Shown here piece by piece: positions 1 through 64,000 of a stretch of DNA of 64,000 nt (position 1 is the first letter of the stretch; each line of letters opens with the position of its first letter). The notes under the pieces are model-generated. The model had not been told where the DNA came from and made no database searches. It was given only the letters and a program-made list of their open reading frames with translations. The translations under genes and the position numbers were made by a program. Source of the stretch: Cryomorphaceae bacterium (GTDB lineage Bacteria; Bacteroidota; Bacteroidia; Flavobacteriales; Schleiferiaceae); the NCBI GenBank assembly GCA_021298655.1, contig JAJTFK010000001.1, positions 5,001 through 69,000 of the forward strand, given 5' to 3'.

Positions 1-1755
1 TAAGGTAGCCATCGTGCCCACGAACACTTCGCGGGCGACAAAGGATGAAGCAATGGCTACCGAAATCTTCCAGTCGTAGCCGAGCGGCTCCAATACGGGC
101 TGAATTCCGCGACCGATGCTGCCCAGGTAGCTATCCTCAATGGGAATGGGTTCGTATTCCGCACTAAAGTTGGGCAGGCCCTTGGGTCCACTGCTCGCCA
201 AAAACCAAAGCACAATACTGATGGAGACGATGATTTTACCTGCTTCCACCACAAACGACCGCGACCGCGTCCATACGGCGGTGAAGACGTTGCGCCCAAT
301 GGGCATTCGGTACGGCGGCATTTCCATTAAAAAGGGGGCGGACTTTTGCTGCGGAACCCAGCGGTTGAGCAGTGCCGATCCGAGCAGCGCAGCCAAGAAC
401 CCAAGGGCATAAAGCCCAAACAGGGTCATGCCCTGTAGGCTTATGCCCATCCACGGCGTGTTGGGCACCACGAGCCCGATAATTAAGGCGTACACCGGCA
501 GCCGGGCACTGCAGGTCATTAAGGGGGTCACCGCTATGGCCAGCCAGCGTTCCCGCGCCGATTCCATGTTCCGCGAACTCATGACGGCCGGTATGGCGCA
601 GGCTGTTCCGCTTACCAGGGGAACCACGGATTTGCCGCTCAATCCGAACGGCCGCATAAAGCGATCCATGATGAACACGACCCGGGCCATGTAGCCGCTC
701 TCCTCCAGCAGCGCAATAAACAAAAAGAGCAGGGCGATTTGCGGCAGGAAGATCAGCACACCGGCAATACCCGGCAGCAGTCCGCTGGTGATAAAATGGT
801 TGACAAAACCCGCGGGCAATTGCTGGTTAAGCCACTCGGAAAGTCGCGCGATGCCGCCATCGATCGCGTCCATGGGAACCGAAGACCCGTAAAACAACGC
901 CTGGAACAGGGCGAACAGCACGCCGAACAACAGCATGCTGCCCCAAACGGGATGGACGACCACGCGGTCGAAGCGCGCGGCGGCCCGGCGATCGCGTACC
1001 GGGTCGTAGTGGTAGACTTTTCGCAACCATTGATTCACCCAGCGGTAGCGCTGTATGGCTTCATCGGCCCGGGCGCGTTCGGGACTTCGGCCCGACTCGC
1101 GGACCTCATCGGCAAAGTCGGCATCGCGCAAGCCGTCGAGCCACGCGCGGTAGGTCAGCCCCGCGCCGATGCAGGCCTGCTTCTTCTGAAGCCAGGGCAG
1201 GTGGGCGCCCGCAGGCTGAAAAAACGGGGTCTGCCCGCTGGGTTTCGCCGCAACAATGGCCGCGCGAAGTTCGTCAAACCCCATGCCGGTGCGGCTGTTT
1301 ACCGGGACAACCCGTACTCCCAGCGCAGCTTCCAGGGCCGGCAGGTCAAGTTGCGCACCGCGTCGCTCCATTTCGTCAACCATGGTCACGGCGAGAACGG
1401 CGGGAAATCCCAAATCAAGGACTTGGGTAAATACGAACAGGCAGGTTTTCAGGTTCGTCCCGTCGGCCAAACCCACCACCACATCGGAACGCTCGGCATC
1501 CACCGAGGTAGTCAGTGCATCCAGCACGACGCGCTCGTCGTCCGATGAAGGATGCAGGCTGTAAATTCCCGGAAGGTCAACGACTTCAGCGAGGGCGTTG
1601 GCACCGAGCTTGGCCAGACCCACGTGCTTTTCCATGGTGACACCCGGGTAGTTGCCCACCTTTTGATTCAGCCCGGTGAGCCGATTGAAGAGCGACGACT
1701 TTCCCGTATTGGGACGGCCGACCAGCGCTACCCGAAGCGCGCGCTTAGGCGACAT
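1..1755 (-). CDS. feoB: FeoB ferrous iron transporter, 3' part missing
   Basis: Inner-membrane Fe(II) uptake protein with an N-terminal G domain and a membrane permease. The first 585 codons are present and the C-terminus lies beyond the left edge. The G1 P-loop GRPNTGKS is at residues 13-20 and the G3 motif DLPG at about 60-63. Hydrophobic helices and the Cys-containing stretch around 'SGTACAIPA', typical of FeoB, follow. The ATG at 1755 overlaps the end of feoA by 11 bases, so the two are translated from one message. Oddity: the G4 position reads TMVD (residues 124-127) where FeoB G domains usually have NxxD. The family assignment is certain; only the effect of the substitution on nucleotide choice is open. 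Confidence 0.97.
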   Translation of the reverse strand, partial: MSPKRALRVALVGRPNTGKSSLFNRLTGLNQKVGNYPGVTMEKHVGLAKLGANALAEVVDLPGIYSLHPSSDDERVVLDALTTSVDAERSDVVVGLADGTNLKTCLFVFTQVLDLGFPAVLAVTMVDEMERRGAQLDLPALEAALGVRVVPVNSRTGMGFDELRAAIVAAKPSGQTPFFQPAGAHLPWLQKKQACIGAGLTYRAWLDGLRDADFADEVRESGRSPERARADEAIQRYRWVNQWLRKVYHYDPVRDRRAAARFDRVVVHPVWGSMLLFGVLFALFQALFYGSSVPMDAIDGGIARLSEWLNQQLPAGFVNHFITSGLLPGIAGVLIFLPQIALLFLFIALLEESGYMARVVFIMDRFMRPFGLSGKSVVPLVSGTACAIPAVMSSRNMESARERWLAIAVTPLMTCSARLPVYALIIGLVVPNTPWMGISLQGMTLFGLYALGFLAALLGSALLNRWVPQQKSAPFLMEMPPYRMPIGRNVFTAVWTRSRSFVVEAGKIIVSISIVLWFLASSGPKGLPNFSAEYEPIPIEDSYLGSIGRGIQPVLEPLGYDWKISVAIASSFVAREVFVGTMATL

Positions 1756-1972
1756 AGGGCTCCGTAATGGGAATGAGTTCGGCAAGCTCGCGCCGCATGC
1801 TCACCAAGGTGCCCTGCACGCGAAAGCAGAGGGGATCTCGAAAAGGCGCGGCAAAAACAAGTTCCACTTCCTCTCCGGGAAGGCACCCCATTTCAAACAG
1901 CTTGACCGGGAGTTCCACGGCCGCCTGCAAAATCAGGGCCTTCTGGCCGACGCCGAGCTCCGAGAGTTTCAT
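1745..1972 (-). CDS. feoA: FeoA family protein
   Basis: Small cytosolic SH3-like partner of FeoB, 75 residues from the ATG at 1972, beginning MKLSELGVGQ. The 'MGCLPGEEVELVF' stretch and the C-terminal 'RRELAELI' are typical of FeoA. A TTG five codons upstream (1987) would also be in frame, but it falls in the spacer beside the putative promoter element at 1977-1984, so the ATG is preferred. It overlaps feoB by 11 bases. An inverted repeat lies about 40 bases upstream and may be the metal-responsive operator. Confidence 0.93.
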   Translation of the reverse strand: MKLSELGVGQKALILQAAVELPVKLFEMGCLPGEEVELVFAAPFRDPLCFRVQGTLVSMRRELAELIPITEPYVA

Positions 1973-1976
1973 GCTT

Positions 1977-1984
1977 CCAAGGTA
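1977..1984 (-). promoter_or_regulatory. Candidate -7 promoter element of feoAB
   Basis: The minus strand reads TACCTTGG, close to the Bacteroidota -7 consensus TAnnTTTG, and ends four bases before the feoA ATG. No clear upstream TTTG is seen. Inferred from sequence only. Confidence 0.35.
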
Positions 1985-2009
1985 CAATGCAGCGCACGGA
2001 ATTGGCGCG

Positions 2010-2030
2010 TATTTAGACTCATTCTAACTA
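2010..2030. promoter_or_regulatory. Inverted repeat upstream of feoAB, candidate metalloregulator operator
   Basis: TTAGA (2013-2017), five bases, then TCTAA (2023-2027) form a perfect inverted repeat. It extends to 21 bases with one mismatched pair. It lies directly upstream of the putative feoA promoter. Iron-uptake genes are commonly controlled by Fur- or DtxR-type repressors that bind A/T-rich palindromes of this size. Which family would bind here cannot be told from one site. Confidence 0.35.
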
Positions 2031-2044
2031 AAAAATTGGGTACC

Positions 2045-2067
2045 GAAAAAGGGCGGAAGGTCCGCCC
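2045..2067 (-). terminator. Rho-independent terminator after pdhC
   Basis: On the minus strand GGGCGGA, a three-base loop, TCCGCCC and then TTTTTC. The 7-bp GC-rich stem starts 11 bases after the pdhC stop codon and separates the pdh genes from feoAB. Confidence 0.85.
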
Positions 2068-2077
2068 CGTTTCGATT

Positions 2078-3388
2078 TCAGAGAATCAGCGACAGCGGGC
2101 GCTCGAGGTAGCCCTTTACCGTATTCAAAAATGCTGCGCCGGTCGCGCCGTCGATCACGCGGTGGTCGCAACTCAGCGTCATTTTCATAACCTGACCCGG
2201 AACCACGGCTCCGTTCTTCACCACGGGAACATCCTGTATTCCGCCAACGGCCAAGATGGCGGCGTCGGGCGGGTTAATGATTGCCGTAAACTCCTCAATG
2301 CCAAACATTCCAAGGTTCGAAATCGTAAAGGTGTTGCCCGCCCAATCGCTGGGTTGAAGCTTTTTGTCCTTAGCTTTTTGCGCAAAACTGCGGACTTCCG
2401 ACGAAATTTCGGCCAAACCTTTGGCGTCGGCGTGGCGCACCACGGGAACCAGGAGTCCATCTTCAACAGCCACAGCGACCCCAACGTGGACGTCGTAGTT
2501 CGTACGAACGCTTTCTCCCATCCACGACGAATTCACCGCAGGGTGCTTTTTAAGGGCTTTGGCTACCGACTTCACTACGAGGTCGTTAAACGAAATTTTA
2601 ACGTCGCCGGCGGCATTGATTTCGGCGCGGGCTGCCGCCGCTGCCGACATATCTACCGCAATCGTCAAGTAGAAGTGCGGCGCGGTAAACTTCGACTCCG
2701 CCAAGCGCTTGGCAATCGTCTTGCGCATTTGCGAAATCGGCGTGTCGGTGAAGCCCGAACTTGGGTAGGAGATCGCAGGCGAATGCGCTGCAGCCCCGGT
2801 CGGTGCCGAAACCGGCGATGCCGCCGCGAGTTCCACGTCGCGCTTGGTGATGCGTCCGCCGTCGCCGGTGCCGCTAAGCGTAGCAAGGTTTACGCCAAGC
2901 TCGTTCGCAAGCGACCGCGCCAGCGGCGAGGCCTTAACGCGGCCGTCGGCCGATGCGGCGGGCCCATGGGCCTCCATCGGAGCGGAAACCGGAGCCGGAG
3001 CGGCGGCCGGAGCAGCGGCCGGAGCAGCAACAGCTGGTTCAACCGCAGGAACGGCAGGAGCAGGAGCAGGAGCCGCAGGAGCAGCAGAAGCCGGAGCGGC
3101 AGGAGCCGCAGACGCGCCCGAAATCAAACTCGAAATGTCTTCGCCCGCAGCGCCCAAAATGGCCAAAATGCTGTCGACGGGGGCCGTTTGCCCTTCCTGA
3201 ACCCCAATGTGAAGCAGTACGCCTTCTTGGCCCGGAAAGGCCTCAAAATCCATGGTTGCCTTATCGGTTTCAATCTCCGCGAGCAGTTTGCCTTCGGTAA
3301 CGGTATCTCCCAATTTGGCATGCCACTTTGCGACGACCCCTTCGGTCATCGTGTCGCTCAAGCGCGGCATCGTAATTACTAGGGCCAT
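2078..3388 (-). CDS. pdhC: Pyruvate dehydrogenase E2, dihydrolipoamide acetyltransferase
   Basis: Core of the pyruvate dehydrogenase complex; transfers the acetyl group from lipoate to CoA. 436 residues. There is one N-terminal lipoyl domain with the lipoyl-lysine motif ETDKATM (Lys43), then an Ala/Pro-rich flexible linker (about 92-145), then a peripheral subunit-binding domain ('SPLARSLANELGV'). The catalytic domain starts at about residue 210 and ends with the active-site motif DHRVIDG (His409, Asp413). Only one lipoyl domain is present, where many relatives have two or more. It starts three bases after the pdhA stop, so the two are co-transcribed. The E1-beta gene is not in this window. 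Confidence 0.95.
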   Translation of the reverse strand: MALVITMPRLSDTMTEGVVAKWHAKLGDTVTEGKLLAEIETDKATMDFEAFPGQEGVLLHIGVQEGQTAPVDSILAILGAAGEDISSLISGASAAPAAPASAAPAAPAPAPAVPAVEPAVAAPAAAPAAAPAPVSAPMEAHGPAASADGRVKASPLARSLANELGVNLATLSGTGDGGRITKRDVELAAASPVSAPTGAAAHSPAISYPSSGFTDTPISQMRKTIAKRLAESKFTAPHFYLTIAVDMSAAAAARAEINAAGDVKISFNDLVVKSVAKALKKHPAVNSSWMGESVRTNYDVHVGVAVAVEDGLLVPVVRHADAKGLAEISSEVRSFAQKAKDKKLQPSDWAGNTFTISNLGMFGIEEFTAIINPPDAAILAVGGIQDVPVVKNGAVVPGQVMKMTLSCDHRVIDGATGAAFLNTVKGYLERPLSLIL

Positions 3389-3391
3389 AAC

Positions 3392-4387
3392 TTATTCGGT
3401 AATAAAGGGGTAATCTCCGTCCACGTACACGTGCTGCCAAAGCTCTTCGGCGTCCGGGTAGGGCGACTTTTCGGCAAAATCCACGCACTCGGCAACAAGG
3501 TCCTTAACTCGGGCATCGATCGCCTCAATATCGGAGGCCGATGCCCACTTCTTTTTGAGGAGGACGTCTTTGGCCGTCAGGATGGGGTCAATCAGCTGGT
3601 ACTCGGCCACCTCGTCCTTGGTTCGGTAGTGCTGGGCATCCGACATGGAGTGGCCTTTGTAGCGGTAGGTGCGAATTTCCAGGAAGCTCGGACCTTCACC
3701 GCGGCGTGCGCGTTCCACGGCTTCGTAGACGGCATCGTACACCACAGCCGGATCCATTCCCTCCACCGGGGCACAGGGCATTTCGTAGCCCAAGCCGAGC
3801 TTATAGATATCGGTGTGGTTCGCGGTGCGCTCTACCGAGGTGCCCATGGCGTATCCGTTGTTCTCCACGATGAACACTACGGGGAGCTTCCAAAGCATCG
3901 CCATATTAAAGGTTTCGTGAAGCGATCCTTGGCGCACGGCGCCGTCGCCCATGTAGCAGAGCGTCACGTGGGGTTTGCCCAAGTACTTGTCGGCAAAAGC
4001 CATTCCCGCACCGAGCGGAATCTGCCCTCCGACGATTCCGTGTCCGCCGTAAAAATTGTGCTCCTTCGAAAACATGTGCATCGAGCCGCCCTTACCGCGC
4101 GAGGTACCGTCGACCTTGCCCAGCAATTCGGCCATGATTTTGCGCGGATCGACCCCAAGGCCAATGGGCTGAACGTGGTTCCGGTAGGCCGTAATCATTT
4201 TGTCGCCCGGCTCCATGGCGAGCAGCGAACCCGCAAGCACGGCCTCTTGACCGTTGTACAGGTGAAGGAATCCGCGAATTTTTTGCTGGATGTACAGCGC
4301 CGAGGTCATATCCTCAAACTTGCGCCAGAAGAGCATGTCTTCGTACCACTTGAGGTAGACCTCTTTGGTGAGCTTCTTTTTTGCCAT
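3392..4387 (-). CDS. pdhA: Pyruvate dehydrogenase E1 component, alpha subunit
   Basis: Thiamine-diphosphate-dependent decarboxylase subunit, 331 residues from MAKKKLTKEV. The ThDP/Mg motif begins with GDG at 147-149 and ends with NN at 176-177. The phosphorylation-loop-like segment 'YRYKGHSMSDAQHYRTKDE' is typical of PDH E1-alpha. The reading frame could extend ten codons upstream to a TTG at 4417, but that TTG lies inside a perfect TACTTTTG promoter element, so the ATG at 4387 is chosen. It leads the pdhA-pdhC operon, which ends at the hairpin at 2045-2067. Confidence 0.95.
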   Translation of the reverse strand: MAKKKLTKEVYLKWYEDMLFWRKFEDMTSALYIQQKIRGFLHLYNGQEAVLAGSLLAMEPGDKMITAYRNHVQPIGLGVDPRKIMAELLGKVDGTSRGKGGSMHMFSKEHNFYGGHGIVGGQIPLGAGMAFADKYLGKPHVTLCYMGDGAVRQGSLHETFNMAMLWKLPVVFIVENNGYAMGTSVERTANHTDIYKLGLGYEMPCAPVEGMDPAVVYDAVYEAVERARRGEGPSFLEIRTYRYKGHSMSDAQHYRTKDEVAEYQLIDPILTAKDVLLKKKWASASDIEAIDARVKDLVAECVDFAEKSPYPDAEELWQHVYVDGDYPFITE

Positions 4388-4414
4388 GTTCGAATCGCGC
4401 GTAAATGCGCGGTG

Positions 4415-4422
4415 CAAAAGTA
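4415..4422 (-). promoter_or_regulatory. -7 promoter element of pdhAC
   Basis: The minus strand reads TACTTTTG, an exact match to TAnnTTTG, 27 bases before the pdhA ATG. Unlike most promoters in this window it leaves room for an untranslated leader of about 20 bases. Confidence 0.5.
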
Positions 4423-4468
4423 AGGTTAGACGGCCTTATGTGCTTGCCGTAGTTCGTACACTAACCCC

Positions 4469-5674
4469 CTACTTCAGGATTTGGTTCAAATCGATCAGCG
4501 CACTGAAGCGAATGGTGTTTTCGAGCGGGGAACGCACCGTTTGGTCCGCCGGGAACAAGTAGGCGAAATCAAGCCCAATGAGGTTGTAGCGCACGCCAAA
4601 CCCCATGGTGAAAAAGCGGCGGTTGCCCTTGGTCACGTCTTCGTGCTGGTAGCCCGCGCGCACCGCGAATTGGTCGTTGTACCAGTACTCACCGCCCACA
4701 TTAATCATGAATTCGCGCATCAGTTCCTTGAATCCATCGGGCTTAGCCGTCGGATCCCAGGACTGAATAATTCCGGGAATCACGCCAATTTTATCGTCTT
4801 TGCCCGCGATGATTTCGCTACGGTCCCCGTCGTTGTCGGCGTCCAGCAAATCCCGCTCGGGCTTGGTGGGCACCATCAATTTGTTGACGTCGGTCAGCAG
4901 GGTCAAGCGATTGTACTTGTCGAGCTTCCAGTTAAAGCCTCCGCCCAAGCGCATGTTGGTGGGAATAAAGTCGGACTCGCCGCTCTCCGAATAGCGAATT
5001 TTTGCGCCGATGTTCGAAAGCGTTAATCCGCCTACCCACTGACCGCGCTGGCCGTCGGGCATGCTGAATTCATCGCCCTGGTAAAACACACTGATGTCTG
5101 TGGCGACCGTCTGGCCCACTTTGGTCAGCTGACCCCCGACCACTTGGCCTTGTGCCAGGTCCGACAGCGCGTAGCGCAGCGAAACTCCGCCCGAAAAATG
5201 GTCGGACAGCTTGAGCGCATACGCCACATCCAGCGACATTTCGTAGGGGCGGTAGGTGCCCTGTTCTTCACCCTGCTCGTTGCGGAAGGTGATTTCTCCG
5301 AGCGAGAAGTACCGCAGGCTTGCGCCCACCCCACCGCGCTCGCCGACTCCGGCGGCCACATTGGCAAACATAAGTTCGACATCGGGCACCAGGCGGCGAA
5401 GCCAGGGTGTGTACGAAAGTCCGCCGTACACGTTGTTGCGGCCTACAAAGGCGAGTTTCGCGGGGTTCCAGAAGATGGCGTTGGCGTCCGGACTCAAGCC
5501 GATGCCCGTGTTGGCCATTCCGCCCGAACGCGCGTCCGGCCCAATGTTAAGCATGGGCATGGCGGTCGTAACCACGTTTAAATCGTTTAAGCGATCGTAA
5601 AACGTTTGGCCGTTCAGCGACCCGCTGGTCACCGCAACCGACATCGACAAAAGGAATGCGCGCTTCGTGTTCAT
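4469..5674 (-). CDS. porV: T9SS outer membrane shuttle protein PorV
   Basis: Outer-membrane barrel of the FadL-like PorV/LptO family. It collects folded cargo from the SprA translocon and hands it to the PorU sortase. About 401 residues from the ATG at 5674, with a signal peptide ending near 'LNGQ'. The family hallmark 'GPDARSGGMANTGIGLSPDANAIFWNPAK' region follows at about residues 40-70 and the C-terminus is a run of alternating barrel strands. An in-frame ATG at 5686 lies inside the promoter element, so 5674 is chosen. It lies just downstream of porU, the usual arrangement in Flavobacteriia, with a 28-base spacer. Confidence 0.93.
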   Translation of the reverse strand: MNTKRAFLLSMSVAVTSGSLNGQTFYDRLNDLNVVTTAMPMLNIGPDARSGGMANTGIGLSPDANAIFWNPAKLAFVGRNNVYGGLSYTPWLRRLVPDVELMFANVAAGVGERGGVGASLRYFSLGEITFRNEQGEEQGTYRPYEMSLDVAYALKLSDHFSGGVSLRYALSDLAQGQVVGGQLTKVGQTVATDISVFYQGDEFSMPDGQRGQWVGGLTLSNIGAKIRYSESGESDFIPTNMRLGGGFNWKLDKYNRLTLLTDVNKLMVPTKPERDLLDADNDGDRSEIIAGKDDKIGVIPGIIQSWDPTAKPDGFKELMREFMINVGGEYWYNDQFAVRAGYQHEDVTKGNRRFFTMGFGVRYNLIGLDFAYLFPADQTVRSPLENTIRFSALIDLNQILK

Positions 5675-5683
5675 AGAGATCGA

Positions 5684-5718
5684 CAAATATACTCGTTGGG
5701 GATTAGGGGCGAATCAAA
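5684..5718 (-). promoter_or_regulatory. Promoter of porV inside the end of porU
   Basis: The minus strand carries TTTG (5715-5718), 23 bases, then TATATTTG (5684-5691), an exact TAnnTTTG, nine bases before the chosen ATG. The upstream element overlaps the last codons of porU, so porV can be transcribed independently of porU. Confidence 0.55.
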
Positions 5719-8700
5719 ATCAGGCGGTCGGCTTGGTGCACCTTTTGGCCGTCTCGTGGGCGGACGACCGTAACCTTGGCCACATACCATCCGTTCGGGA
5801 GCGGGGTTCCGTTGGGGGTCGTAGCCTGCCACTCTGGGGCCTGAAGCACCGAGGACGTCGCCCGGCCAACCCATTGATGGGCCCAAACTGCGCGGCCTGA
5901 GCCGTCGGTAACGGTCCAATCAACCTGAAGGCTGTCTCCGGATGCGTTGTGCTCAACCTGCCAGGTAGTCCAGCCCGGAGTTGGGTTGGGGAAGAGCCGC
6001 ACGGCCCCTAGTTTCAGTTGGTCTCGAGATATCACCAGGAACTCAACGCTCGCTTGACGGGGATTATTGTACGTATCCCAAGCCCGAACCGTAAACCGGT
6101 GAGGACCATCGCTGAGCCCCACAAACGGCCAGGTCGCGGTTCCGCGCTGGTAGGTATTGGGGTCGGCCTGGTATCGGTCGTTCATCACCAAGGGCTCGCG
6201 CCAGTTTTCGTCAAGGTACCCAACCAAATCGTGGCCAATTCCGGCACCGATCGCGTTGATGCCGTTGGGATCCGCCAAGCGCACCAAGCCCAAGGGATCC
6301 GCGCCCGTGATGCCTCCATTCACGAAGCTGGTGTCGTCCATAAATACACGGAGCAACGGTCCGGTCGTGTCGACCGGGGCGTCACTGGCCAGATCGCCAA
6401 GGAACAGGTCCGAATTTGATCCCGCCGCGTCGCGGAGTCCGCCCTGGGCGTAGGTCAAAATTTTACCCTTTCCCCAGGCAAGCACGAGATCCAACGGCAT
6501 CCGCCATTCCGCCGAAAAATGCCCGTCGCGAACGTCTACTTCGCCCTGGTAGGCCAGCTGGTTTCTAAAGGCATACGAGGCGGCGTACCCCACGTTGTCG
6601 TTGTCGAGCATGGCCCGTTGCTGAACTTTATCAAAAAGTCGAATCCGAGCGGACCCGTTGAAGGTCGAATCAACGGCCCCGTCGCGGCGGCGCACGCTTC
6701 CCCGCAAGCGAACCAGATCGAGGGCGCTCAGGCTGTCCGTGGCCACCCATTCTTCGGACGTCGGACGAAAAACCTCGATGTCGGACACCTCCATGCGCTG
6801 TTCCGGACCGTTCAAGCGCAGCGCGGGGTCACCCAACAGCGTGAAGCGCAGCTTATCCCCCGCCGTAACCGAATTCTTGGCTTTTTTAATGATTTGGCCA
6901 AAGGTTTGGTAGCGACCTTGCTCCTGCTGCAGAACCACATTAAATACGCTGTCGGTGAGCAGGGTTGCCCCTCCAACAAAAACGGCTCGGGTCGTGGTAA
7001 GCAGCGCAATGGCGCCCCCGTCGGGGTTCACCATCAGCTCTTCACCGGCCGAGGTCCGCAGCGGGTCGTCGTAGCGCGAAAACTCGCAGGTCACGGTGAT
7101 GAAGAGCGGCAGCTTTACTCGGTTGCTAAAGGTTCGGCAGTCTTCAATTTGCAAAATGTCTTCGCTGGCCCAATTGACCTCGCCGCCGTGGCCGATGTAG
7201 GTGGTAATCAAATGGCCTTCGTCGACGGATCGGAGCAACTCCTCGCGAAGTTTCGGGTAGGACTGATTGCCCGCGCTCGAAACCTGAGCATAGCCGTCGG
7301 CGAAGAGCTTGCGCACGTCGAACTCGGCGTGCTGCGTGTCAACCCGCTCGGCAATTCGGTCGGCGACCAGCGTGAGAATCTGCTCCCAGTCTTCGTCGAC
7401 GTCATCGGCCACGAAGTTCAGGCGCTGCCTCCAAGGGCCCAGCGATTGCGCGGGATCGGCGTAGCGGTAAATTTTGGCCACGACACCTTGGGCTTCCTCG
7501 AGCGAATTAACCGGAATGCGCCCAATTCCAAGATCCAGCGTAACTGCGGCGAGGTTGGTGCCTTCCCCGGGGTCCAAATACCCATAAAAATCGTCGGAAA
7601 CAAAGGACGTTTTAATGCTCATGCTCGAAGGCGACTCGTAGGCCGGAACCCAATTTTGCTGCGGACTGAGGCGCCCTTTGTAGTCGTAGGACGCGTCGCC
7701 AAAAAGCAGCACATACTGAAGCAGGGTCGAATCAGCGGGTCGCGACCACAGCATGCGAAGCAGGTTGCGCAAGCCCATTATGTCCGGGACTCCGCCCGAA
7801 AACTCGCGGTAGGCGTCGGCCACGTCCACTACGGCAACTTTTAGCCCCTTGGCGCGGTGCAGCGCGGCAAGATCTTCGGCCGCCGACTTAAACGCGCCGG
7901 GCGTAAACACCACGTAGTCCACCGAAGGCATGCCGTGGAGGTTTTGGTTGGGTATTCGGGCGCCGAGCAGCGGAGTTCGGGCGGCCGCCGGCGTGACCAG
8001 CCAAAGGGTATGGGCTGAATGGGGGGCAAGCAGGCGCGACGACGCCCCCACCTCTGCCGTATTCAGGGAACTGCCGTTGGACGTGGTCCGCCACAACCAC
8101 GTACCCGCCGGAACCGCTGGGAACTGCTGCGCGGAATCCGACGGAAGCACACGGTACACCGAAATGCTGCCGGGCACAAAGGACCACGGCACATCGGCCT
8201 GAACGGCGACGTAGTCGATCCACGCCTTCGCGGCCGGATTGGCGCTGCGCTCCAGGGTGACCTCGGCGTTGCCCCAGGTATTCCCTACCGAGACCTGCGT
8301 CCAGCTCTGGGTAAACTGCCGGGCATAGGTGTCGCCGTTGATGCCCGAAACGGTTTGAAATGCTGTGCTCCCTACAAAGCCTTGACCGGTACGGAGTTCC
8401 AATTTGGGTCCAAAGACCGTCGTTCGCCCCGCACCCGACAAAACAAAACGCGCAATCGATTGCCCATCCAAGCGCGATAGGCCCAAATCTACCTGCTTGG
8501 TTAGGGTGTAGTCCAGTGCCTCGCCAAACCACGCGCGACCGCTGCCAACCAAGTTCACCAGGTCGTCTTCATGCCATGCCACATGTTCGTAGCGCGTGAG
8601 CGCACGCGCCGGCGCCGGCGGAACGGGGTAGCTTGCCATGCGCGCCCCCCCCTCGGTGGAAGTCACCAGGTAGGTTTGGGTGTCCGAATACGGGTGTTTC

Positions 8701-9110
8701 GGGCGGAGCCAACGGTTTGACGTGCTGTCGAAGTTCCAGCTGTGCGGACTTTGACCGAGAAAGTACAGGTAGTCGTTGGCGTCGAACTGGCCGTCGCCGC
8801 CGTCCTCAATACGAACCGGAACCGAGCGCAGATCGCTGGGATTCGCCGTGGTGGAATTAAGTTCGCTCAGCACGCCCGCCTCGCGGCCCCACAGGCCCAA
8901 TTTGGCGGACTCAAAGGGCACCGTACCCAGTCCAAGCTTTTGCAAATCCGTTCCGCTGAGTCGGTACACCTGATCTTCTTCGGTGTACACTTCAGCCCAA
9001 AGTCCGCTTTTAAGCACCGAATTCGCCGGCCAATTTTGAGCCAAAAGCCCGCCAACCGGACCGATTAGCGCGGTGCAGAGTGCGAGGAAAAACGTACGAA
9101 ACCGGCTCAT
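5703..9110 (-). CDS. porU: T9SS sortase PorU, C25 cysteine protease
   Basis: Cell-surface gingipain-like transpeptidase that removes the C-terminal signal of T9SS cargo and attaches it to a surface anchor. About 1135 residues from MSRFRTFFLA, with a signal peptide ending near 'GGLLAQ'. The C25 catalytic pair is visible: His641 in 'TYIGHGGEVNW' and Cys675 in 'TVTCEFSRYDDP'. The C-terminus has an Ig-like region and its own T9SS type A-like domain beginning 'VRLFPNPTPGW'. Length matches Porphyromonas PorU (about 1150). It is divergent from the porP-like gene. A GAACTTTG near-match at 9119-9126 may be its promoter. Confidence 0.95.
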   Translation of the reverse strand: MSRFRTFFLALCTALIGPVGGLLAQNWPANSVLKSGLWAEVYTEEDQVYRLSGTDLQKLGLGTVPFESAKLGLWGREAGVLSELNSTTANPSDLRSVPVRIEDGGDGQFDANDYLYFLGQSPHSWNFDSTSNRWLRPKHPYSDTQTYLVTSTEGGARMASYPVPPAPARALTRYEHVAWHEDDLVNLVGSGRAWFGEALDYTLTKQVDLGLSRLDGQSIARFVLSGAGRTTVFGPKLELRTGQGFVGSTAFQTVSGINGDTYARQFTQSWTQVSVGNTWGNAEVTLERSANPAAKAWIDYVAVQADVPWSFVPGSISVYRVLPSDSAQQFPAVPAGTWLWRTTSNGSSLNTAEVGASSRLLAPHSAHTLWLVTPAAARTPLLGARIPNQNLHGMPSVDYVVFTPGAFKSAAEDLAALHRAKGLKVAVVDVADAYREFSGGVPDIMGLRNLLRMLWSRPADSTLLQYVLLFGDASYDYKGRLSPQQNWVPAYESPSSMSIKTSFVSDDFYGYLDPGEGTNLAAVTLDLGIGRIPVNSLEEAQGVVAKIYRYADPAQSLGPWRQRLNFVADDVDEDWEQILTLVADRIAERVDTQHAEFDVRKLFADGYAQVSSAGNQSYPKLREELLRSVDEGHLITTYIGHGGEVNWASEDILQIEDCRTFSNRVKLPLFITVTCEFSRYDDPLRTSAGEELMVNPDGGAIALLTTTRAVFVGGATLLTDSVFNVVLQQEQGRYQTFGQIIKKAKNSVTAGDKLRFTLLGDPALRLNGPEQRMEVSDIEVFRPTSEEWVATDSLSALDLVRLRGSVRRRDGAVDSTFNGSARIRLFDKVQQRAMLDNDNVGYAASYAFRNQLAYQGEVDVRDGHFSAEWRMPLDLVLAWGKGKILTYAQGGLRDAAGSNSDLFLGDLASDAPVDTTGPLLRVFMDDTSFVNGGITGADPLGLVRLADPNGINAIGAGIGHDLVGYLDENWREPLVMNDRYQADPNTYQRGTATWPFVGLSDGPHRFTVRAWDTYNNPRQASVEFLVISRDQLKLGAVRLFPNPTPGWTTWQVEHNASGDSLQVDWTVTDGSGRAVWAHQWVGRATSSVLQAPEWQATTPNGTPLPNGWYVAKVTVVRPRDGQKVHQADRLILIRP

Positions 9111-9179
9111 CTTGCGTTCAAAGTTCGTAAAGTCCAACGCGGTTTTTCGATAAATCGTTTAGAAACGCTCGGAAAATCG

Positions 9180-9187
9180 TATAATTG
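9180..9187 (+). promoter_or_regulatory. Candidate promoter of the porP-like/gldJ/murF operon
   Basis: TATAATTG, seven of eight positions matching TAnnTTTG, nine bases before the ATG at 9197. It lies in the 86-base divergent region shared with porU. Confidence 0.4.
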
Positions 9188-9196
9188 TGGCTTCTA

Positions 9197-10204
9197 ATGA
9201 TGCCCTACTCCATGGCCCTACGACGCCTGATTGCGGTCGCCCTCCTGTTGGCTCACGCTTGGTCCGCCCAAGCGCAAGACCCCCATTTCACGCAATATTA
9301 TGCGAACCCGCTCTACTTAAATCCCGCATTTGCAGGGGTTAAGCAGTGTCCGCGCGTGACCACGAACTACCGCAACCAATACCCCAGCTTGGGCGTGTAC
9401 CAGACCTTTTCGGCCTCCTACGACCAGTATGTGGATGGCTTAAATGGCGGGGTTGGTTTAATGATTATGCAGGATGAAGCCGCCAACGGCGACCTGTCCC
9501 TGACCGAAGCTTCGGGAATTTATTCCTACCATTTAAAGGTCAATCGCGACTTCATGCTTCTTTTTGGTGCGCAGGCCACTTTTCGCCAGCGCTCGCTCAA
9601 CTGGAACAACCTGACCTTCCCCGACATGATTGATCCGTTTTTCGGATTTGTCAAACCAACCAATGAAATTCGCCCCGACCAAACCACGGTGCAGCAGTTT
9701 GATTTGAGCTTTGGCCTCTTAGGTTTTACCGAGAATTTCTACGTCGGCGCATCGGCCCACCACGTTACGCAGCCCAACGAAGCCTTCTTGAGCACCTCTA
9801 CGCTTCCGATCAAGGTAACGGCTCAGGCCGGAGCGACGATTCCGTTGGGGCGCAAGCGCTTGTACAACGACCTGGACAACCTGCTGATTCCAAACATTGT
9901 GTACCAAACCCAAGGCGGTGCGCACCACATGACGGCCGGCGTTTCGTTTAACCGCGGCGTGCTCACGGGCGGACTCGGTTACCGCCAAGCCCTGGGTGTG
10001 GTAAGTACCAATCCCGACGCCCTTATTGCCATTATTGGAATTGCCCCGAACGACGTCCCCTGGAAGTTTGGCTATTCCTACGACTATACGATTTCTGCGC
10101 TGGGCAACGTTATGGGTGGAGCACACGAAGTTTCGCTTTCGTACCAGTTCCCCTGCCGTAGCCGCCGCTCGCGCTACAGCGAAGTTAAGTGTCCCAAATT
10201 TTAA
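9197..10204 (+). CDS. T9SS membrane protein, PorP/SprF family
   Basis: Outer-membrane barrel protein of about 335 residues. After a signal peptide ending 'AWSAQAQ', the mature N-terminus 'DPHFTQYYANPLYLNPAFAG' is the classic PorP/SprF signature. These proteins work with PorE/GldJ-type lipoproteins or specific cargo at the T9SS. ATGs at 9197, 9200 and 9212 are all possible; the last gives the most compact signal peptide. gldJ begins nine bases downstream. The gene order porV-porU / porP-like-gldJ-murF is conserved in Flavobacteriia. Whether it is the core PorP or a SprF paralog cannot be decided here. Confidence 0.9.
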   Translation: MMPYSMALRRLIAVALLLAHAWSAQAQDPHFTQYYANPLYLNPAFAGVKQCPRVTTNYRNQYPSLGVYQTFSASYDQYVDGLNGGVGLMIMQDEAANGDLSLTEASGIYSYHLKVNRDFMLLFGAQATFRQRSLNWNNLTFPDMIDPFFGFVKPTNEIRPDQTTVQQFDLSFGLLGFTENFYVGASAHHVTQPNEAFLSTSTLPIKVTAQAGATIPLGRKRLYNDLDNLLIPNIVYQTQGGAHHMTAGVSFNRGVLTGGLGYRQALGVVSTNPDALIAIIGIAPNDVPWKFGYSYDYTISALGNVMGGAHEVSLSYQFPCRSRRSRYSEVKCPKF

Positions 10205-10213
10205 CCTTCCCTT

Positions 10214-11809
10214 ATGAAGCGTTCTATTTTCTCATCGGCCATTGCCTTCAGCGCCCTGGTGCTCCTCGCCAGCAGCTGCGCTAAGACCCGCTCGAATTCG
10301 ACGGGAATGTCCTACAACGACCGCAAAAACGGCGGATTTCAAATTAACCTCAAGTACAAAGGCCAAGAGACCGGTCCGGGCCTCGTTTTTATCGAGGGCG
10401 GAACCTTTGTAATGGGTAAAGTTGAAGAAGACGTAATCAAGGATTGGAACAACCAACCCCGCCGCGTCACGGTGGCGTCGTTTTACCTCGATGAGAACGA
10501 GGTAACCAACGCCGACTACCGCGAGTACCTGTACTGGCTGCGTCGCGTGTACGACTACGACTACTACCCGCAGATTTACCAGTCTGCCTTGCCCGATACG
10601 CTCGTTTGGCGCGACAAAATGGGGCTGAACGACATGTACGTGGAGAACTACCTGCGCCACCCCGCCTACAACTTCTACCCCGTAGTGGGCGTAAACTGGG
10701 AGCAAGCGATGCGCTTCTGCCAGTGGCGCACCGACCGCGTGAACGAGCAAATCTTGATCGACAAGGGCATCCTGAACGTGATGAACACCCAAGCCGACGA
10801 CCAAAACTTCAACAGCGAAGTTTACCTCTACAAGCAGGGCGAATACACCCAACAGAACCGCAAGGGACTTAAGGACCTGAGCCCCGCCCAAGTTTTCGGA
10901 AAAGAGGGTCGTCCCGCACGCATCGAAGACGGCATCCTGCTGCCGAAGTACCGCCTCCCGACCGAAGCCGAATGGGAGTACGCCGCCTACGCCGAAATTG
11001 GGCAGCGCGTGTACAACCGCCAAATTGACCGCAACAAGTACACCTGGAACGGTTCCTCACTGCGCAACCGCGACAAAAAAGTTCAGGGCGACATGCTCGC
11101 GAACTACAAGCTTAGCGGTGGCGACAACATGGGTATGGGTGGCTACTTGAATGACCAGGCCAACATCACCATGCAGGTTAAGTTCTACCCCCCGAACGAC
11201 TTCGGTTTGTACGACATGGCCGGTAACGTGGCTGAATGGGTGCTTGACGTGTACCGTCCGCTTTCGGCCCAAGACATGGACGACCACCGTCCGTTCCGCG
11301 GCAACGAATTCAAGGCATTTGACGACAACTACGCGGGACTCGGCGAACTAACCGTCTTGACCGAACCCCAGTACGAGCGCAACGCGAACGGCGACAGCGT
11401 GCTCGTTCGCCTTCCGGGGCAGCTTCCGCAGCGCGCCGTAACGGTGGAAGAAAACCTGAAGCGCCGCAACTACCAGAAGTCGGATTACCGCGACTTCCTG
11501 GACGGTGACGTCGAGTCGTCGCTGAATTACCGCAACGCAGGTGAAGAAGAAACCGGCGACCAGATGTATAAGTACGGCGAAACGACCTTAATCGGCAACA
11601 CGACCCGCGTGTACAAAGGCGGTTCATGGCGCGACCGTGCCTACTGGCTGTCTCCGGGCTCGCGCCGCTACCTCGAGCAGGATCAGGCCACGGACTACAT
11701 CGGCTTCCGCTGTGCGATGGACCGCGTAGGATTCCAAAACGAGTCCAGCAAGCGCACCAAGTCGTCGCCCAAGCCCCAGCAAGACAAGTTCGTTCGCTAC
11801 CGCCCGTAG
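10214..11809 (+). CDS. gldJ: Gliding motility / T9SS lipoprotein GldJ
   Basis: Periplasmic-facing lipoprotein of 531 residues, needed in Flavobacterium for GldK stability, T9SS function and gliding. The lipobox 'LLASSC' puts the lipidated cysteine at residue 22. The rest is a formylglycine-generating-enzyme (SUMF1)-like fold, with 'FIEGGTFVMG', 'LDENEVTNADYREYL', 'YRLPTEAEWEYAA', 'DMAGNVAEWVLD' and a C-terminal 'GGSWRDRAYWLSPGSRRYL'. This fold is shared with GldK, but the length and the porU-side context indicate GldJ. It lies between the porP-like gene (9-base gap) and murF (4-base gap). Confidence 0.95.
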   Translation: MKRSIFSSAIAFSALVLLASSCAKTRSNSTGMSYNDRKNGGFQINLKYKGQETGPGLVFIEGGTFVMGKVEEDVIKDWNNQPRRVTVASFYLDENEVTNADYREYLYWLRRVYDYDYYPQIYQSALPDTLVWRDKMGLNDMYVENYLRHPAYNFYPVVGVNWEQAMRFCQWRTDRVNEQILIDKGILNVMNTQADDQNFNSEVYLYKQGEYTQQNRKGLKDLSPAQVFGKEGRPARIEDGILLPKYRLPTEAEWEYAAYAEIGQRVYNRQIDRNKYTWNGSSLRNRDKKVQGDMLANYKLSGGDNMGMGGYLNDQANITMQVKFYPPNDFGLYDMAGNVAEWVLDVYRPLSAQDMDDHRPFRGNEFKAFDDNYAGLGELTVLTEPQYERNANGDSVLVRLPGQLPQRAVTVEENLKRRNYQKSDYRDFLDGDVESSLNYRNAGEEETGDQMYKYGETTLIGNTTRVYKGGSWRDRAYWLSPGSRRYLEQDQATDYIGFRCAMDRVGFQNESSKRTKSSPKPQQDKFVRYRP

Positions 11810-11813
11810 GACG

Positions 11814-13085
11814 ATGAACGAATGGTATGCGCGCTTTGATGCGCGCGTAGGAGTCTGCTCCGACAGCCGCACGCTGGCATCGGGGCAGATTTTTTTTGCG
11901 CTCCGTGGTGACACGTTCAATGGCAACCTTTTTGCGCCCAAAGCGCTGGAATTGGGCGCGTCGACGGTGGTGGTCGACGAGCTCGTCGATGGGTTGGATG
12001 CGGCGGACTCCCGGGTTGTGCTCGTACCCAACACCCTCAAGGCCCTTCAGGACCTGGCGCACTACCACCGTACCCAGTGGGGCAAGACCGTCGTTGGCCT
12101 CACCGGGAGCAACGGAAAAACCACGGCCAAGGAGCTTTTTGCCCACGTGCTGCAGCAAAAATTCGCGGTGCTTGCAACCCAAGGCAACCTCAACAACCAC
12201 ATCGGCGTTCCGCTAACCCTGCTCCGACTTCAACCCGAACACGAAATCGCCGTGATTGAGATGGGCGCCAACCACCAGGGCGAAATCGACGAGCTTTCGC
12301 GCATTGCCGCACCCAATCTTGGCTACATCACCAACTTCGGCCTCGCCCACCTCGAGGGATTTGGCGGCCCCGAAGGCGTGATCAAGGGCAAGTCGGAGCT
12401 GTACCGCTACCTGGAATCGACCAACGGAACCTCATTGGTCTACTGCGGCGACGAGCGCCAGCTCGCCGAAAGCCGGGGAACGCGGATCGAATTTGGTGCA
12501 GAGTGTCGGTTTACGTCCAACGAATTAGGGCAACTTGCCGTCAGCTGGAGTACCCATTCGGCCCAAAGCCACCTCATTGGCGACTTTCAGGACCGGGCCC
12601 TGGCCGCGGCCGTGGCCCTTGGTGCGCACTTCGGACTCTCCGCAACCGAAATTGCGCGCGGAATCGAAGCCTACGTTCCCCAGAACAACCGAGGAGAATG
12701 GCGGGAAATGGGTTCCTACCGCGTCTTTATGGACGCCTACAACGCGAACCCGAGCAGTATGGAAGCGAGCTTGCGAAACGCCGCGCCGCGCCTCAACGCG
12801 GCCGACACCCTGTATGTGGCCGGTGACCTCTTTGAACTCGGCGACTACGCGGCCGAAGCACACCAAAAAATGGTCAACCTCATGGTGGACCTTGGCATTA
12901 CCCAAGCCGTCTTAGTCGGACCGCTGTTCGCCGCAACCCAACACCCCTATACGTCGGTCCTCCGCACCGAAGACCTCGCGGCGAAGTGGGCCGCCAACCC
13001 GCCACGGTGCCGAAGCATTTGGGTTAAGGGGTCGCGCGGAATGGCCCTAGAGCGGGCCGTTAAGGCGCTCGAGCCGCAGAATTAA
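11814..13085 (+). CDS. murF: MurF, UDP-MurNAc-tripeptide:D-Ala-D-Ala ligase
   Basis: Cytosolic peptidoglycan precursor ligase of 423 residues. The ATP-binding loop GLTGSNGKTT is at 95-104, followed by 'GNLNNHIGVPLTLL' and 'EMGANHQGEI', both typical of MurF rather than MurC/D/E. The C-terminal domain includes 'MDAYNANPSSMEASL'. It begins four bases after gldJ and so probably shares its transcript. Its end overlaps the convergent barrel-like gene by four bases. Confidence 0.95.
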   Translation: MNEWYARFDARVGVCSDSRTLASGQIFFALRGDTFNGNLFAPKALELGASTVVVDELVDGLDAADSRVVLVPNTLKALQDLAHYHRTQWGKTVVGLTGSNGKTTAKELFAHVLQQKFAVLATQGNLNNHIGVPLTLLRLQPEHEIAVIEMGANHQGEIDELSRIAAPNLGYITNFGLAHLEGFGGPEGVIKGKSELYRYLESTNGTSLVYCGDERQLAESRGTRIEFGAECRFTSNELGQLAVSWSTHSAQSHLIGDFQDRALAAAVALGAHFGLSATEIARGIEAYVPQNNRGEWREMGSYRVFMDAYNANPSSMEASLRNAAPRLNAADTLYVAGDLFELGDYAAEAHQKMVNLMVDLGITQAVLVGPLFAATQHPYTSVLRTEDLAAKWAANPPRCRSIWVKGSRGMALERAVKALEPQN

Positions 13086-13726
13086 AGGGCGTAGCGGATT
13101 CCGCTCGAGAGCGTCACCCAAAGCGGGTACTCCTTGTAGGCCGTCACCGGACTTGCTTCAAACTCATTAAAGGCATTGTCCAAACCGACCAGGCCGAACC
13201 AACTCCAGTTTTCGTTGAGCTTAATCGACGAACCCAACTCAATTCCGGCCGACGTGATGGTCTTGGCCACTTCGCTGGAAATGCCGTCGCGCTCCACCGA
13301 CTGAAGGCGTCGGTACGCAATAGGAACCCAAACCTCTAGGGTCGTAATGTCGGAGACCTCCGTGGCAAACCCAAGTCGGCCGCGCAGAAGCAGGTAGTGG
13401 CTCTGGGTGCGGCGAAGCGATTCTCGGTCGGGACCTTGGCGGTAGGCAAACGTGTTCTGCGCCACATCAACGCCGAGGCGGAAGGGCTTAATGTTGGCGT
13501 TGACGGCCAGGCCATAGGCCCCACCCAGTCCGCCCCGAAAGACGTCCGTGACGTCGGGCTGCGTGCCCACCACTTCACCGACCGTGCGGCGGAATACCGT
13601 ATTGGCTTGTACGAAGGGGGCCACCGAAAGGCTGCGCTCGCGCACGTCGCTGTCGGTGTAGTAGACTTGGGCGCTCAGGCTGGTTGCCGCAATTAATGCG
13701 GCTAGGATTACGCTAATTTTTGCCAT
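13082..13726 (-). CDS. Secreted protein of unknown function, probable outer-membrane barrel
   Basis: 214 residues. A signal peptide of about 20 residues (ending 'ATSLSAQ') is followed by alternating polar and hydrophobic strands ('FRLGVDVAQNTFAY', 'SHYLLLRGRLGFA', 'WSWFGLVGLDNAF') and a C-terminal strand 'WVTLSSGIRYAL' that looks like an outer-membrane barrel end. I recognise no named family. It overlaps the alaS 3' end by 19 bases and murF by four, so it is probably read on the alaS transcript. Confidence 0.75.
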   Translation of the reverse strand: MAKISVILAALIAATSLSAQVYYTDSDVRERSLSVAPFVQANTVFRRTVGEVVGTQPDVTDVFRGGLGGAYGLAVNANIKPFRLGVDVAQNTFAYRQGPDRESLRRTQSHYLLLRGRLGFATEVSDITTLEVWVPIAYRRLQSVERDGISSEVAKTITSAGIELGSSIKLNENWSWFGLVGLDNAFNEFEASPVTAYKEYPLWVTLSSGIRYAL

Positions 13727-16308
13727 TTCTCGGTAAATGCAGTCAGTAAGTTAGGAATTCCCGCTGGGTTTTTGCCGCCGGCCGAAGCATAAAACGCCTG
13801 ACCGCCGCCCCCACCCTGAATATGGCTTCCCAGTTCGCGGACCCAGTTGCCCGAGTGAACCTTTGCTACGGCGGTTTCGCCGGCTCCCAGGTGCGCCTGG
13901 GCCTTGCCGTCTTCTTCGATGGCCACCAGGATGACCAGGTCGGGGTTGTCCTTGGTCAAACCAAATACGAGGTCTTTGGCGGCGGCTGAACCGATGGGTA
14001 GCTGGGCAGACACCCACCGAAGGCCCGCATGCTGCACGGCCGATCCCAGCAAATCTCCTTGGGCGTCGGCGGCTTGGGCGCGCTGCGCGGCCTCCAGCTT
14101 CTTTTTGGCATCGGCGAGCTGCGCACGGAGGTCCTGAAGCACCGAGACGGGGTTGGAGTTTTTGGCTTCGTCGACCACCTCGTTCCACTGGCGGCGAATG
14201 CCTTTGAGGTAGGCCTCAGCGGACGCGCCCGAGAGGGCTTCCATTCGGCGAACGCCCGAGGCCACGCTCGATTCCGACACGAGGACAAACGGAGCCAGCA
14301 TTCCGGTGGCCGCCACGTGGGTGCCGCCGCAAAGCTCGATGGACGGCCCAAACTGAATTACGCGCACCGAGTCTCCGTACTTTTCGCCAAACAAGGCCAT
14401 GGCCCCGAGGGTCTTGGCTTCGGCGATCGGAACGGCACGGCGCTCGACCAGGGGCTGGTTGGCGCGAATGGCTTCGGCAACGTGGTCCTCAATGCGGTCC
14501 AGCTCTTCGGCCGTCACCTTTTGGAAGTGGCTGAAGTCAAAACGCAGTGTTTCAGGCGATACCAGGGAACCACGCTGCTCGACATGGGTTCCAAGTACGC
14601 TGCGCAGCGCGTGGTGCAGCAGGTGCGTAGCGCTGTGGTTTTGGGCTGATGCGGAACGGCGCGCGCCGTCCACCGTGAGCGTTACCTCGGCGGTCCACGT
14701 AGCCGGAGCCGACTCGAGGTGGTGCAGGATCATGCCCGTTTCCTTGGTCGTGGTCCGCACCGCAACCTGCTCCCCGCCGAAGGAAACCCAACCTTGGTCG
14801 CCAACTTGGCCTCCGCCCTCGGGGTAAAAGGGCGTGGGCGAAAAGCAGGCCTGCACTACGAGGCCCTTGGCGGTTTCGACGCTGCGGTAGCGCAGCAGCT
14901 GTGCGCGGGATTCTAAATGGTCGTAGCCCACAAAAACATCGCTGGCGCCCTCGTGGACAAGCGTCCAGTCGCCGACCTTTTGGGCAGACGCTTGGCGCGA
15001 ACGCGTTTTTTGCGCATCCATGGCCGCCGCGAAGCCGTTCTCGTCGACCGACTTGCCCTGTTCGCGGCAAATCAATGAGGTCAAATCAAGCGGAAAACCA
15101 AAGGTGTCGTAGAGTTCAAAGGCGCGTTCGCCCGTCAGCACGTCGGACTCGGCCAACGCCGCATCAAGCCGCTTCAGGCCCGATTCCAGGGTGCGCAAAA
15201 ACGCCACCTCTTCTTCGCGAATCACCTGCTGGATAAAGTCTGCCCGAGCCGGAAGTTCGGGGAAGGCGGAACCCATGTTCGCGACCATGACGGGCACGAG
15301 CTCCGCCATGAAGGGCTCGCGGAAGCCCAACGTGCTGTATCCGTAGCGAATGGCGCGGCGCAGGATGCGTCGAATGACGTAGCCCGCCCCGTTGGATGCC
15401 GGCAATTGACCGTCGGCTACCGCGAAGGCCACGGCGCGAATGTGGTCGGAGGCCACGCGCATGGCGATGTCGATGCGTTCCTCAACGCCGTAGGTCAGCC
15501 CGCTCAGGGCCTCCAGGCGGCGCAGGTAGGGCTTAAATACTTCGGTGTCGTAGTTCGACGAGGCACCCACCACCGCGCGGGCCAAGCGCTCAAAGCCCAT
15601 GCCCGTGTCGACGTGCTGGGCGGGCAGGGTAACCAGCGAGCCGTTGGCCTTGCGCTCGAACTGCATGAACACGAGGTTCCAGATTTCAATCACCTGGGGG
15701 TCGTCGTTGTTGACCAAGGTGGCGCCGTCCACGGCCGCGCGCTCGGCCGCCCCCCGCAGGTCCACGTGAATCTCGGAACAGGGACCGCAGGGGCCCGTAT
15801 CGCCCATCTCCCAAAAATTGTCTTTTTTGCTGCCGTACAAAATGCGGTCGGCCGCTATGTGTTTGAGCCACATACCCTTGGCCTCGTCGTCTGCCGCGAG
15901 TCCGTCACCCTGGTCTCCGCCAAATACGGTTACGTACAGTCGGTCCTTTTCGAGTTGGCAAACCTGCGTCAAAAATTCCCAAGCCCAGTCGATGGCCTCT
16001 TGCTTGAAGTAGTCGCCAAACGACCAGTTGCCGAGCATTTCAAAGAGGGTATGGTGGTAGGTGTCGATGCCAACCTCCTCAAGGTCGTTGTGTTTTCCGC
16101 TCACGCGCAGGCACTTTTGGCTGTCGGCGATGCGCGCGTGCACCACCGGCTTGGCGCCGATGAACACGTCTTTAAACGGATTCATTCCCGCATTGGTGAA
16201 CATCAGCGTGGGGTCGTCCTTGATTACCAAGGGCGCCGAGGGCACAATTACGTGGCCTTTGGACGCAAAAAAGTCAAGGTATGCCTGACGGAGTTCGTTC
16301 GGGTTCAT
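13708..16308 (-). CDS. alaS: Alanyl-tRNA synthetase
   Basis: Charges tRNA-Ala. About 866 residues from MNPNELRQAYLDFF, the normal start and length. Catalytic-domain landmarks include 'GMNPFKDVFIG', 'RVSGKHNDLEEVG' and 'ASNGAGYVIRRILRRAIRYG'. The editing-domain zinc motif HxxxH is in 'SATHLLHHAL' (near residue 560) and 'CGGTH' is near 658. The glycine-rich C-Ala end 'GGGGGGQAFYASAGG' is complete. An in-frame upstream extension lacks homology and runs into the divergent M23 promoter. It is divergent from the M23 peptidase across 37 bases. Confidence 0.97.
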   Translation of the reverse strand: MNPNELRQAYLDFFASKGHVIVPSAPLVIKDDPTLMFTNAGMNPFKDVFIGAKPVVHARIADSQKCLRVSGKHNDLEEVGIDTYHHTLFEMLGNWSFGDYFKQEAIDWAWEFLTQVCQLEKDRLYVTVFGGDQGDGLAADDEAKGMWLKHIAADRILYGSKKDNFWEMGDTGPCGPCSEIHVDLRGAAERAAVDGATLVNNDDPQVIEIWNLVFMQFERKANGSLVTLPAQHVDTGMGFERLARAVVGASSNYDTEVFKPYLRRLEALSGLTYGVEERIDIAMRVASDHIRAVAFAVADGQLPASNGAGYVIRRILRRAIRYGYSTLGFREPFMAELVPVMVANMGSAFPELPARADFIQQVIREEEVAFLRTLESGLKRLDAALAESDVLTGERAFELYDTFGFPLDLTSLICREQGKSVDENGFAAAMDAQKTRSRQASAQKVGDWTLVHEGASDVFVGYDHLESRAQLLRYRSVETAKGLVVQACFSPTPFYPEGGGQVGDQGWVSFGGEQVAVRTTTKETGMILHHLESAPATWTAEVTLTVDGARRSASAQNHSATHLLHHALRSVLGTHVEQRGSLVSPETLRFDFSHFQKVTAEELDRIEDHVAEAIRANQPLVERRAVPIAEAKTLGAMALFGEKYGDSVRVIQFGPSIELCGGTHVAATGMLAPFVLVSESSVASGVRRMEALSGASAEAYLKGIRRQWNEVVDEAKNSNPVSVLQDLRAQLADAKKKLEAAQRAQAADAQGDLLGSAVQHAGLRWVSAQLPIGSAAAKDLVFGLTKDNPDLVILVAIEEDGKAQAHLGAGETAVAKVHSGNWVRELGSHIQGGGGGQAFYASAGGKNPAGIPNLLTAFTEKWQKLA

Positions 16309-16323
16309 GCGGGTGGTTTTGCC

Positions 16324-16331
16324 TACTTTTG
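16324..16331 (+). promoter_or_regulatory. -7 promoter element of the M23 peptidase operon
   Basis: TACTTTTG, an exact TAnnTTTG match, 14 bases before the ATG at 16346 in the 37-base divergent region with alaS. Confidence 0.5.
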
Positions 16332-16345
16332 AAGGATACAAAAGT

Positions 16346-17323
16346 ATGCGCCGCGCCAAGTACATCTACGACCCGCTCACCCTCGCCTACCACAAGGTCG
16401 AGCGCACCTGGAAGCACATTCTGCGCGACACCTCGTTGTTTTTGCTTGGCTCCATGTTGATGGGCCTCATTTTCTTCTTCGGAATTCAGTATTTCATGGA
16501 CTCCCCCGCCGAACGCGCACTCAAGCGGCAGCTCGAAATCTCGGAGCAAACCTATTCCGAACTCGAAGACCAGATGGAAGAGCTTTCGGGCGTGATCGAA
16601 GAGTTGGAGCGCCGGGACAACGAAATCTACCGGGTCATCCTCGAGTCGGAACCCCCGGCGACCTGGGTACGCCAAGGCGGACTCCCCACTACGGGAAGCA
16701 GCTACGAGCGCATTCGGGGGCTGTCCAACGAAACCCTTTTGGAGCGCAGCCTCCGCCGGGTGGACGACCTGAAAAAACGCCTTGCGGTGCACTCAGCCAG
16801 CCTCGACGAAGTGGCGGATTTGGCCCAGCGCAAAGGCGACATCCTCGAAGCGCTGCCCGCCATTCGACCGGTCAAGGATCAACCCGGCATCAAGCTTTCG
16901 TCGGGCTTCGGCTACCGCGTGGACCCCATGTTTAAGGTGAGTAAAATGCACCAAGGCATTGATTTTTCGGCGCGGCAGGGAACGCCCATCTACGCCACGG
17001 CCGACGGGGTAGTGGTGTCGAACGAACTCTACGGTGGGCGCGGATTCGGCAAGCACTTAACTATTAGCCATGGGTACGGATATCACACCCTGTACGCCCA
17101 CATGAGTCGCGTAGTGCGCCGGCAAGGGCAGCGCATCAAACGGGGCGACTTAATTGGTTACGTCGGAAACACCGGAAAATCTACCGGGCCGCACCTGCAC
17201 TACGAAGTCATCTACAAGGGGCAGCGGGTTAACCCCATTAACTTCTTCTTCAACGACCTGACCCCGGCGCAGTACAACCAGCTGCTTGCTCAAGCCGCGG
17301 CCAACAACCAATCCCTTGACTGA
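16346..17323 (+). CDS. M23 family metallopeptidase, membrane-anchored
   Basis: Probable peptidoglycan endopeptidase of 325 residues. A short cytoplasmic start is followed by one transmembrane helix (31-49), a coiled coil (about 56-100, then 130-165) and a C-terminal LytM domain. The zinc ligands are visible as HxxxD (His202, Asp206) and HxH in 'GPHLHYE' (His283, His285). The intact ligand set suggests an active enzyme rather than an EnvC-like activator. The stop codon shares one base with the start of the MerR gene. The first in-frame ATG after the promoter is used as start. Confidence 0.9.
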   Translation: MRRAKYIYDPLTLAYHKVERTWKHILRDTSLFLLGSMLMGLIFFFGIQYFMDSPAERALKRQLEISEQTYSELEDQMEELSGVIEELERRDNEIYRVILESEPPATWVRQGGLPTTGSSYERIRGLSNETLLERSLRRVDDLKKRLAVHSASLDEVADLAQRKGDILEALPAIRPVKDQPGIKLSSGFGYRVDPMFKVSKMHQGIDFSARQGTPIYATADGVVVSNELYGGRGFGKHLTISHGYGYHTLYAHMSRVVRRQGQRIKRGDLIGYVGNTGKSTGPHLHYEVIYKGQRVNPINFFFNDLTPAQYNQLLAQAAANNQSLD

Positions 17324-17664
17324 TGATTCCGACGGAATTCACCAAACGCTACTACAGCATCGGCGAAGCCGCTGCGCTCTTTGAGCTCAAAACCTCTACC
17401 CTGCGCTTCTGGGAGAAGGAATTCCCCGAGCTGCAACCCAAAAAGGCAGAGTCCGGAGCCCGAAAGTACACGGCCAAAGACATGGAAAAGCTTCGCCAAA
17501 TCTACTTTTTGGTCAAGGAACGCGGGTTTACCCTCGAGGGTGCTCGACTCAAACTTCGCCACGCTCCAGAAGACCACTTTAACCCGGAAGATGTGGTACG
17601 GCGTTTGCAGAAGGTGAAGGCCGAAATCGATCAATTCGCAAAAATCATTAAAACCCTACCATGA
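17323..17664 (+). CDS. MerR family transcriptional regulator
   Basis: 113 residues with an N-terminal winged helix: 'YYSIGEAAALFELKTSTLRFWEKEFPEL' is the MerR recognition helix region, and 'SGARKYTAKDMEKL' forms the wing. A short coiled coil follows. There is no Cys-rich effector-binding loop, so a metal or redox role is not indicated. This short MerR next to an M23 peptidase and LemA is common in Bacteroidota. It overlaps M23 by one base and lemA by four, so it is embedded in the operon. Confidence 0.9.
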   Translation: MIPTEFTKRYYSIGEAAALFELKTSTLRFWEKEFPELQPKKAESGARKYTAKDMEKLRQIYFLVKERGFTLEGARLKLRHAPEDHFNPEDVVRRLQKVKAEIDQFAKIIKTLP

Positions 17665-18254
17665 ACCGTTCTACGATCATTCTACTTTCTGTCCTTGGCG
17701 CATTTGTTCTGGCAATCCTTTGGGGCGTCGGTGCGTACAACCGCCTGGTAAGCCTGAGCGAGGGAACCGAAAGCCAATGGGCCAACGTGCAGTCCGCCTA
17801 CCAGCGTCGGGCCGACTTGATTCCCAACCTGGTTTCCACGGTAAAGGGCTACGCCGACTTTGAGCAAGAAACCCTGAAAGGCGTTATTGAAGCCCGTTCC
17901 AAGGCAACGTCGGTACAGGTTAATGCCGACGACCTGACCCCCGAAAAGGTGGCTGCCTTCCAAAAGGCACAAAACGAGCTCAAGGGAGCCCTGAGCCGCC
18001 TGCTTGTATCGGTCGAACGCTACCCCGACCTCAAAGCGAACCAGAACTTCTTGGCGCTGCAGTCGCAGCTCGAGGGCACCGAGAACCGCATTAACGTAGA
18101 ACGCGACCGCTTCAACGAGCAGGTGCGCACCTACAATTCTTCGGTGAAGCGCATTCCGACGTCGATCGTTGCCGCCTTGGGCGGATTTGAATCGCGCGGC
18201 TACTTTGAGGCCGAGGTTGAAGCCCAGGAGGCTCCCGAAGTCAGCTTCGAGTAA
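17661..18254 (+). CDS. lemA: LemA family protein
   Basis: 197 residues. An N-terminal membrane helix (about 6-26) is followed by the LemA signature 'YNRLVSLSEGTESQWANVQSAYQRRADLIPNLV' and a long helical bundle with 'RYPDLKANQNFLALQSQLEGTENRI'. LemA proteins are usually encoded next to TPM-domain proteins, as here. Their role is unsettled, with envelope-associated functions proposed. ATGA overlaps join it to the MerR gene upstream, and it overlaps the first TPM gene by one base. Confidence 0.95.
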   Translation: MNRSTIILLSVLGAFVLAILWGVGAYNRLVSLSEGTESQWANVQSAYQRRADLIPNLVSTVKGYADFEQETLKGVIEARSKATSVQVNADDLTPEKVAAFQKAQNELKGALSRLLVSVERYPDLKANQNFLALQSQLEGTENRINVERDRFNEQVRTYNSSVKRIPTSIVAALGGFESRGYFEAEVEAQEAPEVSFE

Positions 18255-18679
18255 TGACCGTCCAGCCCGAACAGGAACAGCGCATTGTGGCGGCGATTGA
18301 AGCCGCCGAGCGCGTGACCTCGGGAGAGGTGCGCGTTCACCTGAACGACCGCTGCAGCGGGGACGCACTCCGCGACGCCCAAAAGGCCTTCACCAAACTG
18401 GGCATGCACCGCACCGCGGAACGCAACGGCATCCTGTTCTACCTCGCGCTCGAAAGCCACAAGTTTGCGGTGCTCGGCGACGCCGGCATCCACACCAAGG
18501 TGGGTCAGGCGTTTTGGGACGGAATCCGCGACGCCATGATTCCCGAACTGAAGGCGGGCCGCTGGGTCGAAGCCCTGGAGTATGGGGTTGCCGAAGCGGG
18601 ACGCGCGCTGGCCGAGCATTTTCCGCACCAGGGTGCCCGCGACCGCGACGAACTCAGCAACGAAGTTTCGCGCGGATGA
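18254..18679 (+). CDS. TPM domain protein, short form without signal peptide
   Basis: 141 residues forming a TPM (TLP18.3/Psb32/MOLO-1) domain: 'VTSGEVRVHLNDRC', 'RNGILFYLALESHKFAVLGDAGIHTKVGQAFWD' and 'ALEYGVAEAGRALAEHFP'. No signal peptide or membrane helix is visible, so it is predicted to be cytosolic, unlike the paralog that follows. TPM proteins have been linked to phosphatase activity and to photosystem or membrane-protein maintenance elsewhere; the bacterial role is unclear. It overlaps the next TPM gene by ATGA. Confidence 0.88.
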   Translation: MTVQPEQEQRIVAAIEAAERVTSGEVRVHLNDRCSGDALRDAQKAFTKLGMHRTAERNGILFYLALESHKFAVLGDAGIHTKVGQAFWDGIRDAMIPELKAGRWVEALEYGVAEAGRALAEHFPHQGARDRDELSNEVSRG

Positions 18680-19416
18680 GGCTCTTGATTGCATTTTTGG
18701 CGGTCGGCTTTGGCCTGAACGCGCAACCTTGGGAAAAGCCGAGTCCCAGCGAAGGCCTGGTGGTTTGGCGCAACACTACTCCGGTGCTTCAGGCCGACGA
18801 AGAAGCGCGCCTCGAGGCCGTGCTCAACGCCATCAACGACAGCACCTCAACCCAAATTGCGGTGCTTTTTGTGGATCGCGTGAACGACGACCTCAATTTT
18901 GTGGCGGCCCAAACCGGCGAAGCATGGGGAATTGGCCAAGCAGCGGCCGACAACGGCATGCTGGTCCTGATTGCCCTCGAGGACCGAAAAATGGCCATTC
19001 AAGTTGGCCGCGGCCTGGAACCCACCATTACGGACCTCGTCAGCCACCAGCTTATTGAAAACACCCTGAAGCCCGCGTTTCGCGAACAGCAGTATGCAGC
19101 GGGTATTGAAGCGGTAGCCACTGAAGTTGCCCAACGCCTTTCGGGTCAGTTTGAGGCGGTCGAGAACGACTCGGAACGGCCGTTCCCCTTTGGCGCCGTT
19201 ATCGTTGCCGTGCTGGCATTCATCGTCATCGCACGTCGAAGTGGCGGCAATGGCGGTTTTGGCGGTCGCGGCGGCGGAATGTGGTTTGGCCCCATGGGCG
19301 GATTCCCCTCGGGCGGCGGATTTGGCGGTCGCGGCGGCGGTGGATTCGGTGGCGGCGGGTTTGGCGGGTTCGGCGGCGGAAGTTTTGGCGGCGGCGGCGC
19401 GTCAGGTTCGTGGTAA
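18676..19416 (+). CDS. TPM domain protein, exported, with Gly-rich tail
   Basis: 246 residues from the ATG that overlaps the previous stop as ATGA. It has a signal peptide (about 1-16), a TPM domain (about 25-160; 'DDLNFVAAQTGEAWGIGQ', 'DNGMLVLIALEDRKMAIQVGRGLE'), a membrane helix (172-186) and a C-terminal tail of about 58 residues made mostly of Gly, Phe and Arg (189-246). This domain order matches YgcG-type TPM proteins. A longer in-frame opening starting at 18514 lies inside the previous gene and is not supported. Confidence 0.92.
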   Translation: MRLLIAFLAVGFGLNAQPWEKPSPSEGLVVWRNTTPVLQADEEARLEAVLNAINDSTSTQIAVLFVDRVNDDLNFVAAQTGEAWGIGQAAADNGMLVLIALEDRKMAIQVGRGLEPTITDLVSHQLIENTLKPAFREQQYAAGIEAVATEVAQRLSGQFEAVENDSERPFPFGAVIVAVLAFIVIARRSGGNGGFGGRGGGMWFGPMGGFPSGGGFGGRGGGGFGGGGFGGFGGGSFGGGGASGSW

Positions 19417-19421
19417 TTTGC

Positions 19422-19429
19422 GACCTTTG
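19422..19429 (+). promoter_or_regulatory. Candidate promoter element before the lipoprotein gene
   Basis: GACCTTTG, seven of eight positions of TAnnTTTG, ends four bases before the ATG at 19434. It would start a near-leaderless message inside the operon. Confidence 0.35.
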
Positions 19430-19433
19430 CCCC

Positions 19434-19793
19434 ATGATTTCATCTCGTTTTTTCCGATTCGGTGCGTTCGCATTCGCCGTGCTTGCCCTAACCGGCTGCG
19501 GAGCGCCCAAATTCACGCTTGGCTCCACGACCCAAGGCCTGCAAATCACCGTCGATAAGCCCGTTCAGCAGCAATTGAGCATTCAGTCGGTTCAGGTCGA
19601 GGAAAACGGCACTTGGACCAGTCCCGCCTTTCAGGTTAAGTACGCGAACCGCGACGAAGTGGTGCTCGGAACCAAGGGCGAATCGAGCGTACGCGTGAGC
19701 GTTTCGGGTGCCAAAGACGCCCGTTCTGCCCAGGTCACCTTCCGAACCGCTCCGGGAAAGCCCCTGAAAACCAAGCTAGTTAACGCCAAGTAA
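19434..19793 (+). CDS. Small lipoprotein of unknown function
   Basis: 119 residues. A signal peptide with lipobox 'LALTGC' puts the lipidated Cys at residue 22. The mature part has short beta-strand-like segments ('QLSIQSVQVEENGTW', 'SVRVSVSGAKDARSAQVTFR'). No family is recognised. The ATG at 19434 is chosen because the signal peptide starts there; the open frame upstream overlaps the TPM gene in another frame. It lies 17 bases after the TPM gene and three before the pterin synthase-like gene. Confidence 0.8.
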   Translation: MISSRFFRFGAFAFAVLALTGCGAPKFTLGSTTQGLQITVDKPVQQQLSIQSVQVEENGTWTSPAFQVKYANRDEVVLGTKGESSVRVSVSGAKDARSAQVTFRTAPGKPLKTKLVNAK

Positions 19794-19796
19794 CCC

Positions 19797-20210
19797 GTGG
19801 TATACATCCAACGCCGCGAGGTTTTTAGCGCCGCGCACCGGTTGTATAATGACGCGCTGAGCCCCGAAGAAAACCAACGTCTGTTTGGAAAGTGTTCGTG
19901 GGATTACGGCCACGGCCACAACTTTGAGGTCTGGGTAACGGTGAAGGGCGAGGTCAATCCCCAAACCGGGTTTGTCATGAACCTCGTCGACCTGAAGGGT
20001 TTGATGACGAAGTTCGTCATTGATCCGCTGGACCACAAGCACCTCAACCACGACGCTACGTTCATGCTGGGCAAGCTTCCGTCTACCGAGAACTTGGCCA
20101 TCGAGATTTGGAAGCAGCTCCAAGGCCCCGTGGCCGAGTTTGGAGCGCAGCTCCACTGCGTTCGGGTGGTGGAAACCGAAAACAACGCCGTGGAGTACTA
20201 CGGCGAGTAG
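19797..20210 (+). CDS. 6-pyruvoyl-tetrahydropterin synthase / QueD family enzyme
   Basis: 137 residues from a GTG start at 19797. The zinc ligands are His14 in 'FSAAHR' plus His39 and His41 in 'YGHGHNF'; the catalytic Cys33 is in 'GKC'. 'DLKGLM' and 'DHKHLNHD' complete the family pattern. The family makes 6-carboxytetrahydropterin (QueD, queuosine and deazapurine route) or related pterins. A queG gene elsewhere in the window is compatible with a queuosine role, but the spacing between Cys and GHGH also fits PTPS-like members, so no symbol is given. Confidence 0.92.
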   Translation: MVYIQRREVFSAAHRLYNDALSPEENQRLFGKCSWDYGHGHNFEVWVTVKGEVNPQTGFVMNLVDLKGLMTKFVIDPLDHKHLNHDATFMLGKLPSTENLAIEIWKQLQGPVAEFGAQLHCVRVVETENNAVEYYGE

Positions 20211-20245
20211 CTGGAATGAATCGGGTCCAAGCGGCCGCAATTGCT

Positions 20246-20252
20246 TATCTTG
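20246..20252 (+). promoter_or_regulatory. Candidate promoter element of fabD
   Basis: TATCTTG, a shortened match to TAnnTTTG, five T residues before the ATG at 20258. Confidence 0.3.
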
Positions 20253-20257
20253 TTTTT

Positions 20258-21127
20258 ATGAAAAAAGCCTACGTTTTCCCGGGCCAAGGTGCCCAAGCTC
20301 CCGGAATGGGTCAGGATCTTTACGGTGCCCATAGCGCGATGTTTGCCCAGGCCGATGCCGTGCTCGGATTCGGTTTGAGCGACCTGATGTTCCACGGCAC
20401 GATGGAGGACCTTACCCAAACGAAGGTGACGCAGCCGGCCGTTTTTGTGCACAGCGTGATCAAGGCCGTTTCGCTGGGTTCGGCGTTTCAACCCGATATG
20501 GTCGCCGGCCACTCGCTGGGCGAGTTTTCGGCGCTGGTGGCCGCCGGAGCCCTGAGTTTTGAAGACGGTTTGCGGCTGGTTTCGGAGCGGGCCCTCGCCA
20601 TGCAGGATGCCTGCGACGCGGAGCCTTCGACGATGGCCGCTATTCTTGGGCTCTCCGACGAGGTGGTCGAGCAGATTTGCGCGGAGACCCCCGGCGTGGT
20701 GGTTCCCGCGAACTACAATTCGCCCGGTCAGTTGGTGATTAGTGGCGCGCGCGCCGCGGTGGAAGCCGCGTGCGCTGCGTGCAGCGCGGCCGGGGCCAAG
20801 CGGGCGCTGATTTTGCCGGTGGGCGGGGCCTTTCACAGCCCGCTTATGGAACCGGCCCGCGCGCGCCTCGCTGAAGCCTTGGATTCCGTTTCCTTTCACG
20901 CCCCCCGCTGCCCCATCTACCAAAACGTCGTGGCCGCACCGGTCCATGACCCCGAAGAAATCCGCTCCAACCTCAAAGCGCAATTAACGGGCTCGGTTCG
21001 TTGGACCCAATCCGTCCTGGCCATGGTCCATGACGGAGCCACCGAATTTTACGAAGTGGGCCCGGGCAAGGCCCTCCAGGGAATGATCAAAAAAATTGCT
21101 CCCGAGGCCGAAGCCCTCAGCGCCTAA
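20258..21127 (+). CDS. fabD: Malonyl-CoA:ACP transacylase FabD
   Basis: Loads malonate onto acyl carrier protein for fatty acid synthesis. 289 residues. It starts MKKAYVFPGQGAQ, with the nucleophile motif GHSLG (Ser86). The catalytic His is in 'GGAFHSPLM' and the acyl-specificity Arg lies in 'LVSERALAMQ'. The frame remains open upstream to 20108 but that part overlaps the pterin gene and shows no FabD homology. It sits 41 bases before mvaD. Confidence 0.95.
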   Translation: MKKAYVFPGQGAQAPGMGQDLYGAHSAMFAQADAVLGFGLSDLMFHGTMEDLTQTKVTQPAVFVHSVIKAVSLGSAFQPDMVAGHSLGEFSALVAAGALSFEDGLRLVSERALAMQDACDAEPSTMAAILGLSDEVVEQICAETPGVVVPANYNSPGQLVISGARAAVEAACAACSAAGAKRALILPVGGAFHSPLMEPARARLAEALDSVSFHAPRCPIYQNVVAAPVHDPEEIRSNLKAQLTGSVRWTQSVLAMVHDGATEFYEVGPGKALQGMIKKIAPEAEALSA

Positions 21128-21168
21128 ACCACTAACTAGTTACTCCTAACGAGCTAACCAGCCACCCC

Positions 21169-22182
21169 ATGAAGTCCGCATTCCGTGCCCCATCCAACAT
21201 TGCCCTCGTGAAGTACTGGGGCAAATACGGCGTGCAGCTTCCGAGCAAACCGTCGATCAGCTTTACTCTGGATTCCTGCGCCACCGAAACGACCGTGGAA
21301 CTCACGGATCGCCCGGGAATTTCGGTGGAACTCGACGGCGAGGACACCCCCGGTTTTGTGCCCAAAATCGCGCAATTCGTGGAGCGCATCGCCCCGCGCC
21401 ACCCCTGGATCGGCGACTACGGGATCCGGGTGCAGACCCACAACACCTTCCCGCACTCCTCGGGCATTGCGAGCAGTGCCTCCGGCATGAGTGCGCTGGC
21501 CCTCTGCGTGGTGGACCTGGCCCAAAAACTCGGACACGCCGTGGGTGATCCCAAGCAAGAAGCCTCCATTTTGGCACGGCTGGGTTCCGGCAGCGCCTGC
21601 CGATCCCTCTACGGAGGTCTGGTCGTTTGGGGCGAAACCCCTTCGGTTCCGGGATCCGCACAGGAGTTCGGGACCCCCTATCCGCATAAGTTAAACGAGG
21701 TGTTCCGCAGCTACCGCGACGTAGTGGCTCTGGTAGACGTGGGCCAAAAGGCGGTGAGCAGTACCGCCGGGCACCAGCTGATGGAACGGCACCCGTTCCG
21801 CACGCAGCGCTTCGCACAAGCCCACGACCACCTGGCCGCCCTTGGTCCCATTCTGGCCTCGGGCGACCTTGATGCCTTCATGGAGCTGGTCGAACTTGAA
21901 GCCCTTACGCTTCACGGCCTGATGATGTCGAGTTCGCCCAGCTACATTTTGATGCGGCCGCAAACCCTGCGAATCATTGAGGCCATTCGCGGATTTCGCC
22001 TCGAGTCCGGAATTCCCATTTGCTTTACCCTGGACGCCGGAGCCAACGTGCACATCCTGTTCCCCGAGCAGGCCGAACAATCCGCCATGGAATTTGTTAT
22101 CGATCACGTACAGCCTTGGTGCAAAGACGGCCGAATGATTGCGGACCGCGTGGGCCAAGGACCGGTACCTTTGCACGAATGA
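21169..22182 (+). CDS. mvaD: Diphosphomevalonate decarboxylase
   Basis: Last step from mevalonate to isopentenyl diphosphate. 337 residues. 'APSNIALVKYWGKY' near the start and the GHMP ATP loop 'PHSSGIASSASG' (95-106) are diagnostic; 'GSGSACRSLYGGLVVW' and the C-terminal 'CFTLDAGANVHILFP' complete the enzyme. Flavobacteria commonly use the mevalonate route, and the next two genes are the usual partners. It overlaps the mevalonate kinase gene by four bases. Confidence 0.95.
   Translation: MKSAFRAPSNIALVKYWGKYGVQLPSKPSISFTLDSCATETTVELTDRPGISVELDGEDTPGFVPKIAQFVERIAPRHPWIGDYGIRVQTHNTFPHSSGIASSASGMSALALCVVDLAQKLGHAVGDPKQEASILARLGSGSACRSLYGGLVVWGETPSVPGSAQEFGTPYPHKLNEVFRSYRDVVALVDVGQKAVSSTAGHQLMERHPFRTQRFAQAHDHLAALGPILASGDLDAFMELVELEALTLHGLMMSSSPSYILMRPQTLRIIEAIRGFRLESGIPICFTLDAGANVHILFPEQAEQSAMEFVIDHVQPWCKDGRMIADRVGQGPVPLHE
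22166..22173 (+). promoter_or_regulatory. -7 promoter element of mevalonate kinase inside mvaD
   Basis: TACCTTTG, an exact TAnnTTTG, five bases before the kinase ATG at 22179 and within the last codons of mvaD. It predicts an internal leaderless transcript. Chance occurrence inside coding DNA cannot be excluded. Confidence 0.4.
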
Positions 22183-23123
22183 ATCTGAGCCCCAAATACT
22201 TTGCGAAAATTCTTCTGTTCGGAGAATACGGCGTAATCCGCGACGCGATGGCGCTCTCGATTCCGTACACCAGTTTTTCAGGGGTTCTGCGGATGCCCGA
22301 AGGCGAAGCCAGCTTTGCCGAGCGCGAATCCAATGCCTCCCTCAACCGCTTCGCCAGCTACCTTGAGGAGCTGGCCGCCTTGGGAAGTTTGATGGCCGAC
22401 CTGGATTTGTCGGCGCTTCGTGCAGACATCGACCGCGGACTATTTTTTGACTCCAGCATTCCGCAGGGCTACGGCGTGGGCTCTTCGGGTGCCATGGTAG
22501 CAGCTCTGTACGCGCGCTACGCCCGAAACCCCCTGCCCCTCGAGGAGGCGCATGACGCCGAGAAACTCAAGGCCCTAAAGGCCGAAATGGCCCAAATGGA
22601 GTGCTACTTCCACGGCAAAAGTTCGGGAATGGACCCCACCATTTGCTACCTGCAGCTTCCGCTGCTGGTTCGTTCGTCGGAAGAACTCGGCACCGTTCGG
22701 ATGCCCTCGCTTCCCAGCGACGGCCTGGGCGGAATTTTCCTGCTCAACTCGGGAACGCCCGGCGAAACCCAACCTATGGTGCAGCTGTTCATGGAAAAGC
22801 TCAAGGAAGAAGGTTTTCGTCGCCTGATGACCGATCGGTTCAAAAAGTACAACGACGCCTGCGTCGCGGCCTTCCTCGACGGAAAGACGGACGTTTTGCT
22901 TCGGGAGCTCAAGAAGCTCAGCGGACTGGTCCTTGAGAATTTTGGACCCATGATTCCCAACGACTACCACAGCCTCTGGCAAAAGGGAATCGACACCAAT
23001 GCTTACTACCTGAAGCTTTGCGGCTCGGGCGGCGGAGGCTACATTTTGGGTTTTGCCCCGGATCTTGAGCAAGCTCAGGCCGCGCTGAATCCGCACCGCA
23101 TGGACGTGGTTCTTCGCTTTTAG
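22179..23123 (+). CDS. mvk: Mevalonate kinase, GHMP family
   Basis: ATP-dependent kinase of 314 residues. 'YFAKILLFGEYGVI' at the N-terminus and the GHMP loop 'PQGYGVGSSGA' (95-105) identify it. 'HGKSSGMDPTICYL' carries the substrate and catalytic Asp region, and 'KLCGSGGGGYILGF' is the third GHMP motif. In Flavobacteriia this gene follows mvaD and is assigned to mevalonate phosphorylation. Start chosen at ATGA overlapping mvaD; the longer frame upstream overlaps mvaD without homology. Confidence 0.88.
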   Translation: MNLSPKYFAKILLFGEYGVIRDAMALSIPYTSFSGVLRMPEGEASFAERESNASLNRFASYLEELAALGSLMADLDLSALRADIDRGLFFDSSIPQGYGVGSSGAMVAALYARYARNPLPLEEAHDAEKLKALKAEMAQMECYFHGKSSGMDPTICYLQLPLLVRSSEELGTVRMPSLPSDGLGGIFLLNSGTPGETQPMVQLFMEKLKEEGFRRLMTDRFKKYNDACVAAFLDGKTDVLLRELKKLSGLVLENFGPMIPNDYHSLWQKGIDTNAYYLKLCGSGGGGYILGFAPDLEQAQAALNPHRMDVVLRF

Positions 23124-23131
23124 CGAGCCCC

Positions 23132-23809
23132 ATGAGCCGCCGCACCAAAATCCTGCTACGCCTGACGGCCTTTTTGAGTTTGGTCCGCTGGACCCACATT
23201 TTGTTTTTGGCGGTGGCCCAAAGCCTGTCGGCCCTAACCCTGCTCAGCGGTTCGGGCCCTACGCCCTGGGTTTCGCTTGCCGGTGTCGTGGTGGCCACGG
23301 CCTGCATCGTTGCCGGAGGATCGCTCTTCAACAGTTTTTACGACCTCGAGCGGGACCTCATTGAGCGACCTTGGCGCACCCTGCTGGAACGCCCCGTGGC
23401 CCGCAAGTACGGAATGAAGCTTGCCTTCACCTTTTATGCGGTCGCCCTGGTCGTCGCCGCAGGCACCCTGAGCCTTCGGGTTAGCCTGGCCACTGCGCTC
23501 TACGCCCTCTTGGTTTTTCTCTATTCCCACAAGCGGTGGGGCTTTGGCGTTGGCGGCGCACTGATTGCCAGCCTACTGGCCTTTGCGCCCCTCTTGCTGG
23601 CGACGGCGACCCTTCTGCCCGATTCCCTGCCCGGTTTCGTGCGCGGACTTCCCTTGGCCGTAGCCATGATCGGACTGGAATGGCGGCGTCAGTGGGAACG
23701 TCGGCAAATTCCAACGTCGAACGCCGCAACCCAGCACCGGCTGGTGCGGCAGCAATGGATGTACAAGCTGATTTTGGCGCTGAGCCTCGGAATCATTCCG
23801 TGGATTTGA
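23132..23809 (+). CDS. UbiA-family prenyltransferase homolog, shortened, second Asp motif absent
   Basis: 225-residue membrane protein with about seven hydrophobic helices. The first prenyl-diphosphate motif is intact: Asn67, Asp71 and Asp75 in 'NSFYDLERDLIERP'. It resembles flavobacterial geranylgeranylglyceryl-phosphate geranylgeranyltransferase-like proteins, which usually follow mevalonate kinase and are about 300 residues. Here the segment that should carry the second Asp-rich motif reads 'LEWRRQWERRQIPTS' and the last helices are missing. No frameshift is evident, and the end is four bases from the convergent gene. It may be inactive or altered in substrate. Confidence 0.8.
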   Translation: MSRRTKILLRLTAFLSLVRWTHILFLAVAQSLSALTLLSGSGPTPWVSLAGVVVATACIVAGGSLFNSFYDLERDLIERPWRTLLERPVARKYGMKLAFTFYAVALVVAAGTLSLRVSLATALYALLVFLYSHKRWGFGVGGALIASLLAFAPLLLATATLLPDSLPGFVRGLPLAVAMIGLEWRRQWERRQIPTSNAATQHRLVRQQWMYKLILALSLGIIPWI

Positions 23810-23813
23810 GGCC

Positions 23814-26042
23814 CTATCGGAATACGGTAAACATCCCGCGGCGCTCTTCGACCAAACCGTCGGGCAACCAAATAAAGAGGCGGTAGCTGTAGGGGCCCGC
23901 CGGGACGCGCTCCCCGCCGTAGGTTCCGTTCCAGCCGTTGGGGTCTTCGCTGCTGTGAAACACCTGCAGTCCCCAGCGGTTGAATACGGCCCACTCCATT
24001 CGTTCGATTCCCGTTGCAACCACGTTGAAGCGCTCATTTACCGCATCGTTGTTGGGCGTGAAGGCCGAAGGGATGTAGACGTAGTGGTCCATTTTGAGCT
24101 CCACGGGGTAGGCCGCGCTGTCGCTGCAGCCCAAGGTGTCGCTCACCGCGAGCCCGACCCAGTATGTTCCGGGACGGCCGTATATGTGTCGGGGGTGCAC
24201 CTGGGTTGAGGTGTCGCCGTCGCCGAAGTACCAGCGCACGTTCAGCGTATCGCTGGAGTAGTTGGTGAAGCCCACGTCCAAAGGATTTCCAGGGTCCTGC
24301 AGGTAGGTGAACGACGCCACGGGATTGGGCATCACCCAAGCATAAATGGAATCTTCGGCGGCAATCAGGCACTGGTCGGTAACCCGGTATCGGTACCACT
24401 GACTGGAGGCCGGCTGCACCGTCCACAGGGTGTCGGTTGGGCCCGTAATCCACTTGGTGGTCCGCTGGCCCTTGCCCCATTGGGACCGTGCCCGCAGGGT
24501 GACTTCGTCGCCGGGACACAGATATAGGGTATCGGATTCCGTTTGAATGGAATCGTAGGGTTCGACGTAGATCGTGATGCTGTCTATACGGGGCGAGGTG
24601 CTGCACTCGTCCCAGCTCAGGTAACGGTAGGTTGTCGTGGCAGGAGGCGCTACCGTGAACAGGGTCGTTTGCAGCGTATCCAGCTCCCAATGACCCCAGC
24701 GGGTTCCCTCTCCGCCCGAAAGCGTGGCGCGCAGGGTCGTGACCGAACCGGGACAGGCCAGGGTATCGTTGCCTTGATCAATGGCGAGCGCCGCTTGGAC
24801 GCCCACGCGATCCCGAATCCAAATATCTACGGAATCCGCGGGATAGACGGCGCAATCCGTCGACACCGGAAGCATGCGAACGCGCAGCAGTTCCAGGGGT
24901 TCCGTCAAGCCGTCGTCGGCGGGCTGAAACCAAAGGGTGTCTGTTTTTTGGCCCGGATACAGCACCAACGAATCAGGGAGGCCGCCCACAAAGTCGGCAA
25001 CGTTGGCGCTGCCCACGTAGTTGAATTGGGCAATCAGGGTGTCGCTGGTCGCTCCCTTGCGCTCAAAAAGTAGGTAGCTTTTGGCGCAGCCTTCAACCAT
25101 TACCGTGTCGGTGAACGATGCCCCTGCATTGGTGGTCGGCGACAGGTTGATTTCGGGCAATTTAAAGGAACGGGCGCCGAGGAAAACGGCAGAATTGAGC
25201 GCTCCGTCGCTCACGTCCGAAATCATGAGCTTGATGGTGTAGGGAATTCCACAGACCACACCGGCCCTGGCCCGAAATACGTCGGTAAAGCCCTCGAGGT
25301 TTACGATGCTCGAACCGCCGGTATTGGCGTTGTAGTAGACCGAATGGGCGACGTAGTTGGGGTTGGCCGACAGGCAGTTGGACGCCGAGTTTCCGCCCGA
25401 AGGGTAGCCTTGATTAATCGTATTTACCGCGACGGGGGTGGTGGTTCCGGGAATCACGGCGAGGTTTACCGTATCGATGCGCAGGGTACCGTTGGCGTGG
25501 TACATGGGGGCCCCGTTGATTCCGGGTCCGATCAAAAAGAACCCAAATACGTCGTTAAACCCGGAGCAGGTGTAGCTTGTGTACTCCTTGGACCCAAAAA
25601 TGTAGTCGAACTGGACGCTGTCCCCGTTGGCCAGAAAGTTGAACTGAATCGAAGCGCGATCGTATTGGCTCGAACTGGACGAACCGATGGCGCTCAAGAC
25701 CGTTGTCAGGTTGGCACTGGGGGTTTGGGTGGGAAACGTCGTAAAGGTTCCCGATTGACCGGGAACCACGTCGAAGGCATCGGTGGTGACCATGACGATG
25801 CCGCTGTCGAGACCAAATGCGGGATTGGAGCACGTAAACTTGCCCAGCTGGACCGACGGGGGCTGCGAAACCGGAAGGCCGAAGGCGTTCAGGGGCGAAT
25901 AGACAAACAGGTTGGGCCCCACCAGTACATTTTGCACCAACCACATGGGGTCGTTCCGCGGCGACGTTGAATTGACCACGATGTTCTGTCCCTCGAGCGT
26001 AATTCTGAGGGCCAGCGCAAGAAAGAAGAGTAGTTTTCGCAC
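23814..26042 (-). CDS. Large secreted protein with T9SS type B (gliding-associated) C-terminal domain
   Basis: 742 residues from a GTG at 26042 that directly precedes a signal peptide ('LLFFLALALRITLEGQ'). The first 290 or so residues look like a choice-of-anchor L domain ('NGDSVQFDYIFGSKEYTSYTCSGFNDVFGFFLIGPG'). Ig-like repeats follow, then a PKD domain (about 575-650; 'WYFGDGDTSTQVHPRHIY'). The type B sorting domain (656-742) begins 'YIPSAFTPNNDAVNERF'. It is therefore predicted cargo of the PorU/V/SprA machinery. An ATG start at 26129 would lie across the divergent promoter region. The function of the displayed domains is unknown. Confidence 0.9.
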   Translation of the reverse strand: MRKLLFFLALALRITLEGQNIVVNSTSPRNDPMWLVQNVLVGPNLFVYSPLNAFGLPVSQPPSVQLGKFTCSNPAFGLDSGIVMVTTDAFDVVPGQSGTFTTFPTQTPSANLTTVLSAIGSSSSSQYDRASIQFNFLANGDSVQFDYIFGSKEYTSYTCSGFNDVFGFFLIGPGINGAPMYHANGTLRIDTVNLAVIPGTTTPVAVNTINQGYPSGGNSASNCLSANPNYVAHSVYYNANTGGSSIVNLEGFTDVFRARAGVVCGIPYTIKLMISDVSDGALNSAVFLGARSFKLPEINLSPTTNAGASFTDTVMVEGCAKSYLLFERKGATSDTLIAQFNYVGSANVADFVGGLPDSLVLYPGQKTDTLWFQPADDGLTEPLELLRVRMLPVSTDCAVYPADSVDIWIRDRVGVQAALAIDQGNDTLACPGSVTTLRATLSGGEGTRWGHWELDTLQTTLFTVAPPATTTYRYLSWDECSTSPRIDSITIYVEPYDSIQTESDTLYLCPGDEVTLRARSQWGKGQRTTKWITGPTDTLWTVQPASSQWYRYRVTDQCLIAAEDSIYAWVMPNPVASFTYLQDPGNPLDVGFTNYSSDTLNVRWYFGDGDTSTQVHPRHIYGRPGTYWVGLAVSDTLGCSDSAAYPVELKMDHYVYIPSAFTPNNDAVNERFNVVATGIERMEWAVFNRWGLQVFHSSEDPNGWNGTYGGERVPAGPYSYRLFIWLPDGLVEERRGMFTVFR

Positions 26043-26084
26043 GGTTTGGAAGTGAAAGATACAACGGTTTGCCGAAGCGGATTG

Positions 26085-26092
26085 TACCTTCG
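26085..26092 (+). promoter_or_regulatory. Candidate promoter element of the M20 peptidase
   Basis: TACCTTCG (seven of eight to TAnnTTTG) ends four bases before the ATG at 26097. On the opposite strand TATCTTTC (26054-26061) may serve the divergent T9SS cargo gene. Confidence 0.35.
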
Positions 26093-26096
26093 AATC

Positions 26097-27485
26097 ATGA
26101 TTGATTCGTACGTTTCCCAGCACCGTCAACGCTTTCTTGACGAACTTTTTACGCTGCTGCGCCTTCCCAGCATTTCGGCAGACCCCGCCTACAAAGATTC
26201 CGTACTCGCAACGGCCGACGCCGTAGCCGGCTTCTTAACCCAAGCAGGCGCGCAGCGCGTTGAGGTCTGCGCCACCCCGGGCTATCCCGTAGTCTACGGC
26301 GAGTACCTCGTCGACCCCTCGCGGCCAACGGTCTTGGTGTACGGGCACTACGACGTGCAGCCCGCCGACCCCCTGAATCTTTGGACCACCCCGGCGTTCG
26401 AGCCCGAAATCCGAAGCACGCCGATCCACCCCAACGGGGCCATTTTTGCGCGCGGAGCCTGCGACGACAAGGGCCAGTTTTTCATGCACATCAAGGCTTT
26501 TGAAGCCATGGTGGCCCAGGGCAACGTGCCCTGCAACATGAAGTTTATGATCGAGGGCGAAGAAGAAGTAGGATCCAACAACCTCGAATGGTTCGTCAAG
26601 CGCAACCGCGAACGACTCGCCTGCGACGTCATCCTGATTTCGGACACGGGCATCATTGCTCCGGGCGTGCCGTCGATTTCGGTGGGACTGCGCGGACTCT
26701 CCTACGTTGAAGTGGACGTTACCGGACCCAACCGCGACCTGCACTCCGGCATTTACGGCGGCGCGGTGGCCAATCCCATCAACATTTTGACGGAGATGAT
26801 TGCGTCGCTTCACGACAAGGACAACAAAATCACCATCCCGGGATTCTACGACAAGGTTCAGGAACTGAGCGATGCCCAACGAGCCGATCTGAACTCCGCG
26901 CCCTTTAGCCTCGAAGAATACAAAGCAGCCCTGGAACTCAGCGACGTTCATGGCGAAACGGGCTACACGACCATTGAACGCACCGGAATCCGTCCCACCC
27001 TCGACGTGAACGGGATTTGGGGTGGCTACACGGGCGAAGGCGCCAAAACCGTCATCGCCTCCAAGGCCTACGCCAAAATTTCGATGCGCCTGGTTCCGGA
27101 CCAGGATCCCGACGAGATTACCGAGTTGTTTTCGGCCCACTTCAAGCGCATTGCTCCGCCCAGTGTCACGGTCCAAGTTCGTCCGCACCACGGTGGCCAC
27201 GCCTACGTGTGTCCGACGGACCACCCCGGCTACCGAGCCGCCCACAAGGCCATGGCGGAGACCTACGGCCGCGCGCCGGTTCCGACCCGAGACGGCGGAT
27301 CCATTCCTATTGTTGCCTTGTTCGAGCGCGAATTGGGCGTTAAGTCGATTTTGATGGGTTTTGGCCTGGACAGCGACGCCATCCACTCGCCCAACGAGCA
27401 CTACGGCCTCGACAACTACTTCCAAGGTATTCGCACCATTCCGCGCTTCTACCTGCACTTCGCCGAAGAGGTTAAAGGGCAGTAA
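26097..27485 (+). CDS. M20 family dipeptidase
   Basis: Cytosolic zinc peptidase of 462 residues in the carnosinase-like (CNDP/PepV-type) group. Metal-site residues are His84 and Asp86 in 'YGHYDVQP', Asp123 in 'ACDDKGQ' and the Glu pair at 155-156 in 'EGEEEVGS'. The lid/dimerisation domain is present ('GPNRDLHSGIYGG'), as is the C-terminal His ligand region ('DAIHSPNEHYGLDN'). It has no signal peptide. It stands alone, with a bidirectional terminator after it. Confidence 0.94.
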   Translation: MIDSYVSQHRQRFLDELFTLLRLPSISADPAYKDSVLATADAVAGFLTQAGAQRVEVCATPGYPVVYGEYLVDPSRPTVLVYGHYDVQPADPLNLWTTPAFEPEIRSTPIHPNGAIFARGACDDKGQFFMHIKAFEAMVAQGNVPCNMKFMIEGEEEVGSNNLEWFVKRNRERLACDVILISDTGIIAPGVPSISVGLRGLSYVEVDVTGPNRDLHSGIYGGAVANPINILTEMIASLHDKDNKITIPGFYDKVQELSDAQRADLNSAPFSLEEYKAALELSDVHGETGYTTIERTGIRPTLDVNGIWGGYTGEGAKTVIASKAYAKISMRLVPDQDPDEITELFSAHFKRIAPPSVTVQVRPHHGGHAYVCPTDHPGYRAAHKAMAETYGRAPVPTRDGGSIPIVALFERELGVKSILMGFGLDSDAIHSPNEHYGLDNYFQGIRTIPRFYLHFAEEVKGQ

Positions 27486-27504
27486 CCGCGGGGCACCGCA
27501 ACAA

Positions 27505-27534
27505 AAAAAGGCGCTCCCAGCGGAGCGCCTTTTT
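27505..27534. terminator. Bidirectional terminator between the M20 peptidase and the phosphate transporter
   Basis: AGGCGCTCC (27509-27517), a four-base loop and GGAGCGCCT (27522-27530), flanked by A and T runs on both sides. It can end transcription from either convergent gene. Confidence 0.92.
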
Positions 27535-27550
27535 ATTTGGCTTAGGCGGT

Positions 27551-29767
27551 TTAGGCCACGTACAGCTGGTGCACCCGGTGCATCAGTGCGGTAATGTCGC
27601 GCAACTCCATGAGCAGCTTGGTTTGCAGGTGGGACTGGCGCGTGGAAATCTCGCCGCTGCGGTAGCTCTGCAGCTCCCGATCGAGGATGCGCTGAATGTC
27701 CGAAATAATTCGGCGCTTCGCGGCAAGCAAGTCGCTGTTGGATTCGCTCTTACCCGTTTCAAGCGCCATAACGATTCGGCCGGAATACGCCGTGAAGAGG
27801 GCGATTACCTCGGCGTAGGCCAGCAGGAAGGCGCCGTGCGGGCGGGCATGAAGGTTGGCCAGGTAATCGTGTTCGGCCTCGACCATGGCTCGGGCGCTCT
27901 CGGTCATGTCGCAGACGTAGTCAAACGCCAGCAGGTGCGCGCGGTACGACGCCGATTTTTCGCCCTTAAAATCGCGAATAATGCGCACCATCCGGAGCTC
28001 CAGCTTCTCGTGGCGCTTCATCAGCAGCGTGACTTCTTTGCGCAGTCGGCGCGTGGTGCGCTTTTGGTTGTTGGCCAGTGCCTCCGCGGCCATAATGACA
28101 ATGTTGGCCGTGCGGTCCACATCCGAGCCCATAAGCACCCGGCTGCTGCTCATGGGCTCTTCGGCATTGGCCAGTTTTTCGATGACGTCTTCCACCAGGT
28201 TCTCGGCCTTCATTTGGTCCGCAAAGCCCATGTGGCTTCGAACGATCAAGCCCAGGGCAAACACCGTCAAAATCAAGGCCGCGATGAACTCGCCGTAGTA
28301 CAAAAATGCCGCAAACAAGGCCGATGCCGTGAAGGCAATCACGGCCGTGAGCAGCCAGCTTCCGATCACGTTGACCACGCCGGCCACGCGGTAAACCGCC
28401 GACTCCTGACCCCATGCCCGGTCGGCCAGCGACGAACCCATGCCCACCATAAACACAACGAACGTGGTGCTCAAGGGCAGCCCCAAACTGGTAGCGTAGG
28501 CGATCAGGGTTGAAGCGAGCAGCAAATTCACGCTGCCCCGAACGTAGTCGAAGGCGGGCTGGTTGCGCCCGTCCACCGCGGCGTTCGGCTCGGGCTGGGC
28601 AAAGCGCCGGTCCGTCCAGGTGCGCACGCCCGATCCCGTAAACCGGGCAAACAGGCTAGCGGCCGCCAACGTCGTTGACGTGATGGTTCGGCTCACCGCG
28701 TTGGGCTTGAATTTCTCGCTGCCCTCTCCTTGGCGCGCCAGATTAATTTCGGTTTCGCTCACCTTGCGGGCCTTCGCGTTCGTCCACAACGTGGCAATCA
28801 TAATGGCACCAGCAACCAGCAGAATGGCAAAGGGCGTCGTCACTTCTTCGGACATGGAATCCATCATCAGGAGGTGCGGATCAACGCCACTGGCGGCATA
28901 AACCTGGTAGGCCTGAAACGCCGCCAGCGCAGGCCCAATGAAGTTGACCAGGTCGTTGCCTGCGAAGGCCATGGCCAGCGAAAAGGTTCCGAACAGCACC
29001 ACGTAGCGAAGCGGATTTACGCCGCGAAGCACCGCAAACTGAGCCAGCAACGTAAAGCCAATAAAAAAGACTACGAGCAGTTGATTTTGGCTGGCCTCCA
29101 ACCACTTGCCCAGGTCCGCGTTGACCAAGACACTTCCTTTTAATCCCTTAAAAATAAGGTAGTTAAGAATGAATGTGGCCGCGAGTCCGCTAAAAATTCC
29201 GCCAAAATAGCGCAGGGTGTTTTCAAGTCGGTAGGTGAACACCAAGCGCGCCACCCACTGAACTACTAAGCCCGTTATAAAGGCCACGCCCACCGACGAA
29301 AAAATGCCGTTAATGATTCGAACCGTACTGTTTAAGTTCAGGTACTCCGAGAACTGAAAGGGATCCAATCCGCGATCAATCGCCGTCAGAAACCCAATGG
29401 CCGTTCCTGCGCCAAAGAGTTCAAAAACCAGCGAAACCGTGGTCGAGGTTGGGATTCCGAAGGAATTATAGACGTCCAGCAAGATGACGTCGGTCAGCAT
29501 CACCGCGACAAAGATGAAGAGCAGGCTGTGAAACGAGAAATACGAGGGATCGAACACGCCGTTCCGCGCCACTTCCATCATTCCGCTCGAAAAAAGGGTA
29601 CCGAGCACCACGCCAAAGCTGGCTACGGCAAGAATAACCCGCATGCTGCCGGCGCGGGTGCCCAAGGCGGAGTTCAAGAAATTGATGGCATCGTTCGCCA
29701 CGCCGACGATTAAGTCGAGCGTAGCCAGTGCCATGAGCAACAGAACAAGTAAAAAATACGGATCCAT
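27551..29767 (-). CDS. PiT-family inorganic phosphate transporter with C-terminal PhoU-like region
   Basis: 738-residue inner-membrane symporter. The paired PiT signatures are visible: 'GVANDAINFLNSALGTRAG' near the N-terminus and 'AGNDLVNFIGPALAAFQAY' in the second half. Two membrane halves flank a soluble loop. The last 240 or so residues are soluble and helical ('RTTRRLRKEVTLLMKRHEKLELR', 'LLMELRDITALMHRVHQL'), resembling a PhoU-like bundle fused to the transporter. Fused PiT proteins of this length are found in Bacteroidota. It has its own promoter (29773-29780) and the shared terminator at 27505-27534. Confidence 0.93.
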   Translation of the reverse strand: MDPYFLLVLLLMALATLDLIVGVANDAINFLNSALGTRAGSMRVILAVASFGVVLGTLFSSGMMEVARNGVFDPSYFSFHSLLFIFVAVMLTDVILLDVYNSFGIPTSTTVSLVFELFGAGTAIGFLTAIDRGLDPFQFSEYLNLNSTVRIINGIFSSVGVAFITGLVVQWVARLVFTYRLENTLRYFGGIFSGLAATFILNYLIFKGLKGSVLVNADLGKWLEASQNQLLVVFFIGFTLLAQFAVLRGVNPLRYVVLFGTFSLAMAFAGNDLVNFIGPALAAFQAYQVYAASGVDPHLLMMDSMSEEVTTPFAILLVAGAIMIATLWTNAKARKVSETEINLARQGEGSEKFKPNAVSRTITSTTLAAASLFARFTGSGVRTWTDRRFAQPEPNAAVDGRNQPAFDYVRGSVNLLLASTLIAYATSLGLPLSTTFVVFMVGMGSSLADRAWGQESAVYRVAGVVNVIGSWLLTAVIAFTASALFAAFLYYGEFIAALILTVFALGLIVRSHMGFADQMKAENLVEDVIEKLANAEEPMSSSRVLMGSDVDRTANIVIMAAEALANNQKRTTRRLRKEVTLLMKRHEKLELRMVRIIRDFKGEKSASYRAHLLAFDYVCDMTESARAMVEAEHDYLANLHARPHGAFLLAYAEVIALFTAYSGRIVMALETGKSESNSDLLAAKRRIISDIQRILDRELQSYRSGEISTRQSHLQTKLLMELRDITALMHRVHQLYVA

Positions 29768-29772
29768 GAGCG

Positions 29773-29780
29773 CAAAGGTA
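29773..29780 (-). promoter_or_regulatory. -7 promoter element of the phosphate transporter
   Basis: The minus strand reads TACCTTTG, an exact TAnnTTTG, five bases before the ATG at 29767. The transcript would start at or next to the ATG. Confidence 0.5.
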
Positions 29781-29824
29781 ACCCCTGAGCTTTGGGCCTC
29801 ATGTTATGAGGAGGTTAAGAAGCA

Positions 29825-29857
29825 TCCGGGCTGGCGGGCAATGTACCTTAGCCCGGA
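29825..29857 (+). promoter_or_regulatory. Inverted repeat flanking the promoter element of the YyaL-like gene
   Basis: TCCGGGCT (29825-29832) and AGCCCGGA (29850-29857) are perfect 8-base inverted repeats separated by 17 bases, and the second arm abuts the ATG at 29858. A TACCTTAG element (29844-29851) lies between and partly in the right arm. It could be an operator or a hairpin at the start of the message. Confidence 0.4.
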
Positions 29858-31792
29858 ATGAATCGCCTTGACCGATCTCCAAGTAACTACCTGCAGCAGC
29901 ACGCCCACCAACCCATTCACTGGAATGAGTGGAGTTCCGAACTCCTGGAGCGGGCTGCAGCCGAGGGCAAATGGCTGCTGGTATCGATTGGCTACGCTAC
30001 CTGCCACTGGTGCCATGTTATGGCCCACGAAGTTTTTGACGATCCGGAAGTCGCGGAAATCCTCAATTCCCGGTGGATTAGCATTAAAGTTGACCGCGAA
30101 GTGCGCCCGGATCTCGACCAGGCCTACATGGCCGCGAGCTTGGCCATGACCGGTCAAGGCGGTTGGCCCCTGAACGCCATTTGCCTGCCCGACGGGCGGC
30201 CCGTGTGGATTGCCACCTACCTTCCCAAGGACCGGTTCGTCGCGGCGCTTCGCCAACTCGAAACCGTTCGGGCGCAGCACAGCCTCGAAGCGGCGGATTA
30301 CGCGGAACAGGTTCGGCAGGCCCTGAATCCTCCCGAACGAACGATTGCCCCCTTGGAGCGCCCAAGCGATGGCGCGCTTCGGGAGGCCATGGCCCAAACC
30401 TGGGATGATTCGTGGGGCGGATTTCGCGGAGCCCCCAAGTTTCCGTTGCCCGCCACGTGGAGCGCCGTGCTCCGCTGGTCCCGGCTGAATTCCTGGCCCG
30501 AGGGCGTGCATCACGTGAACCGAACGGTTTCCTGCCTGCTGCGTTCGGGCACCTACGACCTGCTGCGCGGCGGACTTTGCCGCTACAGCACCGACGGCGC
30601 GTGGGTCCTGCCCCATTTTGAAAAAATGCTCTACGACAGCGCCCAGTTTGCGTCCCTCTGCGCGGAGTTGGGCACGGACGAATCGCTGACGGCCCTCGGC
30701 GAGACCTTGGAGTTTATGGAACGGGATCTGCTGCGCCCCGACGGACTTTTTGCGGCTGCACTGGACGCGGACCATCCCGATGGCGAGGGCCGACACGCCA
30801 CCTGGACGCACCAGGAGCTCGAGGCCTGCCTCGGCAGCGACGCCCCGGCGTGGTTTGACGTTTTGTCTCGCGAGAGCCGACTGCACGACGGGGCTTGGGT
30901 CATCGCAACGGGCTCGGACGCCCAGCCCCATCCCCACAGCCTGCCCGGGTTTTCCAAGCTCCGCGCTGCAGCCCTCCATCGCCCCCTACCTGCCACGGAC
31001 CGCACCTGCGTGATTTCCTGGAATGCCTTGGCGGTGCGCGCCTTCGCCGACGGAGCCCAGCGCAGCGGACGCACCGAAGACCGCGAACGGCTCCAGCGCC
31101 TTGCTGCGGCCCACCGAGCGGCTTTTGCCGACGGGTCGGTCCACGCCCACTACCCAGATGGACGGGTAAACGGCCCGGCTTTTTTGGACGACGTGGTGTA
31201 CAGCGTGCACATGGCCCTGCGCTGCGGCCAGGTCCTGCTCGACCCGGAGTGGATTGACGTCGCCGTGGAGTGGTTTGAGCGGTCCCGAGCCAGCTTCGAA
31301 CGAGACGGCGCCGTGTACTTTGCCCCCGAAGGCGTCGATTCGCCGGCCTTTGCGGACATCCTCCATTGGGACGACGACGTACTGCCCAATAGCTTGAGCC
31401 TCTGGGCCGAATGCGCCCTAATTCTGGGCCACATCCGGCAGCGAATGGATTGGGTGGATTGGGCCACCCAATGGGTTCAGCGCGGCCTTCAGGTGGCCTG
31501 GGGGCAACCATCCCGCCATGCATCGTGGGTGGCCCTGGCCGAGTTGGTTTCCGCGGACCGGGTGCATTGGCTTATTCAGCCCAAACAGGCGCTCGGGCCA
31601 CGCCCCATTCCCCCTTCGCCCCTCTGGGGCCCCTTGGAACTGCCCCAAAGTACTTTTGCGCAGTGCTGCAGCATGAGTGCCTGCTTGGCTACGGTGGGCT
31701 CAGCCGACGAATGGGACGGCGGTCCAAATCCCTTTCGGGTCGGATTCCATGCGTCCACCGAGGAGGATGCGGGCACCGGGCGCGCTACCTAA
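29858..31792 (+). CDS. YyaL/SPATA20-like thioredoxin-domain protein (DUF255)
   Basis: 644-residue cytosolic protein. The N-terminal thioredoxin-like domain has the family motif 'YATCHWCHVMAHEVF' (Cys49, Cys52) and 'SNYLQQHAHQPIHW'. The rest is an (alpha/alpha)6-barrel of the glycosidase/epimerase type, with 'GFRGAPKFPLPATW', 'GGLCRYSTDGAWVLPHFEKMLYD' and 'LDADHPDGEG'. The molecular function of the family is not established. Its end overlaps tsaB tail to tail by four bases. Confidence 0.92.
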   Translation: MNRLDRSPSNYLQQHAHQPIHWNEWSSELLERAAAEGKWLLVSIGYATCHWCHVMAHEVFDDPEVAEILNSRWISIKVDREVRPDLDQAYMAASLAMTGQGGWPLNAICLPDGRPVWIATYLPKDRFVAALRQLETVRAQHSLEAADYAEQVRQALNPPERTIAPLERPSDGALREAMAQTWDDSWGGFRGAPKFPLPATWSAVLRWSRLNSWPEGVHHVNRTVSCLLRSGTYDLLRGGLCRYSTDGAWVLPHFEKMLYDSAQFASLCAELGTDESLTALGETLEFMERDLLRPDGLFAAALDADHPDGEGRHATWTHQELEACLGSDAPAWFDVLSRESRLHDGAWVIATGSDAQPHPHSLPGFSKLRAAALHRPLPATDRTCVISWNALAVRAFADGAQRSGRTEDRERLQRLAAAHRAAFADGSVHAHYPDGRVNGPAFLDDVVYSVHMALRCGQVLLDPEWIDVAVEWFERSRASFERDGAVYFAPEGVDSPAFADILHWDDDVLPNSLSLWAECALILGHIRQRMDWVDWATQWVQRGLQVAWGQPSRHASWVALAELVSADRVHWLIQPKQALGPRPIPPSPLWGPLELPQSTFAQCCSMSACLATVGSADEWDGGPNPFRVGFHASTEEDAGTGRAT

Positions 31793-32451
31793 AGTGCGGA
31801 ACCAAAAACCTTGAGGTAGCGGGGTTCCCAGGTTGCCGGATCGACGGGGGGCTCGCACTTCACGGTCCGATGCAGCGGCGCGAGCAAATGCCGGGCTTCG
31901 GCGTAGCGCACCCCGCTGTCGCGCAGTTGGGGCCAGTGCGCCTGGATTTTGGCTACCCCATCCCCACCAGCCCAGGCCGCCGGGCGATTTGGCCAGGATT
32001 CGTCGACGACTTCGGGCAAATCTTCGCTAAGCCGCGCGCCATCATTGGTGAAAAAGGCCGAATAAACTTCCATGCGCCGCGCGTCGAGGGCGGCCCAAAT
32101 GGGCAGTTCGTTGCGGTCGTCAACGGCTTCGCGGACGGCCTCGGCTAGGACCTCCAACGAGCTGATTCCGTAGCAGGGAATATCCCAGGGCAAGGCCAAG
32201 CCTTTGGCAGCCGCCAACCCAATGCGCAGGCCCGTGTAGGAACCGGGGCCCTGCGCCGCCGCAATCGCCGTGAGTTCGCGTACCGCCATACCCGATTCCT
32301 CGAGCACTTCGGAAATCAGGGGATGCAGGGCTTCGGCGTGCCGGTAGCCCTCGGGGTCGAGCACGCCGCGTTCGGCGCAAATTTGACCGTCGCGCGCGAC
32401 CGCCACGCTGCAGCGTCGCGACGACGTCTCAATCAAGAGAATGCGCTGCAT
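31789..32451 (-). CDS. tsaB: TsaB, tRNA threonylcarbamoyladenosine biosynthesis protein
   Basis: 220-residue ASKHA-fold partner of TsaD in t6A modification of ANN-decoding tRNAs. 'ILLIETSSRRCSVAV' and 'AAAQGPGSYTGLRIGLAAAKGLA' are the TsaB hallmarks. The start codon directly follows the adaptor-protein stop (TAAATG), so it is translated from the efflux transcript. It is the last gene of the long run that begins at cysQ. Confidence 0.95.
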   Translation of the reverse strand: MQRILLIETSSRRCSVAVARDGQICAERGVLDPEGYRHAEALHPLISEVLEESGMAVRELTAIAAAQGPGSYTGLRIGLAAAKGLALPWDIPCYGISSLEVLAEAVREAVDDRNELPIWAALDARRMEVYSAFFTNDGARLSEDLPEVVDESWPNRPAAWAGGDGVAKIQAHWPQLRDSGVRYAEARHLLAPLHRTVKCEPPVDPATWEPRYLKVFGSAL

Positions 32452-33675
32452 TTACTCGCCTTTGGCTCGGGTAACGGTCATGCCGTCTTCGAGTTGGCGC
32501 GAAACGGCATCGAAGGGACCGCGAACAACCTCTTCTCCTTTTTTAAGTCCCGAACGCAGTTGAATGTACTGTTCGTCTTGGATACCCGTTTCGACCACCA
32601 CCTGGCGAACGGTCGATCCATTGAGGACAAACACCACCTCCTTAAGCTTGGAACTGAGGCTGTCGCCGCGGAGTGCTACCGATTCTACCGGCACCGAAAC
32701 TGCGCCAGGAACCCGCTTGGTCCGGACCGCTACCGTGGCCGTCATGCCGCTCCGAAGCGGCTGACTTCCGTACTCCGCGCCCAGCGCCGCGTAGCTCGAC
32801 GGAAGCACCTCAAGGGTTACCTTAAAGTTGGTAACCTGATTCACGCCCGCAGCCGCATTGACGGTGGCCGCATTGCGAACTTCGGTAACCAAGGCGGTGA
32901 ACGTGTGCCCCAAGTACGCATCCACCGTGACATCGGCTGAGTCGCCCGCGTGAATGCGCACGATGTCGTTTTCGTTAACCTCGACGACTACTTCCATTCG
33001 CGTCAAATCCGAAATGCGCATGAGTTCGGTTCCCGCCATTTGGGCTGTTCCCACGACGCGCTCGCCCAATTCAACATTCAGGCCGGTCACGGTGCCGTCC
33101 ATGGGCGCAATCAGGGCGGTCCGCTTGAGGTTGTCGCGCGATTCCTTGAGCGAATTTTCGGCGGACTTCACCTGAAACTCGGCCGATTTCACGGCGAGCT
33201 CGGCCACTTCATAGGCCCGTTGGGCGGTCTCCCACTCGGCCGTAGAGAGTACGTTCTGTTCAAACAGCCCCTTGTTGCGGTTGTAGGCCGCCTTCACTTC
33301 AACGAACTGAGCCTTTGCCTGAAGGAGACCCGACTTTGATTGGTTGACCAAGGCCTCCGCGCGGCCAACTGCCGATTGGTAGAGGTCCGGATTAATGCGG
33401 GCGAGCAGTTCCCCTCGGCGAACAAACTGTCCTTCCACCACGCGGAGCTCAATGATTTCGCCACTTACTTCGGGCGAAATCTTTACCTCCACCGCGGGCT
33501 GAATTCGCCCCGAGGCACTGACTGTTTCAATCAGGGTCCGCAGCGCAACTTCGGCGACCTCAACCTCAACGACTTCGTCGGTTTTTCCCCACCATCCCTG
33601 CTTTTTACCGACGACACCAAGGGCCAGTACGGCTGCGGCCGCGCCGCTGATCCACCAAATTCGCTTCTTATTCAT
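32452..33675 (-). CDS. Efflux periplasmic adaptor (membrane fusion protein), MacA/HlyD-like
   Basis: 407 residues: an N-terminal membrane anchor (about 7-23), a lipoyl half-motif ('SGRIQPAVEVKISPEVSGEIIEL'), a long helical hairpin (about 100-190, 'NQSKSGLLQAKAQFVEVKAAYNRNKGLFEQ'), the second lipoyl half ('LIAPMDGTVTGLNVELGERVVG') and beta-barrel/MP domains. It bridges an inner-membrane pump to a TolC channel. The TolC gene is immediately upstream (8-base overlap), but no pump subunit gene is adjacent, so the partner must be elsewhere or shared. Confidence 0.92.
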   Translation of the reverse strand: MNKKRIWWISGAAAAVLALGVVGKKQGWWGKTDEVVEVEVAEVALRTLIETVSASGRIQPAVEVKISPEVSGEIIELRVVEGQFVRRGELLARINPDLYQSAVGRAEALVNQSKSGLLQAKAQFVEVKAAYNRNKGLFEQNVLSTAEWETAQRAYEVAELAVKSAEFQVKSAENSLKESRDNLKRTALIAPMDGTVTGLNVELGERVVGTAQMAGTELMRISDLTRMEVVVEVNENDIVRIHAGDSADVTVDAYLGHTFTALVTEVRNAATVNAAAGVNQVTNFKVTLEVLPSSYAALGAEYGSQPLRSGMTATVAVRTKRVPGAVSVPVESVALRGDSLSSKLKEVVFVLNGSTVRQVVVETGIQDEQYIQLRSGLKKGEEVVRGPFDAVSRQLEDGMTVTRAKGE

Positions 33676-35104
33676 TGCCTAAAGGATTGTTGAGGTAAAA
33701 CTCGACGACGTAGTTCTTGAACTGGCTGTCGTAGTGCGCGCGCACCCGGTTGGAGGCCGCAGCCAAATACGTGTTTTTGATCGAAATGAAATCGTACACG
33801 CTAATGCTGCCAACTTCAAACCGCGCCGTGGCGTCGCGAAGTGCCCGTTCCGCAGATCCCTCTGCAGCCACCGACGCGTCGTACTGCTTCCACGCGGCAA
33901 CGGCATCGGCGTGGGCGCGCTCCACCGTCTGCCGGTAAGTATCTCGCTGCTGAAGCAGCTGAAGTTCGGCATTGGACTTCGCAATCTGGGCACGGCGTAC
34001 GCCGTTCTCGATGCGGAATCCGTTAAACAGGGGCACGGATAGGTTCAATCCCACAAACTGCCGCACGTTGTCGTTAAGCTGATCCCGGAATGCGATGTCG
34101 GTGAACTTGGGAGACTGCACCACCGAGTAGACGGTGATGGGATCGGCGCCGTTCATCCAGTACCCAACCGGCAGGATTTGGGTATCAAAGCCGTCCAATC
34201 GACGCGCCCGATCCGAGTAGCTTGTGGACAACTGCCCGGTGACCGAAAGCGTGGGAACGCGCGCACCCTGTGCACGCTTTACCGAAAAATGGCTGGCCAT
34301 GAGCTGGTGTTCTGCGGCGCGAACCGAGGGCTGCTTGAGCACCGAAGACTGAAAAATTGCCTCAGGCACCAGGGCGAGCACCGCCGTAGGTCCCTCAGAC
34401 AGCATGTTCGGGCGTACCAGGGTCAGCTCGGCCGAAGCAGATAGCCCCATCAGCTGCTTGAGCACGAGCTGGGTCAAGGTGTATTGGTTGCGGGCAGCTA
34501 CTGTCCGCTGAACGTCGGCCATCCATTGGGCCTCCACACTCAGGTACTGATTGGCCGCAATGGCTCCCGCATCAACGAGTTTTTTGCTGCGGTCTTTTTG
34601 CTTGGCCGAAGCCATTTCCTGCTCCTCGGCAATACGCAAGGCTTCGTCGGCCAGCAGCACGGCCAAAAACTGCGATGCCGTATTGAGTGCGACGGAGTTT
34701 CGGGCTTCGTCGCGCTGCGCTTCGGCCAAAGCAACCTGAACCTGAGCCTGTCGGTAGGCATTCCAGGTTTGAAATCCATCAAACAGGGTCCATTGTGCGG
34801 ACAGCGATCCGCTCGCCGTCGAAAGGCTGCTTCGGTTTACTTCGTTGGTAACCGGGTCAATGCTCAAACCGCTGTTGTAGAAATTTCCGGCGCCGGCGTT
34901 CACGCTGGGCAGTAATCCGCCAACCGAAGCCAGGCGATCGGATTGCGCCGCGCGCACGTTGTTCGCCGCTTGACGAACACTGAACTGGTATTCCAGGGCC
35001 TTATTGACGCACTCCTGAAGCGTAACTGGGTCCGACTGGGCACCGAGCTGCTGGACCAAAAACAAAAAGGCCGCCGCGATGCGTAGGGGGTAGTTAAGGT
35101 GCAT
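33668..35104 (-). CDS. TolC family outer membrane efflux protein
   Basis: 478 residues from MHLNYPLRIAAAF, with a signal peptide ending 'LGAQ'. Two repeated helical-hairpin/strand units are typical of OEP proteins: 'ALEYQFSVRQAANNVRAAQSDRLASVGGLLPSVNAGAG' in the first half and 'SVKRAQGARVPTLSVTGQLSTSY' in the second. The frame is open 25 codons further upstream but without a better signal peptide. It overlaps the adaptor gene by eight bases and follows the CxxC protein by 35. Confidence 0.93.
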   Translation of the reverse strand: MHLNYPLRIAAAFLFLVQQLGAQSDPVTLQECVNKALEYQFSVRQAANNVRAAQSDRLASVGGLLPSVNAGAGNFYNSGLSIDPVTNEVNRSSLSTASGSLSAQWTLFDGFQTWNAYRQAQVQVALAEAQRDEARNSVALNTASQFLAVLLADEALRIAEEQEMASAKQKDRSKKLVDAGAIAANQYLSVEAQWMADVQRTVAARNQYTLTQLVLKQLMGLSASAELTLVRPNMLSEGPTAVLALVPEAIFQSSVLKQPSVRAAEHQLMASHFSVKRAQGARVPTLSVTGQLSTSYSDRARRLDGFDTQILPVGYWMNGADPITVYSVVQSPKFTDIAFRDQLNDNVRQFVGLNLSVPLFNGFRIENGVRRAQIAKSNAELQLLQQRDTYRQTVERAHADAVAAWKQYDASVAAEGSAERALRDATARFEVGSISVYDFISIKNTYLAAASNRVRAHYDSQFKNYVVEFYLNNPLGNE

Positions 35105-35139
35105 GCCCAAAAAGTTGCAAATACCGTGCAAAATAACCC

Positions 35140-35367
35140 TTAAAGGCGGGCCGACTTGTTTTTTTGACTGCGGTACCACACCAAAGCCACCGCCGCCATG
35201 AGCACATAGGGTATGGCCATTAAGTAAAGAATACCCGCATTTAGGCCGGTCGCCTCGGCCGATCCCGCGGCCTGACCGGACTCAGCGGTTGCCTTGCACA
35301 TGGCACACTGCGCCCAGCTCGCGTAGCCCATCATCCATAGTAGCCCGGCAGCGATCCGCTTCTGCAT
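35140..35367 (-). CDS. Small membrane protein with CxxC, oxidase-cluster associated
   Basis: 75 residues. A signal or first helix (about 6-20) is followed at once by 'CAMCKA' (Cys21, Cys24), then a second helix ('ILYLMAIPYVLMAAVALVWY') and a basic tail. Homologous small proteins sit next to DUF420 and SCO genes in many Flavobacteriia. The exposed Cys pair and the neighbours suggest copper or thiol handling during CuA oxidase assembly, but this is inference. The start codon shares a base with the DUF420 stop. Confidence 0.75.
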   Translation of the reverse strand: MQKRIAAGLLWMMGYASWAQCAMCKATAESGQAAGSAEATGLNAGILYLMAIPYVLMAAVALVWYRSQKNKSARL

Positions 35368-35918
35368 TACTTCGGGTAGTAGGGGGCCATGAATACGTAG
35401 ACCAAAACCCCGGTTACGGCGACATAGAGCCATATGGGGAAGGTCCACCGCACCCATTTTTTATGGGCGGAAATTTGGTTATTCAGCGCTCGGTAAATGC
35501 TAAACATGGCCATGGGAAGGACCGGAACGCTGAGCACGATGTGGCTGACGAGAATAAAAAAGTACAGCGGGCGAATCCAACCCGTACCGCCAAATTTCGC
35601 ATCGGGATTGGTCAGGTGGCTAACGACGTAGCTAACCAAAAAAACGGCCGACAGCAGGAAGGCGGTGAGGTTGGCTGCCCGGTGGGCCGCAACGTTCTTG
35701 GTTTTAATCATACCAAATCCCACCAGCAACAGCAGGGCCGTAGCCCCATTGAGCACCGCATGAAAAAACGGCAGGCTGCGAAGGTTGGCATTGCCCCACT
35801 GCAGCTTCCAGTCTTCGGGAAGCAAAAACAGAAGGGCCACCGCGATGGGAACCGCTACCGAAAGCCCCACGATCAGGGGAACAAAAACACGATCTCTTGG
35901 GTGGGTTGCGGTGCTCAT
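35367..35918 (-). CDS. DUF420 family membrane protein
   Basis: 183 residues with five hydrophobic helices; 'LPFFHAVLNGATALLLLVGFGMI', 'VSYVVSHLT' and 'FFILVSHIVLSVPVLPMAMF' carry conserved histidines of the family, and 'HKKWVRWTFPIWLYVAVTGVLVY' is the usual C-terminus. DUF420 proteins are related to CtaM/YozB and are regularly found with cytochrome oxidase genes, where they are thought to help assembly. It overlaps SCO by ATGA. Confidence 0.9.
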   Translation of the reverse strand: MSTATHPRDRVFVPLIVGLSVAVPIAVALLFLLPEDWKLQWGNANLRSLPFFHAVLNGATALLLLVGFGMIKTKNVAAHRAANLTAFLLSAVFLVSYVVSHLTNPDAKFGGTGWIRPLYFFILVSHIVLSVPVLPMAMFSIYRALNNQISAHKKWVRWTFPIWLYVAVTGVLVYVFMAPYYPK

Positions 35919-36601
35919 TTTCCCATTTTCTTTTGGCGGTATTCCTTAACCAAAACGCGCAAATCCTCTACAAGTTCATCGACCTGGACCGGCTGCGAAA
36001 CGTCGTAGGCCCCCACCACCTGATTCTGATCGTCCAAGCGGCTGCGGAGCTGGCCATCCCAATCCACGATTACCGCCGACTGCGAATGCGAAAAACCACC
36101 CTCGGCCGCAGAATCGGGCGATGCCGAAAGGTAAAAAGCCTGAGCCAAGCGGTAGATCGTCTCCCGATCGCCGGTGATGAACTTCCACTTGGGGCTGCCG
36201 CCGACGTCGAAGCGCTGCTTGTAGGCCTCCAAAACTTCGGGCGTATCGGTGTCCGGATCAATGCTGAAGCTTACAAAAACCACGTCCTTAAATGCGTACA
36301 TGCGGTCGTGGGCCTGCTTGAGGTGAAAGTTCATCGCCGGGCAGACGGTCGGGCAGCTCGAGAAAAAAAAGCTCACCACGGCAATTCTTCCCTGCATGCT
36401 GTCGGCGGTCCAAGGGGAGCCGTTGGACTGCGTCAGGGAAAATCCGCTTAGGTCTTGGCCCGGGGCGCTGGGACCGGGTCCCAAAATTTCGAGGGTACGA
36501 AAATTAACGGCTCCGCTGATGACCAGGGAGCCGAGGTACATGGAGACCGGTAGCAGCAGCAATGCCGCCAAGATGAGTTTTTTGGCGACCGGACGTGCCA
36601 T
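35915..36601 (-). CDS. SCO1/SenC family copper chaperone
   Basis: 228 residues. An N-terminal membrane anchor (about 8-29) is followed by a thioredoxin-fold domain with the copper motif CxxxC (Cys83, Cys87 in 'SSCPTVCPAM') and the conserved His172 in 'GFSHSQSAVIVD'. It metallates or reduces the CuA site of oxidase subunit II (ctaC at 59291). It begins two bases after the subunit IV gene, within the second oxidase cluster. Confidence 0.94.
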   Translation of the reverse strand: MARPVAKKLILAALLLLPVSMYLGSLVISGAVNFRTLEILGPGPSAPGQDLSGFSLTQSNGSPWTADSMQGRIAVVSFFFSSCPTVCPAMNFHLKQAHDRMYAFKDVVFVSFSIDPDTDTPEVLEAYKQRFDVGGSPKWKFITGDRETIYRLAQAFYLSASPDSAAEGGFSHSQSAVIVDWDGQLRSRLDDQNQVVGAYDVSQPVQVDELVEDLRVLVKEYRQKKMGK

Positions 36602-36603
36602 GC

Positions 36604-36924
36604 TTAGTATCCGTAAACTTTAACGCCTTCGTACAGAAGAATAAACGTCAAATAGGGAATCAAGATGAAGGCCGGCAGGTAGATGGCCATGCGCAGGGTT
36701 TGCGTTTCGTACTTCAAGTGCATGAAGTACTGCACGATGTACCCCGCCTTGACCAGCGTGAGGCCGATGAAAATCAGGTTCAGAATGCTGGTTCCGGCAA
36801 CCGCCGTAAGCAGGGCTTCGGGCTTAATGATGCCCAGCGCAACCTCTACCGCGGTTACCACGAGCAAGAGCCAAAAGACGTTCCAAATCCAACGGGTTCC
36901 TGAGGGCGAATGTGCGTCTGCCAT
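36604..36924 (-). CDS. Cytochrome c oxidase subunit IV family protein
   Basis: 106 residues from MADAHSPSGTRW with three hydrophobic helices ('WNVFWLLLVVTAVEVALGI', 'ILNLIFIGLTLVKAGYIVQYFMHLKYE', 'AIYLPAFILIPYLTFILLYEG'), the CtaF/COX4_pro pattern. It is a small structural subunit of the heme-copper oxidase. It lies two bases from each of its neighbours. The longer frame upstream overlaps the COX3 gene. Confidence 0.9.
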   Translation of the reverse strand: MADAHSPSGTRWIWNVFWLLLVVTAVEVALGIIKPEALLTAVAGTSILNLIFIGLTLVKAGYIVQYFMHLKYETQTLRMAIYLPAFILIPYLTFILLYEGVKVYGY

Positions 36925-36926
36925 GA

Positions 36927-37835
36927 TTAAACGAGGTAGAAGAAGGTGAATACAAAAACCCAAACAAGGTCTACAAAGTGCCAATACAGTCCAACCTTTT
37001 CGACCATGAGGTAGCTCTTACGGCGCTCGTAGGTTCCAAGCAAGGTGTTGTAGAAGATGATGATGTTGAGGATTACCCCCGAGAACACGTGGAATCCGTG
37101 GAAGCCGGTAATGAAGAAAAAGAAGTTGGCAAACTGCGTCTGGCCGTACTCGTTTCGGGTCATGTTGGCGCCCTGTACCACCTCGGCCGATTGGATGGCC
37201 GCTTCCGACTCGGCACGGGAAAGCTGGGTATGTTCCTTGCCCGGGGCCTGGAGCACCACATCGGCGTTTGCCGCAAAGGCCGCGCGGACTTCGGCGCTGG
37301 TAAAGGTTTCTTCGTGGTTGGACGCGTGGCCCTCGGCCCCGTGCACCAATTGACTCAGCGATAGAACTTCTCCGGTTTGGGCATCGGCTACTTTGAGTAC
37401 GCGTCCGTCGACGAGCTCCACGGCGCCCTTATCCCCAATAATGAAGTGGTACCACTCCCAAGCCTGGGATCCAAGGAAGATGAATCCGCCCACGATGGTG
37501 GCGATCATCCACCACGCTACGGCACCTTGCTTGCGCTCGTGGCCGGCGTTCACGGCGAGTACCATGGTTACCGACGACATGATGAGAATGAAGGTCATCA
37601 AGGCCACGTACAGCAGCGGCTGGTCGCCCGCCAAGCCGGGGAAGTGGGTGAACACGTCTTCGGCTACGGGCCAGGTTGACTCGTGGGCAAAGCGCATGAA
37701 ACCGTACGCAGTAAGAAATCCGGTAAAGGTGAGGGCATCGGAGACGAGGAAAAACCACATCATCAATTTGCCGTACTCGGCCTTCATGGGCTCGTTGCCT
37801 CCGGACCATGTGCCTGTCGCAGCTGAATGTGCCAT
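36927..37835 (-). CDS. ctaE: Cytochrome c oxidase subunit III, with long inter-helix insert
   Basis: 302 residues. Helices of the COX3 fold start at about 22, 73, 106 and 236. The family Glu/His residues are seen in 'SQAWEWYHFI' and 'FFFFITGFHGFHVFSGVILNI', and the C-terminus 'EKVGLYWHFVDLVWVFVFTFFYLV' is canonical. Residues 134-233 form a soluble insert rich in Ala, Glu and His that splits two helices; long COX3 proteins of this kind are known in Bacteroidota. A second, shorter COX3-family gene is immediately upstream. Confidence 0.93.
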   Translation of the reverse strand: MAHSAATGTWSGGNEPMKAEYGKLMMWFFLVSDALTFTGFLTAYGFMRFAHESTWPVAEDVFTHFPGLAGDQPLLYVALMTFILIMSSVTMVLAVNAGHERKQGAVAWWMIATIVGGFIFLGSQAWEWYHFIIGDKGAVELVDGRVLKVADAQTGEVLSLSQLVHGAEGHASNHEETFTSAEVRAAFAANADVVLQAPGKEHTQLSRAESEAAIQSAEVVQGANMTRNEYGQTQFANFFFFITGFHGFHVFSGVILNIIIFYNTLLGTYERRKSYLMVEKVGLYWHFVDLVWVFVFTFFYLV

Positions 37836-37873
37836 TTAGTTCGTGGGTATATCAGTTTAGGGGTCGCGCAAAA

Positions 37874-38440
37874 TTAGCGCAGGATGAGCAAAAACCCGAG
37901 GAGGTAAAACCAAAGAAATCCGAGGAAATGCCAAAATTGTGCACCCAGGGTAAATCGAAGGACCTTGGGACCCGTGTAGTAGCCCTTGGAGGTCCGCCAA
38001 AGCATCCGACCGAGGATGAGGTTGCCCACCAAAACGTGCATCCAGTGGAACCACGTAATTACGTAGAGCCAACTCGCCTCGGGGCGGCTGCCCTGACCCG
38101 TGAAGTAGATGTTTTGGCTCGTGAGCTCCGACCACCCAAGCACCTGAAAGAGTGCGAATAGCAGCCCGAGGACCAGGACAACCAGCATTTCGCGGCGCGG
38201 GGAGGTACCGGCCTTGAGCTGGCGCTGGGCGCGGTACAGCACGGCACTCGAAAGGGCAACCATGAACGTACTCGCATAAAACCATGCGGGGAGCGCGATG
38301 GTCTGCCATTCGCTCTTGGCCATGAGTGCGGAACGTGCAACGACGTAGCCCGAAGTAAGTCCGGCAAAGGACATGGCGATGCTGGCGAGTCCGAGGTAAA
38401 GAAGCGGACGGGCCGCCTTCTGCTGGGGAGTGAGTTCCAT
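37874..38440 (-). CDS. Heme-copper oxidase subunit III family protein, short form
   Basis: 188 residues with five helices and COX3-like features: 'YLGLASIAMSFAGLTSGYVVARS', 'ALFQVLGWSELTSQNIYF', 'VITWFHWMHVLVGNLIL' and a C-terminal 'GAQFWHFLGFLWFYLLGFLLIL'. The tandem of a short and a long COX3 gene after cyoE is usual in Flavobacteriia. It starts eight bases after cyoE and ends 38 before ctaE. Confidence 0.9.
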   Translation of the reverse strand: MELTPQQKAARPLLYLGLASIAMSFAGLTSGYVVARSALMAKSEWQTIALPAWFYASTFMVALSSAVLYRAQRQLKAGTSPRREMLVVLVLGLLFALFQVLGWSELTSQNIYFTGQGSRPEASWLYVITWFHWMHVLVGNLILGRMLWRTSKGYYTGPKVLRFTLGAQFWHFLGFLWFYLLGFLLILR

Positions 38441-38448
38441 AGTGCGTA

Positions 38449-39300
38449 TTAAATGAACCGGTCAAGCACCCAAATGGTTTGAACCAGGGGCAGGTATCGA
38501 ATGGTGCTGAACATTAGGGCCCGAGCCGAGGCGTCTTCGTGGCGGCGCCAGTGGAGCACGGCGTGGTACAGCACATCCAGCCCGAGGAGTCCGGTCGCGA
38601 TCCCGGCCCATAGATCAAGGGTCAGCGTGCCGGCCATGCCCCAGGCGGGCATGAGCGAAATCAAAATCATCCAAAAGGTGTAAAAGAGCGTGAGCCGGGT
38701 TGCCAGCGCATCTTTGGCTCGGTTGGGCAGCAGGTAGTAGCCCGCCTTCGCGTAGTCGTCGAACGCCAGCCAGGCAATGGCCCAAAAGTGGGGGAACTGC
38801 CACACAAACTGGTAGGCAAAGAGCACGCCGGACTCCAACCCAAACGATCCGGTCGCGGCCACCCACCCGAGCATGAAGGGAATGGCACCGGGCACTGCGC
38901 CCACCAGAACGGCCCAAGGAGATTTTGCCTTCAAGGGCGTGTAAATCAGCACGTAAATCAAGAGACTAAGGGCCCCAAAAACGGCCGTCTTCGCATTGAG
39001 GACGGCAAGGGCTGCAATTCCCGCGACGCCAAAGAGCAGGGCCCAAAGCAGCGCGGTCCGACGGGTCATGCGGCCCGAAGGCAACGGGCGGTTCTGGGTG
39101 CGGTTCATGAGGCCGTCTTGCTCGGTCTCCCAAACCTGGTTAAAGGCATTGCTCGATCCCACTACGGCGAATCCGCCCAAGGTGAGCATCAGCACATTAA
39201 GGAATTGAATTTCAGGCGCCGCAATCAGGTAGCCCGCGACCGCCGAAATGACGACCGAAAAGGCCAACCGGAATTTCAGCAAGAGCCCGAGGTCACGCAT
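38449..39300 (-). CDS. cyoE: Protoheme IX farnesyltransferase (heme O synthase)
   Basis: 283-residue UbiA-superfamily membrane enzyme that adds a farnesyl chain to heme B for the oxidase. The first prenyl-diphosphate motif lies in 'SNAFNQVWETEQDGLMNRTQNRPLP' and 'FHFWAIAW'-type second-motif sequence is represented by 'WQFPHFWAIAWLAFDDYAKAGYYLLP'. The ATG at 39300 begins MRDLGLLLKFRLAFSVV; the open frame upstream overlaps cysQ. The adjacency to COX3 genes supports a role in oxidase heme supply. Confidence 0.94.
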   Translation of the reverse strand: MRDLGLLLKFRLAFSVVISAVAGYLIAAPEIQFLNVLMLTLGGFAVVGSSNAFNQVWETEQDGLMNRTQNRPLPSGRMTRRTALLWALLFGVAGIAALAVLNAKTAVFGALSLLIYVLIYTPLKAKSPWAVLVGAVPGAIPFMLGWVAATGSFGLESGVLFAYQFVWQFPHFWAIAWLAFDDYAKAGYYLLPNRAKDALATRLTLFYTFWMILISLMPAWGMAGTLTLDLWAGIATGLLGLDVLYHAVLHWRRHEDASARALMFSTIRYLPLVQTIWVLDRFI

Positions 39301-40138
39301 CGCCGCAAAGATACGGAGCGCCGCAGGCCAAGAAGGGCGGATTGAGTAAGTTCTCTTTATTGTACACCAGACTGGCGCCCGCTTGAAATCCGCTTGGACC
39401 GTGGTGCAGCTGCAGCAGGTCCATGCCCGCACCGAGCAGCACGGCATGTCCCGCAGCCGTGTCCCATTCCATCGTCGGCGCCGCGCGCGGATAGGCGTGG
39501 GCGCGTCCCTCCGCAACCAAACCAATTTTGAGCGAAGACCCCATGCTCACCCGCTCGATGGGACCAACCTTAGCCTCCCAGCGGGCAATAAGTGCCTCCG
39601 TTTCGGGCGTCGCGTGGGATCGGCTGGCAACCACCGTGGTTTTCTCGGGAAAACGGGCGGGAAGAACCTGCGCCTGACTCCAAAGATCGGCCCAGCTAAC
39701 GCGCACCATGGATTTGCGGGAACCCAAGCCGGGACCACCCACGTAAAGCCATCCGAGCACCGGGGCGTAGACGAACCCCATAACGGGGGAACCGTGCTGT
39801 ACCAGTGCTACGTTCACCGTGAACTCCCCGTTCCGCTTGAGGAACTCCTTGGTTCCGTCGAGCGGATCCACAACCCAGTACGTCGTCCAGGAGCGGCGCT
39901 CGTCAAACGGGATGCTCCGACCCTCTTCGCTCATAACCGGGAAGCCCGTAGCCTCAAGGACGGGGTCCAGCACGGCGTGGGCGGCATGGTCTGCGGCCGT
40001 CACCGGACTGTTGTCGGACTTCAGCGTAACCTCGAGCTCCTGGTGTCCGTCGTAGACGCGAAGAATGGCGTCTGCCGCCGCGTAGACCGCATCGAGTACC
40101 GCGGGTCCCCAAGAAAGTTCCAGTGGGTTTTGGTTCAT
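39293..40138 (-). CDS. cysQ: 3'(2'),5'-bisphosphate nucleotidase CysQ
   Basis: 281-residue Mg-dependent phosphatase that recycles PAP from sulfate metabolism. Metal ligands fit the inositol-monophosphatase fold: Asp50 ('TAADHAA'), Glu71 ('SEEGRSIPF'), Asp91 and Asp94 ('DPLDGTKEF') and the C-terminal 'MEWDTAAGHAVL'. The ATG at 40138 lies six bases after a promoter-like element that is itself the tail of the tonB terminator. It overlaps cyoE by eight bases and so heads the oxidase/efflux run. Confidence 0.93.
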   Translation of the reverse strand: MNQNPLELSWGPAVLDAVYAAADAILRVYDGHQELEVTLKSDNSPVTAADHAAHAVLDPVLEATGFPVMSEEGRSIPFDERRSWTTYWVVDPLDGTKEFLKRNGEFTVNVALVQHGSPVMGFVYAPVLGWLYVGGPGLGSRKSMVRVSWADLWSQAQVLPARFPEKTTVVASRSHATPETEALIARWEAKVGPIERVSMGSSLKIGLVAEGRAHAYPRAAPTMEWDTAAGHAVLLGAGMDLLQLHHGPSGFQAGASLVYNKENLLNPPFLACGAPYLCGDA

Positions 40139-40144
40139 TGGGCG

Positions 40145-40174
40145 CAAATAAAAAACCCCGGACAATCCGGGGTT
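40145..40174 (-). terminator. Terminator of the gcvH-vanZ-tonB operon, overlapping a cysQ promoter-like element
   Basis: The minus strand carries AACCCCGGA, a three-base loop and TCCGGGGTT, then a T-run. That T-run reads TTTATTTG (40145-40152), seven of eight positions of TAnnTTTG, ending six bases before the cysQ ATG. The stem starts 21 bases after the tonB stop. Confidence 0.88.
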
Positions 40175-40194
40175 CGTGGTTGGTTGAGCATGGG

Positions 40195-40893
40195 CTACTG
40201 AAGGCGGGCGTTGATCGGAAGCGAGTAGCGCATGCGCACCGAACGGCCACCGACCTTGGCGGGGGTCATTTTCGGGAACAGTTTGACTACGCGCATGGCC
40301 TCTTCGTCCAGCAACTTGTCCACGCCACGGTCCACCGCGACGTCGGTGATGCGGCCATCTTTTTCGATAATGAACGAAACCCAAACCTTGCCCTGGATGC
40401 CCATTTGGCGAGCCATTTCGGGGAACTCAAAGTTCTTGCCAATGAATTGGCGGGTTTTGACGTTAAAGCAGTTGAAGCGCTCTTCTTCGGTAGCGAGGTC
40501 TTCGCAGCCGGGGAACACGGGCTTGTTCTCTACGTTGACAAAGTTGAAGACTTCTTCCACGGCCTCGACCTCCATGATTTCTACCGTGGCGTCGTCGTCG
40601 ATCTCCGTAGAAACCAGGTCGAGTTCCACGATGTCAATTTTGTTGTCTACAATCTTGAACACCTCAACCGGGGCCGGGGGCGGCGGCGGCGGGGGCGGCG
40701 TTTCGCGGTTGGTCACCAGCATTTCTTCGTCTTCGAGGACGGCATCCAGTTGTCCCAAGTCAATAACGCCCCCTTCATAAGTGCGCCATTCGAAGGCCAT
40801 CCAAGACATGCCCAAAGCAATAACGAGGCCCAACTGCAGGAACATCCCTTTGCGGGCGTCGAGGTCTGCCTTGAAGTTTTTACGCGGATTCAT
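40195..40893 (-). CDS. Energy transducer TonB-like protein
   Basis: 232 residues. A basic N-terminus is followed by one membrane helix (about 17-35), an acidic spacer with a run of eight prolines near residue 65, and a C-terminal TonB domain ('FPEMARQMGIQGKVWVSFIIEKDGRITDVAV'). It transmits proton-motive force to outer-membrane receptors. The Pro-rich spacer is short compared with E. coli TonB. It overlaps vanZ by four bases. No ExbB or ExbD gene is nearby. Confidence 0.92.
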   Translation of the reverse strand: MNPRKNFKADLDARKGMFLQLGLVIALGMSWMAFEWRTYEGGVIDLGQLDAVLEDEEMLVTNRETPPPPPPPPAPVEVFKIVDNKIDIVELDLVSTEIDDDATVEIMEVEAVEEVFNFVNVENKPVFPGCEDLATEEERFNCFNVKTRQFIGKNFEFPEMARQMGIQGKVWVSFIIEKDGRITDVAVDRGVDKLLDEEAMRVVKLFPKMTPAKVGGRSVRMRYSLPINARLQ

Positions 40894-41297
40894 ACTACGT
40901 CGTGTTTGGGGTTAAAGATACGCTTTCTGATAAACAGCGCAAGAACTATACCGCTGGCAATTCCCAGGGAATTGGCCAGAACATCGTACCAGGAAAAGAC
41001 ACGGCCCTCAGCCACAATGGGTTGGAGAATTTCTACGCCGAGGCCGTAGCCGAAACTTAACACAGAAACCTTAACGGGCCCAGCCGAAGAACGCGAATAC
41101 AGCATCAGCAAAAAGGAAACTCCAGCATAGGCGCCAAAGTGAAGCACCAGGTCCTGAACCAGCCGGAAGAGGCCCGGCAATTCCACGCTCGGCTGAAGGG
41201 AATAAAAAAGCACAATGCCCGCCCAAACCAGGGCGAGCACCAGCCAAAGCTGCCGCAGGCGCAGCAGCGAAACGATCCGTCCCTTAAGCACCGACAA
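40890..41297 (-). CDS. VanZ family membrane protein
   Basis: 135 residues, four hydrophobic helices, with the VanZ-like pattern '[14 protein letters not shown]', '[18 protein letters not shown]', '[15 protein letters not shown]' and '[22 protein letters not shown]'. VanZ itself gives low-level teicoplanin resistance; the role of the many short homologs is unknown. It overlaps gcvH by 14 bases and tonB by four. This gene triplet is common in Flavobacteriia. Confidence 0.88.
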
Positions 41298-41664
41298 GGG
41301 CGCGGTAGGCGTCGGCGTCCATCAGGTCATCGACGTCCGAAACGTGTGCAACCTTGACGCGAACCATCCAACCGGCACCGTAGGGATCCGAGTTGACCAG
41401 GTCCGGCTGGCCGTCAATTGCGGCGTTGACTTCGAGGACTTCGCCCGCAATCGGGAGGTAGAGGTCGCTCACCGTCTTAACCGCTTCAACCGAGCCGAAG
41501 ACTTCTTCGGCGGCCAAGGTCTCGCCCTCGGTGGGGATGTCAACGAATACGATGTCGCCAAGTTCTCCCTGGGCGAAGTCGGTGATGCCAACGGTAGCAA
41601 CATCGCCCTCTAGGCGAAGCCACTCGTGGTCTTTGGTGTAGCGTAAGTTGCTGGGGATTTCCAT
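41284..41664 (-). CDS. gcvH: Glycine cleavage system H protein
   Basis: 126-residue lipoyl carrier of the glycine cleavage system. It begins '[13 protein letters not shown]' and carries the lipoylation motif '[14 protein letters not shown]' (Lys63). The P and T protein genes are not in the window, so gcvH is unlinked, as is usual in this phylum. It has its own promoter element four bases upstream and leads the gcvH-vanZ-tonB operon. Confidence 0.96.
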
Positions 41665-41668
41665 GGCG

Positions 41669-41676
41669 CAAATATA
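41669..41676 (-). promoter_or_regulatory. -7 promoter element of gcvH
   Basis: The minus strand reads TATATTTG, an exact TAnnTTTG, ending four bases before the ATG at 41664, in the 39-base gap after sprA. Confidence 0.5.
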
Positions 41677-41703
41677 GCACGGGCTGCGCGCATCCTACGG
41701 CCG

Positions 41704-44700
41704 TTAACCGCCAAGATTGAGGCGCAACGCCACCCCGCTTTGCCACTGATTGGTTGGGAACGCCTGGGATGTTTTGAATTTGCTCACGGTCTGGTCGTAG
41801 TAGAACTGCGCCGTAAGCCTGCGGCTCAAGCGGTAGTCGGCAGTAAACTTCACGGTGGTTCGCGTTTGGCCGGCTGTGGGCTGATTGAAGTCCTCGAGGA
41901 TGCGGCGAATCACGGTTTGGTTGTCGCTGAACTTCACGTCGAGCTTGAGCTCGAGGTTGGATTTAATGGTGCGCGGCGCCCCGCCCTGTTCCACGATGCG
42001 GAACTGCACGTCCTTGATGATGTAGCCAACGCCCACCGTGATGTCTTTGGACTTGCTCTCGGTGAGCTGGTTGTTGGCCATGCTGAGGTTGAGCTGGCGC
42101 ATCATGCCGTAGTTCAATTTGAACGAGGCATTGGATTTGGTCCGCAGGTCGATTCCCATCAGCGGCGAAAAGGACTCGGTAACCGAAATCTGGCCCACCT
42201 GCCGCTCCGGAAGGATGTCCAAGTTGTCGTTTCGCGGGTACAAATCGAGCGGATTGTCTTGGAGTCGCTGGGCGCGAAGCATGTGGGTTTGGAGGCCCGC
42301 CACGGTCATGGTGCTGGTGTAGGCGTGGCTCAGGCTGAGCGCCGTGAATACGTTGCGCACCGCCTTAAGGCGCATGAGGCCGGTGTAGGTTGCGTTCCAG
42401 TTGGGGAAGAACGGAAGCGAACGGTATTCGCCAATGGGCAGGTTTGCCGTAGCCCGATTGCCGTAGGCCGCCAGGAAGGCATTGGCCAATACGTCGGTGT
42501 GGAGTACCGAAAATCCGTCGTAGCCGTAGCGCGAGGAGTCCGCGATGTTGATGAAATTGGCGACGTAGTTCGGGTCGATGAGGGACTGGGCATCGGCCAT
42601 GCGCTTGGAAACGTCGAGGCGTGCGGCCCGGAATCGATCATAGGCCGCACTGGCGTATTCGGGCTCCTTGCTCACATCAAAGGCCGTGGGCCAGGAGATC
42701 CACGAACTGCTGTAGGTCAGCACTTCTTGGGGATTGAAGGCATGGAAGCCCCGCGCAAAGAGCGAGTCCAGCCCGGTACCCGTCGAGTAGCGGTAGGTGT
42801 AGGACGCCTGGCGGCCGTAGGTCTGGTTGGCGTTCAGCGTGATGCGCATGTCTTGAATGGGCTCCAGCTGGGCGCGCACGGTGATGTTTTGGGTGGTGGC
42901 TTCGGTGGCCCGCAGCGGCTGACGCGGGTTTTCAAGTAGCCAGCCTTTGGACGAGGCCAACGACGGCAGGTCGTGCGGCAGGCCCAGGGCCGCCTGCCAA
43001 CCGGGGGCAAATTCCGCGCTGGGCGTCAAGCCGCTGAAGACGGGTACGGTTTTGAAGCCAGGAAGCAGGCTGCCGGTGTTGAGGCTCGCGGTGGCGTTGA
43101 CGCTTTTGAGCATGGTTGCGAGGTCGACCACCCCGATGAGGATGGTTTTGGCTACCGAGGGCTTGGTTTCTTTGTCGTCCTTGCCCTTGCCGGCCGAAGG
43201 CTGGGGCGTTGCGGGTTTGGCGGAGCGAGCGGGCGCAGCGCCGCGAGCGGGCTTCTTGAGCTTACTGTACCCCGGAATCTGGTTGTAGAAGGTCGCCATG
43301 TTCGCGTTGGCCGAAGCATTCCATTTTCCGCTCGACTCGACCGTATTACCGAAATTGAGCGAATCCAAACCGGGACGCGTTGCCCAGAGCGAATTGGTCT
43401 TCCAATCCAGATCGGCGGTGTAGCGAATCTGGGTTTGCAGGAAGCCCATAAACGGCAATTTGTTAATGGGTACGGACCAGGTCGTATTGACGGTGTGGTG
43501 GTATTCGGTTGGTCGCCCTCCCGAGCGCAGGTTTTGGGCCAAGAAGTCCCGAACGCTGTCTGCCGATGCGGGTCCGGGCAATTCGTCGAAGCGCACGCGG
43601 ATTCTGCTTGTGTAGTCGAGTTTCCAGGACTTCGTCGGATCCCAAATCACGTTGTAGTTGCGGTCCATCGTGAAGTTCTTGTTGTAGGTGATGGGCAACT
43701 GGAACTTGGGGTTGTCGACGTTGCGCATTTGCATGGTTTGCTGGCTGCGCAGCACGTCGGCGCGGACACTGATCCGCGAAGGCGTAAGGTTTACGTTGGC
43801 GTCCCGGATGATGGCAAGTGCCTTGGGCTTCAGGTTTTTAAACGGCTGAACGTTGACGGACGGCGCCTGGAAGGCGTAGGCGAGGCTCCCGCGGTTCTCC
43901 TGGCGCAAATCGTTGAGCGTGTTGGCGTCGCGCCGAAGTACCTCATTAAAGGCATAGGTGCCGCTCAGGTTTTCAACATCCCATGGCCGCGGCTTTTTGG
44001 GGAGCTTGGTGGACGCTCCGCCGCCCGCACTCAGGCCTTGTTCGGAATCGCCTTTGGACTCCATGCCTTCCATCGCCGGCGGACCCGTGGCTGCTCCTCG
44101 GCCGGAGGGTGCGCCACCGGTAGCCCGATCAATGCGCACGTTCGTGAAGGCAACCGCGCGCCGCTGCTGGAAGTCGCTCACCATGCCGCGCAAGGAGTCC
44201 TTGGCTCGCTGGCTGACCAGGTTGGCCAGGGCCTTAGGCATTTCGATGTCGGGATTGTAGGGATTAAACATCGGCGTCTTCCAATCCTGGGCATGGGTAA
44301 TGAAGACGGGCAAACGCAGGCGGCTGTTCGCCGGCAAGAACCGGTGCAGGTCCAAGTTGGTCTGCACGTCGTAGTTCATGGAACTGAACTTGTTGCGTTC
44401 GTTGGGCGCCATATCAATGCCCCCAAATCCGGGCGTGGAAAATCCGCCACTCAGCGCAACCTGTCCAAGGTCGGCGAGCTTCGCGGTACCGCGTGCCAAG
44501 CCCGCTACCCCTCCCCGATTGTCGAAATCCGTCATTCGGAGTTCGTTGACCCAAAGTTCGACGCATTTATCCAGGCCGTCGTCGCTTTGGTTCGCCGAGC
44601 TCCGCCGCGGGTTTCGAACCCCAACCATGATGGTTCGCACCCAACCCAAGTTCGGCGTACCCACCACGCGGTACGTGCGGTCCCCGACGGTTTTCTCGTA

Positions 44701-47700
44701 GGGCAGTGCCGGAGAGATGTTGGGATTGGTTTGCATGGCGGCATCGCGCTCCAGCTTCAGTGCGGTCCAAAGGGCAAACTCAATGTCGACGTCGTTGGCG
44801 CTGGGCCAAATGATGGCTTCGTCGGTTGCCCCCCAGGCCGTGGTGGTCAGCGGCAACTCATACTCGTAGTAGTTTTGGCTGTAGTCGTTGCCCACGCGAA
44901 CAAAGAGTCGAACATCGCCGTCGCGCAGCAGGGCGGGGTCCGACGCGGCCTCGGCGTGCACAAAGAGCTTCATGCGCTTGTTCATGCGCATGTCCACGCT
45001 GGTGTTTTTGAAGACGGCACGGGCATCGCCGTCGCGGAGTCCGCAGGTGCGCAAGCTCAGCGACTGCTCGTTTTGCTGAAGCAGCGAGGTGTTGCCCAAG
45101 AGCACTTGGCGGCGCAGCCCCGGGGGCATGCGGTACACGACGGGCACACGCCCCCCGTTTTCCTCAAGGTTGACCGCGTTCACGGTAAAGGTGGTGGGAT
45201 CTGAGTCGTCAACCGGAATCATTTCGCGCGATGCATCGAGGTTGAAGCGGTAGCGACGCCATTCGCCGCGAACCAGGTCGAGGCGGGCCATGCGAAGCAC
45301 CACCGGCTCCTGCCAATCGTGCAAAATCCAGCGCGCAAAGCGAATCGAACGAAAGTCCTGGGCTCCGTTGATGCGCTGGTCGGGCTCAAAAACCGGGATT
45401 TTAAACTGGATCCAGCGAACCGGCTTGCGCGTTTGGTCGGGCAGCAGGTCGGTGGTGGTCTCGTAGATGTCGGCGATGTAGTTCTCGCCCACTACGAGGT
45501 CTTCGGGGCGCATCGAGATGCGGTAGCTGAAGTACTGCTCCGATCGGTTCAGGGTTGCGTCGCGGTTGACGTCTTCCTTGTCGGGCATGTTGGTGCTCAT
45601 GGCCGGTTGGCCGTCGATTAGGGCGGTACGCGAATTCCCGTCGGGGTTGTTGAAGTAGCGGTAGCGGCGCAGGATGTCGGCATCAGCCTGGTCCTGAGCG
45701 CTGCCTCGGTAGTACACGAAGTTGTCGGCAGCGGGATCAAGCTGTGCGGCTGCGTAGACGGGGCTACCGGGACCAAAAACGTTTTGCACCCGATCCAGGT
45801 AGGTTTGGGAGCCTGGACCCAACCAGCGCCGCTCGTCGTCGTCGCGCAGGCCGTCTACCCCAACGTCTTGATTGGGCCGCGATGCTTCGCTGTTGTCAAA
45901 AGCGTCCACCACCGGCTGGTACTTAGAGGCGTAGCCCCACATAGAGGAATCGACGTCGAGGCGCGTTCCGTCGGCCGGAAGCCCGTGTTCAAAGGACTGC
46001 ATGCCGTCCTTGAGAATGTCCTCCGAAACGTTGCCCAGGTGGAGGTAGACGTCGCCACCGGGTGCCGTGGGGTTGTCGAGAAAGGGGTCCATGACCCAGA
46101 ACTGCACAAACTCGATGTTCTGTTCCTCAAAATTGTTGATGGTTAGCTGGCGCATGATTCCGCCCCAGCGGCTGCGCGGATTTTTTAGGCTTCCGTCTGG
46201 GTTTAGGCCCGCCGAGATCCCGCTCAAGCCCTGCACGTCGTAGTTGTAGGGTCCGCGCTCGGTGGGGTCAAACTGCAAATCAAAGGTGTTGATGTTGCGC
46301 GCTTGGCTGGGGTCCAACGTGATGTTGGGAAAGACCTCGGCGAAGGGAACCATGCGCTGGCGGTGGTCGCTGGTAATCGCGGGGTTGTTCCGAATGTTGG
46401 GCGGCGTGATGGCCGTGCCGGTGAAAAAGGAGTTGTCGATAACGTACCACGAAAGGCGAGCCCGGTTGTAGTTCGAGGCCCAGTTGTCCGAAAGGCTGGC
46501 TTCGGGGAATCGCTCGGGTTGTCCTTCGGGAATCGAAGCAAGCTGCCAGGTAATGGTGCCCCTAAGGTCAATGGCGGTTTGGCTGCTTTCGAAGTCGTCA
46601 ATGTAGGTCGTGGGCTCGCCGTTGATGCTAATAATGCGCGGTGACCCGGGGAGCAGCTGAGCCACCTCGGCCGTAAGCATGATGCTCGACGGGGCTTTTG
46701 TCGATACAAACGGCAGTTTATCGATGCTTCGGGTCAACCCCGGCAGGTTCTTTTCGTACTGGGTGTTGAGGCCCCAAATGGCGTTGCGCACGGGCTCCTC
46801 GCCGGCGGCGACCTTTTGGGTGAGCGCACCTTCCCGCAGCTGAAGAATGGATCCGCCGACGGTCCAGTTCCGCTGAAGCTGGTGGCTCACGGTGGCACCG
46901 GTAAAGGTTTTCGCCTGAAAATTGAACAGCGAGTTGTTTTCAAAACTCACGCGAATCGGAACGCCGCTCTGCAAGATGGCCTCGTTGATAATGCGCACCT
47001 GCCCCAGCGCATAGTCCACGGTGAAGTCCTGATTTTCGGTTAGTTTGTTGCCGCCCGCCGTAACCGAAATCGACCCGCGTGGAATGTTGAAGGAGTTGAG
47101 TTGGATTACGGACCCCCCTGCCGATTTGTAGCGACCGCGAAGTAAAAATTTGTTTTTCTGGGTTTGCTCCTGGGCCCGGAACAGCGTGGAGTCGTAGAGT
47201 TCCTGGAACACGTAGCGCTTGCGCTCGTCGGCCGTGTTCAGTCGCTTGGCGAGCGAGGACCCAAAAGGCTCGAGCGCCGGGAGTATGATGCGCCCGGTCC
47301 CGCTGAGCACCGTCAACCCCTCGACAAAGTCAAAAAGTCCGTCGGGAAACGGATCGCCGTTGGTATTGACCTTGTCGGTCTGGAGCACCTGCACCAGCAG
47401 CTGGTCCTTGACGCTGGACTTGGGCAAGAACGGTATGGGCAGTCCGGTTTCGTCGTTGACGTAGAGCAGTTCCAGTCGAAAGTCTTCGGGGCTGATTTGG
47501 AACGCGTTCAGGTTGTACACGTTTTTCATCATCAGGTCCCAGGCCGGGCTCCGAACATTCAAAATTTGGTGCTTAAGCAGCTTGAGGATGAGCGACTTGG
47601 GCGCTACGATTCCGTCGTTCGAAAATTCACCAACCTGATAGGTTCGGCCGTTGACCGTGTACTGGTAGGCCACCGCAATCACCTCGTCTTGGTTGAGCGC

Positions 47701-48993
47701 CGTGTTCAGCGAGAGGTAGCCCAGCTGCGGGTGGAAACTGAATTCGTTGGGCTGCAGCATTCGGGCATTGGTCAGCTGGGCGTACTCGATGTTGGCGTCG
47801 TAGCCCGCCGAATTGAGCACGGCGCCCGCCGAGGCCGCGTCGCGAATGGACGCAAAACGGGAAACGAGTTCCTGCGGGTCCAAGCGGTTGATTCGGTTGG
47901 TCGGCCACGCATCGGCACTGGGTCCGGGGAAGATGGCCTCGCCCGGAAGCGCGCCGGAGGTGCTGCGGTAGGCACCTTCTTCGCCCTCACCCAAGTCGAG
48001 GAATGCGACGAGGTTGCGGACCTCCGTCGGGATGCTTCGGCGGTTTGTTACCCAAACCTCGACCCGGGTAATCTGCACCGGCGACTGAATGATGGGGCGG
48101 GTTCCAACCCACTGCTCGTAGCGGTCGCGAAAAAACTGCGACAGAAAAAAGTGGCGGTTTGCTTCGTAGGCGTCGGCCTGCAGGCGAAACTCTTGGCTTG
48201 AAGCACCGCCCTGAATGTTCATGCTCTGGCTCTGCGACCGCTGCTCGGCCAAGACCGTGGTCACGGTCGTCTTGCCAAACTGCATCTGGGTTTTCAGACC
48301 AAATAAACTTTGAACGCCCGTGATCAGGCTGCCGTTCGTCGGCAAGCTCACGTCGCCCATTTCGAAGCCCTTCAGGATGTCGTCTTCTTGACCCTTGAAA
48401 TCGAGCTTGATCTTGTTTTCAAACGCGAAGGTGGCTTCGGTATCGAAGTTGAAGTTCAGGTTGAGCCGATCGCCGAGCTTGCCCGCCGCACTGATCTGCA
48501 TTTTTTGGTCGAAGTCGATGGCGAGCGTTCGGCGGTTCCGCTCGGGAACAATAGGATTCTTAATGTGCTGGTAGCGCAGCCCAAAGCGAATCTCTGCGCT
48601 GCCCGTCGGGCGGATTTCGAGTTTATCGGAGCCAAAAATGTCGCGCAGCACGGGGCTCGTGATGCTCATGTCGGGAACCAGGCTGGAGCCGTCGCGGTCG
48701 GTGCCTCCGGCGTTCTGGGCCCAGCGTTTTTGCCAAAAATCCGATTCAAGCTCCCGAAAGCGCAGGGCTTGGTAGTCGGCCGCCGTGAGGTAGCGCGGCG
48801 CACCCACGGGCATACCCGAAACGCTGCGCTGAAGAATGTAAAATCCGGTAACGGGGTCGTAGGTAACTTCCGTCTTCCAATTGGGTGGCGTCGGAAGACC
48901 GGGCATGGGGACGCGGGTGCCGGTGCTGTCCTGCGCCCCAAGGCGAATGAGCGCCAGAAACCCCAGCAACGTCCAAAGCCCCCTTAGCTTCAT
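41704..48993 (-). CDS. sprA: SprA, giant T9SS outer membrane translocon
   Basis: 2429 residues, close to the Flavobacterium johnsoniae SprA (about 2400), which forms the 36-strand outer-membrane pore of the T9SS. The signal peptide is about residues 1-21. Characteristic stretches include 'GSAEIRFGLRYQHIKNPIVPERNRRTLAIDFDQKMQIS' early and 'YIDDFESSQTAIDLRG' near residue 790; barrel strands continue to the C-terminus. Two low-complexity loops, Gly/Ala-rich near 1622-1668 and Ala/Pro/Lys-rich near 1911-1945, look lineage specific. The stop-start TGATG with ruvA couples the two genes. Confidence 0.97.
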   Translation of the reverse strand: MKLRGLWTLLGFLALIRLGAQDSTGTRVPMPGLPTPPNWKTEVTYDPVTGFYILQRSVSGMPVGAPRYLTAADYQALRFRELESDFWQKRWAQNAGGTDRDGSSLVPDMSITSPVLRDIFGSDKLEIRPTGSAEIRFGLRYQHIKNPIVPERNRRTLAIDFDQKMQISAAGKLGDRLNLNFNFDTEATFAFENKIKLDFKGQEDDILKGFEMGDVSLPTNGSLITGVQSLFGLKTQMQFGKTTVTTVLAEQRSQSQSMNIQGGASSQEFRLQADAYEANRHFFLSQFFRDRYEQWVGTRPIIQSPVQITRVEVWVTNRRSIPTEVRNLVAFLDLGEGEEGAYRSTSGALPGEAIFPGPSADAWPTNRINRLDPQELVSRFASIRDAASAGAVLNSAGYDANIEYAQLTNARMLQPNEFSFHPQLGYLSLNTALNQDEVIAVAYQYTVNGRTYQVGEFSNDGIVAPKSLILKLLKHQILNVRSPAWDLMMKNVYNLNAFQISPEDFRLELLYVNDETGLPIPFLPKSSVKDQLLVQVLQTDKVNTNGDPFPDGLFDFVEGLTVLSGTGRIILPALEPFGSSLAKRLNTADERKRYVFQELYDSTLFRAQEQTQKNKFLLRGRYKSAGGSVIQLNSFNIPRGSISVTAGGNKLTENQDFTVDYALGQVRIINEAILQSGVPIRVSFENNSLFNFQAKTFTGATVSHQLQRNWTVGGSILQLREGALTQKVAAGEEPVRNAIWGLNTQYEKNLPGLTRSIDKLPFVSTKAPSSIMLTAEVAQLLPGSPRIISINGEPTTYIDDFESSQTAIDLRGTITWQLASIPEGQPERFPEASLSDNWASNYNRARLSWYVIDNSFFTGTAITPPNIRNNPAITSDHRQRMVPFAEVFPNITLDPSQARNINTFDLQFDPTERGPYNYDVQGLSGISAGLNPDGSLKNPRSRWGGIMRQLTINNFEEQNIEFVQFWVMDPFLDNPTAPGGDVYLHLGNVSEDILKDGMQSFEHGLPADGTRLDVDSSMWGYASKYQPVVDAFDNSEASRPNQDVGVDGLRDDDERRWLGPGSQTYLDRVQNVFGPGSPVYAAAQLDPAADNFVYYRGSAQDQADADILRRYRYFNNPDGNSRTALIDGQPAMSTNMPDKEDVNRDATLNRSEQYFSYRISMRPEDLVVGENYIADIYETTTDLLPDQTRKPVRWIQFKIPVFEPDQRINGAQDFRSIRFARWILHDWQEPVVLRMARLDLVRGEWRRYRFNLDASREMIPVDDSDPTTFTVNAVNLEENGGRVPVVYRMPPGLRRQVLLGNTSLLQQNEQSLSLRTCGLRDGDARAVFKNTSVDMRMNKRMKLFVHAEAASDPALLRDGDVRLFVRVGNDYSQNYYEYELPLTTTAWGATDEAIIWPSANDVDIEFALWTALKLERDAAMQTNPNISPALPYEKTVGDRTYRVVGTPNLGWVRTIMVGVRNPRRSSANQSDDGLDKCVELWVNELRMTDFDNRGGVAGLARGTAKLADLGQVALSGGFSTPGFGGIDMAPNERNKFSSMNYDVQTNLDLHRFLPANSRLRLPVFITHAQDWKTPMFNPYNPDIEMPKALANLVSQRAKDSLRGMVSDFQQRRAVAFTNVRIDRATGGAPSGRGAATGPPAMEGMESKGDSEQGLSAGGGASTKLPKKPRPWDVENLSGTYAFNEVLRRDANTLNDLRQENRGSLAYAFQAPSVNVQPFKNLKPKALAIIRDANVNLTPSRISVRADVLRSQQTMQMRNVDNPKFQLPITYNKNFTMDRNYNVIWDPTKSWKLDYTSRIRVRFDELPGPASADSVRDFLAQNLRSGGRPTEYHHTVNTTWSVPINKLPFMGFLQTQIRYTADLDWKTNSLWATRPGLDSLNFGNTVESSGKWNASANANMATFYNQIPGYSKLKKPARGAAPARSAKPATPQPSAGKGKDDKETKPSVAKTILIGVVDLATMLKSVNATASLNTGSLLPGFKTVPVFSGLTPSAEFAPGWQAALGLPHDLPSLASSKGWLLENPRQPLRATEATTQNITVRAQLEPIQDMRITLNANQTYGRQASYTYRYSTGTGLDSLFARGFHAFNPQEVLTYSSSWISWPTAFDVSKEPEYASAAYDRFRAARLDVSKRMADAQSLIDPNYVANFINIADSSRYGYDGFSVLHTDVLANAFLAAYGNRATANLPIGEYRSLPFFPNWNATYTGLMRLKAVRNVFTALSLSHAYTSTMTVAGLQTHMLRAQRLQDNPLDLYPRNDNLDILPERQVGQISVTESFSPLMGIDLRTKSNASFKLNYGMMRQLNLSMANNQLTESKSKDITVGVGYIIKDVQFRIVEQGGAPRTIKSNLELKLDVKFSDNQTVIRRILEDFNQPTAGQTRTTVKFTADYRLSRRLTAQFYYDQTVSKFKTSQAFPTNQWQSGVALRLNLGG

Positions 48994-49571
48994 CAGAGTC
49001 GTGCTAGCGCGCGTTTGATCAGATCTTCCACCGAAGCATCGGCGTCTTCCGCCGCAAGGGCCGAAAGCACTTTCTCGACGGCCGGCCGCGCAAAACCAAG
49101 TACCAATAAGGCCTCAATGGCTTCGTGCCGGGCCGAATGCGAACCCGACGGACTGCCCGAGGAGGCACCGAGCTTAACGGCCTTGTCGCGCAGGTCAACC
49201 ACAATACGCTGCGCCGTTTTGGCCCCGATTCCCTTGATTCGCTGCAGACTGCCCGAATCACCGTTGGCGATTACGGACAGGGCTTCGTCGGGACGAAGGG
49301 TCGACAAAATCACCCGCGCAGTACTGGCGCCAACGCCCGAAACCGAATTCAGCAAAACAAAAACGTCGCGCTCCAACTCGGTTACAAAGCCATAAAGCAG
49401 TTGGGCGTCTTCCCGGTACACCGGGTGCAGCAGGAGTTCGACCGGGCCCGAATCGGGCAATTCCCCGAAGGTGGTCAGCGAAATGTGGACCAAGTAGCCT
49501 ACTCCACCGCAGTCCACCACCACGTAGGTAGGCGTTTTGCGCGTTACGGAGCCTCTAAGATGGTAAAGCAT
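48993..49571 (-). CDS. ruvA: Holliday junction helicase subunit RuvA
   Basis: 192 residues. The N-terminal OB fold starts 'MLYHLRGSVTRKTPTYVVVDCGGVGYLVH'; helix-hairpin-helix motifs are seen in 'LNSVSGVGASTARVILS' and 'IKGIGAKTAQRIVVDLRDK', and a C-terminal domain III binds RuvB. RuvB is encoded separately at 56380. sprA follows with a one-base overlap, a pairing conserved in Flavobacteriia. No clear promoter is seen directly upstream, so it may be read from the 50300 promoter. Confidence 0.95.
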   Translation of the reverse strand: MLYHLRGSVTRKTPTYVVVDCGGVGYLVHISLTTFGELPDSGPVELLLHPVYREDAQLLYGFVTELERDVFVLLNSVSGVGASTARVILSTLRPDEALSVIANGDSGSLQRIKGIGAKTAQRIVVDLRDKAVKLGASSGSPSGSHSARHEAIEALLVLGFARPAVEKVLSALAAEDADASVEDLIKRALARL

Positions 49572-49611
49572 ACCTGGGTTAACGCCGGAGATGCCGGTAT
49601 CGTATGGACGT

Positions 49612-50295
49612 TTAGCGAAGAATTACCTTGGTAGTGCGAATGCCTCCGAGGTGGTAGCTGCGCAGAAGCCATAATCCGGGAACTTCGGGCGCGCGCACGC
49701 TGCCGTTCTCGGCGGGAACCGCAACCGACGCCGTTCGGCCCAGCACGTCAACCCATTCCACACGGTACACGTCGTTGGGCAGGCCGCTCAGCCACTGTCC
49801 GGCCGCCGCGGGCTGGGGCGCGAGGCGCACTTCGGGGAGCAGGGATTCCGGCGTGCTCACGTAGCGATTGAAGGCAAAGGCCACCACGACCTGAAGGGTG
49901 TCGTTGGCATCGGCCACGTTCACGAAGGTGTACCAAATGCTGTCCTGTCCGTTGGCCGACGTATCGCGAACGTAGGCATACCCCGAAAAGTCGTTGGCAA
50001 CCCCGTTGGGCGCAATCGTTACGGAACCCTGCGATTGGTTGGCCCAGGTAGGGTAGCACAAATCCCAACAGAAGTAGTTGGAGTCCACGATCCCTGTGGT
50101 TCCGACCTTGCGGCGCACGACGCGGTAGTCCTTGGTCGTACTGGACGTGTTTTTGACAGAAATGTGCGCGGTGGCCTGCGTCATGGTGTGGCTGTTGGCG
50201 TAGGCCACACTGTCCATGGACGTAACCGTCAAACTTTGGGCGCTCAGTGCGACGGCACCGGCGGCGGCGAGGGCGAAGAACAGGGTTTTTTGCAT
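49612..50295 (-). CDS. Small secreted protein with degenerate T9SS type A-like C-terminus
   Basis: 227 residues. A signal peptide (1-19, ending 'VALSAQ') is followed by a beta-sandwich-like region with a Cys pair in 'NYFCWDLCYPTWAN', which may form a disulfide. The C-terminal 70 or so residues ('EVRLAPQPAAAGQWLSGL', 'WVDVLGRTASVAV', 'PGLWLLRSYHLGGIRTTKVIL') follow the type A sorting-domain pattern, but the usual 'YPNP' start reads 'APQP'. It is probably T9SS cargo. The function is unknown. It lies 40 bases upstream of ruvA-sprA on the same strand. Confidence 0.78.
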   Translation of the reverse strand: MQKTLFFALAAAGAVALSAQSLTVTSMDSVAYANSHTMTQATAHISVKNTSSTTKDYRVVRRKVGTTGIVDSNYFCWDLCYPTWANQSQGSVTIAPNGVANDFSGYAYVRDTSANGQDSIWYTFVNVADANDTLQVVVAFAFNRYVSTPESLLPEVRLAPQPAAAGQWLSGLPNDVYRVEWVDVLGRTASVAVPAENGSVRAPEVPGLWLLRSYHLGGIRTTKVILR

Positions 50296-50299
50296 GGGC

Positions 50300-50332
50300 T
50301 AAAGGTACTTCGTTGCGAAGTCCGCACCCAAA
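50300..50332 (-). promoter_or_regulatory. Promoter of the secreted protein/ruvA/sprA run
   Basis: The minus strand carries TTTG (50329-50332), 21 bases, then TACCTTTA (50300-50307), seven of eight to TAnnTTTG, ending four bases before the ATG at 50295. Both elements and their spacing fit the Bacteroidota promoter model. Confidence 0.55.
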
Positions 50333-50398
50333 CCTCCGAGCGCATTCATTTTTTGCGTAGTTTTCGGCCTCTTAAACCCTTTTATTCAACGCCACTTC

Positions 50399-52324
50399 AT
50401 GAAGCACCTTACCCTAACGGCCCTCGCGGGTCTACTTAGCTTGAGTGCGTTTGGCCAAAACCGCTTGGTTCTGGTTGAGCACTTCACGCAAGCCTCGTGC
50501 GGACCTTGCGCCTCACAAAACCCCGCCCTTAAAGCGATTCTCGACGCCAACTCGACTAAAGTTGTCGCGCTTAAGTACCAAACCAGCTGGCCGGGTGTTG
50601 ACCCCATGAACGCAGCCAACCCCACGGAAGCCGCTGCGCGCGTTCAGTACTACAACGTGACCGGCGTACCCAATTCCGTAATGGACGGAAGCGGACCGGG
50701 TTCGCCAGGCACCATCGTGACCGCCACGACGATCAACAACCGCTACAATACCGCGGCACCCCTGAACATTACCGCAAGCCACCAGTGGACGCCCAACTAC
50801 GACTCGATTCAAATCGGCGTTTTTGTGGCCAACGCAGGAACCACGACCGTTAGCTCGGGCGCAGCCGGTTCGCTGAAGCTTCACGTTGCCGTTATCGAAG
50901 AGGAAATCAACTACCCTTCGGCTCCGGGCAGCAACGGCGAAAAGGACTTTTACCAAGTAATGCGTAAAATGGTTCCCGACGCCAGCGGCACCACGATGGC
51001 CGACAGCTGGACGGCCGGTCAAACCCAAATGTTCACGTTCAAGATCAAGGCTCCCGCCTACCTTGCTAACCTGAACAAAGTTGCCGTCGTTGCCTTCATG
51101 CAAGACAACAGCAACAAGTCGGTTCTCAACGCCGCGCGCACTACGCCCCAGACCATTGCCGGCCTTCCCGACATCGGCTTGAATGCGTTTACCGCCGCTA
51201 CGGCTGGACTGTGCAACGGCACGACGACGCCGTCCATCACCATCAAGAACGAAGGCAGCGTGGCCATCACTTCCGCAACCGTTGGGTACACCGTGAACGG
51301 CGGAACTCCGGTAACGCAAAACTGGACGGGCAACCTGGCCGCTGGCGCAACCGCGGTGGTTAGCTTCCCCCAAGTGACGCTTCCCGCCGGAACCAATTCG
51401 CTGGTGGGTACGGTTAGCGCTCCGAACGGAACGGGCGACGTGAACGGCATGAACAACATGTCGGCTCCGATCGTGGCCGCTGTGATTAGCAACACGCCTA
51501 CGCCTGCCCCCTTTGCCGAGGGCATGGAGAACGCCAACTTCAATGAGATCCCCGCAGGCCACGTGCTGCTCTACAACACGGCGAGCAAGCCCCTCGTTAC
51601 GGTCGTATCTAAGGCCAACGTAAACGGCCTTCCCTACGAGCTCGGTGGCTACGGTCAATCGGCCAAGTCGCTCATGGTGGACTTCTTCACCATGCAAGCG
51701 GGCGCCCAAGCCAGCATCATCACCCCGAAGGTGGGCGGTGTAACGGCCGGCCACAAGCTGTTCTTCAACCACGCCTACGCGTCGTACGCTGGGGAAGCCG
51801 ACGGCCTGAAGGTGTTTGTATCGTCGGACTGCGGCGGAACCTGGACGAATGTGTTCGACAAGTCGGGTACCGCCCTGGCTACGGCAGCGAACTCGACGAG
51901 CCGATTCTTCCCGCAGCCCACGCAGTGGTACCCCAATACGATCAGCCTGTCTCAGTTCGCTGGCCAGGACATCATCGTGAAGTTTGAGTGCAACTCAGCG
52001 TACGGCAACAACCTGTGGCTCGACAACATCTGGGTGAGCACGAGCGCCTTGGGCGAAGAAGAGGCACTGATGGCCAAGGCTACGGTGTACCCGAACCCCG
52101 CTCGCGACGCCGTGAAGGTGGCCCTTCAGGCCGCTGAGGCCGGCGACGCCGTGGTTGAGGTGTTCAACCTGAACGGCCAGCGCGTTTTGGCCCAGAGCGT
52201 TTCGCTTGAGGCGGGCGCCCAGGAGTTGAATTTCAACGTAGCCGATTTGGCGAACGGAGTCTACACGGTGAAGATCGCCCTGAGCGACCGCATCGAGACG
52301 CTTCGCTTCACGGTACAGCACTAA
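50399..52324 (+). CDS. T9SS type A-sorted protein with Omp28/thioredoxin-like N-terminal domain
   Basis: 641 residues. A signal peptide (1-20) is followed by an Omp28-like thioredoxin fold with CxxC (Cys34, Cys37 in 'FTQASCGPCASQNPA') and 'YYNVTGVPNSVMDG'. Next come a CARDB-like Ig region (about 255-365), a choice-of-anchor J-like domain (about 380-545) and a type A sorting domain beginning 'ATVYPNPARDAV' (about 563-641). It is predicted to be exported through SprA/PorV and anchored by PorU. The domain order suggests a surface-exposed thiol-active protein. It has its own terminator. Confidence 0.92.
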   Translation: MKHLTLTALAGLLSLSAFGQNRLVLVEHFTQASCGPCASQNPALKAILDANSTKVVALKYQTSWPGVDPMNAANPTEAAARVQYYNVTGVPNSVMDGSGPGSPGTIVTATTINNRYNTAAPLNITASHQWTPNYDSIQIGVFVANAGTTTVSSGAAGSLKLHVAVIEEEINYPSAPGSNGEKDFYQVMRKMVPDASGTTMADSWTAGQTQMFTFKIKAPAYLANLNKVAVVAFMQDNSNKSVLNAARTTPQTIAGLPDIGLNAFTAATAGLCNGTTTPSITIKNEGSVAITSATVGYTVNGGTPVTQNWTGNLAAGATAVVSFPQVTLPAGTNSLVGTVSAPNGTGDVNGMNNMSAPIVAAVISNTPTPAPFAEGMENANFNEIPAGHVLLYNTASKPLVTVVSKANVNGLPYELGGYGQSAKSLMVDFFTMQAGAQASIITPKVGGVTAGHKLFFNHAYASYAGEADGLKVFVSSDCGGTWTNVFDKSGTALATAANSTSRFFPQPTQWYPNTISLSQFAGQDIIVKFECNSAYGNNLWLDNIWVSTSALGEEEALMAKATVYPNPARDAVKVALQAAEAGDAVVEVFNLNGQRVLAQSVSLEAGAQELNFNVADLANGVYTVKIALSDRIETLRFTVQH

Positions 52325-52349
52325 TTCCGAACGGAGTTCGGTGGGGAAC

Positions 52350-52384
52350 GCGCCCGGGCCGCAAGGTCCGGGCGCTTCTTTTTT
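52350..52384 (+). terminator. Rho-independent terminator after the T9SS cargo gene
   Basis: GCGCCCGGGCC, a GCAA loop and GGTCCGGGCGC (11-bp stem with one G-T pair), followed by TTCTTTTTTT. Confidence 0.92.
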
Positions 52385-52395
52385 GGACCCAAGCC

Positions 52396-52428
52396 TTTGG
52401 ACACCGATTGAAGTAGTACGTACCTTGA
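52396..52428 (+). promoter_or_regulatory. Promoter of the tlpA-DUF6029-omp28 operon
   Basis: TTTG (52396-52399), 21 bases, then TACCTTGA (52421-52428), ending four bases before the ATG at 52433. The -7 element is imperfect (six of eight), but the upstream TTTG and spacing match the one at 50300-50332. Confidence 0.45.
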
Positions 52429-52432
52429 GGGC

Positions 52433-52912
52433 ATGAAACGCCTATTCACCGCTGCCTTGAGCGCACTCAGTCTTGCTTTGGGTGCGCAGTCCCTGCCCAA
52501 AATGGATGTGTTAACCCTTGAGGGGGCCAAGGTTCCTATCTCGAGTTTGCGCGAAACGGGCAAACCCACCATCGTGAGCTTTTGGGCCACCTGGTGCAAG
52601 CCCTGCATCAACGAACTCAACGCGATGGCCGAGCACTACGAAGAACTGCGCGACGAGACCGGCGTGAACCTGATTGCGGTGAGCATCGACGATTCCCGAA
52701 CGAGTCCCAAAGTGGGTCCCTTTGTTGCCGGTCAAGGTTGGGACTACACCGTGGTTCTGGACCCGAACAGCGACCTTCGCCGCGCCATGGGCGTCAACAA
52801 CGTACCTCATACGTTTTTGCTCAACGCCGCAGGCGAAGTGGTCTGGCAGGCCAACAAATACGTGCCGGGCGAAGAAGAAGTCCTGATTTCGGAAGTCCGT
52901 AAACTCAAGTAA
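52433..52912 (+). CDS. TlpA family thiol-disulfide protein
   Basis: 159 residues. A signal peptide (1-19) is followed by a thioredoxin domain with CxxC as 'WCKPC' (Cys55, Cys58), the cis-Pro region 'GVNNVPHTFLL' and 'DPNSDLRRAMG'. It acts in the periplasm, probably reducing disulfides or delivering electrons. It starts the operon with the DUF6029-like barrel (3-base gap) and the Omp28 lipoprotein. Confidence 0.93.
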   Translation: MKRLFTAALSALSLALGAQSLPKMDVLTLEGAKVPISSLRETGKPTIVSFWATWCKPCINELNAMAEHYEELRDETGVNLIAVSIDDSRTSPKVGPFVAGQGWDYTVVLDPNSDLRRAMGVNNVPHTFLLNAAGEVVWQANKYVPGEEEVLISEVRKLK

Positions 52913-52915
52913 GCG

Positions 52916-54604
52916 ATGCGTCAATTTGCTGCGCTGCTCCTGGCATGCTCGGTGGGTAGCCTCTGGGCCCAAACCGGGACCACCGACGCCTTGGGCGGAA
53001 CCCTCCGCGCCGTGGTTCAAATCGACGCGCAGGCCTACGTGCGCGACTCCGTGCTCGACCCCGCGGGCGACTACTACCCCGACGAAAAGGCCTTGGGCCA
53101 GGGCTGGGCGCTGTTTACCTACGAGCGCGGAAACCTTCGCATGGGCATGCGCTACGAGAACTACCAGAACGCCATATTGGGCTTTCCCACGGGCTACCGG
53201 GGCGAGGGCATTACCTACCGCTACGCCCAGTGGAGCCAGGGCAAGTTCGACATCACCGTCGGCAACTTTTTTGAGCAGTTCGGACAGGGCCTCATTTTCA
53301 GGGCCTACGAAGAACGCGGACTCGGTCTGGACAACGCCATGGACGGCAGCCGAATCATTGCGCGTCTTCCCAAGGGACTGACCATCAAGGGCGTACTCGG
53401 CCGCCAGCGCGTCTACTTTGCCAAAAGCGAGGGAATCCTGCGCGGAACCGACGCCGAATGGGCGCTTCGCGAGGCCCTGCCGTTTTTGGATAAGGTCGGC
53501 GTCAGCCTAAACCTCGGCGCGAGCTTTGTGTCCAAGTTTCAGCGCGGATTCGACCCGCTGCTCAACCTGCCCGCCAACGTGGGGGCCTGGGCCTACCGCG
53601 TGGGCGCCAACTACAAGGGATTCAACCTCAAAGCGGAGTACGCCTACAAAATCAACGACCCGAACTTCGACAACGGCTACATCTACAAGCCCGGCGAAGC
53701 CTTTGTCGCCACCGCCACCTACAGCAAAAAGGGCCTGGGTTTTCTCGCGACCGTGAAGCGCATCGACAACTTCAGCTTCCGCTCCGACCGCAACGCCCAG
53801 CAATTCGACGCGTTGATCAACTTCATTCCGCCCACCGGAAACCTTCACACCTACGCGCTGCCCGCCCTGTACCCCTACGCCACGCAGATCAACGGCGAAA
53901 TGGGCTACCAGTTCGACGTCAACTACCTCATTCCGCGCAAATCACTGCTCGGGGGCAAGTACGGCACCAAGCTCGCCCTGAGCATCGCCTCGTCGCAGAG
54001 CATCGACCGCACCCCCTTGGCCGACGGAAGCTTTGGCGACAAAGGCACCCAGGGATACCAAAGCGACCCGCTGACCTGGGGTCAAATTCCCTACTTCCGC
54101 GACGTCAACTTCAGCCTGAGCCGCAAGTTCAGTTCCAAGTACAAAAGCCAGCTTACCGCCTACCGGTTCGTGTACAACAAGTCCGTGCTGGCAGACGGAG
54201 TAAACGACTACGCGATTTTGGCCGCCCCCGACAGCGACAGCGCCCTGGTCGTTCCGGCCCTGGCCTGGGAGCAGCAGTTCGCCCTACCCAACCACCAAAC
54301 CCTGTGTACCGAGCTGCAGTGGTCGGGCGGAGAAGGATTTCGCGGCGCCATGGCCATGTTCCTTGCCGAATACACCCTGTCGGAAAAGTGGGTGGTCGCG
54401 GTTCAGGACATCTACAACTACGGCCACCCCTCCGAGTCCCGTCGCATCCACTACCCCCTGGTTTCGGTGGTTCATTTTGACGGCCCTACCCGAGTTCAGC
54501 TGGGCTACGGCCGCCAGCAGCAGGGCATTTTTTGCGTGGGCGGCGTGTGCCGCGTTGTTCCCCCGTCCAACGGCCTGAGTTTGTCCCTAACCACCCAATT
54601 CTGA
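52916..54604 (+). CDS. DUF6029-like outer membrane protein
   Basis: 562 residues with a signal peptide ending 'SLWAQ'. The body is rich in aromatic, alternating beta strands ('MRYENYQNAILGFPTGYRGEGITYRYAQWS', 'FNLKAEYAYKINDPNFDNGYIYKPG') and ends 'GLSLSLTTQF' with a terminal Phe as in outer-membrane barrels. The combination with TlpA upstream and Omp28 downstream matches the DUF6029 gene neighbourhood in Bacteroidota. The function is unknown. The TGATG junction shares one base with the Omp28 gene. Confidence 0.78.
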   Translation: MRQFAALLLACSVGSLWAQTGTTDALGGTLRAVVQIDAQAYVRDSVLDPAGDYYPDEKALGQGWALFTYERGNLRMGMRYENYQNAILGFPTGYRGEGITYRYAQWSQGKFDITVGNFFEQFGQGLIFRAYEERGLGLDNAMDGSRIIARLPKGLTIKGVLGRQRVYFAKSEGILRGTDAEWALREALPFLDKVGVSLNLGASFVSKFQRGFDPLLNLPANVGAWAYRVGANYKGFNLKAEYAYKINDPNFDNGYIYKPGEAFVATATYSKKGLGFLATVKRIDNFSFRSDRNAQQFDALINFIPPTGNLHTYALPALYPYATQINGEMGYQFDVNYLIPRKSLLGGKYGTKLALSIASSQSIDRTPLADGSFGDKGTQGYQSDPLTWGQIPYFRDVNFSLSRKFSSKYKSQLTAYRFVYNKSVLADGVNDYAILAAPDSDSALVVPALAWEQQFALPNHQTLCTELQWSGGEGFRGAMAMFLAEYTLSEKWVVAVQDIYNYGHPSESRRIHYPLVSVVHFDGPTRVQLGYGRQQQGIFCVGGVCRVVPPSNGLSLSLTTQF

Positions 54605-55452
54605 TGCGGAATTTCGTCCTTTACGCCCTGCTCGCCGCAGCCGTTGCTTCCTGCGACTACATCGACGAACCGTTTCGAAATCCGGGCGGAGGTGGAACGG
54701 CCACCGCGAACGGCGACACCGTGCTCCAAACGGAACGCGCCGTTTTGGTCGAGGATTTCACGGGGCACCAGTGCAAGAACTGCCCGAAAGCGTCCAAGGT
54801 GCTCAAGCAGCTCGACAGCCTTTACGGCTCCGCCAAAGTGGTGGGCCTGGCCATCCACGCGGGTCCCGCCAACTTCACGTCCACCTCGACCGACTACCCT
54901 ACTGACTTTACTACCGACGACGGCGACGACCTCGCGAGCGTGTTTGGCGTTTGGGGACTGCCCCTGGGCATGGTAAACCGGTTGGACTTCCCCACGAACG
55001 CCCACCTGAAAACCTACAGCTCCTGGGGCGCACTGACCGCCACGGAACTGGCCCGCGCACCCGAAATACTGTTTAATGCCTACAGCGGCTTCGACAGCAC
55101 CTCGCGCGTGGCCACCGTGCGCCTCGACGTGCGCGCGCAATCCAGCCAAAGCAATGCCGTTGGCGTAGCGGTCTACCTCAAGGAATCGGGCATTGTTTCG
55201 CCCCAATTGATGCCGGACCAAACACGCGATCCCAACTACGTGCACTACAACGTATTTCGCGCTGCTCCCTGGGGACCATTCGGACAGGAAGTTTGGGCTG
55301 CCGGAGTGGCGGCGGCGGGATTGAGCGCCTCGTTGGATGCCTCGGCCACGCTGGACGCCTCCTGGAAGCCCGAGCACGTGCAGTGGGTCGCCATTGCCTT
55401 TGATAAAACGACCTACCGCGTCCTGCAGGCCGTGCAAATCGACGTCAAGTAG
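54604..55452 (+). CDS. Omp28-related lipoprotein
   Basis: 282 residues. A lipoprotein signal 'AVASC' puts the lipidated Cys at residue 17. A Gly-rich spacer precedes a thioredoxin-like fold with 'EDFTGHQCKNCPKAS' (Cys57, Cys60), the Omp28 signature, and a C-terminal beta domain. Omp28 of Porphyromonas is a surface lipoprotein of unknown function. The longer upstream frame overlaps the barrel gene and is not used. Its end overlaps queG tail to tail by eight bases; no terminator is visible. Confidence 0.88.
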   Translation: MRNFVLYALLAAAVASCDYIDEPFRNPGGGGTATANGDTVLQTERAVLVEDFTGHQCKNCPKASKVLKQLDSLYGSAKVVGLAIHAGPANFTSTSTDYPTDFTTDDGDDLASVFGVWGLPLGMVNRLDFPTNAHLKTYSSWGALTATELARAPEILFNAYSGFDSTSRVATVRLDVRAQSSQSNAVGVAVYLKESGIVSPQLMPDQTRDPNYVHYNVFRAAPWGPFGQEVWAAGVAAAGLSASLDASATLDASWKPEHVQWVAIAFDKTTYRVLQAVQIDVK

Positions 55453-56383
55453 GCTTGCGGTCGCCGAAGGCGGCGGCCACGTTGCGCTGAATGCGCTCCA
55501 AACCGGTGCGCGCCGCGGCGGACTTCCCAAAGGCCTCCGTAAACGCTGCTTCGCTTGCCTGCTCCCAGTCGTTGATGGACCAAGTCACCCAGGTTCCCGG
55601 CGCAAACTTCGGTTCGTGATGCGCCGTCGCGTGGCGGTTCCACGGACAGACCTCCTGGCAAATGTCGCAGCCAAAAACCCACGGGTTCAGTGCGCCGGCC
55701 ATTTCGCGCGGAAGCGCCCCGTGAAGCTCAATGGTCGCGTGGCTGATGCAGCGGGCGCTGTCGACCACCTTGGGCGCGACGATGGCTTGGGTTGGGCAGG
55801 CATCAAGGCAGCGCGTACAGGTCCCGCAGTGGTCGGCCACCGGAAGGTCCGGAACCAGGTCGCAGTCCAGGATGAGTTCCGCCAGAAAAAAGTACGAACC
55901 CGAATTCTTGCGCAGCACCAGCGAATTTTTGCCCACCCAACCGAGGCCGCTGCGCTCCGCCCATGCGCGCTCCAGCACGGGGGCACTGTCGACAAAGCAC
56001 CGCCCCTCGATGGGCCCTACGGCGCTGCGCAGCGAATCAAGCAGTTCAAACAAGCGGTCTTTCACCACCCGATGGTAGTCCTCCCCGTAGGCGTAGCGCG
56101 CCACCCGGGGGCGTCCCCCCTCTTCGAGTGCTGAAGGTTCCGGGTAGTAGTTGAATGCCAAACTCACCACCGATTTGGCTCCGGGAACCAGCTTGCGCGG
56201 GTCCAGGCGCTTGTCGAAGTGGTTCTCCATGTAGCGCATGCTGCCGTGCAGGCCCTGGGCGAGCCAGGCCTCCAGGCGCGGTGCTTCGTCGGCCAAAAAA
56301 TCGGCTTGGGCCACGCGCGCTTCCATAAACCCAAGGCGAAGCGCCTCGCGCTTCAGAAAGCTTGTTGCCTCGCTCCGCGTCAT
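55445..56383 (-). CDS. queG: Epoxyqueuosine reductase QueG
   Basis: Cobalamin-dependent iron-sulfur enzyme that performs the last step of queuosine formation on tRNA. 312 residues. The catalytic Asp132 is in '[20 protein letters not shown]'. Ferredoxin-like cluster ligands are Cys186/189/192/196 ('[12 protein letters not shown]') and Cys212/239/242/246 ('[12 protein letters not shown]'). It lacks the C-terminal HEAT extension of longer QueG forms. It overlaps ruvB by four bases. Confidence 0.95.
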
Positions 56384-57399
56384 GAAAAGAGGTTGGGACC
56401 ACCCAAGGGGGTGCGCCCCAAATGCGTGTAGGCCTTGTCCATCGCCATCCGGCCGCGGGGCGTTCGCGCCAAATAGCCTTCCTGAATCAGGTAGGGCTCG
56501 TAAACCTCCTCGAGGGTCTCGGCCTGCTCCCCCACTGCCGTAGCCAAAGTGCTCAGGCCCACGGGGCCTCCGCGGAACTTGTCTATCAACGTGGTAAGGA
56601 TCCGGTTATCCATCTCGTCAAGGCCGTGGGCATCGACGTCGAGGGCGTCCATTCCAAAACGAGCGATTTCAAGGTCGACCGTAGATGCTCCGCGCACTTG
56701 GGCAAAGTCGCGAAGGCGACGAAGCAGGGCGTTGGCGATTCGGGGCGTTCCCCGGCTGCGTCGGGCCACTTCAATGGCCGCCTCGGCCTCGATTCCCATC
56801 GATAAAATGCTGGCGGACCGCTCCACGATGGTGGAGAGCAACTCGACGCTGTAGTACTCCAAGCGCGCGGCAATGCCGAAGCGGGCCCGCAGCGGCGACG
56901 TAAGCAACCCACTTCGGGTGGTCGCGCCAATTAAGGTGAAGGGCTTGAGCTTGATTTGCACGGAGCGCGCCGCCGGTCCGGACTCGAGCATGATGTCAAT
57001 TTGGTAGTCCTCCATGGCGCTGTAGAGGTACTCTTCAACCACCGGACTCAAGCGGTGTATCTCGTCGATGAACAGCACGTCGTTGGCATCCAGGCTGGTA
57101 AGCAAGCCCGCCAAATCTCCGGGCTTGTCCAATACCGGTCCGCTCGTCAGCTTGAGCGAGGACCCCAATTCACCCGCAATGATGTAGGCCAAGGTGGTCT
57201 TGCCGAGGCCCGGAGGCCCGTGAAGCAAGACGTGGTCCAGCGCCTCTTCGCGAAGCCGTGCAGCCTGAACAAAAACCTTGAGGTTTTCGAGCACTTTGGC
57301 CTGGCCGGCGAAGTCGTCGAAGCGCGCGGGGCGCAGGCGCTGTTCGGCCTCGCGATCGTCCATGCCCGCCGAAGAGGCGTCGTGCAAAAAATCCACCAT
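56380..57399 (-). CDS. ruvB: Holliday junction helicase RuvB
   Basis: 339-residue AAA+ motor for branch migration with RuvA. Walker [10 protein letters not shown] is at 61-69, Walker B in '[12 protein letters not shown]', sensor I in '[11 protein letters not shown]', and the winged helix ends '[19 protein letters not shown]'. The ATG at 57399 begins [10 protein letters not shown]; the upstream extension of the frame runs through the terminator hairpin and is rejected. Five bases upstream is a perfect promoter element. It is downstream of the oxidase operon but separated by a hairpin. Confidence 0.96.
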
Positions 57400-57404
57400 A
57401 GCTG

Positions 57405-57412
57405 CAAATGTA
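57405..57412 (-). promoter_or_regulatory. -7 promoter element of ruvB-queG
   Basis: The minus strand reads TACATTTG, an exact TAnnTTTG, directly abutting the foot of the ctaD terminator hairpin and ending five bases before the ruvB ATG. Confidence 0.55.
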
Positions 57413-57443
57413 AACGGCCGCTCGGGGAAACCGGGCGGCCGTT
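57413..57443 (-). terminator. Terminator hairpin of the act-cta operon
   Basis: A nine-base perfect stem (57413-57421 with 57435-57443), extendable to 13 pairs with one wobble, lies 18 bases after the ctaD stop. On the minus strand it is followed by TTTACATTTG, a weak T-tract that doubles as the ruvB promoter element. Confidence 0.75.
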
Positions 57444-57461
57444 CAACGAACTTATAAACGC

Positions 57462-59264
57462 TTAGTGCGCCTGCTCGCCATCCTTTAGCGGCGTGTTCTG
57501 GGGCACGAAGTCTTCGTCGTGGCCCGGCTTGCTGTAGTCGTAGGCCCAACGGTGCACCTCGGGAATGGCGCCCGGCCAGTTACCGTGAAGGTGTTCCACG
57601 GGCGTCGTCCACTCCAGCGTGTTTGAATTCCACGGGTTTTGCGGTGCCTTGGGACCACGCCACATGGAGTAGAAGAAGTTGAAGATGAAAATCAACTGCG
57701 CAATACCGCCGCCAATGGCGAACATCGTGATGATCACGTTGATGTCCTGAAGCTCGTCGAAAATCGGGAATTCGGCGTTGCTGTAGTAGCGGCGCGGCAG
57801 ACCGGCAAGTCCGGTAAAGTGCATCGGGAAGAACACGCCGTAGGCGCTTACAAACGTCAGCCAGAAGTGCAGGTAGCCCATCGACTTGTTCATCATGCGG
57901 CCGTACATCTTGGGGAACCAGTGGTACACCCCCGCGAACATCCCGAAGATGGCCGAAAGACCCATTACGATGTGGAAGTGCGCCACCACGAAGTAGGTGT
58001 CGTGAACGTTGATATCCAGGGCCGAGTCGCCGAGAATGATGCCGGTCAAACCGCCCGCCACAAACGTGCTCACGAGTCCAATCGAAAAGAGCATGGCCGG
58101 GGTAAACTGAATGTTGCCCTTCCACAGCGTCGTAATGTAGTTGAAGGCCTTCACCGCCGACGGGATGGCAATCAACAGGGTGGTAAACGTGAACACCGAT
58201 CCGAGGAAGGGATTCATGCCCGTCACGAACATGTGGTGGCCCCACACGATGAACGAAAGGAAGGCGATGGCCAGAATGGACCCAATCATGGCGCGGTAGC
58301 CGAAGATGGGCTTGCGCGAGTTGGTCGCAATCACCTCAGACGTAATGCCCAAAGCCGGCAGAAGAATGATGTATACCTCGGGGTGGCCCAAGAACCAGAA
58401 CAGGTGCTCGAACAGAATAGGGCTTCCACCCTGGTTCGTCAGCATTTCGCCCGCCACCATGATGTCGCTCAGGTAAAACGAAGTCCCCATCGAACGGTCA
58501 AACACCAGAAGCAGCGCCGCGCTGAGCAGAACCGGGAACGACAGCACACCAAGAATGGCGGTCACCAAGAAGGCCCAGATCGTCAGCGGAAGGCGGGTCA
58601 TCGACATACCCTTGGTGCGCAAGTTGATCACCGTCACGATGTAGTTGAGTGAACCAATCAAGGAGCCGGCGATAAACAGGGTCATCGAAACGAGCCAAAG
58701 CGTCATGCCCGCACCCGAGCCCGGCATGGCCTGGGGCAGTGCGCTCAACGGCGGGTATACGGTCCAACCGCCCGAGGCAGGGCCCGTTTCCACAAACAGC
58801 GAAATCACCATTACCGCCGAGGAAGCGGCGAAGAACCAGTACGAAATCATGTTCAGGAAGCCCGACGCCATGTCGCGTGCACCGATTTGCAACGGAATGA
58901 GGAGGTTCGAGAAGGTTCCGCTCAAGCCGGCCGTCAGAACGAAGAACACCATGATGGTGCCGTGAATCGTAACCAGCGCGAGGTACATGTTCGGGTCCAT
59001 CACCCCGTCGGGGGCCCACTTACCGAGGAAGGTCTCCAAAATGGGGAAGCTCTCGCCCGGCCAAGCCAGCTGAAGGCGGAACAACATGGACATAAATACC
59101 CCAATGATGCCCATGAACATTCCCGTTACCAGGAACTGCTTGGCAATCATCTTGTGATCGATCGAGAAGACGTACTTCGTCCAGAAGTTGTCTACGTGGT
59201 GCTCGTGATCGTGGTGGTCGTCGTGAGCGTGATCGTGAGCGTGGTCGTGAGCGTGGTCGGCCAT
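57462..59264 (-). CDS. ctaD: Cytochrome c oxidase subunit I
   Basis: 600-residue catalytic heme-copper subunit. Heme and copper ligands are visible: His101 ('[10 protein letters not shown]'), His294 with Tyr298 of the crosslink motif 'GHPEVY', His343/His344 ('WGHHMF'), and His429/His431 ('[15 protein letters not shown]'). The His-Tyr motif indicates an A-type oxidase. The N-terminus is unusual: 11 of the first 23 residues are His, alternating with Ala and Asp. It is co-transcribed with ctaC (26-base gap) and the act genes. Confidence 0.97.
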
Positions 59265-59290
59265 AATTCGTGAATCTTAATCAATCAATG

Positions 59291-60316
59291 TTACAACGTT
59301 TCAGCTACGGTCTTTTGTTCAGCAAGCCATTTGGCGTACTCTTCTTCGGACTCAACAACAATATTCATCTGCATGTTGTAGTGCGCCGATCCGCAAATCT
59401 TGTTGCACAACAGCACGTAATCGTAGGCATAGGCCTCCAATCCCTTTTCGCCGCGGATCTTATTGATGCGCGCAACCTTCGCCTGAACCTCGGGGTCCTG
59501 ACGCATTTCGGCCGTAGTCACCGTTGGAGTGAACTGGAACTGGGTCGTCATGCCCGGTACGCAGTTCATTTGGGCGCGGAAGTGGGGGAAGTAGGCCGAG
59601 TGAATGACGTCCTGTGAGCGGAACCGGAACAGCACCGGGCGTCCCACCGGAAGGTGAATCTCGGTCGTGATTTGGTCGTCGGCAGCCTGCGTATCGAGCG
59701 TGTCTACCCCAATCACGTTGGCGTCCTTAATCAGGCGGACGTTGGCATAGCCAAGCTGGTTGTCTTTGCCGGCGTAGCGCGCGGTCCATTTGAACTGCTG
59801 CGCGTAGACTTCAATAACCAAGGGCTCCTGCTCGTTCTTCGGATTCATTACGTTCGACCACGTGGTCATGCCGTAGATGATCAGTACCGCCAAAACCAAG
59901 GCCGGAACGATGGTCCAAATGAACTCCAGGCGGTTGTTGTGCTCGTAGTAGGTTGCCTTGCGGTCCTTTGCGCCACGGTACTTCCATGCGAAGTAGAAGA
60001 GGATGGGCTGAACCACCAGAAACATGGCGATGATCACGAGCATCGAGATCTCCATCAGGTTGTCGTAATCCACGCCGTGTTCCGATGCGGGCTTGGGCAG
60101 CGTCACCGGAAGCCACGTGAACAGCATCCAAAAGAACGCGGCAATGAAGCCGATTCCAAAGAGCAGCATCAACCATCCCTGGTTGTTGTTGTCGCGATCG
60201 GTCACCTCGTATTCAGCCGTTTTGCGTGCCTTTGAGGACAGTTCAAAAATCCGAATAAGCTGAAGGGCCGTAAGAACGGCAAGTACAAGGACAATTAGGG
60301 TGATCATTCCAGACAT
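59291..60316 (-). CDS. ctaC: Cytochrome c oxidase subunit II
   Basis: 341 residues. Hydrophobic helices lie near 4-22, 49-68 and 90-112, and the periplasmic cupredoxin domain carries the CuA site: 'DVIHSAYFPHF' plus Cys304, Cys308, His312 and Met315 in 'CNKICGSAHYNM'. About 40 extra residues lie between the two halves of the site ('TAEMRQDPEVQAKVARINKI'), common in Bacteroidota. There is no fused cytochrome c. It accepts electrons from cytochrome c carriers such as ActE and passes them to CtaD. Confidence 0.96.
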   Translation of the reverse strand: MSGMITLIVLVLAVLTALQLIRIFELSSKARKTAEYEVTDRDNNNQGWLMLLFGIGFIAAFFWMLFTWLPVTLPKPASEHGVDYDNLMEISMLVIIAMFLVVQPILFYFAWKYRGAKDRKATYYEHNNRLEFIWTIVPALVLAVLIIYGMTTWSNVMNPKNEQEPLVIEVYAQQFKWTARYAGKDNQLGYANVRLIKDANVIGVDTLDTQAADDQITTEIHLPVGRPVLFRFRSQDVIHSAYFPHFRAQMNCVPGMTTQFQFTPTVTTAEMRQDPEVQAKVARINKIRGEKGLEAYAYDYVLLCNKICGSAHYNMQMNIVVESEEEYAKWLAEQKTVAETL

Positions 60317-60341
60317 AAACGATAGTAGTTAAGGCGTCGGA

Positions 60342-61865
60342 TTATTGATGGAAGTGCTCGCTTTCGGTGAGCATGGGGTGGTTGGCAAGCTTGAGCGGAG
60401 CCTTGGCCAATTGGCTAAGCGTCACCCAAAGGAAGAGACCCGCGTAAAACAGAATTCCGCCCAATTCGGCAAAACCAAATCCGTAGTCGTAGCCCACGGC
60501 ACCCGGCATAATCATGATGTAGTGGTCCATCCAGTGTCCGGCCAGAACAAAAACCGCCGCCAATCCGATGAAGCCGAAGATGCGCTTGGCATCGCGGGAC
60601 ATCAGCACGAGGATCGGGAAGATGAAGTTCATGGCTACCATCATGACAAAGAGGGGCTTGTACTCACCCTTAAAGCGCGGCAAGTAGTAGGTGACTTCTT
60701 CTGGAATGTTCGAGTACCAAATCAGCATGTACTGGCTGAACCACAGGTAGGTCCAGAACACGCTGAAGGCAAACATGAACTTGCCCAAATCGTGTTGGTG
60801 GTTGGCGTTGATCCACGGAAGGTGGTTGTTCAAGCGCAGGTACATTACCAGGAGGTTGAGCACGGTCATGGCCGTCACGAACATGCCCGCGAAGGTGTAC
60901 CATCCAAACAGGGTAGAGAACCAGTGCGTGTCAATCGACATAACCCAGTCCCATGCGCTCGTCGACGAGGTCACGGCGTACAGCACGATGAAGGTGGCGG
61001 CGAGCTTGCGCTGGGTAAAGAACATGTTTTGTCCCTTGGGTAGGCCGTCCTCCTTAAGGCTGTTGCGGCGAAGCAGGTAGGCAGCGCCCGCCCAAATGAC
61101 AAGGTAGGCCACGGTACGCGCAATGAAGAACGGAGCGTTCAAGTACGCTTCTTTGCCCGCAATAATGGGGTCGTAGTTGGCGCTGGCCGGGTCCATAATG
61201 CCCTCGGCCATCCAGTGCCACAAGTGGTGCAGGTGCATGCTGCCGGTCACGGCAAGGAACAGGATTCCGAGGAGCGGAATACCTACGAACATCGCAACGG
61301 CCTCGAACACGCGAATCAAGCCTGCCGACCAGCCCACCTGTGCGGCGTACTGAATGGCTAGGAAGAACAGGGCTCCGATGCCAATGCCCAAAAAGAAGAT
61401 GCTGTTCACCAGGAACGCAGCCCAGGGGCGGTTGGCGCTCAGGTCGTGGGTAGCTCCATGGCCATCTTCACCGTGAGCGGGTGCAGCGTGCGCGTCGTGC
61501 GCTTCGGCTGCGTGAGCTTCTTCGGCGTGCGCACCTTCCGCCGCAACCTCCGCAGCGTGGGCCTCGTCAACGTGGGCCTCTTCGCCGTGGGCCTCTTCGG
61601 CAGCAGCCTCTGTGGCGTGGGCTTCTTGAACGTCAACCCCTTCAGGAACTACCTCCGTAGCATGGGGTTCATCGGCGGGTGCCTCGTGAGCAGGAGCTTC
61701 GACCGCATGCGCTTCGTCGGCATGGGCCGCTGCAGCGTGTTCGCCGCCGTGGCCATCCGCAGCATGATTCGAATAGTCTGTGTTAAAGCCAATAAGCAGG
61801 AACACCAGGCCCACCAAGGTCAGCGACCCGGCGAGCAATTTCATTTTGGACGTAAATACAAACAT
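60342..61865 (-). CDS. actF: Alternative complex III quinol oxidoreductase subunit ActF, with His-rich insert
   Basis: About 507 residues from MFVFTSKMKLL. After a first helix (9-27) comes a low-complexity insert (about 31-140) of Ala, Glu and His; from residue 148 the protein is a ten-helix membrane subunit of the NrfD-like ActC/ActF type ('NSIFFLGIGIGALFFLAIQYA', 'HLHHLWHWMAEG', 'DWVMSIDTHWFSTLFGWY'). It belongs to the act complex that oxidises quinol and passes electrons to CtaC/CtaD. The ATG at 61865 is the first in-frame ATG after the actE gene. Confidence 0.94.
   Translation of the reverse strand: MFVFTSKMKLLAGSLTLVGLVFLLIGFNTDYSNHAADGHGGEHAAAAHADEAHAVEAPAHEAPADEPHATEVVPEGVDVQEAHATEAAAEEAHGEEAHVDEAHAAEVAAEGAHAEEAHAAEAHDAHAAPAHGEDGHGATHDLSANRPWAAFLVNSIFFLGIGIGALFFLAIQYAAQVGWSAGLIRVFEAVAMFVGIPLLGILFLAVTGSMHLHHLWHWMAEGIMDPASANYDPIIAGKEAYLNAPFFIARTVAYLVIWAGAAYLLRRNSLKEDGLPKGQNMFFTQRKLAATFIVLYAVTSSTSAWDWVMSIDTHWFSTLFGWYTFAGMFVTAMTVLNLLVMYLRLNNHLPWINANHQHDLGKFMFAFSVFWTYLWFSQYMLIWYSNIPEEVTYYLPRFKGEYKPLFVMMVAMNFIFPILVLMSRDAKRIFGFIGLAAVFVLAGHWMDHYIMIMPGAVGYDYGFGFAELGGILFYAGLFLWVTLSQLAKAPLKLANHPMLTESEHFHQ
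61446..61775 (-). repeat. Degenerate 15-base coding repeat (EAHxx) in actF
   Basis: Encodes about residues 31-140 of ActF with 18 histidines. The unit E-A-H-x-x recurs with a 5-residue period, for example His43/48/53, His93/98/103 and His113/118/123. At DNA level this is a diverged run of 15-base units, consistent with expansion by slippage or unequal exchange. Confidence 0.85.
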
Positions 61866-61884
61866 GTCTTCTGGGGCAGTTTTA

Positions 61885-62472
61885 TTAGGCAGCAGGTTGG
61901 GCCGTGGTCGTGTCGGCAGCAGCCGGAGCAGCACCGGGAACTTGGTCCGCGCGGAGCTTCCACACGTACTTGATGATCTTCCAGCGTTCTTCGTAGTTCA
62001 GCTGCGACGCATGGCTACCCATGTTGTTCTTGCCGTACATGATCACGTGGTAAATGCTTCCCGGAGTGATGTCCGGAAGCTTGTCTGCGCCGTAGCCCGG
62101 GATGCCCAAGATCTTCTCGCGCTGCATCAAAATACCGTTTCCGTCGCCCTTTTCGCCGTGGCAGTGCGAGCAAAACTGCGTGTACAGTTGCTTGCCCGAC
62201 TCCGCGTCCAAGGTTTCGTAAAACGCCGGAACCTCGGTGTTGGCCATCGATGCCGCGTAGCCCTCGTTGGTATTCGGAATCGTGTAGGGCACGTAGCCGC
62301 GCGGCACCGTTCCCTCAACCGGATCCTTGGCGGTACCCGGTTCGTAGGTTTGGTGTGCCGGAGAACGGTACATGTCGTCCATGTACGAGTAGCCCGGTGT
62401 GGTCTTGTCCCAGTTGCACGAGGCCAGTACCGCCGCACTGCCTGCAACCCAAAGAATCGTCTTGATACGCAT
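61885..62472 (-). CDS. actE: Alternative complex III monoheme cytochrome c lipoprotein ActE
   Basis: 195 residues. A lipoprotein signal 'VLASC' (Cys19) is followed by the heme site CxxCH (Cys101, Cys104, His105 in 'CSHCHGEKGDG') and a candidate axial Met151 in 'GKNNMGSH'. The tail is Ala/Pro/Thr-rich. It is the periplasmic electron carrier of the act complex. It lies five bases after actD and 19 before actF. Confidence 0.94.
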   Translation of the reverse strand: MRIKTILWVAGSAAVLASCNWDKTTPGYSYMDDMYRSPAHQTYEPGTAKDPVEGTVPRGYVPYTIPNTNEGYAASMANTEVPAFYETLDAESGKQLYTQFCSHCHGEKGDGNGILMQREKILGIPGYGADKLPDITPGSIYHVIMYGKNNMGSHASQLNYEERWKIIKYVWKLRADQVPGAAPAAADTTTAQPAA

Positions 62473-62477
62473 ATTGC

Positions 62478-62999
62478 TTAGGCTTCAGCTATTTCTACTG
62501 CACCCGATTTTTTCAGAACGTCTACCAGGCCGTCTGCCGCCGGCAGCTCCACCATAAAGTAGTCGTCCGTGGTGCGGGGGTCCGGATTTTGGGCATCCGC
62601 GCCGGGGTACAAACCGTTAATAATAAGGTAGGTCCAAACCATCAGGTGGGCGGCGAAGAACACCGTCAACTCAAACAAAATGGGCACAAAAGCCGGCATG
62701 TTCATGCCCCAGTTCAGGTTGGGTTTTCCGCCAATATTCTGTGGCCAGTCGCTGATCATCATGAACCAAGTCAGCGTAACCGCAACCGTGAGGCCCAGAA
62801 CCCCGTACATGAAGGCTGCCATAGCGATGCGCGTCTCTTTTAGGCCCATGGCCTTGTCGAGTCCGTGCACCGGGAAGGGCGTGTAGACTTCCGAAATCTT
62901 ATAACCCGCCGCGCGGATCTCCTTTACGGCCGAAATAAGCACGTCGTCGTCGTGGTACAACGCGCGGACTACCGGGGTAGGCTCAGTGGTGTGCGCCAT
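62478..62999 (-). CDS. actD: Alternative complex III subunit ActD (DUF3341)
   Basis: 173 residues. An N-terminal cytoplasmic ferredoxin-like region ('[41 protein letters not shown]') is followed by two membrane helices ('[23 protein letters not shown]', '[27 protein letters not shown]'), and the Asp/Arg-rich end is typical of DUF3341. It is a structural subunit of the act complex. It overlaps actC by 17 bases. Confidence 0.94.
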
Positions 63000-64000
63000 G
63001 GTCGCTGTGGTGTTTTTTCTGGGCTTCGCCCGAAGTTTTCAAAATAGTCTTGAGTTCGGCCTGCGCAATCACCGGGAAGGTGCGCGCGTAGAGCAGGAAG
63101 AGCACGAAGAAGAATCCGATGGTGCCCACGAAGATGCCTACGTCGACAAACGACGGAGAGAACATCGACCAGCTCGACGGCAGGTAGTCGCGGTGCAGCG
63201 AAGTCACGATGATTACGAAGCGCTCGAACCACATGCCGATGTTTACGACAATCGAAATCACGAACGTGAACACGAGGTTGGTGCGCAGCTTTTTAAACCA
63301 CATGAACTGGGGGCTGAATACGTTGCACGTCATCATCGACCAGTAAGCCCACCAGTACGGACCCGTGGCGCGGTTTAGGAAGGCGTACTGCTCGTACTCC
63401 ACCCCGCTGTACCAGGCGATGAACAGCTCGGTGATGTAGGCCACGCCCACAATCGAACCCGTTACCATGATGATGATGTTCATCATCTCAATGTGCTGGA
63501 TGGTGATGTAGTCCTCCATCTTGAACACCTTGCGCACAATGAGCAGAAGGGTTTGTACCATGGCAAAACCCGAGAAGATGGCCCCGGCAACGAAGTACGG
63601 GGGGAAAATCGTCGTGTGCCATCCCGGAATCACCGATGTCGCAAAGTCCATCGATACAATGGTGTGAACCGACAGTACCAGCGGCGTAGCGAGGCCCGCG
63701 AGGACCAAAGAAACCTCTTCAAAACGCTGCCAAGCCTTGGCCTTACCGCCCCATCCGAACGAAAGCACCTTGTAAATGTGCTTTTGAACCGGGTTCACGG
63801 CGCGGTCGCGCACCATGGCAAAGTCCGGAATCAAGCCTACGTACCAGAAAACGACCGAAACGGTCAAGTAGGTTGAGATGGCGAACACGTCCCACAGCAG
63901 CGGCGAATTGAAGTTGACCCAAAGCGAGCCGAACTGGTTGGGAATCGGCAAAACCCAGTAGGCCATCCATACGCGGCCCATGTGGAACACCGGGAAAAGT
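62983..64000 (-). CDS. actC: Alternative complex III subunit ActC (NrfD/PsrC family), 5' part missing
   Basis: The last 338 or so codons of a multi-helix quinol-binding subunit; the frame stays open to the right edge and reads '[23 protein letters not shown]', which is internal sequence, so the GTG at 63990 is not the start. Family-typical stretches include '[31 protein letters not shown]', '[11 protein letters not shown]' and '[21 protein letters not shown]'. The C-terminus ends in five His among the last nine residues. actA and actB presumably lie beyond the edge. Confidence 0.94.

Follow-up and report, generated by a model that had tools for sequence, protein, structure and literature searches.

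-7 promoter boxes adjoining start codons predict leaderless mRNAs in a genus of small-genome Flavobacteriales

In the genome of the uncultured bacterium analysed here, the -7 box of the Bacteroidota primary sigma factor lies 4-6 nt before the start codon of numerous genes, an arrangement that very probably gives rise to leaderless mRNAs, alongside a second gene set predicted to have short leaders devoid of a Shine-Dalgarno (SD) sequence. With the box at this spacing (throughout, the number of nucleotides between box end and start codon), RNA polymerase would start at the A of the ATG or 1-2 nt earlier, and the ribosome would then initiate on the 5'-terminal AUG of a leaderless mRNA without SD pairing; in the second set the same box, placed about 14-40 nt upstream, would produce the short SD-less leaders. 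Both the true 5' ends and the mode of initiation at the box-proximal ATGs are predictions from sequence. About one-third of the first genes of transcription units in this organism and its genus probably lack an untranslated leader, roughly ten times the share in the members of the phylum studied so far.

The source assembly (1.60 Mb in 45 contigs, 97% complete, about 60% GC) is without rRNA. The ruvB gene of the window, i.e. the whole 64,000-nt stretch of DNA under analysis, is 92% identical to that of the metagenome-assembled genome UBA9924, followed by Flavobacterium at about 74%. The genus has 22 species, every one with a genome of 1.3-1.8 Mb, as against 1.8-4.0 Mb in the other genera sampled in the family. 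Genome-wide counts were taken on stretches totalling about 1.09 of the 1.60 Mb (68% of the genome), with the starts of 799 genes called by a simple program of our own that uses codon usage alone and is blind to the box. Gene identities were compared with Pfam/NCBIfam profiles, whose matches are named in the list below, and the chance level was set by dinucleotide-shuffled upstream regions (30 trials), reversed-pattern controls and adjacent spacings.

The initial annotation had listed 11 genes of the window as preceded by TAnnTTTG-like boxes; each of these octamers is present on the right strand, 4-6 nt 5' of an ATG. As it had stated, four are exact (mvk, PiT, gcvH and ruvB), while six of the remainder have one mismatch and one (tlpA) has two. 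The spacings of 27 and 14 it gave for pdhA and the M23 gene, named there as exceptions, are also correct. It had overlooked one further exact box, that of the heme o synthase gene. The sites are as follows:

22166..22173 (+), mvk (GHMP kinase): exact box TACCTTTG, spacing 5; ATG at 22179, CDS 22179-23123
29773..29780 (-), PiT transporter (PHO4): exact box TACCTTTG, spacing 5; CDS 27551-29767
41669..41676 (-), gcvH (GCV_H match, GcvH): exact box TATATTTG, spacing 4; CDS 41284-41664
57405..57412 (-), ruvB: exact box TACATTTG, spacing 5; CDS 56380-57399
39306..39313 (-), heme o synthase cyoE/ctaB: exact box TATCTTTG, spacing 5; CDS 38449-39300
50300..50307 (-), the 49612 gene: TACCTTTA, one mismatch, spacing 4; CDS 49612-50295
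19422..19429 (+), putative lipoprotein: GACCTTTG, one mismatch, spacing 4; CDS 19434-19793
26085..26092 (+), M20 peptidase (M20 match): TACCTTCG, one mismatch, spacing 4; CDS 26097-27485
1977..1984 (-), feoA (FeoA match): TACCTTGG, one mismatch, spacing 4; CDS 1745-1972
29844..29851 (+), YyaL-like gene (DUF255): TACCTTAG, one mismatch, spacing 6; CDS 29858-31792
52421..52428 (+), tlpA-like gene (thioredoxin fold): TACCTTGA, two mismatches, spacing 4, weak; CDS 52433-52912
40145..40152 (-), cysQ-like gene (inositol-phosphatase family): TTTATTTG, one mismatch, spacing 6, ambiguous; CDS 39293-40138
4415..4422 (-), pdhA, leadered contrast: exact box TACTTTTG, spacing 27; CDS 3392-4387
16324..16331 (+), M23 endopeptidase, leadered contrast: exact box TACTTTTG, spacing 14; CDS 16346-17323
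16339..16346 (-), alaS, leadered contrast: exact box TACTTTTG, spacing 30; CDS 13708-16308

The 49612 gene and the putative lipoprotein had no matches in Pfam. The last two genes of the list, alaS and the M23 gene, are divergent across a gap of only 37 nt (16308-16346) in which their exact boxes interlock, such that the M23 start codon has its first base inside the alaS box.

The spacing peak is evident even when gene calls are set aside. Among the 395 exact boxes in 1.09 Mb, the numbers followed by an ATG at spacings 0 to 8 are 2, 3, 1, 4, 52, 27, 20, 8 and 14, against a background of about 4.5 per spacing, and 80-96% of the ATGs at spacing 4-6 open a reading frame of at least 100 codons, as compared to 47% of those at 9-14. 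With the blindly called starts, an exact box ends 3-6 nt before the start in 63 genes (dinucleotide shuffles: mean 1.1, maximum 3 in 30), and a box with up to one mismatch does so in 147 (18.9 in shuffles). In the 22 species of the genus, the count at spacing 4 rises 4.6-fold over the reversed-pattern control (1316 versus 285), while at spacing 3 there is no rise (325 versus 314). The claim of the initial annotation that so fixed a spacing is not a matter of chance is thus upheld by a genome-wide test against shuffles, independently of gene calls and across 22 species. That T/A-rich octamers should simply happen to lie close to ATGs is an explanation to which we give negligible weight for the pattern: the genome is 60% GC, and neither shuffles, reversed patterns nor neighbouring spacings reproduce the peak. 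Degenerate octamers, one or two mismatches from the consensus, are nonetheless common, and about 13% of the matches with at most one mismatch are expected by chance. Coincidence may account for the single weak sites at tlpA, cysQ and mvk. The two mismatches of the tlpA box place it below the set covered by the statistics, and the cysQ box doubles as the T-run of a hairpin with the look of a terminator. Individual degenerate boxes, and mvk above all, are less certain than the overall pattern.

The position of the peak agrees with what is known of transcription initiation in Flavobacterium johnsoniae, where the -7 element is TAHHTTTG and lies 4-5 nt from the transcription start site (PMC6847099). 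Given this offset, transcription from a box at spacing 4 would begin at the A of the ATG, and at spacing 3 that A would be missing from the transcript. The peak begins precisely where the ATG would meet the transcription start, which lends weight to the earlier proposal that transcription starts at or beside the ATG, although the part of it that concerns the RNA itself is a prediction. At spacing 4, 57 of 67 cases have a pyrimidine at -1, as expected of a YR initiator. ATG is strongly preferred, as is typical of leaderless genes: the start codons at exact boxes of spacing 4-6 are 57 ATG and 5 GTG; without gene calls, spacing 4 has 52 ATG versus 13 GTG.

If the starts had been misassigned, these boxes would belong to ordinary promoters with the true start downstream, after a short leader. 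Most genes do have alternative in-frame starts, only 134 of the 799 having a single candidate; however, these 134 keep the peak, with 9 exact boxes and 23 with up to one mismatch at spacing 4-5. Moreover, the N-termini match their family models from the first residues (residue 1 of PheT corresponds to profile position 1, and residue 2 of SerC to position 3), the ruvB ATG stays by its box across species, and the pile-up of ATGs at exactly 4 nt would otherwise be without reason. We accordingly regard misassignment as highly improbable and retain the reading of these genes as putatively leaderless.

The coexistence of leadered and leaderless genes, suggested by the initial annotation, is borne out by two modes in the spacing distribution, at 4-8 and at about 16-22. 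In the studied genome, the second mode amounts to 41 boxes at spacing 16-21 versus 16.8 expected, and the interval between, spacing 9-15, has no excess (18 versus 19.6 expected; 9-15 against 16-22, p = 0.0009). Leaders of about 5-11 nt thus seem disfavoured, but genus-wide the count at spacing 12 is above control (376 versus 251); hence, the gap in leader length is proposed for the studied genome only. On testing, neither intergenic length in divergent genes nor downstream RNA folding differed between the leaderless and leadered classes.

An expectation-maximization motif search over all gene upstream regions returned TACCTTTG, with T, A, T, T, T and G nearly invariant. The two free positions are mostly C or T and avoid G (frequency 0.08-0.12 at both), giving the consensus TAYYTTTG. 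This is the octamer of the sigma-ABfr/sigma-A promoter of Bacteroidota (-7 TAnnTTTG, -33 TTTG), and the scarcity of G at the free positions matches its revision to TAHHTTTG; it differs in that the free positions are C/T-rich (TACCTTTG, in a genome of 60% GC) and the ATG is mostly 4-6 rather than 20-40 nt away. Upstream of 62 aligned sites we found no information indicative of the -33 TTTG element; the -33 motif is not clear in F. johnsoniae either (PMC6847099), and it therefore does not appear to be a strict requirement. The octamer might alternatively act in translation, as a non-SD ribosome-binding signal or one of S1 type within an mRNA that starts further upstream. Earlier work on Bacteroidetes interpreted AT-rich signals ahead of genes as ribosome-binding (PMC3160421; PMC9581028), and the box occupies roughly the position of a ribosome-binding site. 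However, an exact box at 4-6 precedes 29 of 262 genes whose upstream neighbour is on the opposite strand but merely 5 of 232 operon-internal genes, where the need for a ribosome-binding site is greatest; this argues for a promoter. The octamer also matches the established sigma -7 consensus exactly, it recurs at 14-40 nt with no excess between the two positions, and the abrupt onset of the peak at spacing 4 is consistent with the transcription start offset. Further, rpsU has both a box at leadered distance and a separate SD sequence. These observations render a translational element very unlikely, and favor the box as a promoter element.

Comparisons across species allow individual boxes to be evaluated. 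The mvk box lies within the coding 3' end of mvaD (21169-22182, whose product ends in VPLHE), the two genes sharing an ATGA overlap; taken alone, it might thus reflect chance or an internal promoter. In five sister species, where it was located by a patterned search, TAYCTTTG is kept in the form TATCTTTG-CAGYA-ATG, with the six fixed positions constant while the terminal residues of mvaD vary. The ruvB box is exact at spacing 4-5 in 22 of 23 sequences from the genus, and outside it, in other Flavobacteriaceae and Bacteroidota, an exact box at spacing 3-8 is found in 61 of 79 (spacing 4 in 43). For instance, F. johnsoniae strain CI04 has TATCTTTG-TAGG-ATG. Between the genus and Flavobacterium the N-terminal residues of RuvB and the flanking sequence diverge, while the box, its spacing and the adjoining ATG stay. 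A terminator-like GC-rich hairpin adjoins the ruvB -7 box on its upstream side (window 57405-57445), and likewise in most of the genus, as if a terminator and a promoter were fused.

To estimate the share of leaderless genes we applied a mixture model to the genes that are first in their transcription units, with the leaderless class defined by a box at 3-8 and the leadered class by a box at 14-40. For the studied genome it yields 31% leaderless promoters (bootstrap 26-35%) and 25% with short leaders; the 12% that it assigns to operon-internal genes represents noise or intragenic promoters. The corresponding leaderless and leadered shares are 8% and 54%, and 16% and 54%, in two members of the family, and 2% and 55% in a Flavobacterium-type genome, the former agreeing with the 5.5% leaderless among mapped mRNAs of F. 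psychrophilum by 5'-end RNA-seq (PMC9723704). In Bacteroides thetaiotaomicron, 3.7% of mRNAs have a 5' UTR under 10 nt (PMC7366714). These mapped leaderless mRNAs are from the same phylum and have the same box, but they are a small minority; here, as predicted from sequence, roughly one first gene in three would be leaderless, which exceeds the proportion found to be leadered. An AT-rich member of the order (G034; 17% leaderless, 49% leadered) and a genome from outside the class (G181; 13% and 19%), both outside the family, have leaderless-type boxes too, which suggests repeated rises within Bacteroidota. In a sample of 395 genomes from the phylum the studied genome has the strongest enrichment over control seen (73 versus 6), with other lineages enriched as well. 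Within the order, the genus leads in matches to TACCTTTG-N4-ATG, with 21-23 versus 0-2 in 1.6-1.8 Mb. One genome (G078), likewise enriched in pattern counts, was discarded as leaderless-rich on finding no clear leaderless peak in its stretches.

In Actinobacteria and Deinococcus-Thermus, the TA-led genes are leaderless and have a -10-type promoter placed at a constant distance just ahead of the start codon (PMC3160421); there, too, both gene classes coexist. The mechanism proposed here is thus known in kind, albeit with a different sigma box. The survey of Zheng et al. (2011), which was built on the Pribnow box of E. coli, found such genes in a single one of the 37 Bacteroidetes/Chlorobi genomes covered, where the share was 2.4%, and itself noted a possible underestimate in Bacteroidetes (PMC3160421); surveys based on the E. 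coli -10 box would have overlooked the leaderless genes described here. Later gene finders placed the FCB group under AT-rich non-canonical ribosome-binding sites (PMC9581028). The frequency of leaderless genes, their box and their concentration in this genus appear new with respect to the literature searched, beyond which most subscription journals lie. As an answer to how start codons are chosen in Bacteroidota without SD pairing, leaderless mRNA had been dismissed on account of the small numbers in model species. The genus, and to a lesser degree the related families, offer natural lineages for gene-by-gene comparison of leaderless and leadered initiation; the conserved ruvB arrangement is amenable to testing in cultured Flavobacterium, and the box provides a strong positional cue for start-codon prediction in these genomes.

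The translational context is in line with ribosomes that make little use of SD pairing. SD cores placed 5-13 nt upstream of the start are rarer than in shuffled sequence (37 versus 55 among the 799 genes), and in the leaderless class the number is 8 versus 9.4. By contrast, rpsU (G000:C3:90044), which encodes bS21, has its own TACCTTTG box at leadered distance followed by the extended SD sequence AGGAGGTG. The presence of bS21, a leadered SD-bearing rpsU and the rarity of SD cores elsewhere all match the bS21-dependent occlusion of the anti-SD and the autoregulation of rpsU described in Flavobacteriales (PMC9976891), although that work dealt with SD-less leadered mRNAs rather than leaderless ones. 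The 3' end of the 16S rRNA was not recovered from the assembly; the SD of rpsU together with bS21 suggests, by implication, that the anti-SD is intact but normally occluded. We rejected the idea that leaderlessness stems from a loss of bS21, since the genus has rpsU, as do 38 of the 40 genomes searched.

We give about even weight to a broader proposal: that in this streamlined genus of Flavobacteriales the first genes of transcription units would most commonly rely on leaderless initiation, an approximately tenfold lineage-specific rise over the studied Bacteroidota, on ribosomes with a presumably occluded anti-SD; only leaders of 0-4 nt or of at least about 12 nt would be tolerated, and leadered promoters would be kept for the more highly expressed genes. 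With regard to the last point, a random sample of leadered genes includes AtpD, the alpha and beta subunits of PDH E1, GcvP, Adk, AlaS and SerS, and one of leaderless genes PanB, FumC, SerC, PheT, TrxB, CyoE, Lnt and DusB. Among exact boxes, codon adaptation is 0.746 for leadered versus 0.709 for leaderless genes (p = 0.006), a small difference that is suggestive of higher expression of the leadered genes, such as those for ATP synthase, PDH and aminoacyl-tRNA synthetases. Finally, the window encodes an open reading frame of 2429 aa at 41704-48993 (-), which on account of its size we take to be perhaps SprA of the gliding/T9SS apparatus.
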